From NCBI RefSeq assembly GCF_037975245.1, contig NC_092564.1, forward strand, positions 27,076,984 to 27,140,983: a stretch of DNA of 64,000 bases, in the 5' to 3' direction. Positions 1 to 64,000 of this stretch are shown here, piece by piece. Source of the stretch: Apostichopus japonicus. Lineage: Eukaryota > Echinodermata > Holothuroidea > Aspidochirotida > Stichopodidae. A model generated the notes under the pieces. It had not been told where the DNA came from and did no database searches. It was given only the letters and a program-made list of their open reading frames with translations. Position 1 is the stretch's first letter, and each line of letters opens with the position of its first letter. Position numbers and translations under genes: made by a program.

Positions 1-3000
1 AGGCTAATGACTGGTTCCAAATTCCAAATTGAGAAAAATAATAAATGATAGCATCCAACGATCCATTACTAGTGCCCATTAGCCAGGTGTGTAATTATTC
101 CTCAAAATCCTTTCGTATGATGTATCTCTTATACTTTCAATTGAAAGTTCTCTCCATTTATAGCTACTGCAGTCCGGTAATCATCGATAAAGTTGGTCTC
201 TAAAACAAGGCCCGAAAAAAATGCCGGGAGAACAAAGTTCAAACTGATACTACCAGTTACTAATTGTTTCGGTCTCCACACGTCAAAACGCGACGTAGTG
301 TTTGTTTACATTAAAAACCTACTAAAATCACAGCTCTTAGATCACCGTAGTATAAAGGTGTACATTAGGAGTCAGCTGAACACATGAACATTCATCGTCA
401 TTGAAACACCTGCGTCTTTAATTTATTCTTTTATTCAACACCTTTGTAGGGGGTATTATCCTTTTGTTAATTATATTGTGCCGGAAGTGTCCTTTCACGC
501 ACGTGTATTTACAGTACGCCCCCAATTTATCTCAATACTGCCTTTCACATTTTATTGCTTAATTCATTAAATTAGTTACTACGTTATCTTTTGAAAATTG
601 TGCAATTTTCCCTATTATTGTTTATTTTCATATTTGCCTTGATTACATCACAAACGTAACATACAGTCCGCTACGTCATTACTATAACTATAGTTATTTG
701 AACTCAATTCTCGTCCCGTTTGGTTGTATACCAACACTCCTTGTAAACAGAAACGAGTGTTACAATGCCGATGACGTCAGTGATCAGTCAGTTAACTCAA
801 AACCGATGAAGTATATTTGCCCTCATTTCTAACCCCGTTGCACTATTACACCAATGTACATCAGCTGAAATTAGGAATTAATGTCAACAAACATAAATAA
901 TACCCAAATATACAAAGACAATTGGAACTTTTCTCTTTAATATTTCCAAAGTAACATTCATATCAAAAACACGTGACAATATTTTGTATCAAATTTCGCA
1001 ATTCTGAATTCTATTTGCAGTGTGCATTAGCCAATAATATTGCTGGCAGTAACTTTTTTGTTTATAAAAGAACGAATTAATGTACAATTATCCAGTACTC
1101 CCCATTGATCATTCTCACGCTCATTAAAACAACTCTTTCAAAAATCATGGTTAAGTTCAATACAAACGCCTTCATAAAACAATACAGATTGATATCCTTG
1201 ACCTAAGTAAAGTGCTCAAAATGGAAAATGTTATACATAAAAGAAAAAACAGAAAACAATAAAGAAAAAAATAAAGACATAAAGATGATAAAAGAAGGCA
1301 ATAACACTATAATTAAACAACTGTTTGTCAACTAAACCATATGCAATCATTTTCCAAAGAAAATAATTTCAACAGACAACACCCTAATCCTCGAATACGC
1401 AAATGATTGCTGAAAGGTCAATTAATTCTCTCAGTAGTAAAGAAAAACATTAAGATTTCTCTTGCACAAACAAAACAAAATTAGGTCAACTGACAGATCA
1501 GAGGCACTTTCACCTTTCTGAAATATACGTCAAGCAGAAAACAGAAAACACTTCGTCTTTTTCTTTCGCATAAATTTTTTGAATCATATTTTGCAGATGA
1601 GACGAAGGAAATTGGCTTACCAGCGTCAAATCGCTGCTTATGGGGTTGTTGATCTGCTGATCTCCTACGGGCAGAAAACAACCATAATAAGCTTTGACGC
1701 ATTTCCGACGGAACGTTTACCTCTACAATGTACTCTTAGTTTCCCCCCACCTTTACGCTTTCCAGTTAAATATGGCGAAGCCCGTGAGCAATATCCATCC
1801 TAGAATAGCGGTAATACGCATACACACACACTAGTCACCCAGCATGTGGTCGAAGCTCTGACTTGAGAAAATCGGCACTACACTAGCTAGTCCAGCCACT
1901 TCGACTGATGAAAGGGAAATAATATTCATAATATTAATAATATATATTTATTGGAAGGTTAACTAAAGTCTTGTATTGTAACCTGCACAAGAGGAAATTG
2001 CTATAATAATGGTCTGCTATTTTTATATCGAAATTAATTTTTACTGAAAGTAATACTTTAATGCATCCATCAACGATTGCCATTAGAAAATAAAAATGAG
2101 TATAAACTTTCAAATTAGTGATAAAAAGGTTTTCTGGTGAGTACTGTGGTGAGAGATAAGCCCAATCTGAAAACATCAAATTTGAAAAAGGTTTGTCAAA
2201 ACATTTCTTGATGATTTGACTAACCAGCTTTGAATGAAATCATTCAGTGGATTATGCCAACTAATTCCTGCATTCTTTCTTCATATGCAGCCATTGTAAG
2301 TACAAAACGGGGGTAATCTAGTGACAGTGTTATTTATTTCAAGTTTGATTAAAAAGGTAAGGCTAGAGAAAACGAATAATTTGTTTTTTAAAAGTTAAAA
2401 ATTTGACATAATTAATTTTGTATCCCTAAAATACAAATATGCAGCAAACTAGGTTGATTCTTCTTTCATGAAAACACAGGATTGCATGAAAGATGTGAAA
2501 AGTGCCTGACAACTGAATAAATGGGCAATTAACAAGAATGTCCTCAAGACTTAAGAAAAACAAGCATGAGAAATGATGAAGTCAGAAAAGAAAAGGGAAA
2601 AAAGATTCGAAAAATTATATAAAAGATTATGCAATACAGTAATCTTTGGCTGTTTGCTTCAAAAAAGCATGAAATGATAACGATATTTACAGTCAAGATG
2701 AAGAATTAATGTCAATCAATTATTTAAAAAAAAAAAAAGAAGACAATTAAATAAAAAAAAAGGAAATTTAAAGACAGCAATATTATGTACAACTGTCTAG
2801 TTGCAAATGAATTTTGAAGTAACAGTAAAGTATGAACAGTTTAATAATATCCTGTTATTTCATCACAAGATACTGATCCTTTCAATTTCTGAAACCACCC
2901 CCCCCCCCATCCCTCCCCCCTTGTCTGTTGTAAGAACTAGAATTGCTGCACTAATTTTAAATTTTCAAATATTTCAAAAGAATGGATGATTAAAACTAAG

Positions 3001-4585
3001 GCCATTATTATGCTGTTTTCTTCTCCACTGTAGTAACACAGTTGAGGACAAACAATTCTTTGAAGCTGTCAATTTGGTGTACACATACATAATGTACTTT
3101 GTTACATGTTTTTCAGTAATTTGATAAAGTAAATGACAGTATCTATACAATCTAAATTTATTCATTACACAACTGAAGCCCACAAGTCACTTGCATTTCA
3201 ATATCAAGAATTAATTACTCGTCTATTGTTCTAAGGTTTCAATTTCATCGACAGGATGTGTCATCCGATTGGCCATTACAAAATCAGCTTCATTTCTTTT
3301 AATTTTGTTGGAAAAAACTAAAAGGTTCATAACATTTGCTCGATTCAAATGTTAAACTGTTTTGAAGATAGAGGATTCTTGTTTTCTAGGTAGAACTTCA
3401 TGAAACTTCAGGTGAAATTAGATTTATATTAAAGATTAAATATATTAATATAATCCCCAAAGCTGGTTATAAGAGTGGCTACTACTAAGTGATACACCAA
3501 TAGTCTTTGCCAGTATAAGTCACTTGTTTAATATTCAAGGTGTGAAAAGGTCAGATATGGTGGAGGGAATCAGTAGCTTGTTCTGACCAATATAATACAA
3601 TTATGTCACTACAGCCAATAACCTATTACATCATACCAAGGATAATACAGGGTAGACAGTCTGTGCACTCACACACATAGATATGTGGGCTCCCGTTCCC
3701 CCCCTCCCCCTTCTCCTTCCCCCTCCTCTGGGCAATTAGAAACCTTAAACCTTGTGTAAGTCATGTATTTTTGTATGTCATTTTTGTATGGATGAATATA
3801 TTTTTTTTTAGGGGACTTTGACACATGCGGGAGATAGGGGGGGGGGGGAGCCCCCAATAGCACCCTTATAACCTCACCACTGCCTCAACGTTCTTTTAAA
3901 AATGACATTCACTAACATGGCCAAATACAGATGAAACCTTATAATGGACAAGCAAAACTAGGAAGGAAAAAAAAAATTCTTAAAATGCAGTGCCAGGCAC
4001 AAGAGGTTGAGGTTTAACACCTATTTCAGCTACTTCTATCTGTGATTGTTAAAGTTAAATATTACAGAAACACACATGCAGTATTCCACTGCGGTTTAAA
4101 CTATTGCAAATCTTAGATAAAGCATACTGTATGTACACGGTGGAGGCGCCATAGCACTCATTCTTGTGTTCAAAACACTGGTGATGTTGAATTCACAACA
4201 AGAGATAAAATTGAAAACTATCAAAAGTGAAGGGAAAGAAAAGGAGAAAAAATAAAAACCGCATAAAAACAGAAGGAAATATAAATAAAACTGAATCTAA
4301 ATACATCGATGGAAGCACATAGAGCTGATACCACACATAATTTCTTAACCCCAGCCTGAAGCAAGGATATTTATTTTTTAAAGAAACAACTGAAGTAGAA
4401 ACTAAAGAAGTAAAAAACAAACCGCACATTAAAACAATCTTCTCTTTTTTTGCAAGCACCGGAAGGCAAATGGTAAAGAATTCTGCATATCTTTATATCG
4501 GAAGACATTTTATTCTATACAGGTTGAAGATTTTTGAACGTTTTCGGTAAAGTGTCATTGACATCAATCTGACTCCGTTGATAAG

Positions 4586-4771
4586 TTACAATACTTTGAA
4601 GTGCCGATTTATCTTAAAATCCTCGCAATGGATGTTGTCATAATATATCTCCACTGCCTGACATATACCCTTCTCTTCAAAACAACAGCTGCTACCAGAT
4701 AACACAGCTGTAGACGCTACTATAAATGCGATGATACCAATAAAGGTTTCAGGGAAGTTGTAGGACAACAT
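4586..4771 (-). CDS. Possible small secreted Cys-containing peptide (61 aa)
   Basis: A short open frame beginning with ATG. The N-terminus looks like a signal peptide: a short polar start, a hydrophobic core around residues 10-24 (IGIIAFIVASTAVL), then small residues. The mature part would be about 35 residues with four cysteines in the order CC-x6-C-x11-C. The spacing does not fit the insulin A chain (CC-x3-C-x8-C) and I recognise no family. No splice sites or promoter support it, and an open frame this short can occur by chance in AT-rich DNA. It is listed only because the signal-peptide pattern is better than most short frames here. Confidence 0.15.
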   Translation of the reverse strand: MLSYNFPETFIGIIAFIVASTAVLSGSSCCFEEKGICQAVEIYYDNIHCEDFKINRHFKVL

Positions 4772-5598
4772 GGGGATGGAGAGAGTTTACATTTCTGTCA
4801 TAAATTAGGTGTAATAGTTTAATTATTTAACAATTAAACTATTAAATCAGCAATAAGAAGTTAAACTTGACTTTAATTCACTGATTTTGAAGTTAGTTCG
4901 TAATCCAACAATTTGGTGGCAAGGTTCAATATAAATAATAATGATAGTGATTAATAATAATAATAGTGAGTGGTATGAAGTATTTTCAAACCTCTGAAGT
5001 GTGTTCACCCATTATGGTGCAACAACAGATAGAGCAACAACAAAAAGTACAAGTTTTCAAAGCCAGGATACTAGAACAATTCACACAATGTTCCCCCAAA
5101 AATAACCGTTTCAGTTAAGTTTAAAGTGAAACACTTCAGTGCAGAAACTACTACAATGAAAACCCTTACATTTGCTGCCACCGAAATGTTTACTGTTGGT
5201 TGCTCATGTAACAACACATCACAATTACTCCTCAGTTCTGGTTCAATAGCCCTGGAATGCAGCTAACATGATATTTACAATCTCCTCTATGGCCTCACTG
5301 TAGCGGTATTATTCATAGGTGCGATACCTGAAGATCGTTATTTAGACAGACAGTGCTTTGTTTGATATGCTGTATCAATATCATTCCTGTTGTTCATATG
5401 AATGTGTTTCCATGCAGTAGTTACTATGTTATCTATTTAATTTGAAAAAGTGTGGGGTCTCTTGTTTCAATCCATGAAATATTCTCAGACACTGAAGTCT
5501 GAGGTAAACAAACTCGGAAACAATGCAATTTCTTAGTATTTTTTCTTCTGTTGACACAGCATTCTAGGCTGAGAACCATCTAGTAAGTTTCCTGACAT

Positions 5599-5778
5599 GA
5601 TTGGACTTCTAGGCTCTGTACTCAATATTCAAGGTTTCCTTATAATGGGGAGGATAGGTTCTGTACCTTCTAGTGTGTTCCTTCCATGCAAAGGAGGCTA
5701 CACTTTGAAGAAATGCCATATAATGGGACGGCTAGGCTCCGTCCCTTCCAGTGTATGTTGTCCATACATGGGAGGCCA
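5599..5778. repeat. Imperfect short tandem repeat, period about 78 bp
   Basis: Two related copies begin with TATAATGGG at 5641 and 5719. Both contain a TAGGTTCTGTACC- or TAGGCTCCGTCCC-like core and end in GGAGGC. A weaker partial copy lies just upstream near 5599. The copies are clearly diverged. Confidence 0.45.
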
Positions 5779-6690
5779 GGCAATACTTTGTGCTATCTAG
5801 TATCTGATAAATTTCTACAGAAACTGTTGATTGAGCAACCACAATGTTTACAGTACGACATTTTACATAAAAGTTTATAACTTAATGTTTCACTTCAAGA
5901 ACAGCTTTTGACATTTGTTTGCCAATATTTAGGCAACCAAATGAGCATTACTGAGAAGAAGATTAAAACTAATCAAACTAAGACAGAAGATAATTTAATC
6001 AGCAGATTACAAATGAATTGGATAAATATCCCCAACATTTTGCTATTACAATATGAATAACATGCAGAGGGCTAAAGGGCTGGAAACTGTAACAAATTTC
6101 GACTTAAACTTCACTACTTGAATTGAAAGTCAACCAGTCAAGCTAACGACCTACATTTCACTGTGGGTATCTGTGTATCAAAGAGTATCCAAAGAAATGA
6201 CAAAATTCAACTCAAAAAGCTGCTTTAAGACCTGTTGTCCTGCAAATTTGAGTCGACCTTTGAATAAAAAAAGGGAAAAAGGTCAGAGTTAGGACCAAAG
6301 GCATGTTATATCACAGAGCACCTTTAAAAGATAGTATTCTGATGAGATGATTTCACTCAGTCTTCTTAAAACCTTCAGCTACAAGTCTGTAGCAGTGAAG
6401 GCACAAAATTAACATCTGTATGTCTCTATACATCTTCTACTGATTCCTTCCATTTAATGGTAGAACCATTTCTAGCAGTTCTTCTGGCTTTAAGTTCAGT
6501 CATGGCAGTACACTTCTTTTCTCTGTAAGGTACCCCACTGGTTCATTCATCAGCAACCATATCTCACCATCCAATTCAATTCCCACCTCCAAATCACTGA
6601 GAAACAGTCAGTATGGAGCATTTAAAACATATATTAACATATATTACCATACATTAACATATATATCTAGTAACAAGAAGATGCCTTGTG

Positions 6691-7514
6691 TTACTCTGTA
6701 TCACTATTGTCATCTCTTCTCAATTGATCATATTGATTTTCTTCTACCACCTTCCTCTCGGGATTCCTCTTTGGTTCGTAGTTCAGTTTACAGTACCCTT
6801 TCGGTACTGTTATCCCTAACCGGGAGTAACTAGGATCTCCGGTCTCTGCTTCTCTATCGAAAGAATGTCCTAAATGTTGGTACTCGGACGATTTATCTTT
6901 GTCATCGAAGTCGACCTGAGCATAGATTGGAAAGTTTCTCTTTCCCTTGGCCTCAGAGTCGCTATTGCCAGAGTCTTCTTCGCTGCCCGATGCGAGCTTC
7001 TCGTAACCCCCTGTAGCACAATCTGATGGTTCTAAACCCCCAACGGCACCCTCACAAAAGCCAGAGTCTGTGGGCTTCTCCGTCCCATCGGCCGCTCTAC
7101 GAGAGGAGCCCCCCTGGCGACTGAAGTCTTTCTCACCTGCATTCCAATCTTTCGAAACTTCTTTCTTTAAATCATCGTCTCCAGTAAGACTGACGGCTTT
7201 CACATCAATCGGCTCTTCGTAATTCGAAGTCTTAAACTTGTCCTTGTTCAGAGCCTCTTTTTCATTAAAGATATTTCTATTCAATTTTATACCCTTTGGT
7301 AATTTACTGAAATTGTCAAGATTTTGACCGGCTTCTTTTGTGTAGAATCGCTGGGCATCCACGTCTAAGTTCGTAGATTTGCGGGGGTTCGGTTTCATCA
7401 GTGGTACGCTGGCATTTTCTGAATCTTTCGGCCTTCGGAAAGAGTTTGATATATGCTCTTCTGTGTTTTCACTCTCCACGAGAGGTGTGTTGGCAGCGAC
7501 AAATTCAGGCTCAC
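6691..7514 (-). CDS. Receptor gene exon 6: cytoplasmic tail with ITAM
   Basis: The final coding exon gives 273 residues plus stop TAA at 6691-6693. The acceptor is a pyrimidine-rich tract ending in CTCCGTAG just above 7514. The incoming phase needs two bases (GT), which complete the G left by the previous exon. The tail is hydrophilic and acidic near the middle (SEEDSGNSDSE). Tyrosine motifs crowd the last third: YEKL, YAQV, YQHL, YSRL, YCKL, YDQL. The ITAM tyrosine codons lie at about 6826-6828 and 6793-6795. I see no NPxY motif, which is present in CED-1-like tails. Confidence 0.85.
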
Positions 7515-10500
7515 CTACGGAGACGACAAAAAATAGGACATAGAACAGATGGTTTGGTCAAACATTGCAATGTGACATATACACTGTCAACTACAATACG
7601 TACCACACACGCTGAACACTAGCTTGTCAACTTTTGTTGTTTCCCATCCCAAAGTGTTACAAATGTTCACGACGTGAAAGACCAATTAAAATTTATCTCA
7701 AAGTATGTCACAGAGAATGTTGTTGGTTAACCTCCACTTTAACTTAACTACCAAGTATCTTGTTTCAATGTGCATGCTGCAAGACATTGGATGAAGGGTG
7801 TTGATAAAAATCAGGCTTCCCCAAAAGATTGAGACTAGAATAGCACATGCTTCAAGAGCATTTGGGTTATCAGACTTTGTGATTATCCAATTAAGAATAG
7901 CTCCATCTGTCACTTTTTGCACCTTTTGTTAGCAAAAGGCGACTTGAGCATATTAACTGATAATAAAATCACCAAGAAAAACAGACGAGCACGACGCACG
8001 CTTCACTTCTTAAATATATTCCAATGGTAACATTAATCAGCAAAGCTCACTCAAGAAAGGGCATTTTGTTTAAAACTGTAAATAATATTGTAGTTAAGTA
8101 CTGTGCCCTAATGTTGAAAACCTAAGTGAAATATAATGAAAAATTGCCCTTTTTGGAGGAAAACATTCAAATAATTGGAATTTGTGGTACAGAATGCACT
8201 GAGGATCACTTTTGTAGCAAAGTTTGGTAAACTTTGTGGTTTACCCCTCAAATCAAAGTCACATGTTCCACTCCTCCTCCAAGGTTTGTTCCTCCCCCCC
8301 CCCCCCTTCTCATATTCCTACACTAGATTTAACCCTTTTCTGCCACATCTGCCCTTAGGTTAACTGGAGCTAGAAGAACAGTTTTGACGAAGGTACTAAA
8401 ACTTACTACACAAAGGATTATCATTAGGGCCAAAACTAAGGAGTTAACTTCCTTTTCACATTTATACAAAAATGTTCCAAAATTTTTTATACCAAATATC
8501 TTAAAAGCCAGTTATAAAAATGAGAGACTATGACCTGCAATCAATGCCATTTTTCCTTGGAGAGATTAACTTTGAAGCACTAAACTTCTGTTAACAGTCA
8601 ACAACTTTCATTGACTGGTGACTGGCTGACACAGTGGTGAGTCTGGTGGAATCGAGCAAGTCCGGTCAAGAGGTAAAATACAGACCATATGACCCAATGT
8701 GCTCCATGTGACTGTAACATCAAACCATTTGTACAATCCTCGTTCGCAATCATTTTTATGACTGTGTCACACCCCCTTCACATTCCTTCTGTGCACAACA
8801 ATGGTAATGTTGTAGGTCACAGTATGAGAGTACTCTTGTATCGTGTGTCGTACAAGCGATCAGACACTTGTACCTTGCATTAATACGTAACCATCTCTTC
8901 AACGATGATAGCTAAGAGAATTTTTCTTGCAACATTAAACATCACGAGAAGCATTCCCAACCAAAGACTAAGATCATCAGAATACAAAAAATCATTTACA
9001 TCAACTCTCTCATAAATCTAGAGCAGAAGTGAATATTCTTCTTCAGTTTCCCGTTTGCTAATAAAAGTAATTATTCGGGAGAGAGAGAGCTTCCTCCGCC
9101 GAGGGGCGAGCGATTTTACTTCAGCGCTTCCTTATCCTTGACCACGAAAAACATCGGCGATAACAAGTGGAGAGGATACAGAGCAGAAGTACTTCAAACT
9201 GCAATCACAGAATCAAGGAGTGAACGGAAACAAAAAAATAAGAGGGTGATATTTGGAAACTAGGTCGGAAGGCAGCCCTGACGTCAGATTTAGAGTTGTA
9301 AGGGTTCAAGTCATTTTGATATTGACTGTTCCCCTCTGTAACTATTTTAAAAGCCAGTGAGAATTCCTTGCCTTGATGAAAAGATTGTCAACTTTGCCTT
9401 CCTTTATTTTGTTTTTTTAATGTTGTACCAAAAAGAGCTGCTAGAGTGTAAGTCTTCTTGACTGCTGTGTCAAAAGCAGCAGTTGGACCTCGTTCGCATG
9501 AAATGTTAACAAACCTACATGAAACAGATGGAATTGAGACGTTGATATTATAGCAATCTTTCTGTGATTAATCATTCCATTCAGTGATGACAAGTTGTAA
9601 ACCAATCAATCATGTTTGTCACATTTAGTAACAAGCACAACATGCTAACATACACAGGAGCCATAATTTAAATGACAGATTTTCTTCAGTTTTTGCTAAT
9701 GTAACCTTGATAAGAGTTAAAGCTGATGAGATTCATTGTACTAACACAAATCTTCAGGTTTAACTCGACCTTGCTTTTAATGTTAGCACAATCCACTGGA
9801 AGCTCTTGTTTCACTTGAATTCTTACTAGAAATAATTTCTTATAGAAGTGCTACATGGATAATATTTTTGTTTTCTCAGATGTGGACATCCACATTTACC
9901 CATGATTTGATCCAAGCTGGTAATGAGATCACAATATTATTAAAGGTTTGAAAGTGTGACCAGTCTGATCCCACCTCATAATGGGATCACATCACTGCTG
10001 ATGGATCGACTTTACAAAGGATAACTGTGCACTCACTACTGTCCAGCTGCTAAGAGGATCATGATACTGTTTATTGGATCAATATTGTTGTTAAGGATAA
10101 CTATACACACAAGTGTTGATCCCAACTGATGATGGGATCACATCACTGTCATAACTGTGCACTCACTAGTGTCCAGCGCTAAGAGGATCATGATACTGTT
10201 TATTGGATCAATATTGTTGTTAAGGATAACTATACACACACAAGTGTTGATCCCAACTGATGATGGGATCACATCACTGTGATAACTGTGCACTCACTAC
10301 TCTCCAGCTGCTAAGAGGATCACAATACTGTTTATTGGATCAATATTGTTGTTAAGGATAACTATACACACAAGTGTTGATCCCAACTGATGATGGGATC
10401 ACATCACTGTGATAACTGTGCACTCACTACTCTCCAGCTGCTAAGAGGATCACAATACTGTTTATTGGATCAATATTGTTGTTAAGGATAACTATACACA

Positions 10501-13500
10501 CACAAGTGTTGATCCCAACTGATAATGGGATCACATCACTGTCATAACTGTGCACTCACTAGTGTCCAGCGCTAAGAGGATCATGATACTGTTTATTGGA
10601 TCAATATTGTTGTTAAGGATAACTATACACACACAAGTGTTGATCCCAACTGATAATGGGATCAAAATAACTATGTAACTCTATGCACTCTCCATACTGC
10701 TGTTGGATCAATATTGTTAAGGATATTACTCTACAAACTCACCACTGCCTTGATCCTGGCTGGGAATGGGAATCACAACGATATTGTTGAGAGGCAACTC
10801 TACATGATCTGGCTGTGAGAAGTGATTTCTGTCAGTAAAAAGCAAACATTTGGTTTTGTCATTAAATCTAAAAACAAAAAAACAAAATAATATAACAAAA
10901 CAAAACATAAAAAAATATAAACAAAAATAATGTAATATAAAAAAAATATAAAAAAATATTAAAAACAAAATAAAAAGTTCACTATTAAAATTGTAAACAA
11001 GCTTTCAAAAGCAGTTTGGACCAGGGCTACGATAGGGATATCAAAGTGATGAAGTGGAATGAACTTTAATGCAGGATAAGAACAATGTACCCAACTGACT
11101 TGTGTATATGTACATATCAAGGGAAACAATTAAAGTGTTGGAAAAATCTAATTTAGTGAATGATATGGGCACGGCAAATTTATGCCATGTTTACAAATTG
11201 CTGTTGGCATTTACTGTATTGAAATGACGGGGCACAACAAACATTTTACGGCTTTCCAAAAGGGCATGACTGCAATTTTCAAACTTTGAAAGTGCACCTA
11301 TGTCACTTTTTTTGAGAGGGAACATGTGCATAAATAAAATAGATAGGAAGGTGTCCATTTTCATTTCCACACTTTCGGTTTAAGCATGTTCTCAGACATT
11401 TGATCGATATGTTAAAAGTGAAATGGGCAAGAACTTGATAAAATGGCACCTACAGCAACCAAATGGGACACAGGAGTTCTGGCCATCCGTTCGAGGGATT
11501 GCTAAGGGTAGTACAGTGACGAAGTACGGGTACTAACAGCATTTCGCCATCTATCAATAGATTTTGTTCAAGGCTCTGGATTTCACAGACTGAATTCTGC
11601 TTTCATGAACCAACTGGAAACTCAGATGACCTTTGACATCTTGGTCTGACTACTTATAACATCCTCAAGAGAGTAATTCTAACTTACGGTGGTTGTCGAC
11701 AATCAACCAGGGTGGGTAACAATCAGCTACTGAAACTACTTAACCCGAAACAGTTTCAATTCTGACTCCAAAGACCTTAAAAGGACATTGCATTTCCTTT
11801 TCACCGTACAACTGTACATTGCACCTCAAATTGAACAAATTATTGTCAAAACCTCCTGGAGCAAATGGACTGAAATTCACAGAAATAATTTAATGTTATT
11901 CACAAGACCTCTTGACCTTTCATCTACATGAACTGTAGAGTTAATTTAATTTCCCAGTATGTACAAGAACTTGACAATCTGCAAGCCCCATTGGTCCAAT
12001 ACTCTGCATGAGACATCCTTCAACTGTTTGATGGACAGATAAGACAAACAAATAAAAACAGACAAATGCATACACAGACATCACAACAACTGTACATATC
12101 ACTTGACTAATGCAAGTAATACATTTTGTGCCAAATTTCTCCAAATTGTTTTAACTTTCTGAGCAACAACTCACCAGTTAAATCTTGTATTATAAATTAA
12201 ACTATCAAGGACACTTTCAATGTTATTTCAATAACCAGAATATATATATTTATATTTTGTTTCCTACTGAGTAGTGCCAAACAGACAAAATCCGAAGGAA
12301 ACAATCTACTTGAAAACATCCAGGCACTTTGGATGGTAGAATGAGAAGGGCATTGACCAGAGGGGCCGGACATAGAGTGTGCACAGTGTTAAGAAGGTTA
12401 CCAGGACATTCTAGAATGAGTGTGCTAAGGTTTGGAGAGACAGGTTAGCGAGGAGCGAAGTAAATTTTCCTCCTACTGAGTGGTGCCAAACATGCAACTT
12501 GAGAAATGTTTCCTTGTGCCAATGAAAGTAAGTTTGACACACAGTGAGTTTAAACTACAACAATTTAATGAACTTATTTTAAACTATCCGCCACCCTCCC
12601 CCCCCCCCCCAAGCTCAAACGATGGTACCATTTGGTCATTAGCTTTAATTCAAAGATGACTGACAAAATTATAGAAAACAGAGGTTAAAGGTCAAAGTTT
12701 ACCTTTTATAATGTTTACGAGCATAGAGGAGAGCAGACAGAATGATGAGCACCAGGAATATGGCAGCCAGGAATGCTAGCAGTAAGATGACAGAAGGTGA
12801 CTCTATAGGTCTAGTAGAAACCAAATTTGGTAATGGTTTTACTGTGAAGGGAAGAAAATTAAAACAAAATATCAAAACAGGTAGTCGATCATAGGGGATG
12901 CAACCAAGGGTGAAGGGAGGTTGAGCAAGTTTGGGGGGGGGGGAAGTTTGAAATAATGCTTACCCTTTAATGAAGAAACATTCCTAAAAGCCTGAATTTT
13001 AAACATTTTATGAATGCAGCAAGATTATTGTGGCATATTTTGTCTCACAAGTCCTGGTCTAAGAGTGCTGTTGACAGCCTTGACAAGGTGTTCAAGTTTT
13101 CTAAAGCAAGACATCTCAATTAATTAAGAAACCAGTACACCAGCAGGCATAATAAAACTTACTGGTTTATATATTTACGAGTGACCCGCTTACCTGTCTC
13201 CCCACAACCTTAGCACCACATTCTACTGTGTCTAGAATGCCCTGGTAATCTTTTAACACTGTACACCCTAATGGCCCTAATGGCCTTCCTTCATTTTGAG
13301 ACCACTTTCCCACAAAGTGGCCCCTGACGCGACCTCGGGGGGGTGGCGGGTAAACCCCGCCACCCGCCGAGCTCGCCGAGAAGGAAAAAATCCCCGCTAG
13401 CAACCTGCTAGACCAAAAAGAAGCAACACTCACCGATAGACAAGCAGCCAAAGGCGACCTCGAAGGTGGTGGTGTCTATCGACGAGAACGCTCGGAGTAA

Positions 13501-16500
13501 AAAGTCAGGTCGAACGACCGCTCCTCCGTCCGGCTGCGTCCCACCTCCCTCGGGGGAGGGTGGCGGGAAATGGAGACAGGTAAGCGGGTCACTCGTAAAT
13601 ATATAAACCAGTAAGTTTTATTATATTTACTTCGCTCCCCGCTTACCTGTCTCCCCACAACCTTAGCACCGAGTGGCACTGCCCGATGGTGGGAGGCCCG
13701 AGGGGTGGGACCTAGGACCACCCAGACCTCGCAACACCGAGCGACCAAATGCTGACTCGGCCTGTAGAGTGTCCGATAAGTAGCAGGCGACGAAAGTGGT
13801 TGGAGTCTTCCAAGCCGCCGCCTTGAGTATATCCTCTACTGGAATTCCTGCGAACAGGGCTGTCGAAGCAGCGACACCCCTGATATCGTGGGCCCTTGGT
13901 CTGTCTGGCCCTGTGGCAAAAGGGCGGATGGTCTCCACTAGCCAACGGGACAAGGTATCTTTCGAGGCCGCTGAGTAAGGCGCTCGAGGGAGAATGAAGA
14001 GGGACGTCGAGGTACCTCTGAGAGCTTCCGTCCTGTGTAAGTACCACTTGAGAGCTCGAACAGGACACCACAGTCTGTCCTCGGGAATCGAGGAGGCGGT
14101 CTTGATCTCCGGGATAAAGATGTCCCCCGGGAGGAAGTTTAGGACCTGGTTCTTGGCGATAAAGGATGGGTCTGGGACCATCCGCACCCCCTGGTTCTCG
14201 AACCGAATGTGGTTTCTCTTAGTGGAAAGCGCATGAAGGCAACTTCTCCTTCTTGCCGAGGCTAGGGCGATCAGGAACAGAGTCTTCTTGGTAAGAACCG
14301 CTAGAGATGCCCGTGCCATAGGCTCGTAAGGCGCCCTAGTCAGGGCGTGCAGCGTGGCTGAGAGTCCCCAGGAGGGGGCGAGGCGTCGGACTCGTGGGCG
14401 CTTGTTCGCCATACCCCTTAGTAGCTGGGCAATTTCTCTGTTGTTGCCTGGCGTTGAGCCGTCGGGGAAACCCCGGTGGATGGCGGCGATGGCCGAGCGG
14501 TAATTCCTGATCGTCGACACCTGCTTGCCTTCTTGGAATAATGTGAGCAGGAAGTCGGCGACCGTGGTTAGAGAGGCGTCGGTAGGCAGAGCCTGTCTAG
14601 TCTGACACCATCCTCCGAATCTCCGCAGGCGGGAATCGTAAGTCGCAATAGTGGATCTTCTCCTGGCGTTGGCTGCCATCGCGGCAGCTGGCTCTGAAAG
14701 TCCTCTCTGTCTGAGGGAAGATCTGACAGTTTCCAGGCAACTAGTCGTAGCCCCTTGATATCTGGGTGGGCTAGCGTTCCCCGTCTCTGGGACAGCAGAT
14801 GGGGCGTGTCTGGAAGGATTGCTGGTATGTCCGCGAGGAGTTGGAGGATCTCCCCGAACCAAGGTCTGCGTGGCCAAAAGGGGGCCACCAGGATGAATCT
14901 CCCCCTGGAGGACCTGATTTTCCTCAGCACCTGGCTGATCATGCAGAGAGGTGGAAATAGGTAGGCGTCCAGTCCGTCCCATGACAGGGACATGGCGTCT
15001 ATGTGAAAGGCCTGTGGGTGGAATCCCCTGGAGCAAAAGGTGGGCAGCCTGTTGTTGTCCCCTCTCGCAAACAGGTCGATCAAGGGTCTGCCGAACCTGA
15101 GGAAGATCCTGTCGCAGGTCTGTTGTGAGAGGGTCCACTCGTTGGGGTCGAGATGTCCCCTGGATAGGGCGTCGGCCATCACATTGTCCTTTCCGGCTAT
15201 GTGTGAGGCTCGTAGGACCATGCCGGAATCTGAGGCTGTGGTGAGTACTTCCCATGCCAGACGGCACAACTTGTCTGATCTGGTGCCGCCCTGTCTGTTG
15301 ATGTAGGCCACCACCGTCGTGTTGTCTGAGAAGATGGTGACCCGGGTGTTCCGGACTTGAGTGTGGAAGGCTTCCAGAGCCCGCTGAACTGCCAGCATTT
15401 CGAGGACGTTGATGTGGAGGTACTGTTCCTGTACTGACCACGTTCCCCAGGCTGTTCGATTGCCCCAGTGGGCGCCCCATCCCGAGAGCGAGGCGTCGGT
15501 TGTGACCGAGGTCATCGGGAGGTTGCAGGTAAAGGGAACTCCCTGGTTCCAGAGCCTCGGTGTGTTCCACCACTGTAGGTGTTGCGTGGCTTCTTCCGAC
15601 TTGCTGATCGGTGTGGTCATGAGCAGGTCGTTGTAGCCTGGGAACTGTTGAAGGTGCAGCTGCAGGGGACGCATGTGTAACCTGCAGAGGCTGACGAGGT
15701 CGACCATGCTCGCCATGAGCCCTAGGGCCTGGAGCCAGGTACGGGATGGTGATGTCTGACTGGTCAGGATAAGGTTCGTGGTACCCACGACTGAGTCTAT
15801 CCTCTCTTGTGACGGTCTGGCAACCCCGGTTGTAAAATCGATTGTTGCCCCCAGGAACTGGATGGTCTGGGTGGGGGTCAGTCGGGACTTCTCCTCGTTG
15901 ACTATCCACCCCAGCTCCTGGAGGGTACTGACTGTCTTGAAGACGTTGTCGGCTGTCTCCGACTGTGAGTTGCCTACTACTAGCCAGTCGTCTAGGTACA
16001 CGTATAGGGTAACTCCCCTCCTTCTTAGAAAGGAGACTGTCGCTCCTGCTACTCTGGTGAATACCCTCGGGGCGGTGGAGAGCCCGAACGGGAGGGACCT
16101 GAAGAGGTAGTCTCTGCCGTCGTAATGGAAGGCTACGTAGCGGCGATGCTCCCTGTGCAGTGGAATGTGTAAGTAGGCGTCCTTTAGGTCTACGGTCGCC
16201 GCCCACATGCCCTTTCTGAGAAGGGGTAAGACAACATGTAGGTTTTCCATGCGGAATCGTTTTGGCCTGACAAACTTTTGGTTGAGGGGTTTGAGGTTTA
16301 AGATGGGACGCCAGGTTCCGTCCCGTTTTGGTGTGAGAAAGAAGGACGACCGGAAGAGGGGTCCTGTCCCCTCCGGCGCCTCTATAACTGCCTGCTTGGC
16401 CAGCAGGGCCGCAATCTCCCCCTCGAGAGCCAATTTTTGGACGGGGTCCGTGGGTGTCGGTGTTCGCCTTCCTCCGCCCCCGAAGGGTGGGCTGGAGGTG

Positions 16501-18603
16501 AATTCTATTCTGTAGCCATTTGCGATAGTATCCAACACCCACTTGTCCCCGGTGATAGTTTCCCATAGGTGGGAAAAGTTTGAAAGTCTCCCCCCCACCG
16601 GCGGTTTTTCCGCGGTGAGGTGGGCACCCCTAGGGCCGAGCGGCGAACGACGGTCTGGAGGAGCGGTCGTTGTCACGTCTGGTGGATGAAGGCGGAGCTC
16701 TGTTTGCTCCCCGTGCTACCCATGGGCGTGAAGGCCGCGAGGGCCGGTTGAAGGATCCACGACCCCTGCCCCGAGGGGCGCCTCTTCCTGACTGTCTGGG
16801 GGGTTGGTTTCTGCCCCTTGAGGGTCTACTTTCCCTCGGTCGTTGGGGCCTCGGCTTGGATCTTTCCGATGACCGGAATTCTGACTTTGCGAGGGTCTCT
16901 CTCCTTGCAACTTCCTCTTGCAGCTTCTGCTGGAAGCTCCCAGCGAAGAGATCGTCCCCAAGGGACGGGAGGGAAAGCATCCGGGTCTTAGCCTCGATGG
17001 AGGGCCACCTGATTGACGAGACGACATTCTCGCGACGGGCTTTCACTGAGCGGACTGCCACCCTGGCGAATTGATCAAAGGCTAGTCGCACCAGCGGACT
17101 CAACATGAGTAGAAGCTGGCCTGTCTCTGGTCTTGTGACCTGGCCTTCGTCTTGGGGGAGCTGTTGGTGGTATCGCATGAGGACTTCCGCCGTGAGCATG
17201 AGGACGGAGGTGAACTTCATGCCGGCTCTTGCTGCCGTGTCAAAATCTACCAGCAGGTCGTCCAATTTCCGCTGGTCCTGATGCTTGAAAATGTGAGCGG
17301 AAGACGATGACGACGCTCCCTGGTCTGCCCTCAGCTTCTCTTTTGCCTCCTGAGGGATGGAGGGGCACTTGAACAACTCCTTCCACACTTCCTCTGGGAC
17401 TCTGACGGCCCGTTCCGCCTTCGCTGGGAATGCCGTCCATCGGCGTTTCTCTGCGACGGCCTCAAATCTGTCATAACAGGAGGGATCCACTGGCATAGTG
17501 GACTTTGGGCGCTGTGAAGCCTCCCCTGTGGAAGTGAGTTTGGAAACTCGAGCTGGGCGCTGTGGCTGAAGCTCCGGCTCGTCGAACCCTAGGTGCCTCC
17601 GGAAAATCTCCGCGGCTCTAGCTGTGAGCTCTGGAGGTAGAGTGCCTCCTGACATAGGTGGTTCTTCTTCCTCCGGGAAGCGGGGGAAGGTCTCCTCTCT
17701 GGTGCCGAAGTCTGAATGGTCGACTTCGTCCTCCAGGTCGGACAGGTTTGCTGAAGCCCTGCAATCCAGTACATCCTCGCCCCGGAAAGATCGTGGGGTT
17801 CTCGCCGGACTTTCCGTGGGTCGTCCATGACCCCCGGTGTCTGGGTTGGGTCTCAGATGTTCTCCCTCCAGTAGGGGGCGGAGGAGGCCTGTCAGTCGTG
17901 TCATCCACGCTGGCTCTTCCTCCTGTCGCCGTCCTGGGGATCGGCGTCTCCTCTTGGACTTTCGGAACCCGTCGTCAGAGGAAGGTGATCGTTCATCGGA
18001 GGGTGGAGATAACTGTCTCTCCCTTCTCCGGGGTGACCTGGACTGGGGTCGGTTGTCCCTTTGAGGGTCGTTTCTGCCTCTGCTCCCCCGTTCTGGGGAC
18101 CTGGCAGCAGGCGTTCTCCTCGGCTCCCGACTACGGGACCGGCTCAGGCTCGGGTTAGGCGGTCGTCTGACCGGGCTCCTGTTCCTGCTCCCGTGGTGTT
18201 GGGATCTAGCAGTAGTTAGGTCCGTCGGCTCCCGGCTGTGGGACCGAGCTGGGATCCGTCTAGGGGATCGTCGTGTTGGGCTTCTGCCCCTGCTGCCCCG
18301 TCTTGGGGACCCAGCAGTAGATCGTGGTCTTGGTTCCCGGCTTTGGGATCGATCTCTGCGTCGGAGGGGAATCTCGGTTCCGGTCTCCCTCTGAGGTCTC
18401 GCCGGACCTTGGCTCTCCTGAGCCGTTCTCTTAGCGCGCACCACAACGGGTGCCGCTCTCTGCGACCCGGACGGACTGTCCGTTCTGGTCGTCTTTCTTA
18501 TGGGCTTCTTGCTGGCCGAAGCCTTGCCCTTGCCCTTGGTGTTACTTCCGGACAACGCCGGCACCTTGGGTGGCAAACTCTCCTCCCTTTCTCTTTCTCT
18601 CTC

Positions 18604-18637
<34 letters not shown>

Positions 18638-21600
18638 GCCCTCTCCTGGCCTCTCTCCATCTCTACTCCCACCAACTCTCGTACTTCCTCGTCCTCTGAC
18701 TCTCCTACGACCCCCTCTCCAGAGGGGCCGTGTGGGTTTGGTGATCGGTCTAGATTCTCCTGGCCTTCTAGCCAGGTATCGATATGTTGCCACTGCGTCG
18801 GTGTGAAAACGATACAGACCAAACAAGGGTCTCTGCGACTACAAGTCCTGCACTTAGGACAGAGATCGTGGTCATCCCACGCCCGACCCGGGCGGAACAG
18901 TGAACAATTCACACATTTGAGGTGGCTTCTAGACATGTCTGAAACACCCACATTAAGGAGAGATATTGGAAAAGTCTAACGTATAACAACGAAAACACCC
19001 AGAGGAGGAAGTGGGGTGGGACGTAGGCTAACAGAGAGTAGAGTTACGTCTAACAACATCGCGCCCCGCTAGGGGCTCGCGGCTTACAAGATACGTTACA
19101 AGGTGAACAACTTCCGACTGAATGGAAGCAACGTAACTAACATATATGCATCGAAACTTTGAAGAACGAACAAGTAAGAGAGAGAACCCCCCTCCGCGAA
19201 CCCGCGGAGGGGGGAACAAGGCTACGAGGTACGTCCTAAGTCATGAGACTCAGGGAACGCACGTAGCCACCACGGGAGAGAACATGAAAATATACGACGA
19301 TATATGAAAACAAGGTTACTCCCCTCTTAACATGAGAAACAACGAACGAACCGACTATCCCGACTAACTAGGGGATAGCGGAACGAGGCTTACAAATTAC
19401 GCTACAAGGGTGACAAACCCACCCAAAAGCGTAAGAAAACGAAAGTACATGAAGCAAGCAAAATCTTATGAAAACAAGAAAAGCTGAGCTCAAGTACATA
19501 CGAAGAAAACATGCCTATCCGCGTAAACAAGGCGGTAAAGGCAACGCTACAAAAAACGCTACAAGGTGCAAACCCACGCAAAAAGCGTAAGAAGTAACGA
19601 AAGTACATGAAACAAGCAACACATCTTATGAAAGTAAGAAAAGCTGAAACACATGTACATACGAAAATACATGCCTATCCGCGTAAACAAGGCGGTATAG
19701 GCAATGAACAAAGTAGTTTCGCAGAACTACTACCTGTTACACAAAAAGTTACGTAAGAAAAAACGAACGCATGTGCGAGAGTGTACAATGAAAACAGCCC
19801 CCAAAAACACCCTTCCCTACAAGAAAAGGATACTTATCAGGCTGGAAAGGATCCCTGGAAGAGAAGAAGTCCTGATAGGAAACTTCTACTGGTATAAATC
19901 CAAGGATTCCGGGCGAAATTCGCGAATTTTTTCTAGCTTCCGAAAAACGTAGCTAGACACTTTGTTGGTAGAAAAATGAAGGAAGGCCATTAGGGCCATT
20001 AGGGTGTACAGTGTTAAAAGATTACCAGGGCATTCTAGACACAGTAGAATGTGGTGCTAAGGTTGTGGGGAGACAGGTAAGCGGGGAGCGAAGTAAATTT
20101 AATGATTCCTTGCCTTAGAAGGTTATACTGTATATGGAATCATCTGATTGATAGAATGAGGAAAATGTTGCCTGTGTGCCAAGTAAACTAAGTTAGCTAA
20201 CATTACATGAACTCATCAATATGTGGAAATGATCTAAAACAAGCCCTGCTGAAAACTCATACTTTTAGCAATGTAGAATTATTGAGTCGATTTTGATCAA
20301 TTGGTGTATACTTGAATTTAATACCAAATTTGATCATAAAATCCCATAACAATGTAGGTGCAGCTTCCATTTCAAATAATGAAGTTAGAGACCAAACTTT
20401 CTGAACTTATCACATTGTTCTTTTCGTGCAGATTATACCGACATGAACATTTTTCGGGCAAACACAATGTCGGGGATTCTACTAAATTCATTAATTACTC
20501 CCTGAAGAACTTACATTTGCTGAAAAGATCTACCAGGTTCCCCTTTTGATAACTCGAAAGCAAATACGTAACAGCATTAAGTATTTTCAATTATTTTACG
20601 CCGAAGAAAATGCATAAAAGCTAAACAGTGCTGTGCAGCCAAACTTAAGTTGCACTCTGAGTTTTCGTAAGTGACCACACCCAGAGTTCAACTACACAAG
20701 TATTCCTTCTTTGACGAGGTAAGAGTTAAATCTCTGACAGGATAAGAATACAGACCGTACCTACAATAGACGATGATATCGAAGGAAAGACATAGGCGGC
20801 CTGAGTGGATTGTCTCTCTTCTGTGGTAGTTAATACAGTAGTTGTTAATAGTGTGGTAGTTTCTATAAAGCACTCGCCAGTGATGTGGTCGCATGGCCAA
20901 CCTTTACACGTGCACGGATTGGAGCATTTCTTTCCAAAGAATCCCTCGGTGCAAGGTTCATGACAGGCGTGTCCCGACCAGCCTGGAAGACATTCGCATA
21001 CACCCGTGAGGGAGTCGCAGGTGGAATTATTTATACAAGAATGGGGACAGTGGGAGGTGCAATTATCTAAATGAATGGCAGGATCGCATACGCTGCAGTC
21101 TTCTCCGAGGTATCCGAGAGGACAGACACACCTCTTGCTATGAGTATCGCAATAACCATCGTTGATACACTCGAAGCTGCAGATGTTCAGACAGCCGTCT
21201 GGGTGAATTGACGGCACACATCTATCACAGGTTTCTTGTTCGTATCCGTAATCACAAATACACTGCTGCAAGGAGGTGTCACAATGTCCATATTTACAAA
21301 TCACAGGACAATAATTAGAACAATGTTGTCTATGAGAGGTCTGGTTGCAGAATCCGCACGCACTGCCGTAATATCCGGGAGCACATGCGCACTCTCTCTT
21401 GGTGATGTTACAGAGGCCATCGTTCATACAGACGATACCATTACAAGCAGGAGCACACTGCTCAGGGTTCATCTCGGGGTCACACATACTACAGTCATGA
21501 CCAGAATAAGACTTTGGACATCGGCAGGCCTCGATTCGGGTATCGCAGTAGCCGGCCTTGCATTCGTACATGCAATGCTCCAGGCATCTATTGGAATGGT

Positions 21601-22997
21601 CCATGGGGTCGCAGTACCCGCAGTCACTGTTGAGGTACCCGGTCTTACAGGTACAGGTAGACAATGACATGTCACACAGGGCATCGTTCTGGCACACTAC
21701 GGCTCCTCCTCCACAGGATCCACAGACGTCTGGCAGTTCGACAGGATTACAGAGGTTACATTCACGACCAGAGTAGCCATCTATACAGTGGCAGGCATCT
21801 GCTGTCTGTTTACAGCTTGTCCCTAACTGACAGTCTGAATCACTGCAGAGCTCTAGGCAAGAGTATGGATCACTAGGATGATAGGGGCAGGCTTGGTCAC
21901 ACTGGTCTCCAGTCAAGCCCCGGTCGCATGTACAGGTGTTATCTATGCAAGTAGCTCCTGACACGCAGTCACATTTGAAATCTGACGACAGAAAAAGAGA
22001 ACAGACACATTTCACTTGAAAGAACTCTTTGAGTTTATTAAAAGATATGTTTTCTTCTAATAGCTGAGTGAGTGTGCAGCTAGTGGAGGAAGCAACTCTA
22101 TTACTTACATGCATCAGGCCAATGGCAACGATGTCCAGCCTGCACAATGGAATCACAAGGTGGTGGAGGATCATTCCTGTAGAGTATAAGAGTAGACCGA
22201 ATAAGTACTTTATGAAAAAATTAACGGGGGGGGGGCGACAAGAAAACAAAAAGAGGGGCATGAGACATTGAAGAGAAACAATGCAGCAAAAGTTTCTGAA
22301 CTTGATCAACTTGTTATGCTGAAGGCAGCATGAATGTGCTTAAGATGTATAAAAGTCACATGTCTAGTATTTTTAGTGATATGATGCCATCACATGATAC
22401 CACAACTAGAGACTGGTGGGGATGAAGCAACATAGCTGAAAACTAAGCACAGAGATTACGTATGGATATCATACCTATATTTAAATGACAAGTCTTTGCT
22501 TAAAATAACATACTATCCAGAAACACAACAGCCCCAGTGATTCTGTATATATACCATATTATATGACAACCTTTCATGTAAAACTGCATACAGGATTGTC
22601 AAGTTCTGACCTCAAATGATCTTTGACCTCCAAAAGTTACCATGGTTACAAAGATTTCAGACCATTTTGGCAGGTAGTGACTTCTAACCTTCACAGAGAA
22701 CAATTCTTCTTTGTATGAGTAAAATGGTTCCATACACCCCGGTATACACTGCATCACAAGGTTTGCAGAATTTTACCTCTGATTGCCTCAAACGACCTTT
22801 TTGCCTTCACACTATGTACTAAGTAGGATTAAAACAACCAGTATAAAGTTCAACCAATGCACTTTTTGAGATTTTCTTTTTACGAGAGCCATCACTTGCT
22901 TTTACTCTTACCATGTGTCGGCAGCAGCTGCAACTCCGAGAACCACAGCTATCAACAAACATTTCCTGAATCTTCTCCATACCCAGAATTCTGCCAT
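6691..22997 (-). CDS. Multi-EGF transmembrane receptor with cytoplasmic ITAM (MEGF/Draper-like), spliced gene
   Basis: Likely a cell-surface phagocytic or scavenger receptor. I joined exons 22997-22912, 22435-22401 (candidate), 21981-20761, 12841-12703, 10867-10743 and 7514-6691. Every junction has GT-AG borders and matching phase (2-2, 1-1, 1-1, 2-2, 1-1), and the total is 2430 nt, 809 residues plus stop. Domains in order are a signal peptide (about 1-26), EGF-like modules (about 41-425), a Thr-rich stalk, a transmembrane helix (about 464-488) and a tail (489-809) with YEKL, YQHL, YSRL, YCKL and YDQL plus YAQV. YSRL-x7-YCKL is a canonical ITAM at about residues 765-779. CED-1, Draper and MEGF10 share the EGF-TM-tyrosine-tail plan, and Draper signals through an ITAM via Src and Syk-family kinases. 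Orthology to one named gene is not shown: most modules carry eight cysteines and a Cx-P-xxH-xxxC lead-in unlike classical MEGF10. The third intron carries a DIRS element in the same orientation. Confidence 0.8.
7515..9894. other. Receptor intron 5, unique part
   Basis: Intronic AT-rich DNA with no exon-like open frame that I can support. It contains a C-run near 8295-8310 and a short GC-richer patch around 9075-9180 (GAGAGAGAG followed by CCTCCGCCGAGG). I assign no function to that patch. Confidence 0.5.
9895..10735. repeat. Minisatellite, about 131-bp unit, related to the adjacent exon
   Basis: Units recur with GGGATCACATCACT-like phase points at 9985, 10136, 10267, 10397, 10529 and 10660, so spacing is 130-132 bp after a first longer step. 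Each unit contains GATCCCAACTGATAATGGG, CTCCAGCTGCTAAGAGGATC and TTGGATCAATATTGTTGTT. The 10743-10800 exon edge reads like a diverged unit (TTGATCCTGGCTGGGAATGG), and the outermost piece near 9907 (GATCCAAGCTGGTAATGAG) resembles the exon most. The array therefore abuts, and probably derives from, the 3' edge of exon 5 and its donor region. Copies lack the GTGAGT donor. Confidence 0.8.
10743..10867 (-). CDS. Receptor gene exon 5: juxtamembrane cytoplasmic segment
   Basis: A 125-nt exon encoding 41 full codons (FNDKTKCLLF...IPSQDQGS). The acceptor is TTTTTAG after an unusually long T-rich tract (minus strand, 10868-10970). The donor is GGCAGTG|GTGAGT, a strong match. Phase in is 2 (AG+A gives Arg) and phase out is 1 (G+GT gives Gly), both fitting the neighbouring exons exactly. 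The 3' end lies at the border of the minisatellite. Confidence 0.8.
10868..12702. other. Receptor intron 4
   Basis: This intron starts at the donor AAAAG|GTAAAC and ends in a ~100-nt T-rich tract on the minus strand (10868-10970) that serves as the polypyrimidine tract. It contains one DIRS terminal-repeat remnant (12284-12470). I support no other gene in it. Confidence 0.6.
12284..12470 (-). mobile_element. Truncated DIRS 5'-terminal remnant
   Basis: Contains GTGCACAGTGTTAAGAAGG, a diverged GCTAAGGTTTGGAGAGAC and the terminal AGCGAGGAGCGAAGTAAAT, which match the right end of the complete DIRS at 13.15-20.10 kb. Internal coding DNA is missing. The remnant lies between two 22-bp near-identical direct repeats (12262-12283 and 12471-12492; they begin TCCTACTGAGT). 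Confidence 0.7.
12703..12841 (-). CDS. Receptor gene exon 4: transmembrane segment
   Basis: A 139-nt exon bounded by acceptor CCCTTCACAG and donor AAAAG|GTAAAC. It encodes 45 full codons: a short extracellular stalk (KPLPNLVSTRPIESPS), a hydrophobic run of about 25 residues rich in Leu, Ile and Ala, then a basic stop-transfer RKHYK. Phase in 1 and phase out 2 join it precisely to exons 3 and 5. The positive residues just inside the membrane support a type I topology. Confidence 0.85.
12842..13149. other. Receptor intron 3, part left of the DIRS insertion
   Basis: Ordinary intronic sequence with a G-run near 12935-12950. No feature is seen. Confidence 0.5.
13185..13297. repeat. DIRS left inverted terminal repeat core
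   Basis: 113 bp, the exact reverse complement of 19973-20085. It contains CTTACCTGTCTCCCCACAAC and CTAATGGCCCTAATGGCC. Outside the shared core, the left terminus continues to about 13150 with a sequence different from the right terminus (ATATTTACGAGTGAC on the left, TTTACTTCGCTCC on the right), as is usual for DIRS elements. Confidence 0.92.
13572..13670. repeat. DIRS internal complementary region
   Basis: The first part (13572-13623) is the reverse complement of the left outer end (13150-13201). The second part (13625-13670) repeats the outermost right end as read on the opposite strand. The two termini are therefore joined head to head, the arrangement proposed to template circularisation of DIRS replication intermediates. 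The recombinase stop codon lies inside it. Confidence 0.9.
13663..14679 (-). CDS. DIRS tyrosine recombinase (YR)
   Basis: Catalyses DNA strand exchange for integration of the element. The N-terminal part (SRLRRFGGWCQ...TIRNYRSAIAAIHRGFPDG) resembles the core-binding domain of tyrosine recombinases. The catalytic part shows the first Arg in ASARRRSCLHAL, the H-x-x-R box in RAHDIRGVAAS, and the nucleophile Tyr in TFVACYLSD. I chose ATG 14679 because the core domain begins right there. The frame is open much further upstream (to 16566), but that part only shadows the RT frame. The chosen frame overlaps the end of the RT frame by about 110 bp, in another phase. About 338 residues. Confidence 0.85.
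   Translation of the reverse strand: MAANARRRSTIATYDSRLRRFGGWCQTRQALPTDASLTTVADFLLTLFQEGKQVSTIRNYRSAIAAIHRGFPDGSTPGNNREIAQLLRGMANKRPRVRRLAPSWGLSATLHALTRAPYEPMARASLAVLTKKTLFLIALASARRRSCLHALSTKRNHIRFENQGVRMVPDPSFIAKNQVLNFLPGDIFIPEIKTASSIPEDRLWCPVRALKWYLHRTEALRGTSTSLFILPRAPYSAASKDTLSRWLVETIRPFATGPDRPRAHDIRGVAASTALFAGIPVEDILKAAAWKTPTTFVACYLSDTLQAESAFGRSVLRGLGGPRSHPSGLPPSGSATRC
14568..16676 (-). CDS. DIRS reverse transcriptase / RNase H
   Basis: Copies element RNA into DNA. RT motifs in order are VDLKDAYLHIPL, SLPFGLSTAPRVFTRV and the catalytic YLDDWLVVG. RNase H follows with VTTDASLSGWG, INVLEMLAVQRALEAF (Glu), TIFSDNTTVVAYI (Asp) and HIAGKDNVMADALSR (Asp). The C-terminal section (LIDLFARGDNN, DGLDAYLFPP, VAPFWPRRPWF) is typical of DIRS polymerase proteins. 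There is no ATG near the beginning: the frame opens at GTG 16676 inside the end of gag and is offset +1 to it, so expression may need frameshifting, reinitiation or a fusion. About 700 codons without a stop. Confidence 0.93.
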   Translation of the reverse strand: MTTTAPPDRRSPLGPRGAHLTAEKPPVGGRLSNFSHLWETITGDKWVLDTIANGYRIEFTSSPPFGGGGRRTPTPTDPVQKLALEGEIAALLAKQAVIEAPEGTGPLFRSSFFLTPKRDGTWRPILNLKPLNQKFVRPKRFRMENLHVVLPLLRKGMWAATVDLKDAYLHIPLHREHRRYVAFHYDGRDYLFRSLPFGLSTAPRVFTRVAGATVSFLRRRGVTLYVYLDDWLVVGNSQSETADNVFKTVSTLQELGWIVNEEKSRLTPTQTIQFLGATIDFTTGVARPSQERIDSVVGTTNLILTSQTSPSRTWLQALGLMASMVDLVSLCRLHMRPLQLHLQQFPGYNDLLMTTPISKSEEATQHLQWWNTPRLWNQGVPFTCNLPMTSVTTDASLSGWGAHWGNRTAWGTWSVQEQYLHINVLEMLAVQRALEAFHTQVRNTRVTIFSDNTTVVAYINRQGGTRSDKLCRLAWEVLTTASDSGMVLRASHIAGKDNVMADALSRGHLDPNEWTLSQQTCDRIFLRFGRPLIDLFARGDNNRLPTFCSRGFHPQAFHIDAMSLSWDGLDAYLFPPLCMISQVLRKIRSSRGRFILVAPFWPRRPWFGEILQLLADIPAILPDTPHLLSQRRGTLAHPDIKGLRLVAWKLSDLPSDREDFQSQLPRWQPTPGEDPLLRLTIPACGDSEDGVRLDRLCLPTPL
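16630..18936 (-). CDS. DIRS gag-like protein, Cys-rich and SR/RE-rich
   Basis: First ORF of the element, about 768 residues from ATG 18936. The N-terminus has a cysteine cluster (CVNCSLFRPG, CPKCRTC, CLVC) that probably binds metal. It is followed by a run of Glu-Arg dipeptides coded by a (CT)n tract (about 18596-18650), then a long Arg-Ser domain, an acidic middle, a more folded stretch (RFEAVAEKRRWTAFPAKAER), and a C-terminal RG-rich tail. DIRS first ORFs are considered Gag equivalents, though their sequences are poorly conserved. It overlaps the RT frame by 47 bp. Nuclear targeting by the SR/RG regions is my inference. Confidence 0.75.
18937..19972 (-). repeat. DIRS 5' leader with a 160-bp tandem duplication
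   Basis: Non-coding leader between the right terminal repeat and gag. ATGCCTATCCGCGTAAACAA occurs at 19511 and 19671, and the surrounding 160-bp blocks (about 19381-19700) are similar throughout, including AAAGTACATGAA and ATCTTATGAAA. Further left are short G/C hairpins such as CCCCTCCGCG with CGCGGAGGGG near 19189-19213. Any short open frames here are probably not genes. Confidence 0.6.
19973..20085. repeat. DIRS right inverted terminal repeat core
   Basis: The exact reverse complement of 13185-13297 over 113 bp. The right end then extends to about 20098 with GGAGCGAAGTAAAT, the same terminus kept by the truncated relatives at 12.4, 39.7, 40.3 and 42.5 kb. Confidence 0.92.
20099..20760. 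other. Receptor intron 3, part right of the DIRS insertion
   Basis: Intronic DNA between the DIRS end and the donor GTAG|GTACGG of the EGF exon. No additional feature is supported. Confidence 0.5.
20761..21981 (-). CDS. Receptor gene exon 3: EGF-like repeat array and Thr-rich stalk
   Basis: A 1221-nt exon with acceptor TTTTTCTGTCGTCAG and donor ATTGTAG|GTACGG. It codes 406 full codons. About eight Cys-rich modules follow one another. Six start with a CxPxxHxxxC-like lead-in (for example CDPMDHSNRC, CVPSIHPDGC, CDPAIHLDNC) and end in CxCxxGYxGxxC. The last module (CTEGFFGKKCSNPC) looks like the MEGF/SREC type. A Thr-rich stretch (TTTLLTTTVLTTTEE) precedes the membrane exon and is a likely O-glycosylated stalk. 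All modules lie in a single exon, unlike many vertebrate EGF genes with one exon per module. Confidence 0.9.
22401..22435 (-). CDS. Candidate 35-nt microexon 2 of the receptor gene
   Basis: Exon 1 ends in phase 2 and exon 3 starts in phase 1, so at least one exon must lie between them. This 35-nt piece follows an acceptor with a good pyrimidine tract (GTGCTTAGTTTTCAG) and ends at G|GTATCA. It supplies the required phases and would add YVASSPPVSSC with no stop. The donor is only moderate, and other candidates in 21982-22911 cannot be excluded. Confidence 0.35.
22912..22997 (-). CDS. Receptor gene exon 1: signal peptide
   Basis: ATG at 22997 opens 28 codons: a basic start (MAEFWVWRRFRK), a hydrophobic core (CLLIAVVLGVAAAA), then DT. 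This is a convincing signal peptide with cleavage near AAA-DT. The donor is ACATG|GTAAGAG, phase 2. Upstream, TCCTTTTCCATAG at about 23067 could be an acceptor of a 5' UTR exon. Other short ATG frames in this stretch have neither a signal sequence nor the matching donor. Confidence 0.7.
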
Positions 22998-24440
22998 CTT
23001 GTTTCATACATCGGTAATACCTGGCAGGGTCAAATCTGCTCGGTCCATCTAGTTAACTACCTGGACCTATGGAAAAGGAAACACAGAAGAGAGATCCTTA
23101 AATGTTCAAAAACTCATTACTATAACTAGCTTTTCACAGAAACATTGCCAAAATTTTGGTCAAATTGCAAATTTCCCTTCTTCCTGATCTGTAACACAAA
23201 CACATTGAAGTAGTCAAACCTGAGAATTGTCCATCTTCTGAACTATATCATTTACAACATCTGTCAGGAATCTGGCAAGCTCAGAGCCGGTTTAGCCCCA
23301 AGCTCATGTATACGTACTGTACAGTAGCTTCATTCCCTGGCCTAAAACTGATTGGTTTTCTTTCTCCCACTTACTTAATTTTCCATGTTATCTACTTTCC
23401 ATTCTTTTTAGTTCTATTCACTGTATGTATTTTTCTTTCTGGTTTTGCAGTTTTTCTCTATTTTCACTTTAAAAGTCACAAACTTTGTAACAATTCTCCA
23501 TGTCGTCAACCAACAGGCAAGACGCAATATTTTGCTACTGTATGCATACCTACTGTACGTGCATAACACATGCATGTTAGAATGCCACATAACTTGGTCA
23601 CACTATTTTCATCTTTTTTTGTTAGTTACACCTTGAGACCCTGGAATCTTGTAAAAAAGATAAATTAATACTTGTATGATATACAGGAAATGATGTTCAA
23701 ATTTGATTTAAAAGTGGTCAATTGGTTAGCAATATACAATGTGTAGACCTAATCCTCCCCAAGGCCCTCAGAAAAAATATCAAATATTTACTTACAAACC
23801 TGCTCTCCAATATCACTTTCAATCAAGTAAGTAGTTTACAGATATTTGAATGTGTTTATGGACTCAAATAGGAAGGCTTGACCCACACCCCAGGGCTTTC
23901 ATCCAGGAAAGAAAAAAAGACATTTCCAAAACCACTGCCCAGTTCTTCATAATCAGTTTAAACTGCAGAATTTGAATCTCTGTTTTCGTTCCCAAGACAG
24001 ACATACCCAACACTGCATGGCTCTTAAGTGAGACTCGGGGGAAAACATGTTGGAATTTTGGGAATATGGTGTGAGTCACTTTAGCTGAGCAGTAACCTTC
24101 TTGAACTATCAGTGGGGAGCCATCTCACTGGGCTTATAGACTGCAGACAATTCCATGAAAGGGCTAGAAATAGTTACAAGGTAGAAAGCAATGCAATACA
24201 GACATGAGAACAATTTACAGTAACATGTTGTACTGTATACAAGTTACATAAGCATGAAGTACTATAGATTATTTCATGTACAGTAATTACAGTACTACTC
24301 AATAATATTGAGTGGTACTGTGGTAGTGAAAAAATACAATAGCTGTTGCAGCTATAATAATACGTACAATAATACGTACAATACTACGTACAGAAGATCA
24401 TGGCAATCTTAGCAAGCAAGCGTAGAGGGGGGATCCCAAA
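22998..24440. other. 5' flank of the receptor gene, no gene seen
   Basis: Presumably 5' UTR, a first intron and/or promoter DNA of the receptor gene. I see no clear core promoter motif and no supported coding region. Near 24350-24395 the short motif AATACGTACAATA repeats imperfectly. Confidence 0.4.
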
Positions 24441-24798
24441 TCTTACTGCTTTGGATATTTACGAGTGATGAGCTTATACCTGTCTCCTCACAACCTTAGC
24501 ACTCCCTATGCAAGATAGGATACTTATCGGGCTTTGCACGACTGATAAAGCTGCTCAATTATCCAATGGACGCAAAAACTATGATCCTTGCTCCCTGTTC
24601 CGAACGAATTACGTAGAAATTAATCCAGACAAAAACACATGGTGCTGACACTTTGGATGGTAAAATGAGAAGGGAGGGCATTGACCGGAGGGGCAGGTCA
24701 TAGAGGGCGCACAGTGTTAAAAGGTTACCAGTTCATTCTAGGCATGGTAGAATGTGAGTGCTAGGGTTGTGGGGAGACAGGTAAAAGAGGAGAAATTT
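24441..24798. mobile_element. Short non-autonomous DIRS derivative with both ends
   Basis: The left side (ATATTTACGAGTGATGAGC...CCTGTCTCCTCACAACC) matches the DIRS left terminus. The right side (GCACAGTGTTAAAAGGTTAC...GTTGTGGGGAGACAGGTAA) matches the right terminus. Only about 350 bp separate them, with leader-like pieces such as GGATACTTATC and no coding capacity. It is diverged from the intact element. Confidence 0.75.
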
Positions 24799-25019
24799 GT
24801 TGTAAGTTGTAACTCAAAGCTCTGGTTGTCCTTAACTTTATGTTGACATTGTCTGAGTTGAAAAAGCTGGTTAATGTACAAACACTTATCAAACAAGAGC
24901 CCAAGGGCACTGTGGTTCCTTGCTTGGGGTATATGACAATACACATCATATTATCAAGCAAGATTGGGCTGAAATAGTCCAAGTAATTGTCCTACATGTT
25001 CCCATAAAGTAACCAACAC

Positions 25020-28000
25020 TATAGCCAACACTTTTGTGATCACCGTAAATGTGATCAGATTTTATATCAAAAGGCACTTTTGAGATCTAAATATGGCGTC
25101 GAAAATGTAAGAAATATAAGAGACCTACAAGCGTGTCAACAGATATGATAACAATGGTGACCTCAGATGACATGACCTTGAAGTTTCAAAATGTTCCACC
25201 ACCCCATTCACAACTTGTCCCAAAATATCAACCATGTCACACCTTGGCATTGAGATTTAATTGCATTAAATGTCAAAAAATTAACTTTTGAACTTGTATG
25301 TAACTTTACACACAAAGGTCACCCGGAGGTCAACCAATTGACATTTTTGATCGGTGAGACCTAAATAGACCATGACTGTAAAAATTCAAACATTTTTTCT
25401 TTGCCCATTTTCTCCCCCCATAATACTACTTTTTTAACATTAGCTGACCTTTGGTGACCTTGGATCACATGACCGTTAAGTTTGAAAATATTCCCCTATA
25501 CCATTTGCAACTTGTCCAAAAAAATCAACCTTGTCACACCTTGGCACTGGGAGTTAATGCATTAAATGTGTGAAAATTAACTTTGACCTCAAATAACTTC
25601 GCACACGAAGGTCAAATGGGGGTCAACCCATTGACATTTATGATCAGAAGTACCTTTAACATCTGAAAATAGCATCGAAACTGTAAAAATCCACAAAACA
25701 CGAAAAGGTCACCAGAGGTCAAATTGAGGTCAAGGGTCACCCAGATGCGGGTCAACAATTGGATTACATTGGAGCAACTCCCAACCCTAACGGACAATTT
25801 GTTCTTAAGTTGTCGCAAAAATACTAGTTTTTTATCATTAATTGACCTTTGGTGACCTTGTATCACATGACCGTTAAGTTTGAAAATATTCCCCTATACC
25901 ATTTGCAACTACTCCAAAAATATCAACCTTGTCACACCTTGGAACTGGGAGTTATTGCATTAAATGTCTGAAAATTAACTTTGACCTCATATAACTTCGC
26001 ACACGAAGGTCACACAGGGGTCAACCTATTGACATTTATGATCAGAATGTACCTTTGACATCTGAAAATAGCATCGAAACTGTAAAAAATCCACAAAACA
26101 CGAAAAGGTCACCAGAGGTCAAATTGAGGTCAAGGGTCACCCAGATGCGGGTCGACAATTGGATTACATTGAAGCAACTCCCAACCCTAACGGACAATTT
26201 GTTCTCAAGTTATCGCAAAAAATACTAGTTTTTTATCATTAATTGACCTTTGGTGACCTCGGATCACATGACCGTTAAGTTTGAAAATATTCCCCTATAC
26301 CATTTGCAACTTGTCTCAAAATATCAACTGTGTAACACCTTGGCACTGGGAGTTATTACACTAAATGTCTGAAAATTAACTTTGACCTCATATAACTTAA
26401 CATACAAAGGTCACCTTGGGTCAACTTATTGACATTTTTGATTGATGAGACCTAAATTAGAGCATCAAACTATAAAAATTCAAACATTTTTTTCTTTGCC
26501 CATTTTCTACCCCCAAAATACTAGTTTTTTGACATTAATTGACCTTTGGTGACCTCGGATCACATGACCGGTAAGTTTGAAAATATTCCCCTATACCATT
26601 TGCAACTTGTCCAAAAATATCAACCATGTCACACCTTGGAACTGGGAGTTGTTGCATTAAATGTGTGAAAATTAACTTTGACCTCGTATAACTTCGCACA
26701 CGAAGGTCACACGGGTGTCAACCAATTGACATTTATGATCAGAAGTACCTTTAACATCTGAAAATAGCATCGAAACTGTAAAAATCCACAAAACACGAAA
26801 AGGTCACCAGAGGTCAAATTGAGGTCAAGGGTCACCCAGATGCGGGTCAACAATTGGATTACATTGGAGCAACTCCCAACCCTAACGGACAATTTGTTCT
26901 TAAGTTGTCGCAAAAATACTAGTTTTTTATCATTAATTGACCTTTGGTGACCTTGTATCACATGACCGTTAAGTTTGAAAATATTCCCCTATACCATTTG
27001 CAACTACTCCAAAAATATCAACCTTGTCACACCTTGGAACTGGGAGTTATTGCATTAAATGTCTGAAAATTAACTTTGACCTCATATAACTTCGCACACG
27101 AAGGTCACACAGGGGTCAACCTATTGACATTTATGATCAGAATGTACCTTTGACATCTGAAAATAGCATCGAAACTGTAAAAAATCCACAAAACACGAAA
27201 AGGTCACCAGAGGTCAAATTGAGGTCAAGGGTCACCCAGATGCGGGTCGACAATTGGATTACATTGAAGCAACTCCCAACCCTAACGGACAATTTGTTCT
27301 CAAGTTATCGCAAAAAATACTAGTTTTTTATCATTAATTGACCTTTGGTGACCTCGGATCACATGACCGTTAAGTTTGAAAATATTCCCCTATACCATTT
27401 GCAACTTGTCTCAAAATATCAACTGTGTAACACCTTGGCACTGGGAGTTATTACACTAAATGTCTGAAAATTAACTTTGACCTCATATAACTTAACATAC
27501 AAAGGTCACCTTGGGTCAACTTATTGACATTTTTGATTGATGAGACCTAAATTAGAGCATCAAACTATAAAAATTCAAACATTTTTTTCTTTGCCCATTT
27601 TCTACCCCCAAAATACTAGTTTTTTGACATTAATTGACCTTTGGTGACCTCGGATCACATGACCGGTAAGTTTGAAAATATTCCCCTATACCATTTGCAA
27701 CTTGTCCAAAAATATCAACCATGTCACACCTTGGAACTGGGAGTTGTTGCATTAAATGTGTGAAAATTAACTTTGACCTCGTATAACTTCGCACACGAAG
27801 GTCACACGGGTGTCAACCAATTGACATTTTTGATCGGAAGGTACCTTTGATATCCAAATCTAGCATCAAAACCAAACATTTTCTTTTTTGCTCGTTTCCT
27901 CCCAAAATAAGCACATTTTTTCTAATGTGACCTTTGACCTTTTGACCTTGGTTTCAGATGTAGTTTAATCTCCTGATTCCAAAAAACAAAACGAAAAGTC

Positions 28001-28460
28001 TGTACAACCATCCTAACTCCGACCGAAAAACTTTGACCCCATATAACTTCGCACATAAAGGTCACACGGGGTCAACCTATTGACATTTATGATCAGAAGG
28101 TACCTTTGACATCTGAAAATAGCATCGAAACTGTAAAAATCCCAAAAACACGAAAAGGTCACCAGAGGTCAAATTGAGGTCAAGGGTCACCCAGATGCGG
28201 GTCGACAATTGGATCACATTGAGGCAACTCCCAACCCTAACAGACATTTCGTTCTCAAGTTATCGCAAAAATACTAGTTTTTTATCATTAATTGACCTTT
28301 GGTGACCTCGGATCACATGACCGTTATGTTTGAAAATGCTCCCCTAACCAGTTCACAACTTGTCCCAAAATATCAATCTTGTCGCACATTGGCACTGGGA
28401 GTTATTGCAGTTTCAATATTTTCGGTTTTTGGACCATAACTGACCTTTGGTGACCTTTGT
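25020..28460. repeat. Complex satellite with 1095-bp higher-order unit
   Basis: TGACCTTTGGTGACCT recurs at about 25446, 25843, 26244, 26539, 26938, 27339, 27634, 28296 and 28441. Successive steps are close to 397, 401 and 295 bp, and the set repeats after 1095 bp with almost identical sequence (25612-26706 against 26707 onwards). The outer copies near 25.1-25.4 and 27.9-28.4 kb are more diverged. Five copies carry a block of four AGGTCA-like half-sites starting at 25706, 26106, 26801, 27201 and 28156. The 84-residue open frames inside are by-products of the repeat. Confidence 0.9.
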
Positions 28461-28574
28461 GGGCACCAAAAACAATAGGGCACACCTTCTCCATATGGCG
28501 GATCTATAGTCCAAGTTTGGCCTCAATCCAACATTCCCTTATTGAGATAGAGCGTACCCAAGCAAGTGTCACAG

Positions 28575-28605
<31 letters not shown>

Positions 28606-28640
28606 TACATACATACATACATACATACACACACACACAC
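28575..28640. repeat. CA / CATA microsatellite
   Basis: (AC)n followed by (ATAC)n and again (AC)n, directly after the satellite array. Confidence 0.95.
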
Positions 28641-31600
28641 GCCAACCTGACTGCATAGGTTCCTTTTGCTAAAGCAAGGAACCAAAAACATGATTGCATG
28701 CTTTTGCTATGAATAAACTGACCAACAAATGGTTAACCTTAACTATAATTAGTCACAAAGTTCCAGTCAATCCAATAATATCAGCATTAAAAGTACTGTG
28801 TTGATTAACATATTAATGTCAAGACAGACTTGTGTACTAATACTCAATTAAAGCGCTACGTAAGTTCACATTCAAGCACAGTATATTCTGTTAAAGCATG
28901 TATCCATACCAGTTCTATAGAGTTTATAAAATAGCAAAATGTGCATTGGCATTCCGTTGGGAGTAGAACGTAGTGGTTCACACAGTTGCTGATAGCTGAT
29001 CCACACCTACTGTACTGTACAGGGCATTATAATGCATTAGTCAGAGTTCAAAGAGTTTAAAGACAATAAAAAAAAAGGTATCAGCTAGATCAAACAAGAT
29101 GAAGGGACCCAAACTAAAAACTAGACAGATAAAATCTGTTAATGCAAGGTAGACATTGAATACCATAATTATACACAACAGTTACTGTGTACCCAATGGT
29201 AATGAGCCATGCAACAGATACAATTGTCAAATTTAAAAAATTTACTTAAAAACTATTGAGCAGAATTACTGTAGCTCTATCAAATTAGAGAAGGGGTGGG
29301 AGAGAGAGGGAGATGGCAAAAGTGAGGGACACCAGGGCTGATGCAATTGGGTGGGAGCAGAGATGAGGTCACATCTGCTAGTCAGAAAGTTTTGTGCACA
29401 AAACTCTGGTATTTGTAAATTGTAAATGATTAGAAAAAATAGCATAACCGCAATGCGAAAACTCCTCCCTCAACCCTCCCTTCTTCCCCTTACTCGATTA
29501 AATTTCCTTTGGTGGAAAAAATTCTGTTTATTCCTGTTTGTGAGGCTTTCTGATCAAGTTATGCATTGGTTTGATCAAACTGCAATCGTATTTAAAGTAC
29601 TTATAGTACTGATGATAGCTTTTTCAAATTGTGGCAAACTCGCTATGTTTGGTAAAAGGTCTGACTAACTGTGATAAGCTTCTTTAAAATGTTTACACCT
29701 TCAATAACAATTTTGAAAACCTGTCCCAAAGATTAACCTCTGTTCCTAAGATTAATGTATTGCAAACCACCAACAAGCTGCGATAACCCATTAAAAGTTC
29801 ATTTTAACCAAGGAGCCTCCCTGCTTTTGAAGTAACTTTTAGTTTACCCATGCCTTAGCTAGACTACAGTACAGTTAGTGTAACTGCTACAAAATGCAAG
29901 CTGTAGGTTGAACACACTCCTGATCTCAATCACCAAGGAGAATCCTTTGCCTAAATCCTTTGCCTACGGTGCAGTGCGAAGGGGTCATGCACTTTGCCAT
30001 TCCTTGTTTTGTGTTCCCAGTAGACAAAACGAAAATCAATCCCTAGTTGCAAAGGATTCTCACTGGAGAATAATACAGGGTTGGAGTAATGACTGTATTA
30101 GGAATCTGCAGCAGACATCTATTGTTCAGTTTCTCAATGGTGGTACAGCACGGTACTGTAAGTGGTACCATTAGGAGGCAGAGTGGCAGTGAAACATGTC
30201 TATGATTCCCTTGGAATTTGTTTCACCACGCCCACAATTATGGGAGACACAAACACGACCAGTATCATTTGACGTATTTAATAGAGATAACAGTGATCAA
30301 CACCGTTCCCGATGCAGCTGAGGAAATCTTAAATACATTTGAAGATTTTTCAGGTTCAATAATTCTTCTCAGACAAAGCAACATACTTCAGCAAGTCTAA
30401 ATATGACATCATCAAGCAACCATGCGCTTAAATTTTTTATTTTTTTAACAGTTTCCATTTAATACAGATGTTAATTTTCTGTAATGGATGTTACAAATCC
30501 CAATTAAGTAAAATGTTTGAAATTTTTATAAAATGACCTAATGATGGGACTGATGGCTGTGTCAGCATTGTTAACATTTTACCTTTCAAATATGAAAAGG
30601 AAAAACCTGTGCAGGGAGGAAGTCATGTTAGGTTTCACATACTATTATATCACATTATATAACATCACACATTTACTAAATGTGGACAGTCCCCAGACAC
30701 TCCATTCAAACCACAGGTAGAATTATATATCTCCCAGTTGTTTTTAACTGTTTCAAGATTTGAATGTTCACCACAAAGATCTCCTTGACTCAAGATATGA
30801 TGGTTGGGAAAGGTTTCTATCTCCTGTAATGCCTGGCAAATTTAAAGGTAATTGGGCAACTGATAAAATAGTTGTATATACTTTAAATGTACTGCATTTC
30901 AAAGTGTACACTGTACATATTACAGTTTGCATTTAAATCAGGGAAATGGCACAGAATTCTCTCCAATCAATTTACTGTATGACATGTATGTTCAGTTCCC
31001 CACACATACAACGTACAGCTGTTTGTCAACAGTCCTTCGAACATTTACAGTACGTCATAATGTCATAGAGCTGGACCTTGTCCTTCTGATCTGATAAGTA
31101 GTTCAGTGTACAGACAAAGGATGTATTCCTGGTGTACAACACTGCTAAAGGTATTTTAATTGTCCCATACCTTACACAGAATGACTATCTGAAGGACACC
31201 ACCAAGGACTAACATTGGCAGCTTCCTAACAAAGATACAAACGGAAAATATCAGTCGAGTAGACCTGGCATTTATCCTGTAAAGATTGATACATAGGTGT
31301 TACGGGGTGAGGGGTGGGGGATTGAATGTTAGCTAACATCCAATCCCCTACCCCTCAGTTCCCATATTTCTCTCCCCCCATTCCTAACATTATGAGACAT
31401 CAATTTTCTTTGCAATTATTAACTCTGAAATCAATATATTGTAAGGAAAGCAATGAATGCTACCATTATCTTAACTGTCCATAAAAGGTTTTTATTTGTG
31501 TGTGTGTCTTGTTACTTTTAATAACAATACCTTCTCTGAAATTAGAAGGATTAGGAATTAAGTTCACTTATGATTGTAATTAATGGGATTGTGAGAATGA

Positions 31601-34006
31601 GATCGACTGTAAGTAATTTATTTCAATTAAATTAAAGTTATACAGCGAGGAAGGAGGCCAGTCAATCTGCATTCTTTGTGCACCAATTCAAGAAATAATG
31701 ACCTTCAATTTTGATCAAATTATTAGCATGGAGGCTAACTTCTGTTCTATTGCAACGACCCACTGTTACCAAGGTATCTCCGATTAATTAAGGGTAGTTG
31801 GGTGCATGTAAAATCTTGAACTAATGTGTGGCATATGTTGGCACGTCCATAACATTGGACTTCAGAATTTATGAGCATGTAACCAACAAATGGCATGTTA
31901 ATATCCACTGTATTTTACTATTTGCTAGCAGTACACACATTCAACTTCCTCAAAGTTTGTTCCAACTTCTAAGTACCACTGTACAATGGTTCATACTACA
32001 CTAAGAATTTCCAAACAAACAAGTTCAAAGCAAGCTTTAAACAGGAGAAAAGCAATTGTTCAATACATTACATTAGTTATATACTACTGTACATATAGTA
32101 AATGTTATCTTCCAATGTTATCTTCATTTAGCAATCACTTCTTTGATACAAATCCTTTGTTTCAAATTGGGCATACACTTCAAGTGTCCCCATATCACCT
32201 GCACCATGCACCTGCACCATATCACCTGCACCATCATGTGTCAGTCTGGATCAACTTATGCCTCTCCTTCCCTCTTATTCAAAGCATGGAGTGCCTCCTA
32301 GAGTTTCTACCACTCTGTGAACATTCTATAAATATAATACGTCATTCCAAAGGGAACTCCTGCAGTGATACTGTATGCATGATATCGTACATATTTTCAA
32401 AACACAGTTGATCACATGACTGAACCCAGCCTAACTGGAGATCACTAATTCTTTTCACACAGGCCCAATATCAGATATAAACCAAGGGTTGTATTTCATA
32501 AACACCAGCTCTAAATTTTAGAGTTTCTTATAAATAACAAATTAAAATTTAATTAATGAATGCTACATCTGTAATTCAATTAATATGAGGAAGCCTGAGC
32601 GGTAAACCAGGTTATCATATAGAGATTATGACATTCCATCTTTTATAGAGTAATGAGCTACCAGATGTGAATATCATTATACTGTATGTATATATCTACT
32701 ACAGTATAGCAATGGATGACTACCGTGTGGTCATCACAGTGGAAGCGAGCAGGCTACACTGTTCTGTACTGTACGCAAAGAGGCCCATGTACTAGCTCAT
32801 GACCATCATAAAAACTGTAACTACAGCCTCCCATAGTCAGATGTGATGGTTTTGCTTTATACAGTGTTAGTAGCACAATTCTCTACATGTATTGAGAAAT
32901 GTAAGAAAGTAGGATTGTGTGATACCAAGGACTGTTTATTTCAAACATTCATCTGGTCTAAATACAATGTCAACAAGTTTTACCTGTCTACTTACAAAAA
33001 CAATACTGTGCCTTGACCAATGTTTAGAGACATCACAAGAAAGTGTTTACAGCGTTAGTGACCAGTAATATGACTGGGAGATCAGATAGGCTACCAAATA
33101 GTTTTAGCTACACCGTAGGTCATGAGGCATGGTACTGTAGGGAGTATGCTTGTTATAAGGAGATGTTTAAGTCAGGGAGTGCACAGTTCTAATTAAATGT
33201 CAGTGCAGATAAAAGTCCCCTGTGGGATTACATTGACCATGGAAACAATAACTAGTACATGTATCCTCAAACAATCAAGTTATAAAACATTACAAGAACT
33301 ATGGCCACATTAGTACAGGTCTAAGTATCCTAATCCATTCTAGATCAAAAATTAGCACCAGATTATATGGAAAACTGTATATATGAATTCACAACTCATT
33401 CCATTCTTTTACTGATCATGTGAGTCATATGTAGATATGATGGTAACTATTCCTATTTCCTACCATCCTGGCATCCTCCTTACCCTCCCTCTTTCAGTCA
33501 ATTGTAGAGAGGCAAACATTCTTGAATCCTGAACAAAGACATTTTCCCACCTGACACCGGCAGTTGCCCCCCTCCCTCTCCGAGATGTACAGTAGAATAC
33601 TGCCTCAGAACATATACATACCTGTACAGACCTTGACCAGTATGCAGTTTTTGCAGACCCATGCCACTGTCGCCTTGACCCCGGAAACAGCTCCCTGCCT
33701 TTGACCAAATCACACCATGCAGCCTATCTTTAGGGTAAAATTCCTTGCTATCAAATACTAAACAAACTCTCTCAATCCAACAAAAACATGAATAAATACA
33801 CAATTATGTTGTTCAAATAGCACACACACACACACACCCAACTGCTAGAGATATATTTAAATTTTTAATATGTTCTATAGTTGATGATTTACAACTTGGT
33901 TAAATTGATTTTCCTGGCAAGAATTCTCACAACAGATCCAATGCCTATACACATGTATAAACACCACAACAATTGCTTGGATCCACACATTAACCTTTCA
34001 TTGCAG
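28641..34006. other. Gene-poor DNA
   Basis: AT-rich sequence without supported genes. It has a short CA run at about 33818-33838 and a CACCTGCACCATATCACC-type short repeat near 32190-32235. A 141-codon frame near 32.0-32.4 kb has no domain and no splice context, and it is partly built from that short repeat. Confidence 0.5.
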
Positions 34007-34150
34007 ATGGTTCCCATCCTCACTGGTCTCATAAATGTCACTTTTGATCTTGCCAGGACTGAAAACTGGAAATCTCATCAAATGCGGAGACCTGAAAGAT
34101 ATGGATTAGTCGCTGACCGTATACAGAGGAACAGTACAATATCAAAATAA
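34007..34150 (+). CDS. Exon-like open frame, unknown
   Basis: An open frame preceded by a good acceptor-like tract (TTAACCTTTCATTGCAG). It reads MVPILTGLINVTFD...RNSTISK and stops at TAA 34150. Composition is protein-like but I recognise no family and found no matching upstream exon. It could be a terminal exon of an unseen plus-strand gene or chance. Confidence 0.2.
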   Translation: MVPILTGLINVTFDLARTENWKSHQMRRPERYGLVADRIQRNSTISK

Positions 34151-35660
34151 CAACTCATAAATAACCCACTGGGATGTAATTCAGCCATCAAATCAAACTG
34201 AATCATTCTCTAAAATTGACAGAATTTAATGGATTGAAAATCTGCTTACAATGCAACTTAACCGAACATGGATTATTTCTGCCGAAATACTTAACATTCC
34301 AAGGTTAAAGGTACATACATTACTATGCCTATGCAGTGTTTTGTCAATACTGTATGTTAGGGTAACCTATTAAAACCAATTGATGACTGAACAATGTACA
34401 GTTAATAGCATATTCGTCTGTGACCTGTCCAAAGGCCAGTTATGCTAAAGGATGACACTGTTTAATAATGAGTAGTCAAACGGTCCATTGCATGCTTTCA
34501 CATCCAATGGCAATCCACCTAGAAATCTTTAGTTGATTCTGGATCCAGCTACAATTTAAAAGACCACTTCAGATGGGAATAGTTAAACTGTTACTGGATA
34601 AGAATGCTGTCCAATCCTCAACTAAATGATGCAAATCTAGTCTGTTTTGTACACCAAGCCTTGTCTTTTTCAATCAACTACAGAAGTAATAGCTTTGGTT
34701 GGATGCAAGTTATCTATAATCTCACAGACACTTTTCTCATCATGATTACTTGTAATTTCATATTTCACCACAAAATATCAGATCATCTATGGATTTGCCA
34801 GTGGTATCCAAGGTTACCAAGGTTATCAGCGACGAATACAATCCCATGAACCTCCTCTGTGACACAGATAGCAAATGCATTCATTTTAACTTTACAATGT
34901 TATACCCAGTCTACTATACTGAGTGCAGCTTTACATGTAAACCTGTGAAGGGCAGTTAAAATTCTATTAACAGTTCTTACTCTGGAGAACAGTTGACAAC
35001 AGGACTATATGCGACCTTACGACCTCAAAGCTATTAGGAGTGCTCCTATTATTACACAAACACACTAGGGACATGTTAGCACCCTATATTTAAAAAAATA
35101 TCACCTTTAGTTATGATGGTCTTTGTAAGGAACTACTGTATGAACTTACAGTACCATTGTACTATATGTACTGTATGTAAAGAGAGATGCACGCAAGGCA
35201 GTAAGGAGGCAGTACCTCCATGGTGGATAAAATCATAGCATTCTCTTAGTGAGCTATGGCACAAGAGTTTGCTGAATTGTTGTAGAAAGAACTGACTTGA
35301 AGAAGTATTCCATGAAGACAGTGAGTGGGGTTGGCAGTAAGAGAAGGTGAGGGATAGGAGGTGGGGATAGGAGAGGGTGGGGGATAGGAGAGGGTGGGAG
35401 AGAACTGTCAAAGAGGGAGAGAAAACAGGTGGAGGGAGACAGTAGAAGGACAGGGAAGAGGGAGGGTTCTACATGTGTAGTTGTATAGATTATTACATCA
35501 CATTTAGTTACACATGTACAGTCAGTACAGTTAGCCTACAGTGGCTAATAATGAACATTGTCGATTTAGCACTGGTGAGACGGAGACTTAAATGCACGGC
35601 AGTGTAATCCTGAACTACGTATAAAGTGGCTGTGTTGAACATTGTAGATATTACACCAAT
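34151..35660. other. Gene-poor DNA, purine-rich near its end
   Basis: No gene is supported. From about 35325 to 35465 the plus strand is purine-rich with repeated GGGATAGGAGAGGGTGGG, which precedes the longer tract at 35661. Confidence 0.45.
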
Positions 35661-35850
35661 ATGAATGAGTCTCTCATGGAGAGGGGGAAGGGGAGTGGAA
35701 ATGGGAGCAGCAAGAAAGGGGGAGGGGGTAATGGGTGCAGAAAGGGGATTGGGGAATGGGGAGGGAGAAGGGGAAGGAGGTGGGAGGTGGGAGGAGGGAG
35801 GAGGAGGTGGAAGGGAGAGGGGAAGGGAGGGGGGAAGAGAATTAAAGGGG
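35661..35850 (+). repeat. G/A-rich polypurine tract
   Basis: About 190 bases that are nearly all purine on the plus strand, with many runs of three or more G (GGGGGAAGGGGAGTGG, GGGAGGTGGGAGGAGGG). Such DNA can form G-quadruplex or triplex structures. Frames translated from it are Gly/Arg- or Pro/Ser-rich and not credible proteins. Confidence 0.85.
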
Positions 35851-35906
35851 AAGGGAGTCCAAACCAATGGGAATTATACCTACAAATGTTCAAGGAACTG
35901 ATGTTG

Positions 35907-36094
35907 TAGGTACTGATCCTACTTCACCTAAAGAAATGTACCTTAAATCCTTTCTTGCTCCTTGGGACAGCAGCTCCTATCGCCTTGCACCAGGTTCTAC
36001 TTTGTCAAGTTCATATACTTCTGAAGGACTAGACAACTGGAAAGATATCAAGAGAGACAGTATGGATATAGCTGTATCGAAAAACAGACATTAG
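35907..36094 (+). CDS. Exon-like open frame, unknown
   Basis: Open from a possible acceptor (CTGATGTTGTAG) to TAG 36094. It reads GTDPTSPKEMYLKSF, then a Ser/Tyr-rich stretch and NWKDIKRDSMDIAVSKNRH. The mixed polar composition resembles a C-terminal tail. No domain is recognised and no partner exon is established. Confidence 0.22.
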
Positions 36095-36561
36095 ACCACT
36101 CACAGAAATTAAGTTTATTAATTGTGAAATAGGTCAAATGTTGGAACTTTGACTGTATGAACTGCTAAGCTATGGGACTTTAAAATACTCAAGGCCAGTA
36201 AACAGGTGTACAAGTTCAACATTATATTATGATTCACTCTTAGCCTGGACGAAAAACAACCTGTTAGCAATCCATCAGATCGTAACGGTCAGTTCACTGT
36301 TGTTTACTATATTACCTTCCAGAGTAAACAGGGTCCCCTTTGTAACAAATCATCAGGTGTTATTACTCAAAGCAATTAAATTTTAGTTTAATTGTTAAAA
36401 ATATTACGTTCTCTTTGGACAAAAAGTAAGCAATCCAAGGAACAAATACTGTACCCACAGCACTCTGCATAAGATGAAATTCTATACTGCACTACAAAGA
36501 TTAACTAAGGACCCAGAAGAACCAAGGAGGTGGTACAGCTAGGGAAATTTGCTGGTCACCA

Positions 36562-36652
36562 TGTGTAGGGCACTAAAAGGTTGTCAGATCACCCTAATCA
36601 TGGTAGAATGAGGGCGCTATGGTTGTGAGGAGACAGGTAAGAGAAGAGGAAT
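36562..36652 (-). mobile_element. DIRS terminal-repeat remnant
   Basis: GGTTGTGAGGAGACAGGTAA with preceding CATGGTAGAATGAGGGCGCT and GGGCACTAAAAGGTTGTCAG matches the right terminal repeat of the DIRS family. No coding part is present. Diverged. Confidence 0.65.
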
Positions 36653-38315
36653 ATCTAACACGATGTAGTAGATCTAGTACTCTTATAATAAACAATAACA
36701 TAAATAACTGGTCTCTGTTCAAAATAATAGCTCTGTGTTTCATCATGCAGGATTGGAAAACCTTGCGAACCAGGTTTCTGGGAAAGTTAGGTCCAGCTGA
36801 TGGGAGTTTCCCACAAGCAAAATATGGAAGCATTTCTAGAGTGTTTGCAATTTTTCACTGTCAAGTAACATATCAAGAGTGCTTGTTCAATAGCAGGGAA
36901 ACACCATTATTAACAAACATGTGCCCTGGTAATTCAATAAGCTGGGTTTCCCTACTAGATGGTTGCATAGACAGTGTAGTCCAAACTACCCAGTACAGTC
37001 TAGGTTTAAGGACTGCAAATTGTAGAGTTGTTATAACAAACTTTCTTTCTTAAACTAAAGTTTCTTAAAGTAATCATTTTACTGTTAAGGACATTGCTGA
37101 AATCTCTCTGAAACCTCTCAGCACAGGGCATCATTAATTCAATTACAATATGATATACCAGGGTACCTAAAATGTCCTCACACTGAGAGGGCCGGCCAAA
37201 AGTACATTCATTCCAATGATTAACATACAGTACCTTGATCATCTCTTATCTACAAGGTTTACAAATTGTAAACCACTCAGCAATAATCTACTGACTGGAT
37301 GTCTATGAAAAACCACAAAACCGCAGTCTGTTATTGACGGAGAATTAAAACCATCCACAGCAGCTACTCCAGAGTAAACCGTACTCAGACTTCTTTATGA
37401 GCAAACTCCTCTGCATGGATTATTTATGCAGTTTCACTGCAGTTCTTTTTTCACTGGTATGATCCTGCTTAAAGGTCAGACTATGGAGAGAATAAATTTT
37501 GCTGCTCTTTTGTCCTGAAGATCTCTTAAAGCAGCTTATAATATCCAAACTGTGCGAAGAATTCCATTTTGATCTGCACTGAACAATGAGTGTACATATA
37601 AAGGTACATACTTTGTAACATCATCTTAGAGAACATCATCTTAGTATGAGCTGCTTACAGAAATCTTTGAAGGAATAATCCACAGGTCTACAAAAATCTC
37701 AAGACAGGACAAAGAGTGATAAACACCACCAGACCGAAACGCACTACGGTACTGTGAAATATTCTACCATATGTACTACGGTTGAATGTCCACATTATGT
37801 GGTACGACATAAGCTTTGAAGTAGCAAACAGGCTAACAGTTGAAACACAAAACATTGAGAAAGTTAGCTTTTTCTCACTTATACTGAACATTACTTTGTT
37901 TCATCTTGAAGTTTTATAGCAATGTTACATGCAATACCATAGAGATCAATGATCTCATCACCTGAATAAGCACGAACAAAAGGAATAATGGTAGATATTT
38001 TTAATAGGCTGTTTGACAAAAACACAAATGATGTAACTGTATATTGTATTACGATTTCCACATACTGTACCTCACAGCTCCCAATCGAGCTAATATCTTC
38101 CGTCATAATATGAAAATATTCAGGCAGGTATTTTTACGACGCTTAAGCGACCACAAATGTGGAAGACCCCGCAAGGGCTTATGGATCACAACTTTCATGT
38201 CGGGATGGCTTCCAATTCAACATTTTAACTCAAAATGGGAATCTTTTCAATTTTAGAAAGTCATTTCAGATGGAAAAACTGTAGATTGCTCTTGGATGAA
38301 AAACCCACATTACTA
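36653..38315. other. Gene-poor DNA
   Basis: Short frames only, with no recognisable domain, RNA or repeat. Confidence 0.5.
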
Positions 38316-38400
38316 TGACCCAGCCGGGTATCAAACCCGGAACCTCCCGATTGCTAAGCCTCATTGCTTGAGATGCCACCACCTTTGTCCACTCGGACAC
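38316..38400 (-). repeat. tRNA-Leu-like SINE head
   Basis: On the minus strand, GTCCGAGTGGACAAAGGTGG resembles a D-arm with A box, CTCAAGC a Leu(CAA)-like anticodon loop, and GGGTTTGATACCC a B box in a T-arm. The gap between anticodon and T-arm is long, as in Leu and Ser tRNAs. The acceptor ends do not pair well, so this is more likely the RNA polymerase III head of a SINE than a working tRNA. The body would continue towards lower coordinates. Confidence 0.6.
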
Positions 38401-38784
38401 AGCACAGATGTGCACACATATCATGACCACATACAATATGGAAAATCCGACTAATACACTGTACAGTACTCTTCACCCAGATTGTAAGCTCTATTAGAGA
38501 CACAGCAAGGAGGGGGGGGGGGATCCATACCACATGGGAGATCAACTTTATAGTGTGAATGCTGGAATACTCTTGATCTGTAACTGCAAATTTATGTAAT
38601 CTCCCTTTTGAGAAGGTGCCCCCTCCCCCACCCCTAGCAATCATGATTATAGTGTGAATGCTCGAGATCACATGACTTTAGATCTCTTGGTACTTGCTCC
38701 TATATCTTCCACGAAAACACATACCTTTAGCTGTACAGTATGAAGGCGGCCGCTATCGTAAAATTAATATAAAAACTTGTGTAA

Positions 38785-39033
38785 CTAATACGCTTCTGTT
38801 TGACACCTCAAAATGATGTGGACACGTACGGCGGGGGTCAGTTTTATTACTGTACCTCCCCAAAGGAAGACGTGATCCTGAGTCCGTTCAATCTCAAATG
38901 TGAATAAGGTCATTGCCTTAGTTGAACCAACAGTCAAATTTTCTTGGTCTAAAGAGTTTCTTATTGAAACGAGTCCAGTGACAAAGAGATCCGAAGAGAA
39001 TACTGGTATCACATAACAAGTTTGACCTGGCAT
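38785..39033 (-). CDS. Exon-like open frame, unknown
   Basis: A minus-strand frame containing SSDLFVTGLVSIRNSLDQ and FEIERTQDHVFLWGG, with a possible acceptor (GTTATGTGATACCAG) upstream and a possible donor GGAG|GTACAG downstream. Composition is protein-like, but no family is recognised and no joining exon is shown. Confidence 0.2.
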   Translation of the reverse strand: MPGQTCYVIPVFSSDLFVTGLVSIRNSLDQENLTVGSTKAMTLFTFEIERTQDHVFLWGGTVIKLTPAVRVHIILRCQTEAY

Positions 39034-39652
39034 TTTTTACTCCTTTCAACTTAACAGAATTGTTTGAGTCTGGTAAATAGGATGCATGACCTTTAAGAAG
39101 TACACTTGTTGTACCTGTACAATAGCTCAAAAATTCAAACTTTGAAGTTGCCCAGCCTTGGTTCAAGCCTTGGTCCAAGTTGCCCAGCCTTGGTCCAATA
39201 AGAGGGAGGGATCATGGATTTTATGCCATGCATACATCATTATATGTCAACATTCTTGCACAATGTTAGACTTTACTAATTGTTTACTTCAACTGATCGA
39301 GTAAAGTCTGCATTTAACCACAAACACCAACAATTTTGAATACATGCCGTTTTGGGTCTTTTACAGAGGATACAAAATTCGACAACAGGCTGCAATTTTG
39401 CAATTTGCAATTGAGCCAGCCTCATGTTCTAGGTTTGAAATGGCACTGGTTTAATATACGATTCAGAAGTCAACCTACTCTTTGGGACAAACACACATGA
39501 AATGTTGAAATGTACTCTTTGTTGTGAATTCCACAAAAAGAGAGCTTTTATCATATCTTGATGACTGAACAAAAAGGCAAACACAACGGTTAGGAGCCAT
39601 ATAAATGTGTTGATGGCAGGCAGTGTTAGATGGCTATACATGAGCACATATG

Positions 39653-39732
39653 TACAGTTTATCAGATCATTCTAGGCACGGTAGAAGGTGCTAAGGTTGT
39701 GGGGAGACAGGTAAGCCAGGAGCGAAGTAAAT
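39653..39732 (-). mobile_element. DIRS terminal-repeat remnant
   Basis: GCTAAGGTTGTGGGGAGACAGGTAAG and the outer end AGGAGCGAAGTAAAT match the right (5') terminus of the intact DIRS almost exactly, preceded by CATTCTAGGCACGGTAGAA. The rest of the element is absent. Confidence 0.8.
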
Positions 39733-40220
39733 ATGTACATAATGTACACAATGTATGTTAAGCTGGAAGTTAGAGTGCAATCTAACAAAGAGACAGATAA
39801 GTATGTTTTACGCTTGAACCAAACAGTGTTTCAATACATGAATAAACGCTTCAACTGAGTATTAAGAAACTAACTTCAACTTTTGAACTTTATACTGTAC
39901 TGGTGAAGATTATAAACATATATGTAAACATGATGCCAAAAAGTATCTCTTGAGCAGTATATTTCATAATAAATTAAAACAAATATTTCTGAAGGTTTCA
40001 GGAAATATAAACACACCTTTCAAATTTACAAATTTTTGTTCTGGTGTTGTCATAATATCAGCCATACCAATGAGGATCAAGTGAGAGTATGTCATCTATG
40101 TACAGAAGAGATTGCTTTTACATACAATACTGTAAGGACAACAGACTGGAATTAACTTTAACTGTTCATGCATAAAGAATCAAAAAGTGCTGCAGTAGTA
40201 CAAATCTGTAATTAACACAG

Positions 40221-40303
40221 TTCATAGAGGGAACACAGTGTTAATAGGTTACCAGTTACACAGAAAAACAAGAGTGCTGAGTTAAGCGAGGAGCGAAGTA
40301 CAT
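40221..40303 (-). mobile_element. DIRS terminal-repeat remnant
   Basis: AACACAGTGTTAATAGGTTACCAG and AAGCGAGGAGCGAAGTA match the DIRS 5' end. The middle (GGTTGTGGGGAGACAG) is deleted or changed. Confidence 0.6.
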
Positions 40304-42524
40304 TTTTGCTGTTGAGATGTTCAAACATGTTTTTAGTAATACAGGTTATGTTTTAATTAATTGTAAAAAGCCCAGTATTTCAAATAAATGAGCCTTCGTA
40401 GCAAGTTAGCAAATGGTGTTCAAGCTGTCCTCTGTTTTAATTTGACAGACGTGTGTCACATGACTATTTCTCATCATTCCTTTCGTTGTGCATTAACTAC
40501 TGGTAAGTCGGAGTGCATACTGTATGGGAGACATGTATGAGAGGAATGAAGTAGAGCTAATGGTAATTTTCACACTGTTTGTGAACATACTCCTCCATTC
40601 CTACATCAGAACAGCAAAAACCTGGCTATGTGGACAAATGACCAACATCGCCACCTATTTCTAGTTATGATTTTTCTACAGACCAACGATTTGTTTGTGT
40701 CGTATGTGCCCGATACCTTTCAGTAAGTCCGGAAAAAACATCTTGTTTTTATGAAAACCTGACAAAAAATTCATCAAAAATATATTTACTGCATTCTTTC
40801 AGGCTGTGCTTATTTACCAGAGGAAGGAAGTGTTCATTCTATGGAACATTAAAAAATAATTATAACGGAATCAGCTAAGTACTCCTTAACATACAAATAC
40901 ATAGTTACAGAATTAATTTCTCTTCTGCTAATTTAAATACCACATGTGGTAAATTCCAATTTCTGCTTTATCCATCTCCTATGGTTCCCCTATCCTAACA
41001 GTAAACAACTCCCACTGCATACTGTAGGCTTGTTAATCTGTCTCACATGCTAGTTTATTGGCATTCTGTGGTACTATTAGCTTCACGGTGATGTTACAGT
41101 GCAGTTGCAGTGCATGTCTTAGTAGGAAAAGACTCAACTGTGATGGGGAACTGAGTAAACAAAATATGCCCTCTGAACAAGTCTGAGCAGGAGAGGAAAG
41201 CAAACACAATTTAACAAGGAATTCTTGTGACTAAAGCAGAAGGAATTGGATCATGGGAAGTCTGAACTCATATGTACATGCATGGCAGAGACTTGTTACA
41301 GTTAATGGAAACTTTAATTCAATGAGATGTACTGTATAGTATGTGTACAATTAACCCTTTGAATCCATACATGTGCTAAAAGCAATGACAAAATGTAATC
41401 GGTTACCGACGATGGTCACAAACAAAAATTGGGAAGTTATATATACTATGAGGGTGAATTTGTGGTGAAGGGAGGTAAGAAAAGAGATTTGCCCTTAAAA
41501 ATAAACTGGGAAATCAGACTTATCCCTTGAGAATACAGGAAGGGTCACTTTTGTGTTTATCCTACCAGGAAGACAAAGAGTGCAGAGTAAAACAACATCT
41601 GTGCATATATTATGAAAGCAAATTATTTTGTTAAACCAGAAAGCGGGAAGGCTACATGATTCCTCGTCATATAATTTGCTCAAAACTCCACTTTACTATC
41701 TGACTAATGTAGAGCAAGGGAGTTGAATTTGTCCATTTTCTTTGTAACCCCCATCCCTCCCAACCCTCCCCCCCCCACCCCCATGCTACAATTGAAAGTT
41801 AGGAGATGTGCGGGAGATGTTATCTAGGTTACTCCAGAATATACTGATATTTGTCAGATAAACTGTACAATTAGAAGGGGAATATTGAAGTTTAAGAACA
41901 AGTATTCTAATAGAGACATATAAACAACTTCTCAACAGTAATCAACTACACTGAGTATAGCTTTAATCTCCCATCTATAGGCATAAAATATGTTTCCCAT
42001 AACATAGTACTTACAGAACCTCTTTTTATATTTACCTTTCTCATAAACATTACCCCATTATGAGAACACAAATCAAGACAATGCTGTACTAGGGAAAGGA
42101 GCTGCTGCCTTAACACCAAACCTTCCTTTCATTCTGATATAGGCAAGTCCCTGGACTTTCACTTTCGTTTCTTGATATTCCTGTCTCTATAAACCTTTTT
42201 TGGGGTTTAGGTTTAATAATAACATCCAATTTTACACCAAAATGAATGAATGGAATGCTAGAGGGGTCTAAAGATGCTATAATTTAGATGCTACTTGTAT
42301 ATGATCCATTGTGTGGTTAGACATGTTGCAGGTCAAACAAGTTTATAATCTTGAGCTATAAGTCTAACATATCAAAACATTCAGCTTGTATCCTTTATGA
42401 CATCAGAAAGGGAAATACAAGGAACAACCTACTGTTACCTCAAGGGTCAAAGTTAGCTAAAACAACCCAGTAACTTCCCAGACATATAGGTCTTTGATAC
42501 ATCAAAGAGTACCGCACTGCAGCA
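40304..42524. other. Gene-poor DNA
   Basis: No supported gene. It includes a C-rich run near 41755-41785. Confidence 0.5.
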
Positions 42525-42561
42525 GTTGTGTGGAGACAGGTAAGTGAGGCATGCCGTAAAT
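42525..42561 (-). mobile_element. Weak DIRS terminal remnant
   Basis: TTGTGTGGAGACAGGTAAGTGAGG followed by CCGTAAAT is a short diverged match to the DIRS 5' terminus. Confidence 0.45.
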
Positions 42562-43924
42562 TAAAGGAAGTGTGAATGCTTTCTATTCCTATATAAATTC
42601 ATCACAGCCTTTGGAAAATGCACCTCTGTCAAATTTCCCTAGGAGATCATTGAGAGTAAGTCTCAAAAACAAAACATGTTTTTTGTTTTTGTGTGTGTAG
42701 AAACTTATAGAAACAAAGCAGTCAGCTGTGGTGTCAGGCTCGTAGGAAGACCACTAAACATGATCACCTTTCTGCTGCACTGAATTGTCACTCTGGACTT
42801 TTGCAGTTAACTACTAATTGAACAATGTTTTTAACACAAAATAATGAATGACAATAATGCCTTATTTTGCAAGAAACATGAAATTCAAATGATCACATTA
42901 ATGAGGCCAAACATGTGAGCACATAAATGAATAATTTTTGTTTCCCAAATAATAAGTTTTCATTATAACTGCTGTTTGGACACTTTCCTTGTATATATAC
43001 TATAGTCTCACTATACAATTAATTCCAAAATAACTACAGTAATAATTCTACTCATTACTTCCTGCAGACAAAACGGTTGAAAACAACTCCCTGACGGAGA
43101 GCTGTTGATAGTGTACAACAAATCAACTGCTGGAACCTGAATTTTATGTTTGTTTCACTGAACTTGTTTGTTTTTCAAACCACTGGTCTATTGGTGGCCT
43201 AGTGCACTACAGGGTGCAGATGAACCATCCTGTAAGGTTTGTTTATCATTTGTGTACAGTCACACATCAAGTTTATCAAGGCCAGTCATTTGCTTGACAG
43301 AACACCCTTTTACAATATCAGGAATTCATATTATTGTAACCATGGAGCTATCCTCTATGCCATTGCAATCTTGTCTTAGTAGGATTCTGCCCAATTCTCC
43401 ACTTATTTGTGTCTAATATCCCTATATTTGGAAACTGTGAATCATCTCTGTATTTTAGTGAAAGACAAGCTAGTATAAATAAGAGACAATTCAGCTTGAT
43501 TCTCTTTAATATATATTCCCCTTGAAACCAATTTGACACTAGACTTAATGTAGACCTATTACTTCACTTTGCCATGTAAATTGCTTTGAAAACTGTGAAC
43601 ATCAAAGTTGAGAAGTTCATGCTGCTTTATTGATACATTTCTTTCATTTTTCCTTTAACACACAGAGCTTTGTTTGGGGGATGTTCCTTGCTGTGTTATG
43701 GGTACAGCACATAATGGCCTATACACAATAGATGATGATGTGTTAGCTATGGTGGACTACCTTACAGTATGTACAGCAGATTGATTGGCAATATGAACAT
43801 ACTTACATCCAATGAAGGTTTAATTTTGTTAAGTGGAGCTCAATGTCATATGAAAATGACTAAAAGGATACATTAAACAAATATTTTTTCTCAACTACAT
43901 TTAAAAAAAATTTAAAAAAAAAAA
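42562..43924. other. Gene-poor DNA
   Basis: No gene, RNA or repeat is supported apart from an A-rich run just before 43925. Confidence 0.45.
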
Positions 43925-44150
43925 ATGGCACTTTTTCCAGGAACATGGCATTTTCTCTGTCAACTAACATAATTTGATAGGCATGTTATGATGTTATCAA
44001 AATTTGAAATGCCACTAGATGGCAATGAAAATTTGGTACTTTTTCCAGGAAAATAGCATTTTCTCTGTTAACTAACATAATTTGATAGGCATGTTATGAT
44101 GTTATCAAAATTTGAAATGCCACTATAGATGGCAATGAAAATTTAGTGTT
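43925..44150. repeat. Tandem duplication, period about 108 bp
   Basis: CTTTTTCCAGG occurs at 43931 and 44039. Both copies continue with CATTTTCTCTGT, TTTGATAGGCATGTTATG and AAATGCCACTA, so two nearly identical units lie side by side, with the start of a third. Confidence 0.9.
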
Positions 44151-45818
44151 TTTATTTGTCAATCCAAGATATGCCCCAATAAGTAATGATGTTACTATGA
44201 ACTAGGCTGGACTTTTCCTGGTGACCAAGCATATATATTTTCCACCAAATCACAGTTTGTTTATTGGCATCTCTTACAGGTCAAGATGGATTTCTGTGAA
44301 CTGCAGGACAATAGCAAGAATTTGTGATAAACAGGCTATTGTCAATCCTTTGGTATTGTTCCAAGCTGTTAAGTGTGTGTTAACAGTTAGTTCTCAAGTT
44401 TGCTTAGGTCAGTGTGCAAACAAGACAGCCTAGTTGCTACCCATGATTGACTTCCTCTCTTGGCATCAATCCCAGAAAATAAAAACCTTTTTCAAAAAGA
44501 GGTTCAGAACCCAAAGAATTGATCACACACTGAAATCCAATCACCAACAACATGAATGGTACTTCAACAACTTCATAGCAACACCTGCTTGTTTGTACAA
44601 AACAATCTGGAGTATGATGCTGTCCCCCACCCCCCCCCCCCCCCCAAAAAAAATAGTTGACTTTGCTTGGTTTTAGTTGAACTTGCAAAACATCTTTATG
44701 GAAAATAATGCATCGAAAGGAGTTCCAAATTAGCCTGAAAGCAATTAAATCTCAGACAACCTGAGCAAAACCCATTGACGACAACCACAACTACAAGCAG
44801 TGGGAAAGGAACAATGGACTTAATTAGTTCAGAAATAAGGGTTTTAGTAGAATACAGGAGATATGATGATAAGTGATTTTCTTACAGAGAGACGTGGAGG
44901 GCTATAGAGAGGGAGAGAGTTGAACATTTCAACGTGCCTGTTGCCTTTCCTATCTTCCCTCCTCGCTCCAGGTGTTCCCAAACTTGCTTTCCATCTCATG
45001 ATCCTCATCTCATCTTATTTCATACCATTCCAACCCCTCAGGTTTCTGATCAATACAAATGTAGGTACCATGGCCAATGGGAAAATTAGAAACAAACAAG
45101 TACATTTGCTCTTTTGGGCAGTGTTTTTTTTTCTCTTCTCGTAAAGTTCATGTCTACTGAAATTAAGCGCCATATTTCATCTTAGATGCGACTAATATTT
45201 CACACTCTTGACACTGGGCACCCTTTGTTGCACCGGATCCATGTTGAGAACTGGTTATTGGAAATGGTAACTGAATATCCCATCAGGTCTGTAACCTGTC
45301 ATAACCAGCAACGTTGACATCAAACATGTGTACAAACGTTAACAAATTTAACATACAAATTAGACAATTAGTTCCTTGCTGGTACCGTAAGATGAACCTG
45401 TTACAAGTTCTAGCAGTTTGAAGCTAGATTACATCCCTGTCACCTGCGAGTAAAAAATGGTCTCATTAATGAAGAGATACATCTTGCACAAAATATAGGG
45501 ACAGGGACTGCTAACATAGGACAAACCATAGATAGGACAACATAGGACAAACCATAGGACAAACCATATATAGACATCTATAGATTAATGATGTCAGAAT
45601 GACTTGATATGCACACATTGTGTAAGACCGTGGCAGTTAGTATGATAGTGGTGGTAGGGGGGGAGGGCATGAATCATTGATCAGACATCAGACGGATATC
45701 TTAAATTCGTTACTGGGTGTGTTGCAGCATTTCACATTTTATTTTTCATATTACTGGCAACCCACATGCTCTTGATGTTTCAGAATCACCACCCATACAC
45801 TGCACCTGCAGCATTTCT
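44151..45818. other. Gene-poor DNA
   Basis: Only short frames. There is a poly-C/poly-A run at about 44625-44652 and a small repeat of AGGACAAACCATA at about 45520-45565. Confidence 0.45.
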
Positions 45819-46968
45819 ATTGTATGTACACTAATATATTGTTTAGTACACTACTATATTGTATGTACACTAATATATTGTATGTACACTAAAAATATTG
45901 TATGTACACTACTATATTGTATGTACACTAATATATTGTATGTACACTAAAAATATTGTATGTACACTAAAAATATTGTATGTACACTACTATATTGTTT
46001 TGTACACTAAAAATATTGTATGTACACTACTATATTGTATGTACACTAATATATTGTATGTACACTAATATATTGTTTTGTACACTAATATATTGTATGT
46101 ACACTAATATACTGTATGTACACTAATATATTGTTTTGTACACTAAAATATTGTATGTACACTACTATATTGTATGTACACTAATATATTGTTTTGTACA
46201 CTACTATATTGTATGTACACTAATATATTGTTTAGTACACTAATATATTGTATGTACACTAATATATTGTATGTACACTAATATATTGTATGTACACTAA
46301 TATATTGTATGTACACTAATATATTGTATGTACACTACTATATTGTATGTACACTAATATATTGTTTAGTACACTAATATATTGTATGTACACTAATATA
46401 TTGTATGTACACTAATATATTGTATGTACACTAATATATTGTATGTACACTAATATATTGTATGTACACTAAAAATATTGTATGTACACTAATATATTGT
46501 ATGTACACTAATATATTGTTTTGTACACTAAAAATATTGTATGTACACTACTATATTGTATGTACACTAATATATTGTATGTACACTAATATATTGTTTT
46601 GTACACTAATATATTGTATGTACACTAATATACTGTATGTACACTAATATATTGTATGTACACTAATATATTGTATGTACACTACTATATTGTATGTACA
46701 CTAATATATTGTTTAGTACACTAATATATTGTATGTACACTAATATATTGTTTAGTACACTAATATATGTATGTACACTAATATATTGTATGTACACTAC
46801 TATATTGTATGTACACTAATATATTGTTTAGTACACTAATATATTGTATGTACACTAATATATTGTATGTACACTAATATATTGTATGTACATTAATATA
46901 TTGTATGTACACTAATATTGTATGTACACTAATATATTGTTTTGTACACTAATATATTGTTTGTACAT
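45819..46968. repeat. 19-bp AT-rich minisatellite, about 60 copies
   Basis: Consensus TATGTACACTAATATATTG, repeated without interruption. Variants replace AATATATT by AAAAATATT or ACTATATT and TGTATG by TGTTTTG or TGTTTAG. Open frames across it (TNILYVH-type repeats) arise only because three units are 57 bp. Confidence 0.97.
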
Positions 46969-49257
46969 TAACACTACTAGTCAATACACTGACTAAACAA
47001 TTGTATCAGAGAGTAACTGTTTCTATGAAGTGTGAAAAATGAATGTAAAGAACATATTGTAACATCTTGACTTTATCAGACAGAGTATAAATTTCATTAA
47101 AAACTTTGACAGGATCTTTGAAGCAGCTTTTGAGTTTGGTTGGTAATTCTTAACTTGATGAGCAATGAACATTTCGTCAGCTGGACACTTTTGGTAAGGA
47201 TTAGTATAAAACACATCAAAGTAAATTTCAGTGTGAGATTACCTCTAACCAGCATTGAAATACTTGTCAATTTCAACTCCGAAAGCAACTTTTAACTGCA
47301 CAGACAGTCAGATACCTGATATCTTTCCAAGCTGTTCCAATACTAATTCATAGCTCGGAGCAAAGAGCACTTCAGTCTAGTTGTGTGCAGCAATATGTCA
47401 CATCCACAAGTCAACCACTCTGACCCCTACTGTATGACCTTAACTGTTTGACATTAATGTCAACAACTGTAACTGGTAATGTTGGTCCTCCAGAGAATGT
47501 TGACTAATTGCACCCCCAGGAAGTGACATCAATTTACTACCTGAGCAGTGGAACATGTCTCAAATACAAGAATGTTAGGTGTGTGTGTGGAACCTTTTCA
47601 AGGGAGGTTGTCAGTGTATTTTGTGTACACTCTGTACTTCAAGCACATGTATGTACACAAAGTACCTGAATACATTTTAAGTAAATTCACAAACTACAGT
47701 AAGCTTCTGTACCGAAATGATTAATTTGTCTACTATGTAAGACTTTGTGGCTTCAACTTCACTTGTAAGGCTAAACCTAAAACCTTTGCTGAATTGCAGG
47801 AAGGCTAGGATGGTAAACTTACAAACCACAGTAGAGTTACATATCCAAAAGAGACCGCTCCAGATAAACTGTTCGTCTGTCGAATCATGACTTTGTGAAA
47901 TATATCAATAAGATGAATTGTTCATATCAGGATTTTTCCTTATTTTGCCAGATCAAACTTCAAAATTCATAACTAACAGAGAAGGTTTTTCCATTTCCCT
48001 ACTTTTCCCCCATTTCCAGTCTGTTTGTGAACCGTGCTTATTATTTGGTTCCAAAAAAAGAAAAAGAAGATGCTATCACACTTTGATCGATAGCAATCTT
48101 GTTTGGGCAAAAGTCATTGCTGGATATCTGCCTGCTGTGAAGCTAACTAACTACAGCACTGTACTGTACGTTCTTAAAGGGTGTGAAGACTTGCGCACAA
48201 AGAAACGTCTCACGCCGGTAATCTGACCTAGTTTCGAATGAGGTGTAACCGAAGTGTTAGACACCACCATCAAACCCAGAAAATACACACACAGCTTGCT
48301 ACCGTACGGTAATTAGACACTAGTGTACAGTCAATACATACTGTACAGCTATGCTCAATACCCACAACACAGTGTACATACAGTAGCAGCGATGGACATC
48401 TCAGGTCTAGATAAAAGATAACAAGGTATCACGTTTCATTACTGTGTGCATTTTGTAGCCACAAGGAAAAAACTTCACTTGCAAGCAACGGAAAGTTAAC
48501 TTTTTCAGAGGGTGGCACATGATTTGAGGCGAGTCTTCAATGCCTTTAAAGGATTTTTTGTATGGATTTGCAACAAGAAATTGTATCAAAATCTTCTGGA
48601 AAGGGCGCTATAGTTGGGGGCCCACCACCCACAAACCTTTGCTTCCACTACTGTACATATGTACACTAAACTAGTTACACAGTATATATATCCTATTATT
48701 TCCTTAACATGCACCACTTATTACAGTAGGGTTTTAACTACTGGCAAATTGCCTGGATTTCCCATTCAAACTTTGTTTATTCAGAGTTGGGTTTGACCTT
48801 GAAGTTGAGAAAGATCAGAGCATATCTAAACATAGAGGTTAGACTCAGAAGCTATTGAGGACCAATTTAAATGCTAGTCACTACTTCTGTAAATGTATGT
48901 TCCCCACCAGGGCTTCCTCATAGTGATCCCACAGTACAAGTTGTACAGCCATACAGTATCAGTATGGAACACCGAGATGAGAACTCTTCTGATGTAATTC
49001 AGACTTTTACTGGAGGATGATGTTTTGTCCTGTCAACTTGTGCCAAAATGTATTGCTTGATATAAAACATATATAGATCTATGGAAATCACCTAAGCGCT
49101 ATGATGCAACTTTATAAGCATTAAACACAACAGGATCTATGTCAAGTACAGTACTGTAATTAATTAAGTATTCAATTAGCAGGATTCAAAAACAAAATAA
49201 AACAAAAACTGTTAGCAAACTGCTCATCCACTAATGAGCCTGTTTAATAGAATATAT
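46969..49257. other. Gene-poor DNA
   Basis: No feature is supported. Confidence 0.45.
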
Positions 49258-49357
49258 AAAAGTAAGTGGGCATGACGTTTCGATCCTCGCAGGATCTTCT
49301 ACAGAGCTGAATGAAGAAGATCCTGCTAGGATCGAAACGTCATGCCCACTTACTTTT
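49258..49357. repeat. Inverted repeat, 43-bp arms, 14-nt loop
   Basis: The left arm 49258-49300 and right arm 49315-49357 are reverse complements with a single mismatch. They contain GGGCATGACGTTTCGATCCT and AGGATCGAAACGTCATGCCC. Each arm also has an inner small palindrome (GATCCTGCTAGGATC on the right). It would fold into a very stable hairpin. Confidence 0.95.
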
Positions 49358-51283
49358 TACAAGATTAGAAAAAGACAAGCATTGAGAGGATGAGGCCTTG
49401 TCATCTACAGCCACTGTCTATCTCGACTATTAATATATAGCCTTAATACTGTACCATAGTGCAATCCAGTTCCAAAAAGCATTTGAGCACTAACTACAAG
49501 TACTTAACATGCAAGTCTTCTGAATGGAAAGCAAAATAAAAGTTGTGAGTTCACATTTCCGCACAACATGACGACAAAATGGAAAACCAATGACCCATGG
49601 AGGCATTTTGAGATAGTGATAACAATTTATGAAATCTCGGTGCAATACTACTCCTATTGTTTCCTGCCTGACAATAGAAGGAAATTATTAAGAGTCACTT
49701 GAAAATGTAAGTACATCACTTCTAAGTTTGCCCATCCAGGGACTTGTCAAAACACTTATAAGCTTAGCAACTTACCTGGGGAATGTGTCATACATGTACG
49801 TGAAGTTACCTAAAGTAGGTCAATAGTGCTCCCATTCCCACGCCCCCTTCCTCCCACCTGCCCAAGGGGACTGATATTTTTCCCCCCAACTATGAGCTGG
49901 ATTTGCTCTAAGAAAGGAGAAGAGTGGCAGATATCAGTTTCAATGTTCCTTCACACACAAAGACTCAAGTCTAACAATTCTAAACATCATGAGCCACTTA
50001 CTGTATGCATACTTTTTATTAGATTTCTTCCTATCTTACATGTTCAGTATGGTGAAGAGTTGTTTTGAAAACTTGATGAATAAAAACATATATAAGTACT
50101 TATAGTGGCATTGGTTACCCGAATACCCGTGTCAACTGTGACCACAATTTAATTCACATTCACTTTGAAATGATGACAAGAAATGGTAGGTAAACAGTTT
50201 CACCCCATAGTGGCGCTATTACATGACAGACTGACAAAATGGCTGCCGCCTCAACACTACTTTTGAATTTTGATATGTACCTTACAGCACTAATTTTGAC
50301 TTTTTTTCATTATTGTGAAGAAGGAAGAAGAGGGAGGGGGAGGGGTGTGGTATGAGAGAAATGAGACTTGATCAGAACAATGTAAGCTCAATATAATGGT
50401 TGGTTTTGCTTAACTCAGGCTTCAACTTCCCAGTGGATTATAATTTCTTCAACCAAACCAATCCTTCAAGAGGCAAGGCATTTCCAAAAGGATTGTTCCA
50501 GTGGCATGTCCAAGGAGCTCTGTGGCAGCTCCCTGGTATGACCATGACACCTGTTAGCAGTAAATACATGATAAACAGAGAGACTTGACACAACCTTTTT
50601 ACAGTAAGTTGCCCCAGGTGTAACAATAACAAACTTGCACACTATGTCTGAAACAACTAGCTCAGAAAAAGCTGTTTGCATTTGACACTGAAACCAAACA
50701 ATAACATGATGGAGGACTGGGAAATGCACGATAAAAACTAAAAGCAGGTCAAAGACACCAACAACAACAGCGGTAGTCAATGCTGAACCAAGAAATACTA
50801 GGCACCTTATAAAAAGAACGGCCCCTCCGCCCAATGCTCTGACAGAACAAGTTGAAAGAAATTAACCAACGATGCTTTTTGATGGATCAGCTCTCAGCAT
50901 TTCAAGGACACATCAAATTTTAACAAAAGGTCTGTTTCCTACAGAATATGCAGAATTTCATGAACACAAAAGTGCTTTTTGTACTTTTTGTACAATGACT
51001 GCACTTCATAATTCTTAGTTCATTTGTGGGATGGAAATACACTCACCAAGCATTCTGTCCACAGTGTTGTGACCTACACTACAAATTTATCTGTTATTCC
51101 CGCCAATCCTCAGTGATAACCACATACCTGTACAGTAATTTAGAACTTTGGGAGATTTGAAGTGAAGTCATATTGAAAATGCTATAGCCTGCATTCATAG
51201 TAATCACAATATTATTGACTGAATTGTTGAAGACACTGAAACTTGCCAAAAATATATACTGCACATGTGTATAGTACTTACAG
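49358..51283. other. Gene-poor DNA with one ambiguous frame
   Basis: A frame at about 50418-50588 (GFNFPVDYNFFNQTNPSRG...) follows an acceptor-like TTGCTTAACTCAG and looks protein-like, but I recognise nothing in it and can join it to nothing. Confidence 0.35.
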
Positions 51284-51570
51284 GAAATGTTTCTTTCGAT
51301 CACTTTTTTGAAAAGCAGTGGATTGAAATTGACCACAAACAGAAGAAGCTGCAGACCATAAATGATGTTGAAGAAAATACACCAAGGAAGATTCTCACGA
51401 TCATGAAAGAATTATGTTGTAACTCTCCAGGAGGTGTTTTCTACACATCAAGGTAATCACAGATCTATGTTTCAATATTCAGGGCCACTTACAGTCTTTC
51501 TTTTTTTGTTGTCCCTAACAACAGGGCTGATTCCAATTATCTTAAAGACGTACCATGGGCAAAACACTAG
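51284..51570 (+). CDS. Candidate last two exons of an unknown plus-strand gene
   Basis: Exon 51284-51452 lies between acceptor TACTTACAG and donor ATCAAG|GTAATC. Exon 51525-51570 follows a strong acceptor (TTTTTGTTGTCCCTAACAACAG). The phases match (2 and 1), and the joined frame ends VFYTSRADSNYLKDVPWAKH then stop. The first exon reads SFDHFFEKQWIEIDHKQKK and KILTIMKELCCNSPGG. No family is recognised and upstream exons were not found. Confidence 0.3.
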
Positions 51571-53718
51571 TTTCGGACCAATTCAGATATAGGTGTGTGG
51601 CACTTAATATGTGGACACAAACCTGACTTGCTAGATCTCCAACAACCGACTCTGCGGTCGATTACTGCTATCACACTCAAACTGAAAATTATAACCCTAG
51701 TTTCTATGGTTACAGAACTTTGCAGTACCAGACTGTCAATGCTCAATATTCCTACGGATTCTTTTCCATCGAGAGGAAAAGATCTTCAGATTTGAATTTC
51801 CACTGATCTCATATTTCAACATTCACTACTGCCAAAGCGTGATACATGGGAGATGAACTTTGATCAAAGTCTGTATGCAAATTCAAGTTAATGATTGCTA
51901 TACATACTGCACATCTGTACAGCCTGAAATTACAGGCTCATCTGTCTGTGTAAAGCTTGTTTGTGACCATGGATAACTCTAACCAGTACACAAGTGTTTG
52001 TATTCATGTCTCTATCTCCAAAGGAAACATGTAATCCAGACTATATCTTAAAGGGGATACACACCCAACCAACATCTTTGATTGATAATATGATAAGCGA
52101 TCATCATGAAAGCAACTCTCCAAAACAGAGCTCTGAGAAAACATCTTGGGAACCATTTGTGAGATATATCCAAGTTTTGGAGTTACATCTGGTAGCTGTC
52201 ATTTTGTGCAGCTGTGATGTCATAGTGTTGATAGGATCGGCAAACCTTTTGAATTTTTCCTCGTTTTTCTTTTTTGAAAGGTAGAATGTTGACAGTGAAA
52301 ATAATGCCATTACAGTATGCTAATATTTTAGATTCAACATCTTCAACACCCATCTCTATTTCAGAAAATAAAAATTGTAATAAAGAAAGAAAATCATAAG
52401 AAACTGAAGCACACTTGGCTCAGTGATATCATAACAGTCTTTCTGTGGTATAATAAATCATGGAGATCCCCCAAATAGAATAAGAAGAATTCAGAAATGT
52501 CATTTTGGAAATAATGCTACTTTGAAAAGAAAGAATCTGCCCGACTAGGACCTGATATTGTACCTACTATTTAGGATACTTACTGTACATGATTGTTAAT
52601 TAACTTGTTCAATATTAACACAGGTTAGGTTAAGCTGAATAATATTGTTGTTACCAGCCTAGGCCATGAATTAAATCACCACAGGCCCTAGGCTAAGTTA
52701 GGCCATATCAGCAACATATGCCTAACCAAGGGCCCAAGCAGTATTATTCAACTTGTTGTACAATTAGGTTGACCATACCTTGCTAACCACAAGTCCTGTA
52801 AACACTGCTTGCTCAACATTACATGTAGCACAATTCAAATGACAAAAAGCTATGACAACAACTACAAATGCGTCGGGCCTAACGTTAGGGACAGTAGCAT
52901 TTTCAACTTTGCAAAGTGACCGAACAAAGTTCTAAGTTAGGCCTAACTACAGAAACTGCTCTCAGACGAGAGCCTAGGCTAAACTCCAAAAAGTTGAACT
53001 CACGCATTCAAAGTTGGTATGGATATATCATATATGCTCTCAAAGGTTCACCACTACAAATTTAGTCAATGTCATCATAGATCCAAAAGAATGATTGTTT
53101 GGCTGCATAAAAATAGAAGAAGAGGCATATACCCTTACCAATTCCGCTCAGTTAATCCTCCGAGGTGATTTCAATACATCAAATAGATTTCAAAACTTAT
53201 CTGACAACGCTGTGTGTGACGTGCAGCTTGCAGGAGTGATAATCCCCCAGTCAAGGTAAATCAATACACACTGTACCTTACACCCCGCACAATGGAACAG
53301 GCTCAAGATAATAATAAAAAAGTTGGTATAATACGGAACTGCTTAAATGCCATTTCCAGTTACGCTATCAGAGACTAGACGTAGTCTTTGACATTCTTTT
53401 AATTAATAGTCGATTAAAATACGAACACCGAAGTGCGTACGGTGCCATTAAGTACCTTTTTCGCAGAATCGAGAGAATAAATTTTCTTTGCTAACCGATT
53501 ACTTATAAATAGCTATATAATTATAGTGATGTTGAGAAAACATGAATGATTCAAGTGTACTTCGAACATACCCTAGAGTGAATAGTAAACGAATGAGTTC
53601 TGCAGTTGTATGAGTGGAAGTATATCTTTATTATAATCCATGTGTATATCAATGATGCTGTTAGTTACTACCTCACAAGATAGTTCGGAATAGTGAAGTG
53701 ACTATAGTGCCCAAACTG
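51571..53718. other. Gene-poor DNA
   Basis: A further plus-strand frame at about 51994-52281 is protein-like (KETCNPDYILKGIHTQP and a hydrophobic end) but has no domain. TTAGGCCTAAC-type short words repeat at about 52620-52990. Confidence 0.35.
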
Positions 53719-54476
53719 TAGGGGAGAAGGGGGATGAAAGTCACAAAAAAATTGTTTTTGGTTATAACTCCAAGTTTACAGATGGTATGCCAGATCGAAA
53801 TATATCTTCAAATACACCATGATGGGAACTTACTTTTCAACACAATTGTCGGGGCATAAGTGATTGTAATTCTGAAATACGGGTCAGTTTTCTTCAAAAA
53901 ATTGTTGTGACAACCTGCCCCGTGCTTCAGGCAGGTTGTCACATGGCATGAGTTTGGGCCTATACTGGGAATGGCGATGGGAAATCAGCATATGGACCTA
54001 GCCTATGCCTAAAACAATGTCCTACATTTGTAGTATTGATTTGGGGCAGGTTGTCACACCCGCGGGGCAGGTTGTCACAACTGCATACACAATGTGACAA
54101 CCTTCCCCGACACACTTTTTATATAGTTGGTACCTAATACGCAGAATCACTACATGTCACAAGCTCGACTAATAAGGTGTAGTTTCAAGACACTTTTAAC
54201 GTAATTATGCAATAGGTTTCACATCCAGTATCATTGAAGAAACCATTGTTATACTTTTTTCGTAGCAGGGCAAATCTGTGTTTTTTAGGGCTGAAATTGT
54301 TGATGATCTCGAAACATCATTTCGCATGTTCGTGATGGCTGGGTTTTTGTTTCATATCAACGAGTTACCCCAGTGGTAAAATAATCCACCATCGCTCCTG
54401 CCATATCATTTGTAGTTTTCCTGTAATCGCATTTGTGACAACCAACCCTAGTGACTTTCATCCCCACTCTCCCCTA
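53719..54476. mobile_element. Non-autonomous DNA transposon with 26-bp terminal inverted repeats
   Basis: The left end 53719-53744 and right end 54451-54476 are reverse complements with two mismatches (outer TAGGGGAGA, inner GATGAAAGTCAC). If TA is the target duplication, the repeats are 24 bp. The interior has no coding frame but repeats GGCAGGTTGTCACA and its reverse at least five times (about 53909-54110). Family unknown; a Tc1/mariner-type TA target would fit. Confidence 0.7.
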
Positions 54477-54640
54477 AGGCAAAAGTCCCCTCATTGCAAC
54501 TTGTCCCCCCCCCCCATTAGGCCCTCCCACCAAAACCTTTTCCCCATAGAGTAGGAGATGAATCATGAATCATGCCTTAGTTGCCAATAGGTTAATTGAC
54601 ATACATTACAAAAATAATTAGTTCAACGAGGAGCTGTTTT

Positions 54641-54790
54641 AACTTTCTTTCTTTCATTCGTTCGTTCATTCATTCATTCATTCATTCATTCATTCATTCA
54701 TTCATTCATTCATTCATTCATGCATTCATTCATTCATTCATTCATTCATTCTGTCTTTATTTCATTCGTTCATTCTTTCATTCATTTATC
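54641..54790. repeat. (ATTC)n microsatellite
   Basis: Long run of ATTC/TTCA units with rare substitutions. The FIHSFIHS-type frame through it is not a gene. Confidence 0.97.
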
Positions 54791-56359
54791 CCTTCATGTC
54801 TAAATATAATGACTCATTATGACTTTTCTTGTGGACATTCATGTTAAGCTTGTTAATTGTACATAGTAGAGTTACATTATTGTATTACCGTTCAGAGGGC
54901 ATAGCAATATAGGTTACCAAGCTCATCATCCGGACATATATGTTTACAAGAAGGTCAACTATAGCTTTGTTGGTTGACCCAGCAGTAAACCTAGGAAACT
55001 TTTTAACTGCAAAGTTCAGACATGGACCATCAGTCCCTCTCTATCCATCATATAGACATGAAACATCGTAGCTTTTAATAAGGCTATAGTGTTCTAATAA
55101 ATAGAAATTTGATCTTAACTTCTTTTCTAATAGTTTGTACAAGGCTACCATACATAGCCTGTGTCATAACGGTGTCACTCTGAAAGTACCAGGATAGTAC
55201 TTCTATGATGACACCAGGGAGCTGCAGTAGCAGCTCCCTGATGACACCGAGATGGCACCGCGACGTGAATCACACTTATTGAACCCCCCTCCACCTCCTA
55301 CTCTCCCTGAATAAGGTTCCGTGGACACCCGTGACTGATGGCAATTTAACTTACGCGGACAACAGTTGCATGTTTCTCATGTGATGTCACAGTCATTTCG
55401 AAGCCTTTCCTTTTGAAAGAAAATATCTGCTATTACGTAAGGAATTGTCTCACAATTTAGGCAAAACAGAATGGCTGTCACAGCAGTGGATACTACGGGG
55501 TTATGAATTTTATAATTTCAATACCTGAGCCGCTGCATGGGATCGATCACACGGTTGATGTAAAAATAAGTAATGTTACCAGGATATAATGGAATTTGAC
55601 ATAACATGGTAAAAAAAATTGTATTCCACAGCCAAACTTACTATATAATCTTGATCAGTTTCTTCCCCTTCAGTACAAATTTAAGAATAAAGGTACCCAT
55701 AATTTTCATGTTTCTATGAAGTTATGGATGTCATCATATAACAACTAACTCAAGTAAAATACGATTTGATATATGAAATTAAAATAAAAAAATCCATCGT
55801 TGGTGTCTTCAACGCTGTTGTGTTTTCGTTGCTGGGAAACTGGAATAATTCGAGTATTCAACATTTGTACCGATTTTGCATGGTAATCATAGAGTTAAAT
55901 ATCGATAAACCATGATAGCATTAATACTTTCACAGATAAAACTATCATGGATAATTGTTAAGTTCAGATATAAAACATTATGATGCAAACACGGAAATGG
56001 TACGTAAAAGAGAGCGCTATTCCAGAATTCAAACTTCAAATTATATTTAAACGGGACACTATCTTTGCTGTCTCACTTGAGATAGGAAAATCCTTCCCAT
56101 AAAAGGAACAATTTGTGAAGCCCGCGCGGCAAGGCAAGCTTATAGAGTGAAATATGTTTGCATATACAAGTTGATAGGGGTGGACTTATCAGAAAGGCAA
56201 TTTTCTGCTTATAATTTTGCAACCAATGGGAGAGGTGACGGAAGTATTACATAGGAAGCCCATGAGAGGGGTAAATGTCTGGGCAATAGCCTGCGACTCT
56301 CCTGCCCAGTGCTTGACTGCCGTGGCAAGAATGTGGCTAGTACCGGCCTAGTCTATACA
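54791..56359. other. Gene-poor DNA with a small palindrome
   Basis: CAGGGAGCTGC and GCAGCTCCCTG (55215-55225 and 55230-55240) form an 11-bp stem with a 4-nt loop, flanked by GATGACACC on both sides. Nothing else is supported. Confidence 0.5.
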
Positions 56360-57291
56360 ATTTCAAATGCTAAACAGAGCATGTCAAATTGTTAAGTCGC
56401 TTCATCGGGATCAAATCGAAAATTGCAGTGACCGGCAATTATTTCAGCTTATTGATCGCATGTGCAAACCATCTAGCTCTCATACCTTACCTGGTCATGT
56501 CTCGGACGCATCACTTGCTGAGGAATTTGCTGCGTTCTTTACTGACAAAGTCCGCAATCTCCGTGACAAACTTGACAACCGTAAGCCACCGGATATTTCT
56601 GTGGATGTGTCTGCTCATTGTGAAAGCACGTTTACTTCATTTGATCATGTGGACGATGAGAGAGTTCGGAAGCTCATAATGAAATCGCCTTCTTCGTCCT
56701 GTTCTCTGGACCCAATTCCTATGGACAGTGGCGTAGGAAGGTACTTTTGAGTGGGGGGGGGGCTGAAGACTGATGGCCGGCCTGGGGAGGGGTCTAAGGA
56801 ATTTGGAATTTTTTTTGCATTTCCAGGTGGCCTCAGATGCAATTTGGTGCAATATAGCACACTTCAACACCCACTCCAATTTATTGTAAACTTAATTTTG
56901 TATTTTCACCTGGCCTTAGATGCAATTTGGTGCTCCAAATGAGATTTCTTTCTCATTTGAAAATGAAAAAGGGGTTTTCTGACTTGCGAATCGGGGGGGG
57001 GGGGCGGAATGATACTTCCGCCCCTCCACATTTTTCACTGGGGGGCTGGCGCCCCCAGCCCCCCGGTTCCTACGCCCTTGCCTATGGACGTTCTAAAGTC
57101 ATGTTGGATCCTCTGCTTCCACACATTACGAGCATCGTCAATTACTCACTTTCAACTGGAGTTATTCCGGAATCTTTGAAATCTGCTCAAGTTGTTCCCA
57201 TTCTGAAGAAGACAAACTTGAATAAAAACAACCAACAGAATTACCGTCCGATTTCGAACCTGAAGTTCGTCTTTAAGATAGACCCTACAAC
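56360..57291 (+). pseudogene. Broken LINE reverse transcriptase fragment (CR1/L2/Jockey-like)
   Basis: The first part (56367-56725) encodes IVKSLHRDQIENC, AEEFAAFFTDKVRNLRDKL and SSSCSLDPIPM, which resemble the stretch just before the RT domain of non-LTR elements. The second part (57081-57290) encodes LLPHITSIVNYSLSTGVIPE, LKSAQVVPILKK and NYRPISNLKFVFK, the RT start. Between them sits a MITE (56726-57080). A one-base frame change follows the second junction, and the sequence is cut after KFVFK, so the copy is dead. Confidence 0.85.
56726..57080. mobile_element. hAT-type MITE inserted in the LINE
   Basis: 355 bp with ends CAGTGGCGTAGGAA and TTCCTACGCCCTTG (inverted, two mismatches), flanked by an exact 8-bp duplication CCTATGGA at 56718-56725 and 57081-57088. 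The 8-bp target and CAG-type ends are characteristic of hAT elements. The interior has G-runs and no transposase. Confidence 0.88.
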
Positions 57292-57435
57292 ATTTACTGA
57301 CAACATATTATGGGAAAAGATCGGAAATATTAAAAATTTACGGTATTTTGGTCTTATTCTTGCACGGAGAAAAAATTGTATTCCAGAAATCAAGCACTGT
57401 GGATGTTACACTCACCCTGCTCAGGGGTATGGCGG

Positions 57436-57556
57436 GATTTAAATCGACATATACCAATTTAAATCGATGATAAGTAAAATAAATCGGTATATGTCAATTT
57501 AAATCGACACATACCAGTCTAAATCGATGATTTGTCAAATTAAATCGGTATATACA
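57436..57556. repeat. Two-copy repeat with TAAATCGA / ATCGGTATAT words
   Basis: Two units of about 61 bp each contain TTTAAATCGACATATACCA-like, AAATCGATGAT and AAATCGGTATAT segments. Within each unit the first and last parts are inverted relative to each other. Confidence 0.7.
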
Positions 57557-57567
57557 CATTACGTACA

Positions 57568-57745
57568 CACAGGGGCGGCGATTTGTTTAAAATATTGAGG
57601 GGGGGGGGGCATTTACTTGGGTGCAGGCGCGTAGCAACTTTAATTCCCAATCATAGGCGTACGAGGCGGGGGGCAGGGGGCAGACTGCCCCCCTGATACT
57701 ATCTAGTTTAAGCGGAGCGCGACCACGGGTTCGCGCGTAGCGTGC
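57568..57745. mobile_element. Degenerate hAT-like MITE pieces
   Basis: CAGGGGCGGCGATTTG at 57570, CAGGCGCGTAGCAA near 57623, and ATAGGCGTACGAGGC with CAGACTGCCCCCC near 57653-57695 are typical end-like sequences of hAT MITEs. They are nested or truncated, and I could not define a complete copy. Confidence 0.45.
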
Positions 57746-58246
57746 AAAGATTTTTTTATGGCAAATATACCTCCCAGATCGCCGGAAATAACAGTTCCCA
57801 GACCCAATGATTCTCCCAAACCTCCTTTAGTTTTAAATCTCGTGGGTTAGAATTTTAGTTTGGTGAAATACATGGGCTACTGCAGAAAAGAAATCAGGGG
57901 ACAGATACTCCAAGTAGACTTTTGTATACGATGGGTCTGGGGTCCTCTCCCAGAAAACACTGAATAACATTTGTTTTTTCGTATACCTACTCGTATCATG
58001 AAGAAATTTTCTTGTACTGCGTATTTAGGTCGCTGCTTAACATACAACTATTACAGCTCACGAGAAATGTAAAACAAAAGAAGTTAAATATAATTCTAGA
58101 CTTCGCAGTTTGGAAGTAGGGCGTAATATTTTTGCATGTGGAAATTCGCTACAGCGTTCCATGCGTACGACAGAACTGCATGAGACACAATTCTGTTGAT
58201 TAGCGTTTTGGTCACCCATTTCCGTACGTGCAAGTTTTGAAGAAAA
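57746..58246. other. Upstream flank / promoter region of COX7C
   Basis: The 500 bp before the COX7C start codon. I see no clear TATA box close to the gene. The 5' UTR probably lies in the last 50-100 bp. Confidence 0.4.
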
Positions 58247-59339
58247 ATGGCACTTACAAGGCTTTCAACCGTTCTGATTCGCCGTTCATTTTCAACATCT
58301 CTGGCGAGAACCGCTGGATATGGAGAAGGCGTCGGAAGTGTAAGGCACCAGATTTTAAGGAAGCTTATATCTTGGTTGTAGTTATGTGAACCTTGTAGTC
58401 AACAGCAGCTCATTATTCGTAGTGTTCTGTATTTTTAGAAAGGATAGGTTCACACAAACGAACGCTTGAATAACGTGGTAGGATGAGCCTAGCCTGGTTA
58501 AGTAGGCTTGTACTATATATACTAAAGTTCAGCAAGTACTAAGTTAGGCCTACAAGGCTACAGTTGGTATAGTGTTGCACATTACTAGTAGTACTAGTTA
58601 GTATTATTTTCAAGTGTTGCCGAAGAGTTACAGCTTGGAATTTGCTAAGACCCCCATCCTTCTTTTTAGACTAGCCCTAGTTAGTACACACTGATTTGAA
58701 GACCATTTTGCTGAGCATCAGACCCCAAGTTGATGCATTTTAACAGGATATCCCAACTCGATTAAGGCTATGCCTAACTTAAGCCATGCAGTATTGCCAC
58801 TTTTCTTGGAATTGAACACTTAGAACCCAGGGAAACAACATATGTGTCTGGTGTCGGCCATAATAATGACAGGAAATAGGCTAGGTTACCATGCGTTTGT
58901 TATCATAACCCCTTCTGGACACAAAGGCTTGGGTGTAACAAAACTGCAGCAACCAGTATAATGTACACATGTTGAAATAAAATGTGGGAATTATCACCAC
59001 TTTAGCTCCTGGATGGCATTCAGATAAAACTCCTCTACATAGCTTCTATGTTCATGGTATGTAACATAAATTTATGTTCATTAAATAACAATGTGTTTTG
59101 AGATGGTATGTGTCACTGTGTGCAACCAACGGCTAACAGCTTGCATTAACAAGACTGCCATGGTTATTATTTTTAATTTTGACTACTATTTTCAATATTA
59201 CAGTGACCATTTTTCTTTTCAGAATGTTCCTTTCCAAATTCAGAACAAATGGCGCATGCTAGCTGTAATGACAGTTTTCTTTGGATCTGGATTTGCCGCC
59301 CCCTTTGTCCTTGTCAGACATCAACTGAAGAAGAAATAG
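58247..59339 (+). CDS. COX7C: Cytochrome c oxidase subunit 7C, mitochondrial
   Basis: A small nuclear-encoded subunit of respiratory complex IV in the mitochondrial inner membrane. Exon 1 (58247-58339) gives a basic, Ser/Arg-rich targeting sequence (MALTRLSTVLIRRSFSTSLA) and GYGEGVGS; the donor is AGT|GTAAGG. Exon 2 (59223-59339) starts after TTTTCTTTTCAG with NVPFQIQNKWRMLAV, then the single membrane span VFFGSGFAAPFVLV and the end RHQLKKK. The phase-0 junction gives 69 residues, near the 63 of the human precursor. The NKW and FGS-FA-PF-VRHQL positions are hallmarks of this family. Confidence 0.95.
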
Positions 59340-60620
59340 TCATAGCTTTTGTTTGAAGAATTCTTTTATAATTATTGAAGGTAGGTGTGTGTTTTGATCT
59401 TTGTTAGTGCTATATTTTGTGGTGTTGAATTTGCTACAATCTGGTGATGCCATTCCGGACAAATTTTTAACCGAGAAGATAAAAAAATTCTTCTACAACC
59501 AAACTGAGCTTTGGAGAATGCCCTACAAACGGTTTGCTTCAAAATCAGTATTGTAACTAAAATACCCCCTTAATTGGTACGTTGATAATTTGGTGCTGCC
59601 TTCCATCACTTTCTCCTGAAGTACAACAGATATAGTAGTACGCCTATGCTCCACTCGAAGGTTATTTTCTACCGTCCTAAAGCTGGTGTTTAATTCAGCA
59701 AACATACACATTGCTTGTACAGTGTAGGTAGTAGTCATTTGCTGTTTGGACAACCATGACATAGGAAATACTTGTAGCAATGTTCAACCAGAGAAAAATA
59801 AAGTTTAAACTTTACCCTGCCATATTCGGCTATCAAAGGAAAGATGAGGCTCCTAATTAGGGCCAAGAATGTAATCTGTAGCTTTATTCCACCAAAGTCA
59901 CTCTGCAAATGATTTTGAATTGGACAATGTTAATGAAGTACATGAAATTTGTGTACACAAATGTTTCTGTAAACTGCATTAAGTGGTTAATCAATTGCTG
60001 AGTAGGATCAAGCAGAAGGTTAAATATTAGATCTTAAAGTAATATAAAAAGGTACTAGCTTCAAGACACATTATTGTGTTGAAGTAAACACTGTGATGCT
60101 GTTGTTGTAAGGCCAGTCCAAGGGTACTAGCGGTAAAACTCGGCAGGGAAGTGAGAGAAGCAGGAGATAGTTATGGTTGAGGATTTGCCCACTAACTATG
60201 CTATATATCTCAATATCATGGAAGGATGCGAGTGTATACAAATATCATGCTACCCCATTCCTTTTCATTTGAGCATCCCTCCTATTCAATACCCATAGTA
60301 TTTGTGTAAGAAGCATAAATGCGTTCCGGCTGAATTCATTATTATTGATGAGTGTTTTTCATTCCTTTCCAGATACAAATATGTGATGGATGGACTTGTA
60401 CACCCAGCTCAGTGATGGAGAGAACCAGGATAACAAATACACTGAATGAATGATACCGGATCAGTGAGATACACCACCTAGGGCAGACAGGCCATACAAC
60501 CATGTAGCTACTTCTGTAGCTTTGAACCTCAAAACCTTTGTGCAAATTGAGATGGGAGTCCTCACATGATTGTATCTTGTGTAATTTAGTTGAGCTGTTA
60601 AATATATGAAGAAAACCTTA
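59340..60620 (+). other. Possible spliced 3' UTR of COX7C
   Basis: Shortly after the stop, ATTATTGAAG|GTAGGT could be a donor, and TTTTCATTCCTTTCCAG at about 60355-60371 a matching acceptor for a non-coding last exon. Alternatively the transcript may end after AATAAA at 59797-59802. No protein-coding feature is supported here. Confidence 0.35.
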
Positions 60621-62599
60621 ATTTGTGGATTGTTTATTTTCTCTCAATCCTAACTGTACTTACTCAGTTCTAGCAGTAGCTAGAGGCTTGCAATGTAACA
60701 TAGGAATTATTTTTTCCTACCACAGAAAGGTGCAGTTAACTGGGCAACTATTCTTACCAGTTAATGATCTGAACAATGTTTGCCCAGGCCAGACTGATAT
60801 ATTCTATATAGGAGAGACATTTATCTTCTAGGAAAGTTTGGTAGGCTTATGTGTTGTTATTATATTTTTCTTCTGTTGGCCAATTGGAACATGAGTGGTT
60901 TTAACATAAGTAGGAAATAAAAACTACGAAAGACAATTTTTATGCTTCATCAACTTAAACCCCCAAATCACCCAAATTCAACCTATTCTATCAAAAATGT
61001 CTTTGCTATTTCAAGTAAGCTTGATAGATAAGGCAGAGAAGACAACAGTAAAATAGATTGATATTTAAAGCAATATAATTCAGTCCAATCAACTTATAAA
61101 AAAGGCAATGATAACATAAAAGAACTTTCTTTAGTGTGATAAAAGTGCATAAGCTAAAACCATCTACTCTCTTTACATGATCCGACTACGAAGGTTATCA
61201 AAAAATTTAGTTTTCAAGGTTTTCTTCCGCAGCCGATTTTTCGATTTATTCTGTATTTTTGTGGTGTAATTTCGACATTAAATCAAAGCTGTTTGTTGAA
61301 AACTTTGGTAAATTTGAGTGTGATTTACAGAAATTCCATGTCACTTTGAGAGGTATGTCATGCACATCTCCTTAACAGCAACCTAATCAGATAGATAATC
61401 AAGTAAACTTGACAGATAAAGCAGAGAAAACAAACAAAATATGATTGACATTGAAAACCAATGTAATTCAGTTCCATTAACTACTCATTAAAATGCAACG
61501 ATCATGACTTTTATACTATTGTGTGTTACAAGTGCATTAGCTAAAAATCATCTACAATCTTTATGTGAGCTGATTACAATGCATCAAAGGTTATCACAAA
61601 ATTGCAATCTGCAGACACCGCATCCACAATCTCAACACCACTTGCACTTTATATGCTAGTATCACTTTGGGCTGTGCATTACAAATTTCTGATTCAAACC
61701 CACATTCAAAAATAACATGCAACAGGCACACCAGCAATATATTGGATGAATCTGAGTATAAACAGTCTCCTACCTACCTTATTTACATAATAACTAAAGA
61801 AATAAAACAAACTGCTTAGTGGCAGTATGAGAGCATGTTACAACAGCCAAGCCTGTACAAAGCAGCATACTTATTCTGTCTGACGGAAAAGTTACCTATT
61901 AGATTTTAGAGTTACAATGTTTTATCTGAAGAAAGGTCGAGAAGTCATAACCTAGGTGAGGGGTCCATGTTGAGGTTTCCCCCTCCCTTTTGGTGATAAA
62001 ATATGATTTTGAAAGGTACCTTCAGGGCGCTTGTACTTCTAACGACAATGGTACCGGAAGAAAGGTTATAAAGCTCAATCTAACATACAAATGCGATATT
62101 TTAAAACTGAAACGGCCCTATGACCATCACATAATGCTTTACACTGTATATGGCAACTATGCTGAAACGACGTCAAAAATCCAATTCTGTTGAAAAAGTT
62201 TTGTTATTCCACTCGGATTGCTCAGCTAAGATAGCAAGATCAAAAAATTTCCTTGAAAATCCAAATGCATGGTTAACCCCAAGTAAATTGGTCTGTCACT
62301 ATTTACCAGGTTCAATCAAGCCACCTGACTTTTCAAATGTAGATGTTTGATATATATATATACATGTAATTCCCATTTTCCCCCTTTTGCACAGCTCTAC
62401 TCTCATTTGTGATTAGAAATGTCCATTCACACAGCATACACATGGAATGTTACTTCCACCACAAAGTATCGATTAGACACACATGACAGCTTCACAGACA
62501 CTACTTAACATCATCTCTTCAAAGTCCTTTACAATCACTGATGGATTATGGAATACTAGGCAAGTGGAAAATTGCAAATAACAGAAACATACATCATTG
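60621..62599. other. Gene-poor DNA with a diverged direct duplication
   Basis: Segments at about 61020-61215 and 61405-61600 are related: CTTGATAGATAAGGCAGAGAA against CTTGACAGATAAAGCAGAGAA, AATATAATTCAGTCCA against AATGTAATTCAGTTCCA, and AGTGCATAAGCTAAAA against AGTGCATTAGCTAAAA. The offset is about 388 bp. No gene is supported. Confidence 0.6.
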
Positions 62600-62605
62600 T
62601 TTATT
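62600..62605 (-). terminator. AATAAA polyadenylation signal
   Basis: AATAAA on the minus strand, about 33 bp after the stop codon of the Arg-rich gene. This is unusually close, but nothing else serves that gene as clearly. Confidence 0.5.
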
Positions 62606-62637
62606 CCTGTCCTCTTAAAATGTGGGGGTCAATCAAA

Positions 62638-64000
62638 TTAGTAGCGAGGTAAACCACCAAATCGGTTGTCACTCTGTATTGGTCGCCTGTCTAGTCCAAA
62701 CGAGCTATTACCAATGCCACTTGATATACTCTGTGTCATTGGGCTTGACATGAAACTGCTGCCAGTTCCAATGCTGGTTGGAAGACCAGACGGTCCAGAG
62801 GATCCGATACCCCCCATGAATCCCCCAGATGGTGCTTGACTGCCGATAATGGAATTACCTAGCGGAGTTGTCTGTGACAAACCTGACATCCCCAGATTTC
62901 CTCCCAGACCTAAGGAGGAGCCACCACTTGATCCTCCCCATCGGTCTCCTTGACGACTGAAAGAAGAATCAATGCCACCTTGGCTCCAGCTGTTGCCGTC
63001 TGGACGACTGCTACCTCCGCTTCCTATCAGAGAGGACCCAAGGCCCTGATTACGATTATCAGAATGACCCAGAGACCTTCCATCTGATAGTATTGGTCTA
63101 GATTCACCTCTGCTTCCTTGCCAAGAGCTGCTATCTCTTCCTCCGGAAGGTTGAGAGGTAAAGTCTGTCTGTCTAGTGTCTCTGCTGTACGTTGATCTGT
63201 GGTCAGTCATGTCGCGTGAAGATCTATCCATGTTTCTCACTTCGATACGTCTATCACCTGAAGGCGTTTTCCAGTCTCCAGACGTCTGCCTCCGGTCTGT
63301 CTGAGAGACAGACTCTCTTTCTTTCCAATCTCTTTGGTCTCGACTCAAACCACTGGAGCGATCCCTTCCACCGGTATCACTGGTCAGGCTTCTTCCGAGA
63401 TCCCTTGATTTATCCAGGCCCCTGTCCCTGAATGTTTCACCTCCACGATTCCCATAGTCACTTCTTCCTCGCCCCTGATCAATGAACCTGTCACTCCGAT
63501 CAGACACATCTACTCTACGGTCTGGTTCCCTGGCTCTCACATCAGTTCGCTCTCGTCTTGGAGATGTAACTCTTGCTGTAGCATCATTCCTTGGTCTAAC
63601 AGGTTCTCTGCTGACCTCTTGTATACGTCTGGGTGGGTCTGGCCGTCTTACAGGCTCCTCCCTTCTGGATGCTTCCCTACGAGGAGGAGCTTCTTCTCTC
63701 CTAGTCTGATTTTCTCTTCTTGGGGATTCCCTTCTTCTGGCTGCCGGTTCCCTTCGTGTCTCCTCAGTTCTTCGCTCTACTCTCCTTTGCGGTTCGTCCC
63801 TTCGTGTGGTGTCTGCTGCTGCTGCTCTTTTTGGAGCATCTCTAGCAGTCCTGTCATCCCTCCTTTGTCCATCTCTTCGTGTATCATTACGTCGGTCGTC
63901 TCTAAACCTGGTCTCGTCTCTCCGATTGCCCCTTCTGTCATCATTCCTTCCCGGATTGTCTACGATGGATCTGCTATCAATTTGAGGCACTAATCCAGGC
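62638..64000 (-). CDS. Arg/Asp-rich, Gly/Ser-rich protein, C-terminal part (probable nuclear RNA-binding)
   Basis: Open from the window edge to TAG/TAA-type stop at 62638, so the 5' part lies beyond the window unless GGATTAG at about 63991 is an acceptor. At least 450 residues in three zones: an RRD/RRE-rich basic-acidic region (about 1-150), an RD/RS region (150-300) with SRDQRDWKERE and SYSRDTRQ-like pieces, and a Gly/Ser/Met-rich low-complexity tail ending FGGLPRY. No folded domain is visible. Such mixed-charge RD/RE and G/S-rich tails occur in splicing and nuclear matrix proteins; SAFB/SLTM-like proteins are one possibility, not shown. Nuclear localisation is inference. Confidence 0.7.
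   Translation of the reverse strand, partial: PGLVPQIDSRSIVDNPGRNDDRRGNRRDETRFRDDRRNDTRRDGQRRDDRTARDAPKRAAAADTTRRDEPQRRVERRTEETRREPAARRRESPRRENQTRREEAPPRREASRREEPVRRPDPPRRIQEVSREPVRPRNDATARVTSPRRERTDVRAREPDRRVDVSDRSDRFIDQGRGRSDYGNRGGETFRDRGLDKSRDLGRSLTSDTGGRDRSSGLSRDQRDWKERESVSQTDRRQTSGDWKTPSGDRRIEVRNMDRSSRDMTDHRSTYSRDTRQTDFTSQPSGGRDSSSWQGSRGESRPILSDGRSLGHSDNRNQGLGSSLIGSGGSSRPDGNSWSQGGIDSSFSRQGDRWGGSSGGSSLGLGGNLGMSGLSQTTPLGNSIIGSQAPSGGFMGGIGSSGPSGLPTSIGTGSSFMSSPMTQSISSGIGNSSFGLDRRPIQSDNRFGGLPRY

Follow-up and report, generated by a model that had tools for sequence, protein, structure and literature searches.

The distribution of Syk is treated in a paper by Staal and colleagues. On the basis of that distribution, ITAM receptors upstream of Syk were inferred to be ancient, invertebrates included (PMC5978004, section on these receptors). 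That section and the related passages name no ITAM receptor of an invertebrate deuterostome; in the main text of PMC5978004, sea urchin, starfish and Strongylocentrotus are unmentioned, and 'echinoderm' occurs once, in the reference list. The ITAM consensus is given as D/E-x2-Y-x2-L/I-x6/7-Y-x2-L/I in a passage of PMC3135164, and passages of PMC10366216 and PMC9388098 describe Draper and MEGF10/Jedi as signalling via Shark or Syk. For ITAM and EGF receptors in echinoderms and invertebrates, the titles and abstract starts of the best-ranked literature matches listed included none on an echinoderm receptor of this kind; one sea urchin paper contained ITAM solely within its reference list.

Here, a receptor gene was analysed in a window of 64,000 nucleotides (the whole stretch of DNA under study, G000:C4:27076984-27140983 of a 672-Mb assembly of 35 contigs). 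With a probability of roughly 0.55, the gene would encode a type I receptor that is coupled to Syk via an ITAM, has an immune or phagocytic output and is not an orthologue of Draper/MEGF10. Unless a contig is stated, positions are those of the window.

Gene model

The receptor gene lies on the minus strand (6691-22997). Its six exons were joined into 2424 bases encoding 807 residues and ending on the stop codon TAA, as follows:

22912..22997, minus strand: exon 1, start codon and signal peptide (by eye) MAEFWVWRRFRKCLLIAVVLGVAAAADT; donor gtaagagtaa, phase 2 out
22109..22176, minus strand: exon 2 (68 bases), short linker with two cysteines and without EMI match; acceptor tactctacag, donor gtaagtaata, phase 1 out
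20761..21981, minus strand: exon 3, EGF array (seven modules and one terminal module) and Thr-rich stalk; phase 1 out
12703..12841, minus strand: exon 4, membrane helix (about residues 476-499) and basic stop-transfer ARKHYKR; hydropathy peak 3.3, windows from 475-476
10743..10828, minus strand: exon 5 (86 bases), juxtamembrane
6691..7514, minus strand: exon 6, cytoplasmic tail with six YxxL/V sites, and stop codon

All five introns (735, 127, 7919, 1874 and 3228 bases for introns 1-5) are bounded by GT-AG, the acceptors are pyrimidine-rich and the phases are 2, 1, 1, 2 and 1. The donors of exons 1-5 read GTAAGA, GTAAGT, GTACGG, GTAAAC and GTGAGT, the weaker ones being those of exon 3 (GTACGG) and exon 4 (GTAAAC). 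An earlier sequence-only reading had proposed exons with matching phases, a microexon included, that encode a signal peptide, an EGF array, one membrane helix and a tail. This structure was recovered in the six-exon, 807-residue model, in which the frame closes on TAA and the signal peptide was identified by eye.

The EGF exon lies in an open frame of 537 codons and the tail exon in one of 288. Both frames are longer than any stop-free run (maximum 196) in 200 simulated 16.3-kb sequences with the base-neighbour composition of the window's remainder. GC content was above that of the flanks in five of the six exons, the exception being the membrane exon (40.3% versus 40.8%).

The joining of an EGF exon and a tail exon from different genes would be a highly improbable explanation of this model. 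Such an artefact would fit with the length of the last three introns (7.9, 1.9 and 3.2 kb), with the DIRS-type retroelement inside the 7.9-kb one, with the two weak donors and with a model built from sequence alone. Against it, each of the five junctions has matching splice signals and phases, and when exons 2-5 were omitted singly, the loss of exon 2, 4 or 5 led to an early stop (the loss of exon 3 kept the frame). In addition, a 19-residue hydropathy scan picked a single helix across the whole protein and placed it in exon 4, so the EGF exon is without a helix of its own.

When exon 5 was omitted, the protein ended after residue 505, at ARKHYKR. Exon 5 is therefore required, because the frame without it stops directly behind the membrane helix. 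The exon could also be a switch between a signalling form and a tail-less decoy; the exon-5-skipped form would be comparable in effect to Draper-III, which has no ITAM according to a passage of PMC10366216.

Repeats and mitochondrial sequences

The 7.9-kb intron contains an element (13149-20103) with long minus-strand frames, a match to RVT_1 (4.5e-22) and a tyrosine-recombinase N-terminal domain; from these component parts it was read as a DIRS-type retroelement. Its inverted end repeats (113 bases, 13185-13297 and 19973-20085) are 100% identical, which suggests a recent insertion. Four short stretches (12325-12455, 24649-24792, 36574-36652 and 39656-39734) are 79-96% like the retroelement ends or one another, and are possibly solo ends or small non-autonomous relatives. 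A tandem array at 10021-10664 (131-base unit, about 4.9 copies) lies 78 bases off exon 5, and another at 45818-46971 consists of a 19-base unit repeated about 60 times with 90% matches. Nested duplications occupy 25155-28409, with a 398-base unit and a 1.6-kb block repeated at 95% identity.

Contig C35 of the assembly carries COX1, followed by an ND4L-like frame and COX2 (names read from the translations). Under table 9, the asparagines in the COX1 motifs FSTNHKD, GGFGNWL and FPRMNN, which we take to be invariant, are written AAA; codes 5, 13 and 2 give lysine. Table 9 is the mitochondrial code of echinoderms, and of flatworms too, and the gene order cox1-nad4L-cox2 is the echinoderm one. Code and gene order make an echinoderm the most likely host. 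Five more COX1 matches were found in pieces at G000:C29:14745-31219; they may be copies in the nuclear genome or belong to a second mitochondrial contig.

Extracellular modules

The protein begins with the signal peptide; a two-cysteine segment of about 25 residues and a short cysteine-rich piece then lead into the seven modules and the terminal module, behind which come the Thr-rich stalk, the membrane helix and a tail of about 300 residues. The hydrophobic run of the signal peptide is short and falls under the 1.6 threshold of the 19-residue hydropathy scan, and the EGF array begins about 25 residues behind it.

An HMM search of the spliced protein, suggested earlier as a check, was carried out with Pfam (E <= 1). 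Four EGF matches were returned, all weak: EGF_laminin (4.1e-4), EGF_2 (0.006), EGF_Teneurin (0.0076) and EGF_TEN (0.29); an EMI domain was absent among them. The match to PF00053 (EGF_laminin, residues 362-410) scored 20.9 bits, just under the curated cut-off of 21, which leaves the protein outside laminin-type membership. Searched module by module (E <= 1), six of the seven modules matched EGF_2, four EGF_Teneurin, three EGF_laminin and three EGF_PEAR1L.

Against solved sequences, the protein gave four matches at E <= 0.01: 6u11_A ('EGF-like domain-containing protein', 3.3e-11, residues 321-426) and three Tie2 chains (from 1.2e-4). A literature search on structure 6u11, the best match, found no paper. 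At E <= 0.001, a profile of the modules matched 33 solved sequences. Notch, WIF1 and SCARF1 (E 1.7e-8) are among them, so the profile acts as one for EGF domains in general.

Most receptor modules have eight cysteines per 43-46 residues with the spacing 8,2,8,3,3-4,4-5,6,1. The second module deviates more strongly (8,2,6,5); the terminal module, with 8,3,1,4,6, is close to the classical form. The classical spacing 8,3,8,3,1,5,6,1 was found in a MEGF-like stretch of the same genome (250 residues, C4:26.07 Mb) and in human MEGF10 modules. When both cysteine patterns, composed after the modules had been inspected, were counted, the altered form was present in five modules of the receptor and none of the MEGF-like stretch, and the classical form in none and five, respectively. 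By these spacings, the eight-cysteine frame is common to the receptor and to MEGF proteins, and the two differ in a C-x3/4-C loop in place of C-x-C and in a C-x2-C linker. The claim that the modules are not of the classical MEGF10 pattern holds for the loop lengths; 'eight cysteines', which had been part of it, does not set them apart, because MEGF-type modules have eight too. What had been called a 'CxPxxHxxxC lead-in' is present in the module consensus, as the loop between cysteines eight residues apart.

Cytoplasmic tail

Six of the nine tail tyrosines stand in YxxL/V sites (five YxxL and one YAQV). Coordinates were derived by hand from the exon model, and those of the ITAM from the exon model and a motif scan:

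6994..7005, minus strand: YEKL (Y704)
6913..6924, minus strand: YAQV (Y731)
6871..6882, minus strand: YQHL (Y745), in the ITIM-type context SEYQHL
6784..6837, minus strand: ITAM DPSYSRLGITVPKGYCKL, residues 760-777
6721..6732, minus strand: YDQL (Y795)

YSRL-x7-YCKL at residues 763-777 (Y763 and Y774), with D760 in the -3 position, has the strict spacing that the sequence-only reading had described, and the three other YxxL and the YAQV of that reading are those at residues 704, 745, 795 and 731. Residues 760-777 match the full ITAM consensus, as stated in a passage of PMC3135164, behind one membrane helix. Across all six frames of the window, the strict form has a single hit, at these residues; a looser form (x6-8) occurs five times in the window's open frames of at least 30 codons, and once in a frame of more than 60 codons, that of the receptor tail. 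The ITAM is about 260 residues away from the membrane, and the YxxL/V sites about 200 to 300 residues. No NPxY was found in the 807-residue protein by motif scan.

The 303-residue tail was shuffled 100,000 times: five or more YxxL were obtained in two shuffles, six YxxL/I/V in 32, and any YxxL/I-x6-8-YxxL/I in 0.47%; the strict ITAM form appeared in 135 of 200,000 shuffles. The YxxL cluster is clearly non-random, which is strong evidence for a tail of predicted phosphotyrosine sites. When the six tetrapeptides were kept and re-dealt within their segment, 50% of trials gave a pair with x6-8 spacing and 8.8% gave the strict form. With six sites placed randomly in 92 positions, some pair stood at a distance of 10-12 in 60% of trials and at exactly 11 in 26%; for the five YxxL alone, these shares were 46% and 18%, respectively. 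Given the cluster, the exact ITAM spacing is non-random at best weakly. The use of the spacing as strong evidence in itself was rejected, the chance given the cluster being 8.8% for the strict form and 50-60% for the loose ones.

These frequencies bear on a rather unlikely reading, in which the tail would be a multi-site SH2 docking platform without a true ITAM: each YxxL/V alone would recruit partners of the Src, SHP-2, PLC-gamma or NCK type, and the spacing would be incidental, as the re-dealt tetrapeptides allow. SEYQHL matches the ITIM consensus, which fits docking as well. So does CED-1, which, in a passage of PMC9388098, has no ITAM and carries a single YXXL that is phosphorylated by SRC-1 and bound by NCK-1; there, CED-1 Y1019F fails to rescue engulfment. 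The acidic -3 residue and the spacing, which conform to the strict consensus, and the presence of Syk argue against docking of this kind.

Sorting signals for AP-2 follow the rule Yxx-hydrophobic, into which all six sites fit, and usually lie much nearer the membrane than 200 to 300 residues. An endocytic scavenger receptor, with YxxL/V sites as AP-2 signals and an EGF array that takes up ligands, would also agree with the SCARF1 structure among the solved matches of the module profile. It is nevertheless quite unlikely, given the distance of the sites from the membrane and their number, since six copies exceed the need. The ITAM reading rests on the full consensus together with the Syk gene of the genome.

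Syk in the genome

The genome was searched with the SH2 family, which gave 82 matches (124 scored candidates); 20 stretches, covering 25 of the 82 matches, were translated and one candidate was searched further. This candidate is a Syk-family locus on the minus strand of C2 (25.125-25.162 Mb), with two SH2 exons and kinase exons. The N-SH2 exon (C2 25161429-25161662) matched 11 Syk/ZAP-70 sequences, tandem chains, at 6.6e-33 to 1.3e-30 (best 60 of 231 matches); the next other kinase among the matches listed was ABL2 at 4e-14. Downstream of it on the same strand, the exon C2 25156000-25156137 resembles the second SH2 of Syk (by eye, against one Syk chain). Downstream of the SH2 exons, on the same strand, the kinase exons carry a G loop, HRDLAARN and DVWSYG. 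Two of them matched ZAP-70 (2.3e-48) and SYK (about 2.4e-46), then 7t6f ('Tyrosine-protein kinase', 9.1e-40) and TYK2 (1.6e-35); their top match, at 9.7e-60, was 9p9u, a chain that is named EGFR and was matched over two stretches. Ankyrin repeats were absent across 42 kb of the locus by a simple pattern, a weak test against Shark. The C2 locus was read as a probable Syk orthologue. With Syk in the same genome as the receptor, the pathway implied by the ITAM would therefore be available.

Related loci and descent

The EGF exon was searched against its own genome (E <= 0.001; 102 of 157 candidates scored) and matched itself and at least 41 other stretches (best 1.0e-11). All 41 matches start at or after query residue 253, i.e. 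protein residue 304, and the first five EGF modules are thus without a reported relative at this threshold. The membrane helix and tail (E <= 1) matched the window's own three exons, with no second copy. Within reach of both searches, the receptor gene appears to be single-copy. At G000:C4:26069402-26076149, the open frames of a MEGF-like EGF coding region extend over 777 and 590 codons, which is long for modules of this type.

The head of MEGF10 gave ten matches in the genome at E <= 0.01, three of them over the EMI part, all on the plus strand of C4:

C4 4036420, plus strand: EMI-part match, E 2.7e-10, 49% identity, one stop in the stretch
C4 4076288 and C4 4288195, plus strand: EMI-part matches, E 6.2e-4 and 8.2e-4

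At each locus, the part just behind EMI was matched about 1.4 to 4 kb downstream (4040577, 4077827 and 4289932), and matches of the EGF exon followed further downstream (4047241; 4082058 and 4087445; 4297133). From these neighbouring matches at unassembled loci, about 23 Mb from the window, we infer EMI-EGF genes. A search of the genome with the EMI family gave 0 matches, and its controls were silent too. The MEGF10 tail gave 0 matches in the genome, in a search without positive control, and showed no significant similarity to the receptor tail (best E 2.3).

Assignment to the CED-1/Draper/MEGF10 type had been suggested. The YxxL/ITAM tail agrees with it; family membership does not follow, the receptor having no EMI match, no NPxY and altered loops in place of the 8,3,8,3,1,5,6,1 spacing, and EMI-like loci being separate. 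For ITAM receptors, the strict consensus in a tail behind one membrane helix and a Syk-family kinase in the genome were both found. A diverged echinoderm orthologue of Draper/MEGF10 would share the eight-cysteine frame per 43-46 residues and the near-classical spacing of the last module, and was given very little chance. The receptor is probably not such an orthologue, because it has neither an EMI match nor an NPxY, its tail shows no significant similarity to that of MEGF10, and separate loci match the EMI part of MEGF10 at up to 49% identity. The best reading of the gene is a receptor that is Draper-like yet separate and would signal through Src-type kinases and Syk. That it works like Draper is plausible, and engulfment may be its function.

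Proposed mechanism

If the gene is expressed as modelled, the disulfide-rich rod of laminin/MEGF-like EGF modules would bind a ligand, and the receptors would cluster. A Src-family kinase would then phosphorylate the tail tyrosines, and doubly phosphorylated Y763/Y774 would recruit the tandem SH2 domains of the host Syk. Further partners with one SH2 domain may be recruited by the neighbouring YxxL/V sites, or these sites may set the threshold. Signalling would lead to phagocytic or immune activation, in the manner of Draper-Shark and MEGF10/Jedi-Syk.

The complete phase-consistent gene, the YxxL cluster, the strict consensus, Syk in the genome and the precedents of Draper and MEGF10/Jedi count for this Syk-coupled reading. 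Counting against it are the chance of the spacing (8.8% strict, 50 to 60% loose), the roughly 260 residues between ITAM and membrane, the lack of an NPxY for a CED-6/GULP-type adaptor, the possibly endocytic or single-SH2 nature of the YxxL/V sites and the top match 9p9u. More specifically, and tentatively, the gene might be a dedicated one-chain echinoderm ITAM receptor outside the Draper/MEGF10 line, one of the invertebrate receptors inferred upstream of Syk.

With an ITAM in its tail and a Syk gene in the genome, the receptor can be put to the test as a candidate Syk-coupled receptor of invertebrate immunity or engulfment, and a concrete strict-ITAM gene in a likely echinoderm that bears Syk makes the inference of ancient ITAM receptors testable. 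An independent origin of its ITAM would mean that EGF ectodomains acquired the immune-receptor code more than once. The case also separates two things that are often merged, namely Draper-like working and descent from Draper. The parts are known. As far as the open papers listed show, what is new is their combination in a likely echinoderm: a strict one-chain ITAM together with altered MEGF-type modules, and neither EMI nor NPxY.

Comparison with known systems

Draper (fly), MEGF10 and PEAR1-Jedi (vertebrates) and CED-1 (worm) are likewise single-pass proteins with an eight-cysteine EGF-type array and a long YxxL-type tail. Compared with Draper, MEGF10 and CED-1, the receptor is without EMI match and NPxY, its C-x3/4-C loop is expanded and its C-x2-C linker shortened; it has the strict ITAM spacing, which human MEGF10 is not known to have. 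SREC/SCARF1 also combines one membrane helix with an EGF array, which in this family comes without EMI, and a SCARF1 structure is among the matches of the module profile; no ITAM is known from SREC tails. The laminin-type EGF (PF00053) has the eight-cysteine module in common with the receptor, whose gene as a whole is that of a membrane receptor. Fc receptor gamma, CD3 and Ig-alpha/beta carry the same D/E-x2-YxxL-x6/7-YxxL (passage of PMC3135164), and the genome studied here likewise has Syk. Unlike these vertebrate immunoreceptors, the receptor has no immunoglobulin domain among its four Pfam matches, and it unites predicted ligand binding and the ITAM in one chain with an EGF ectodomain.
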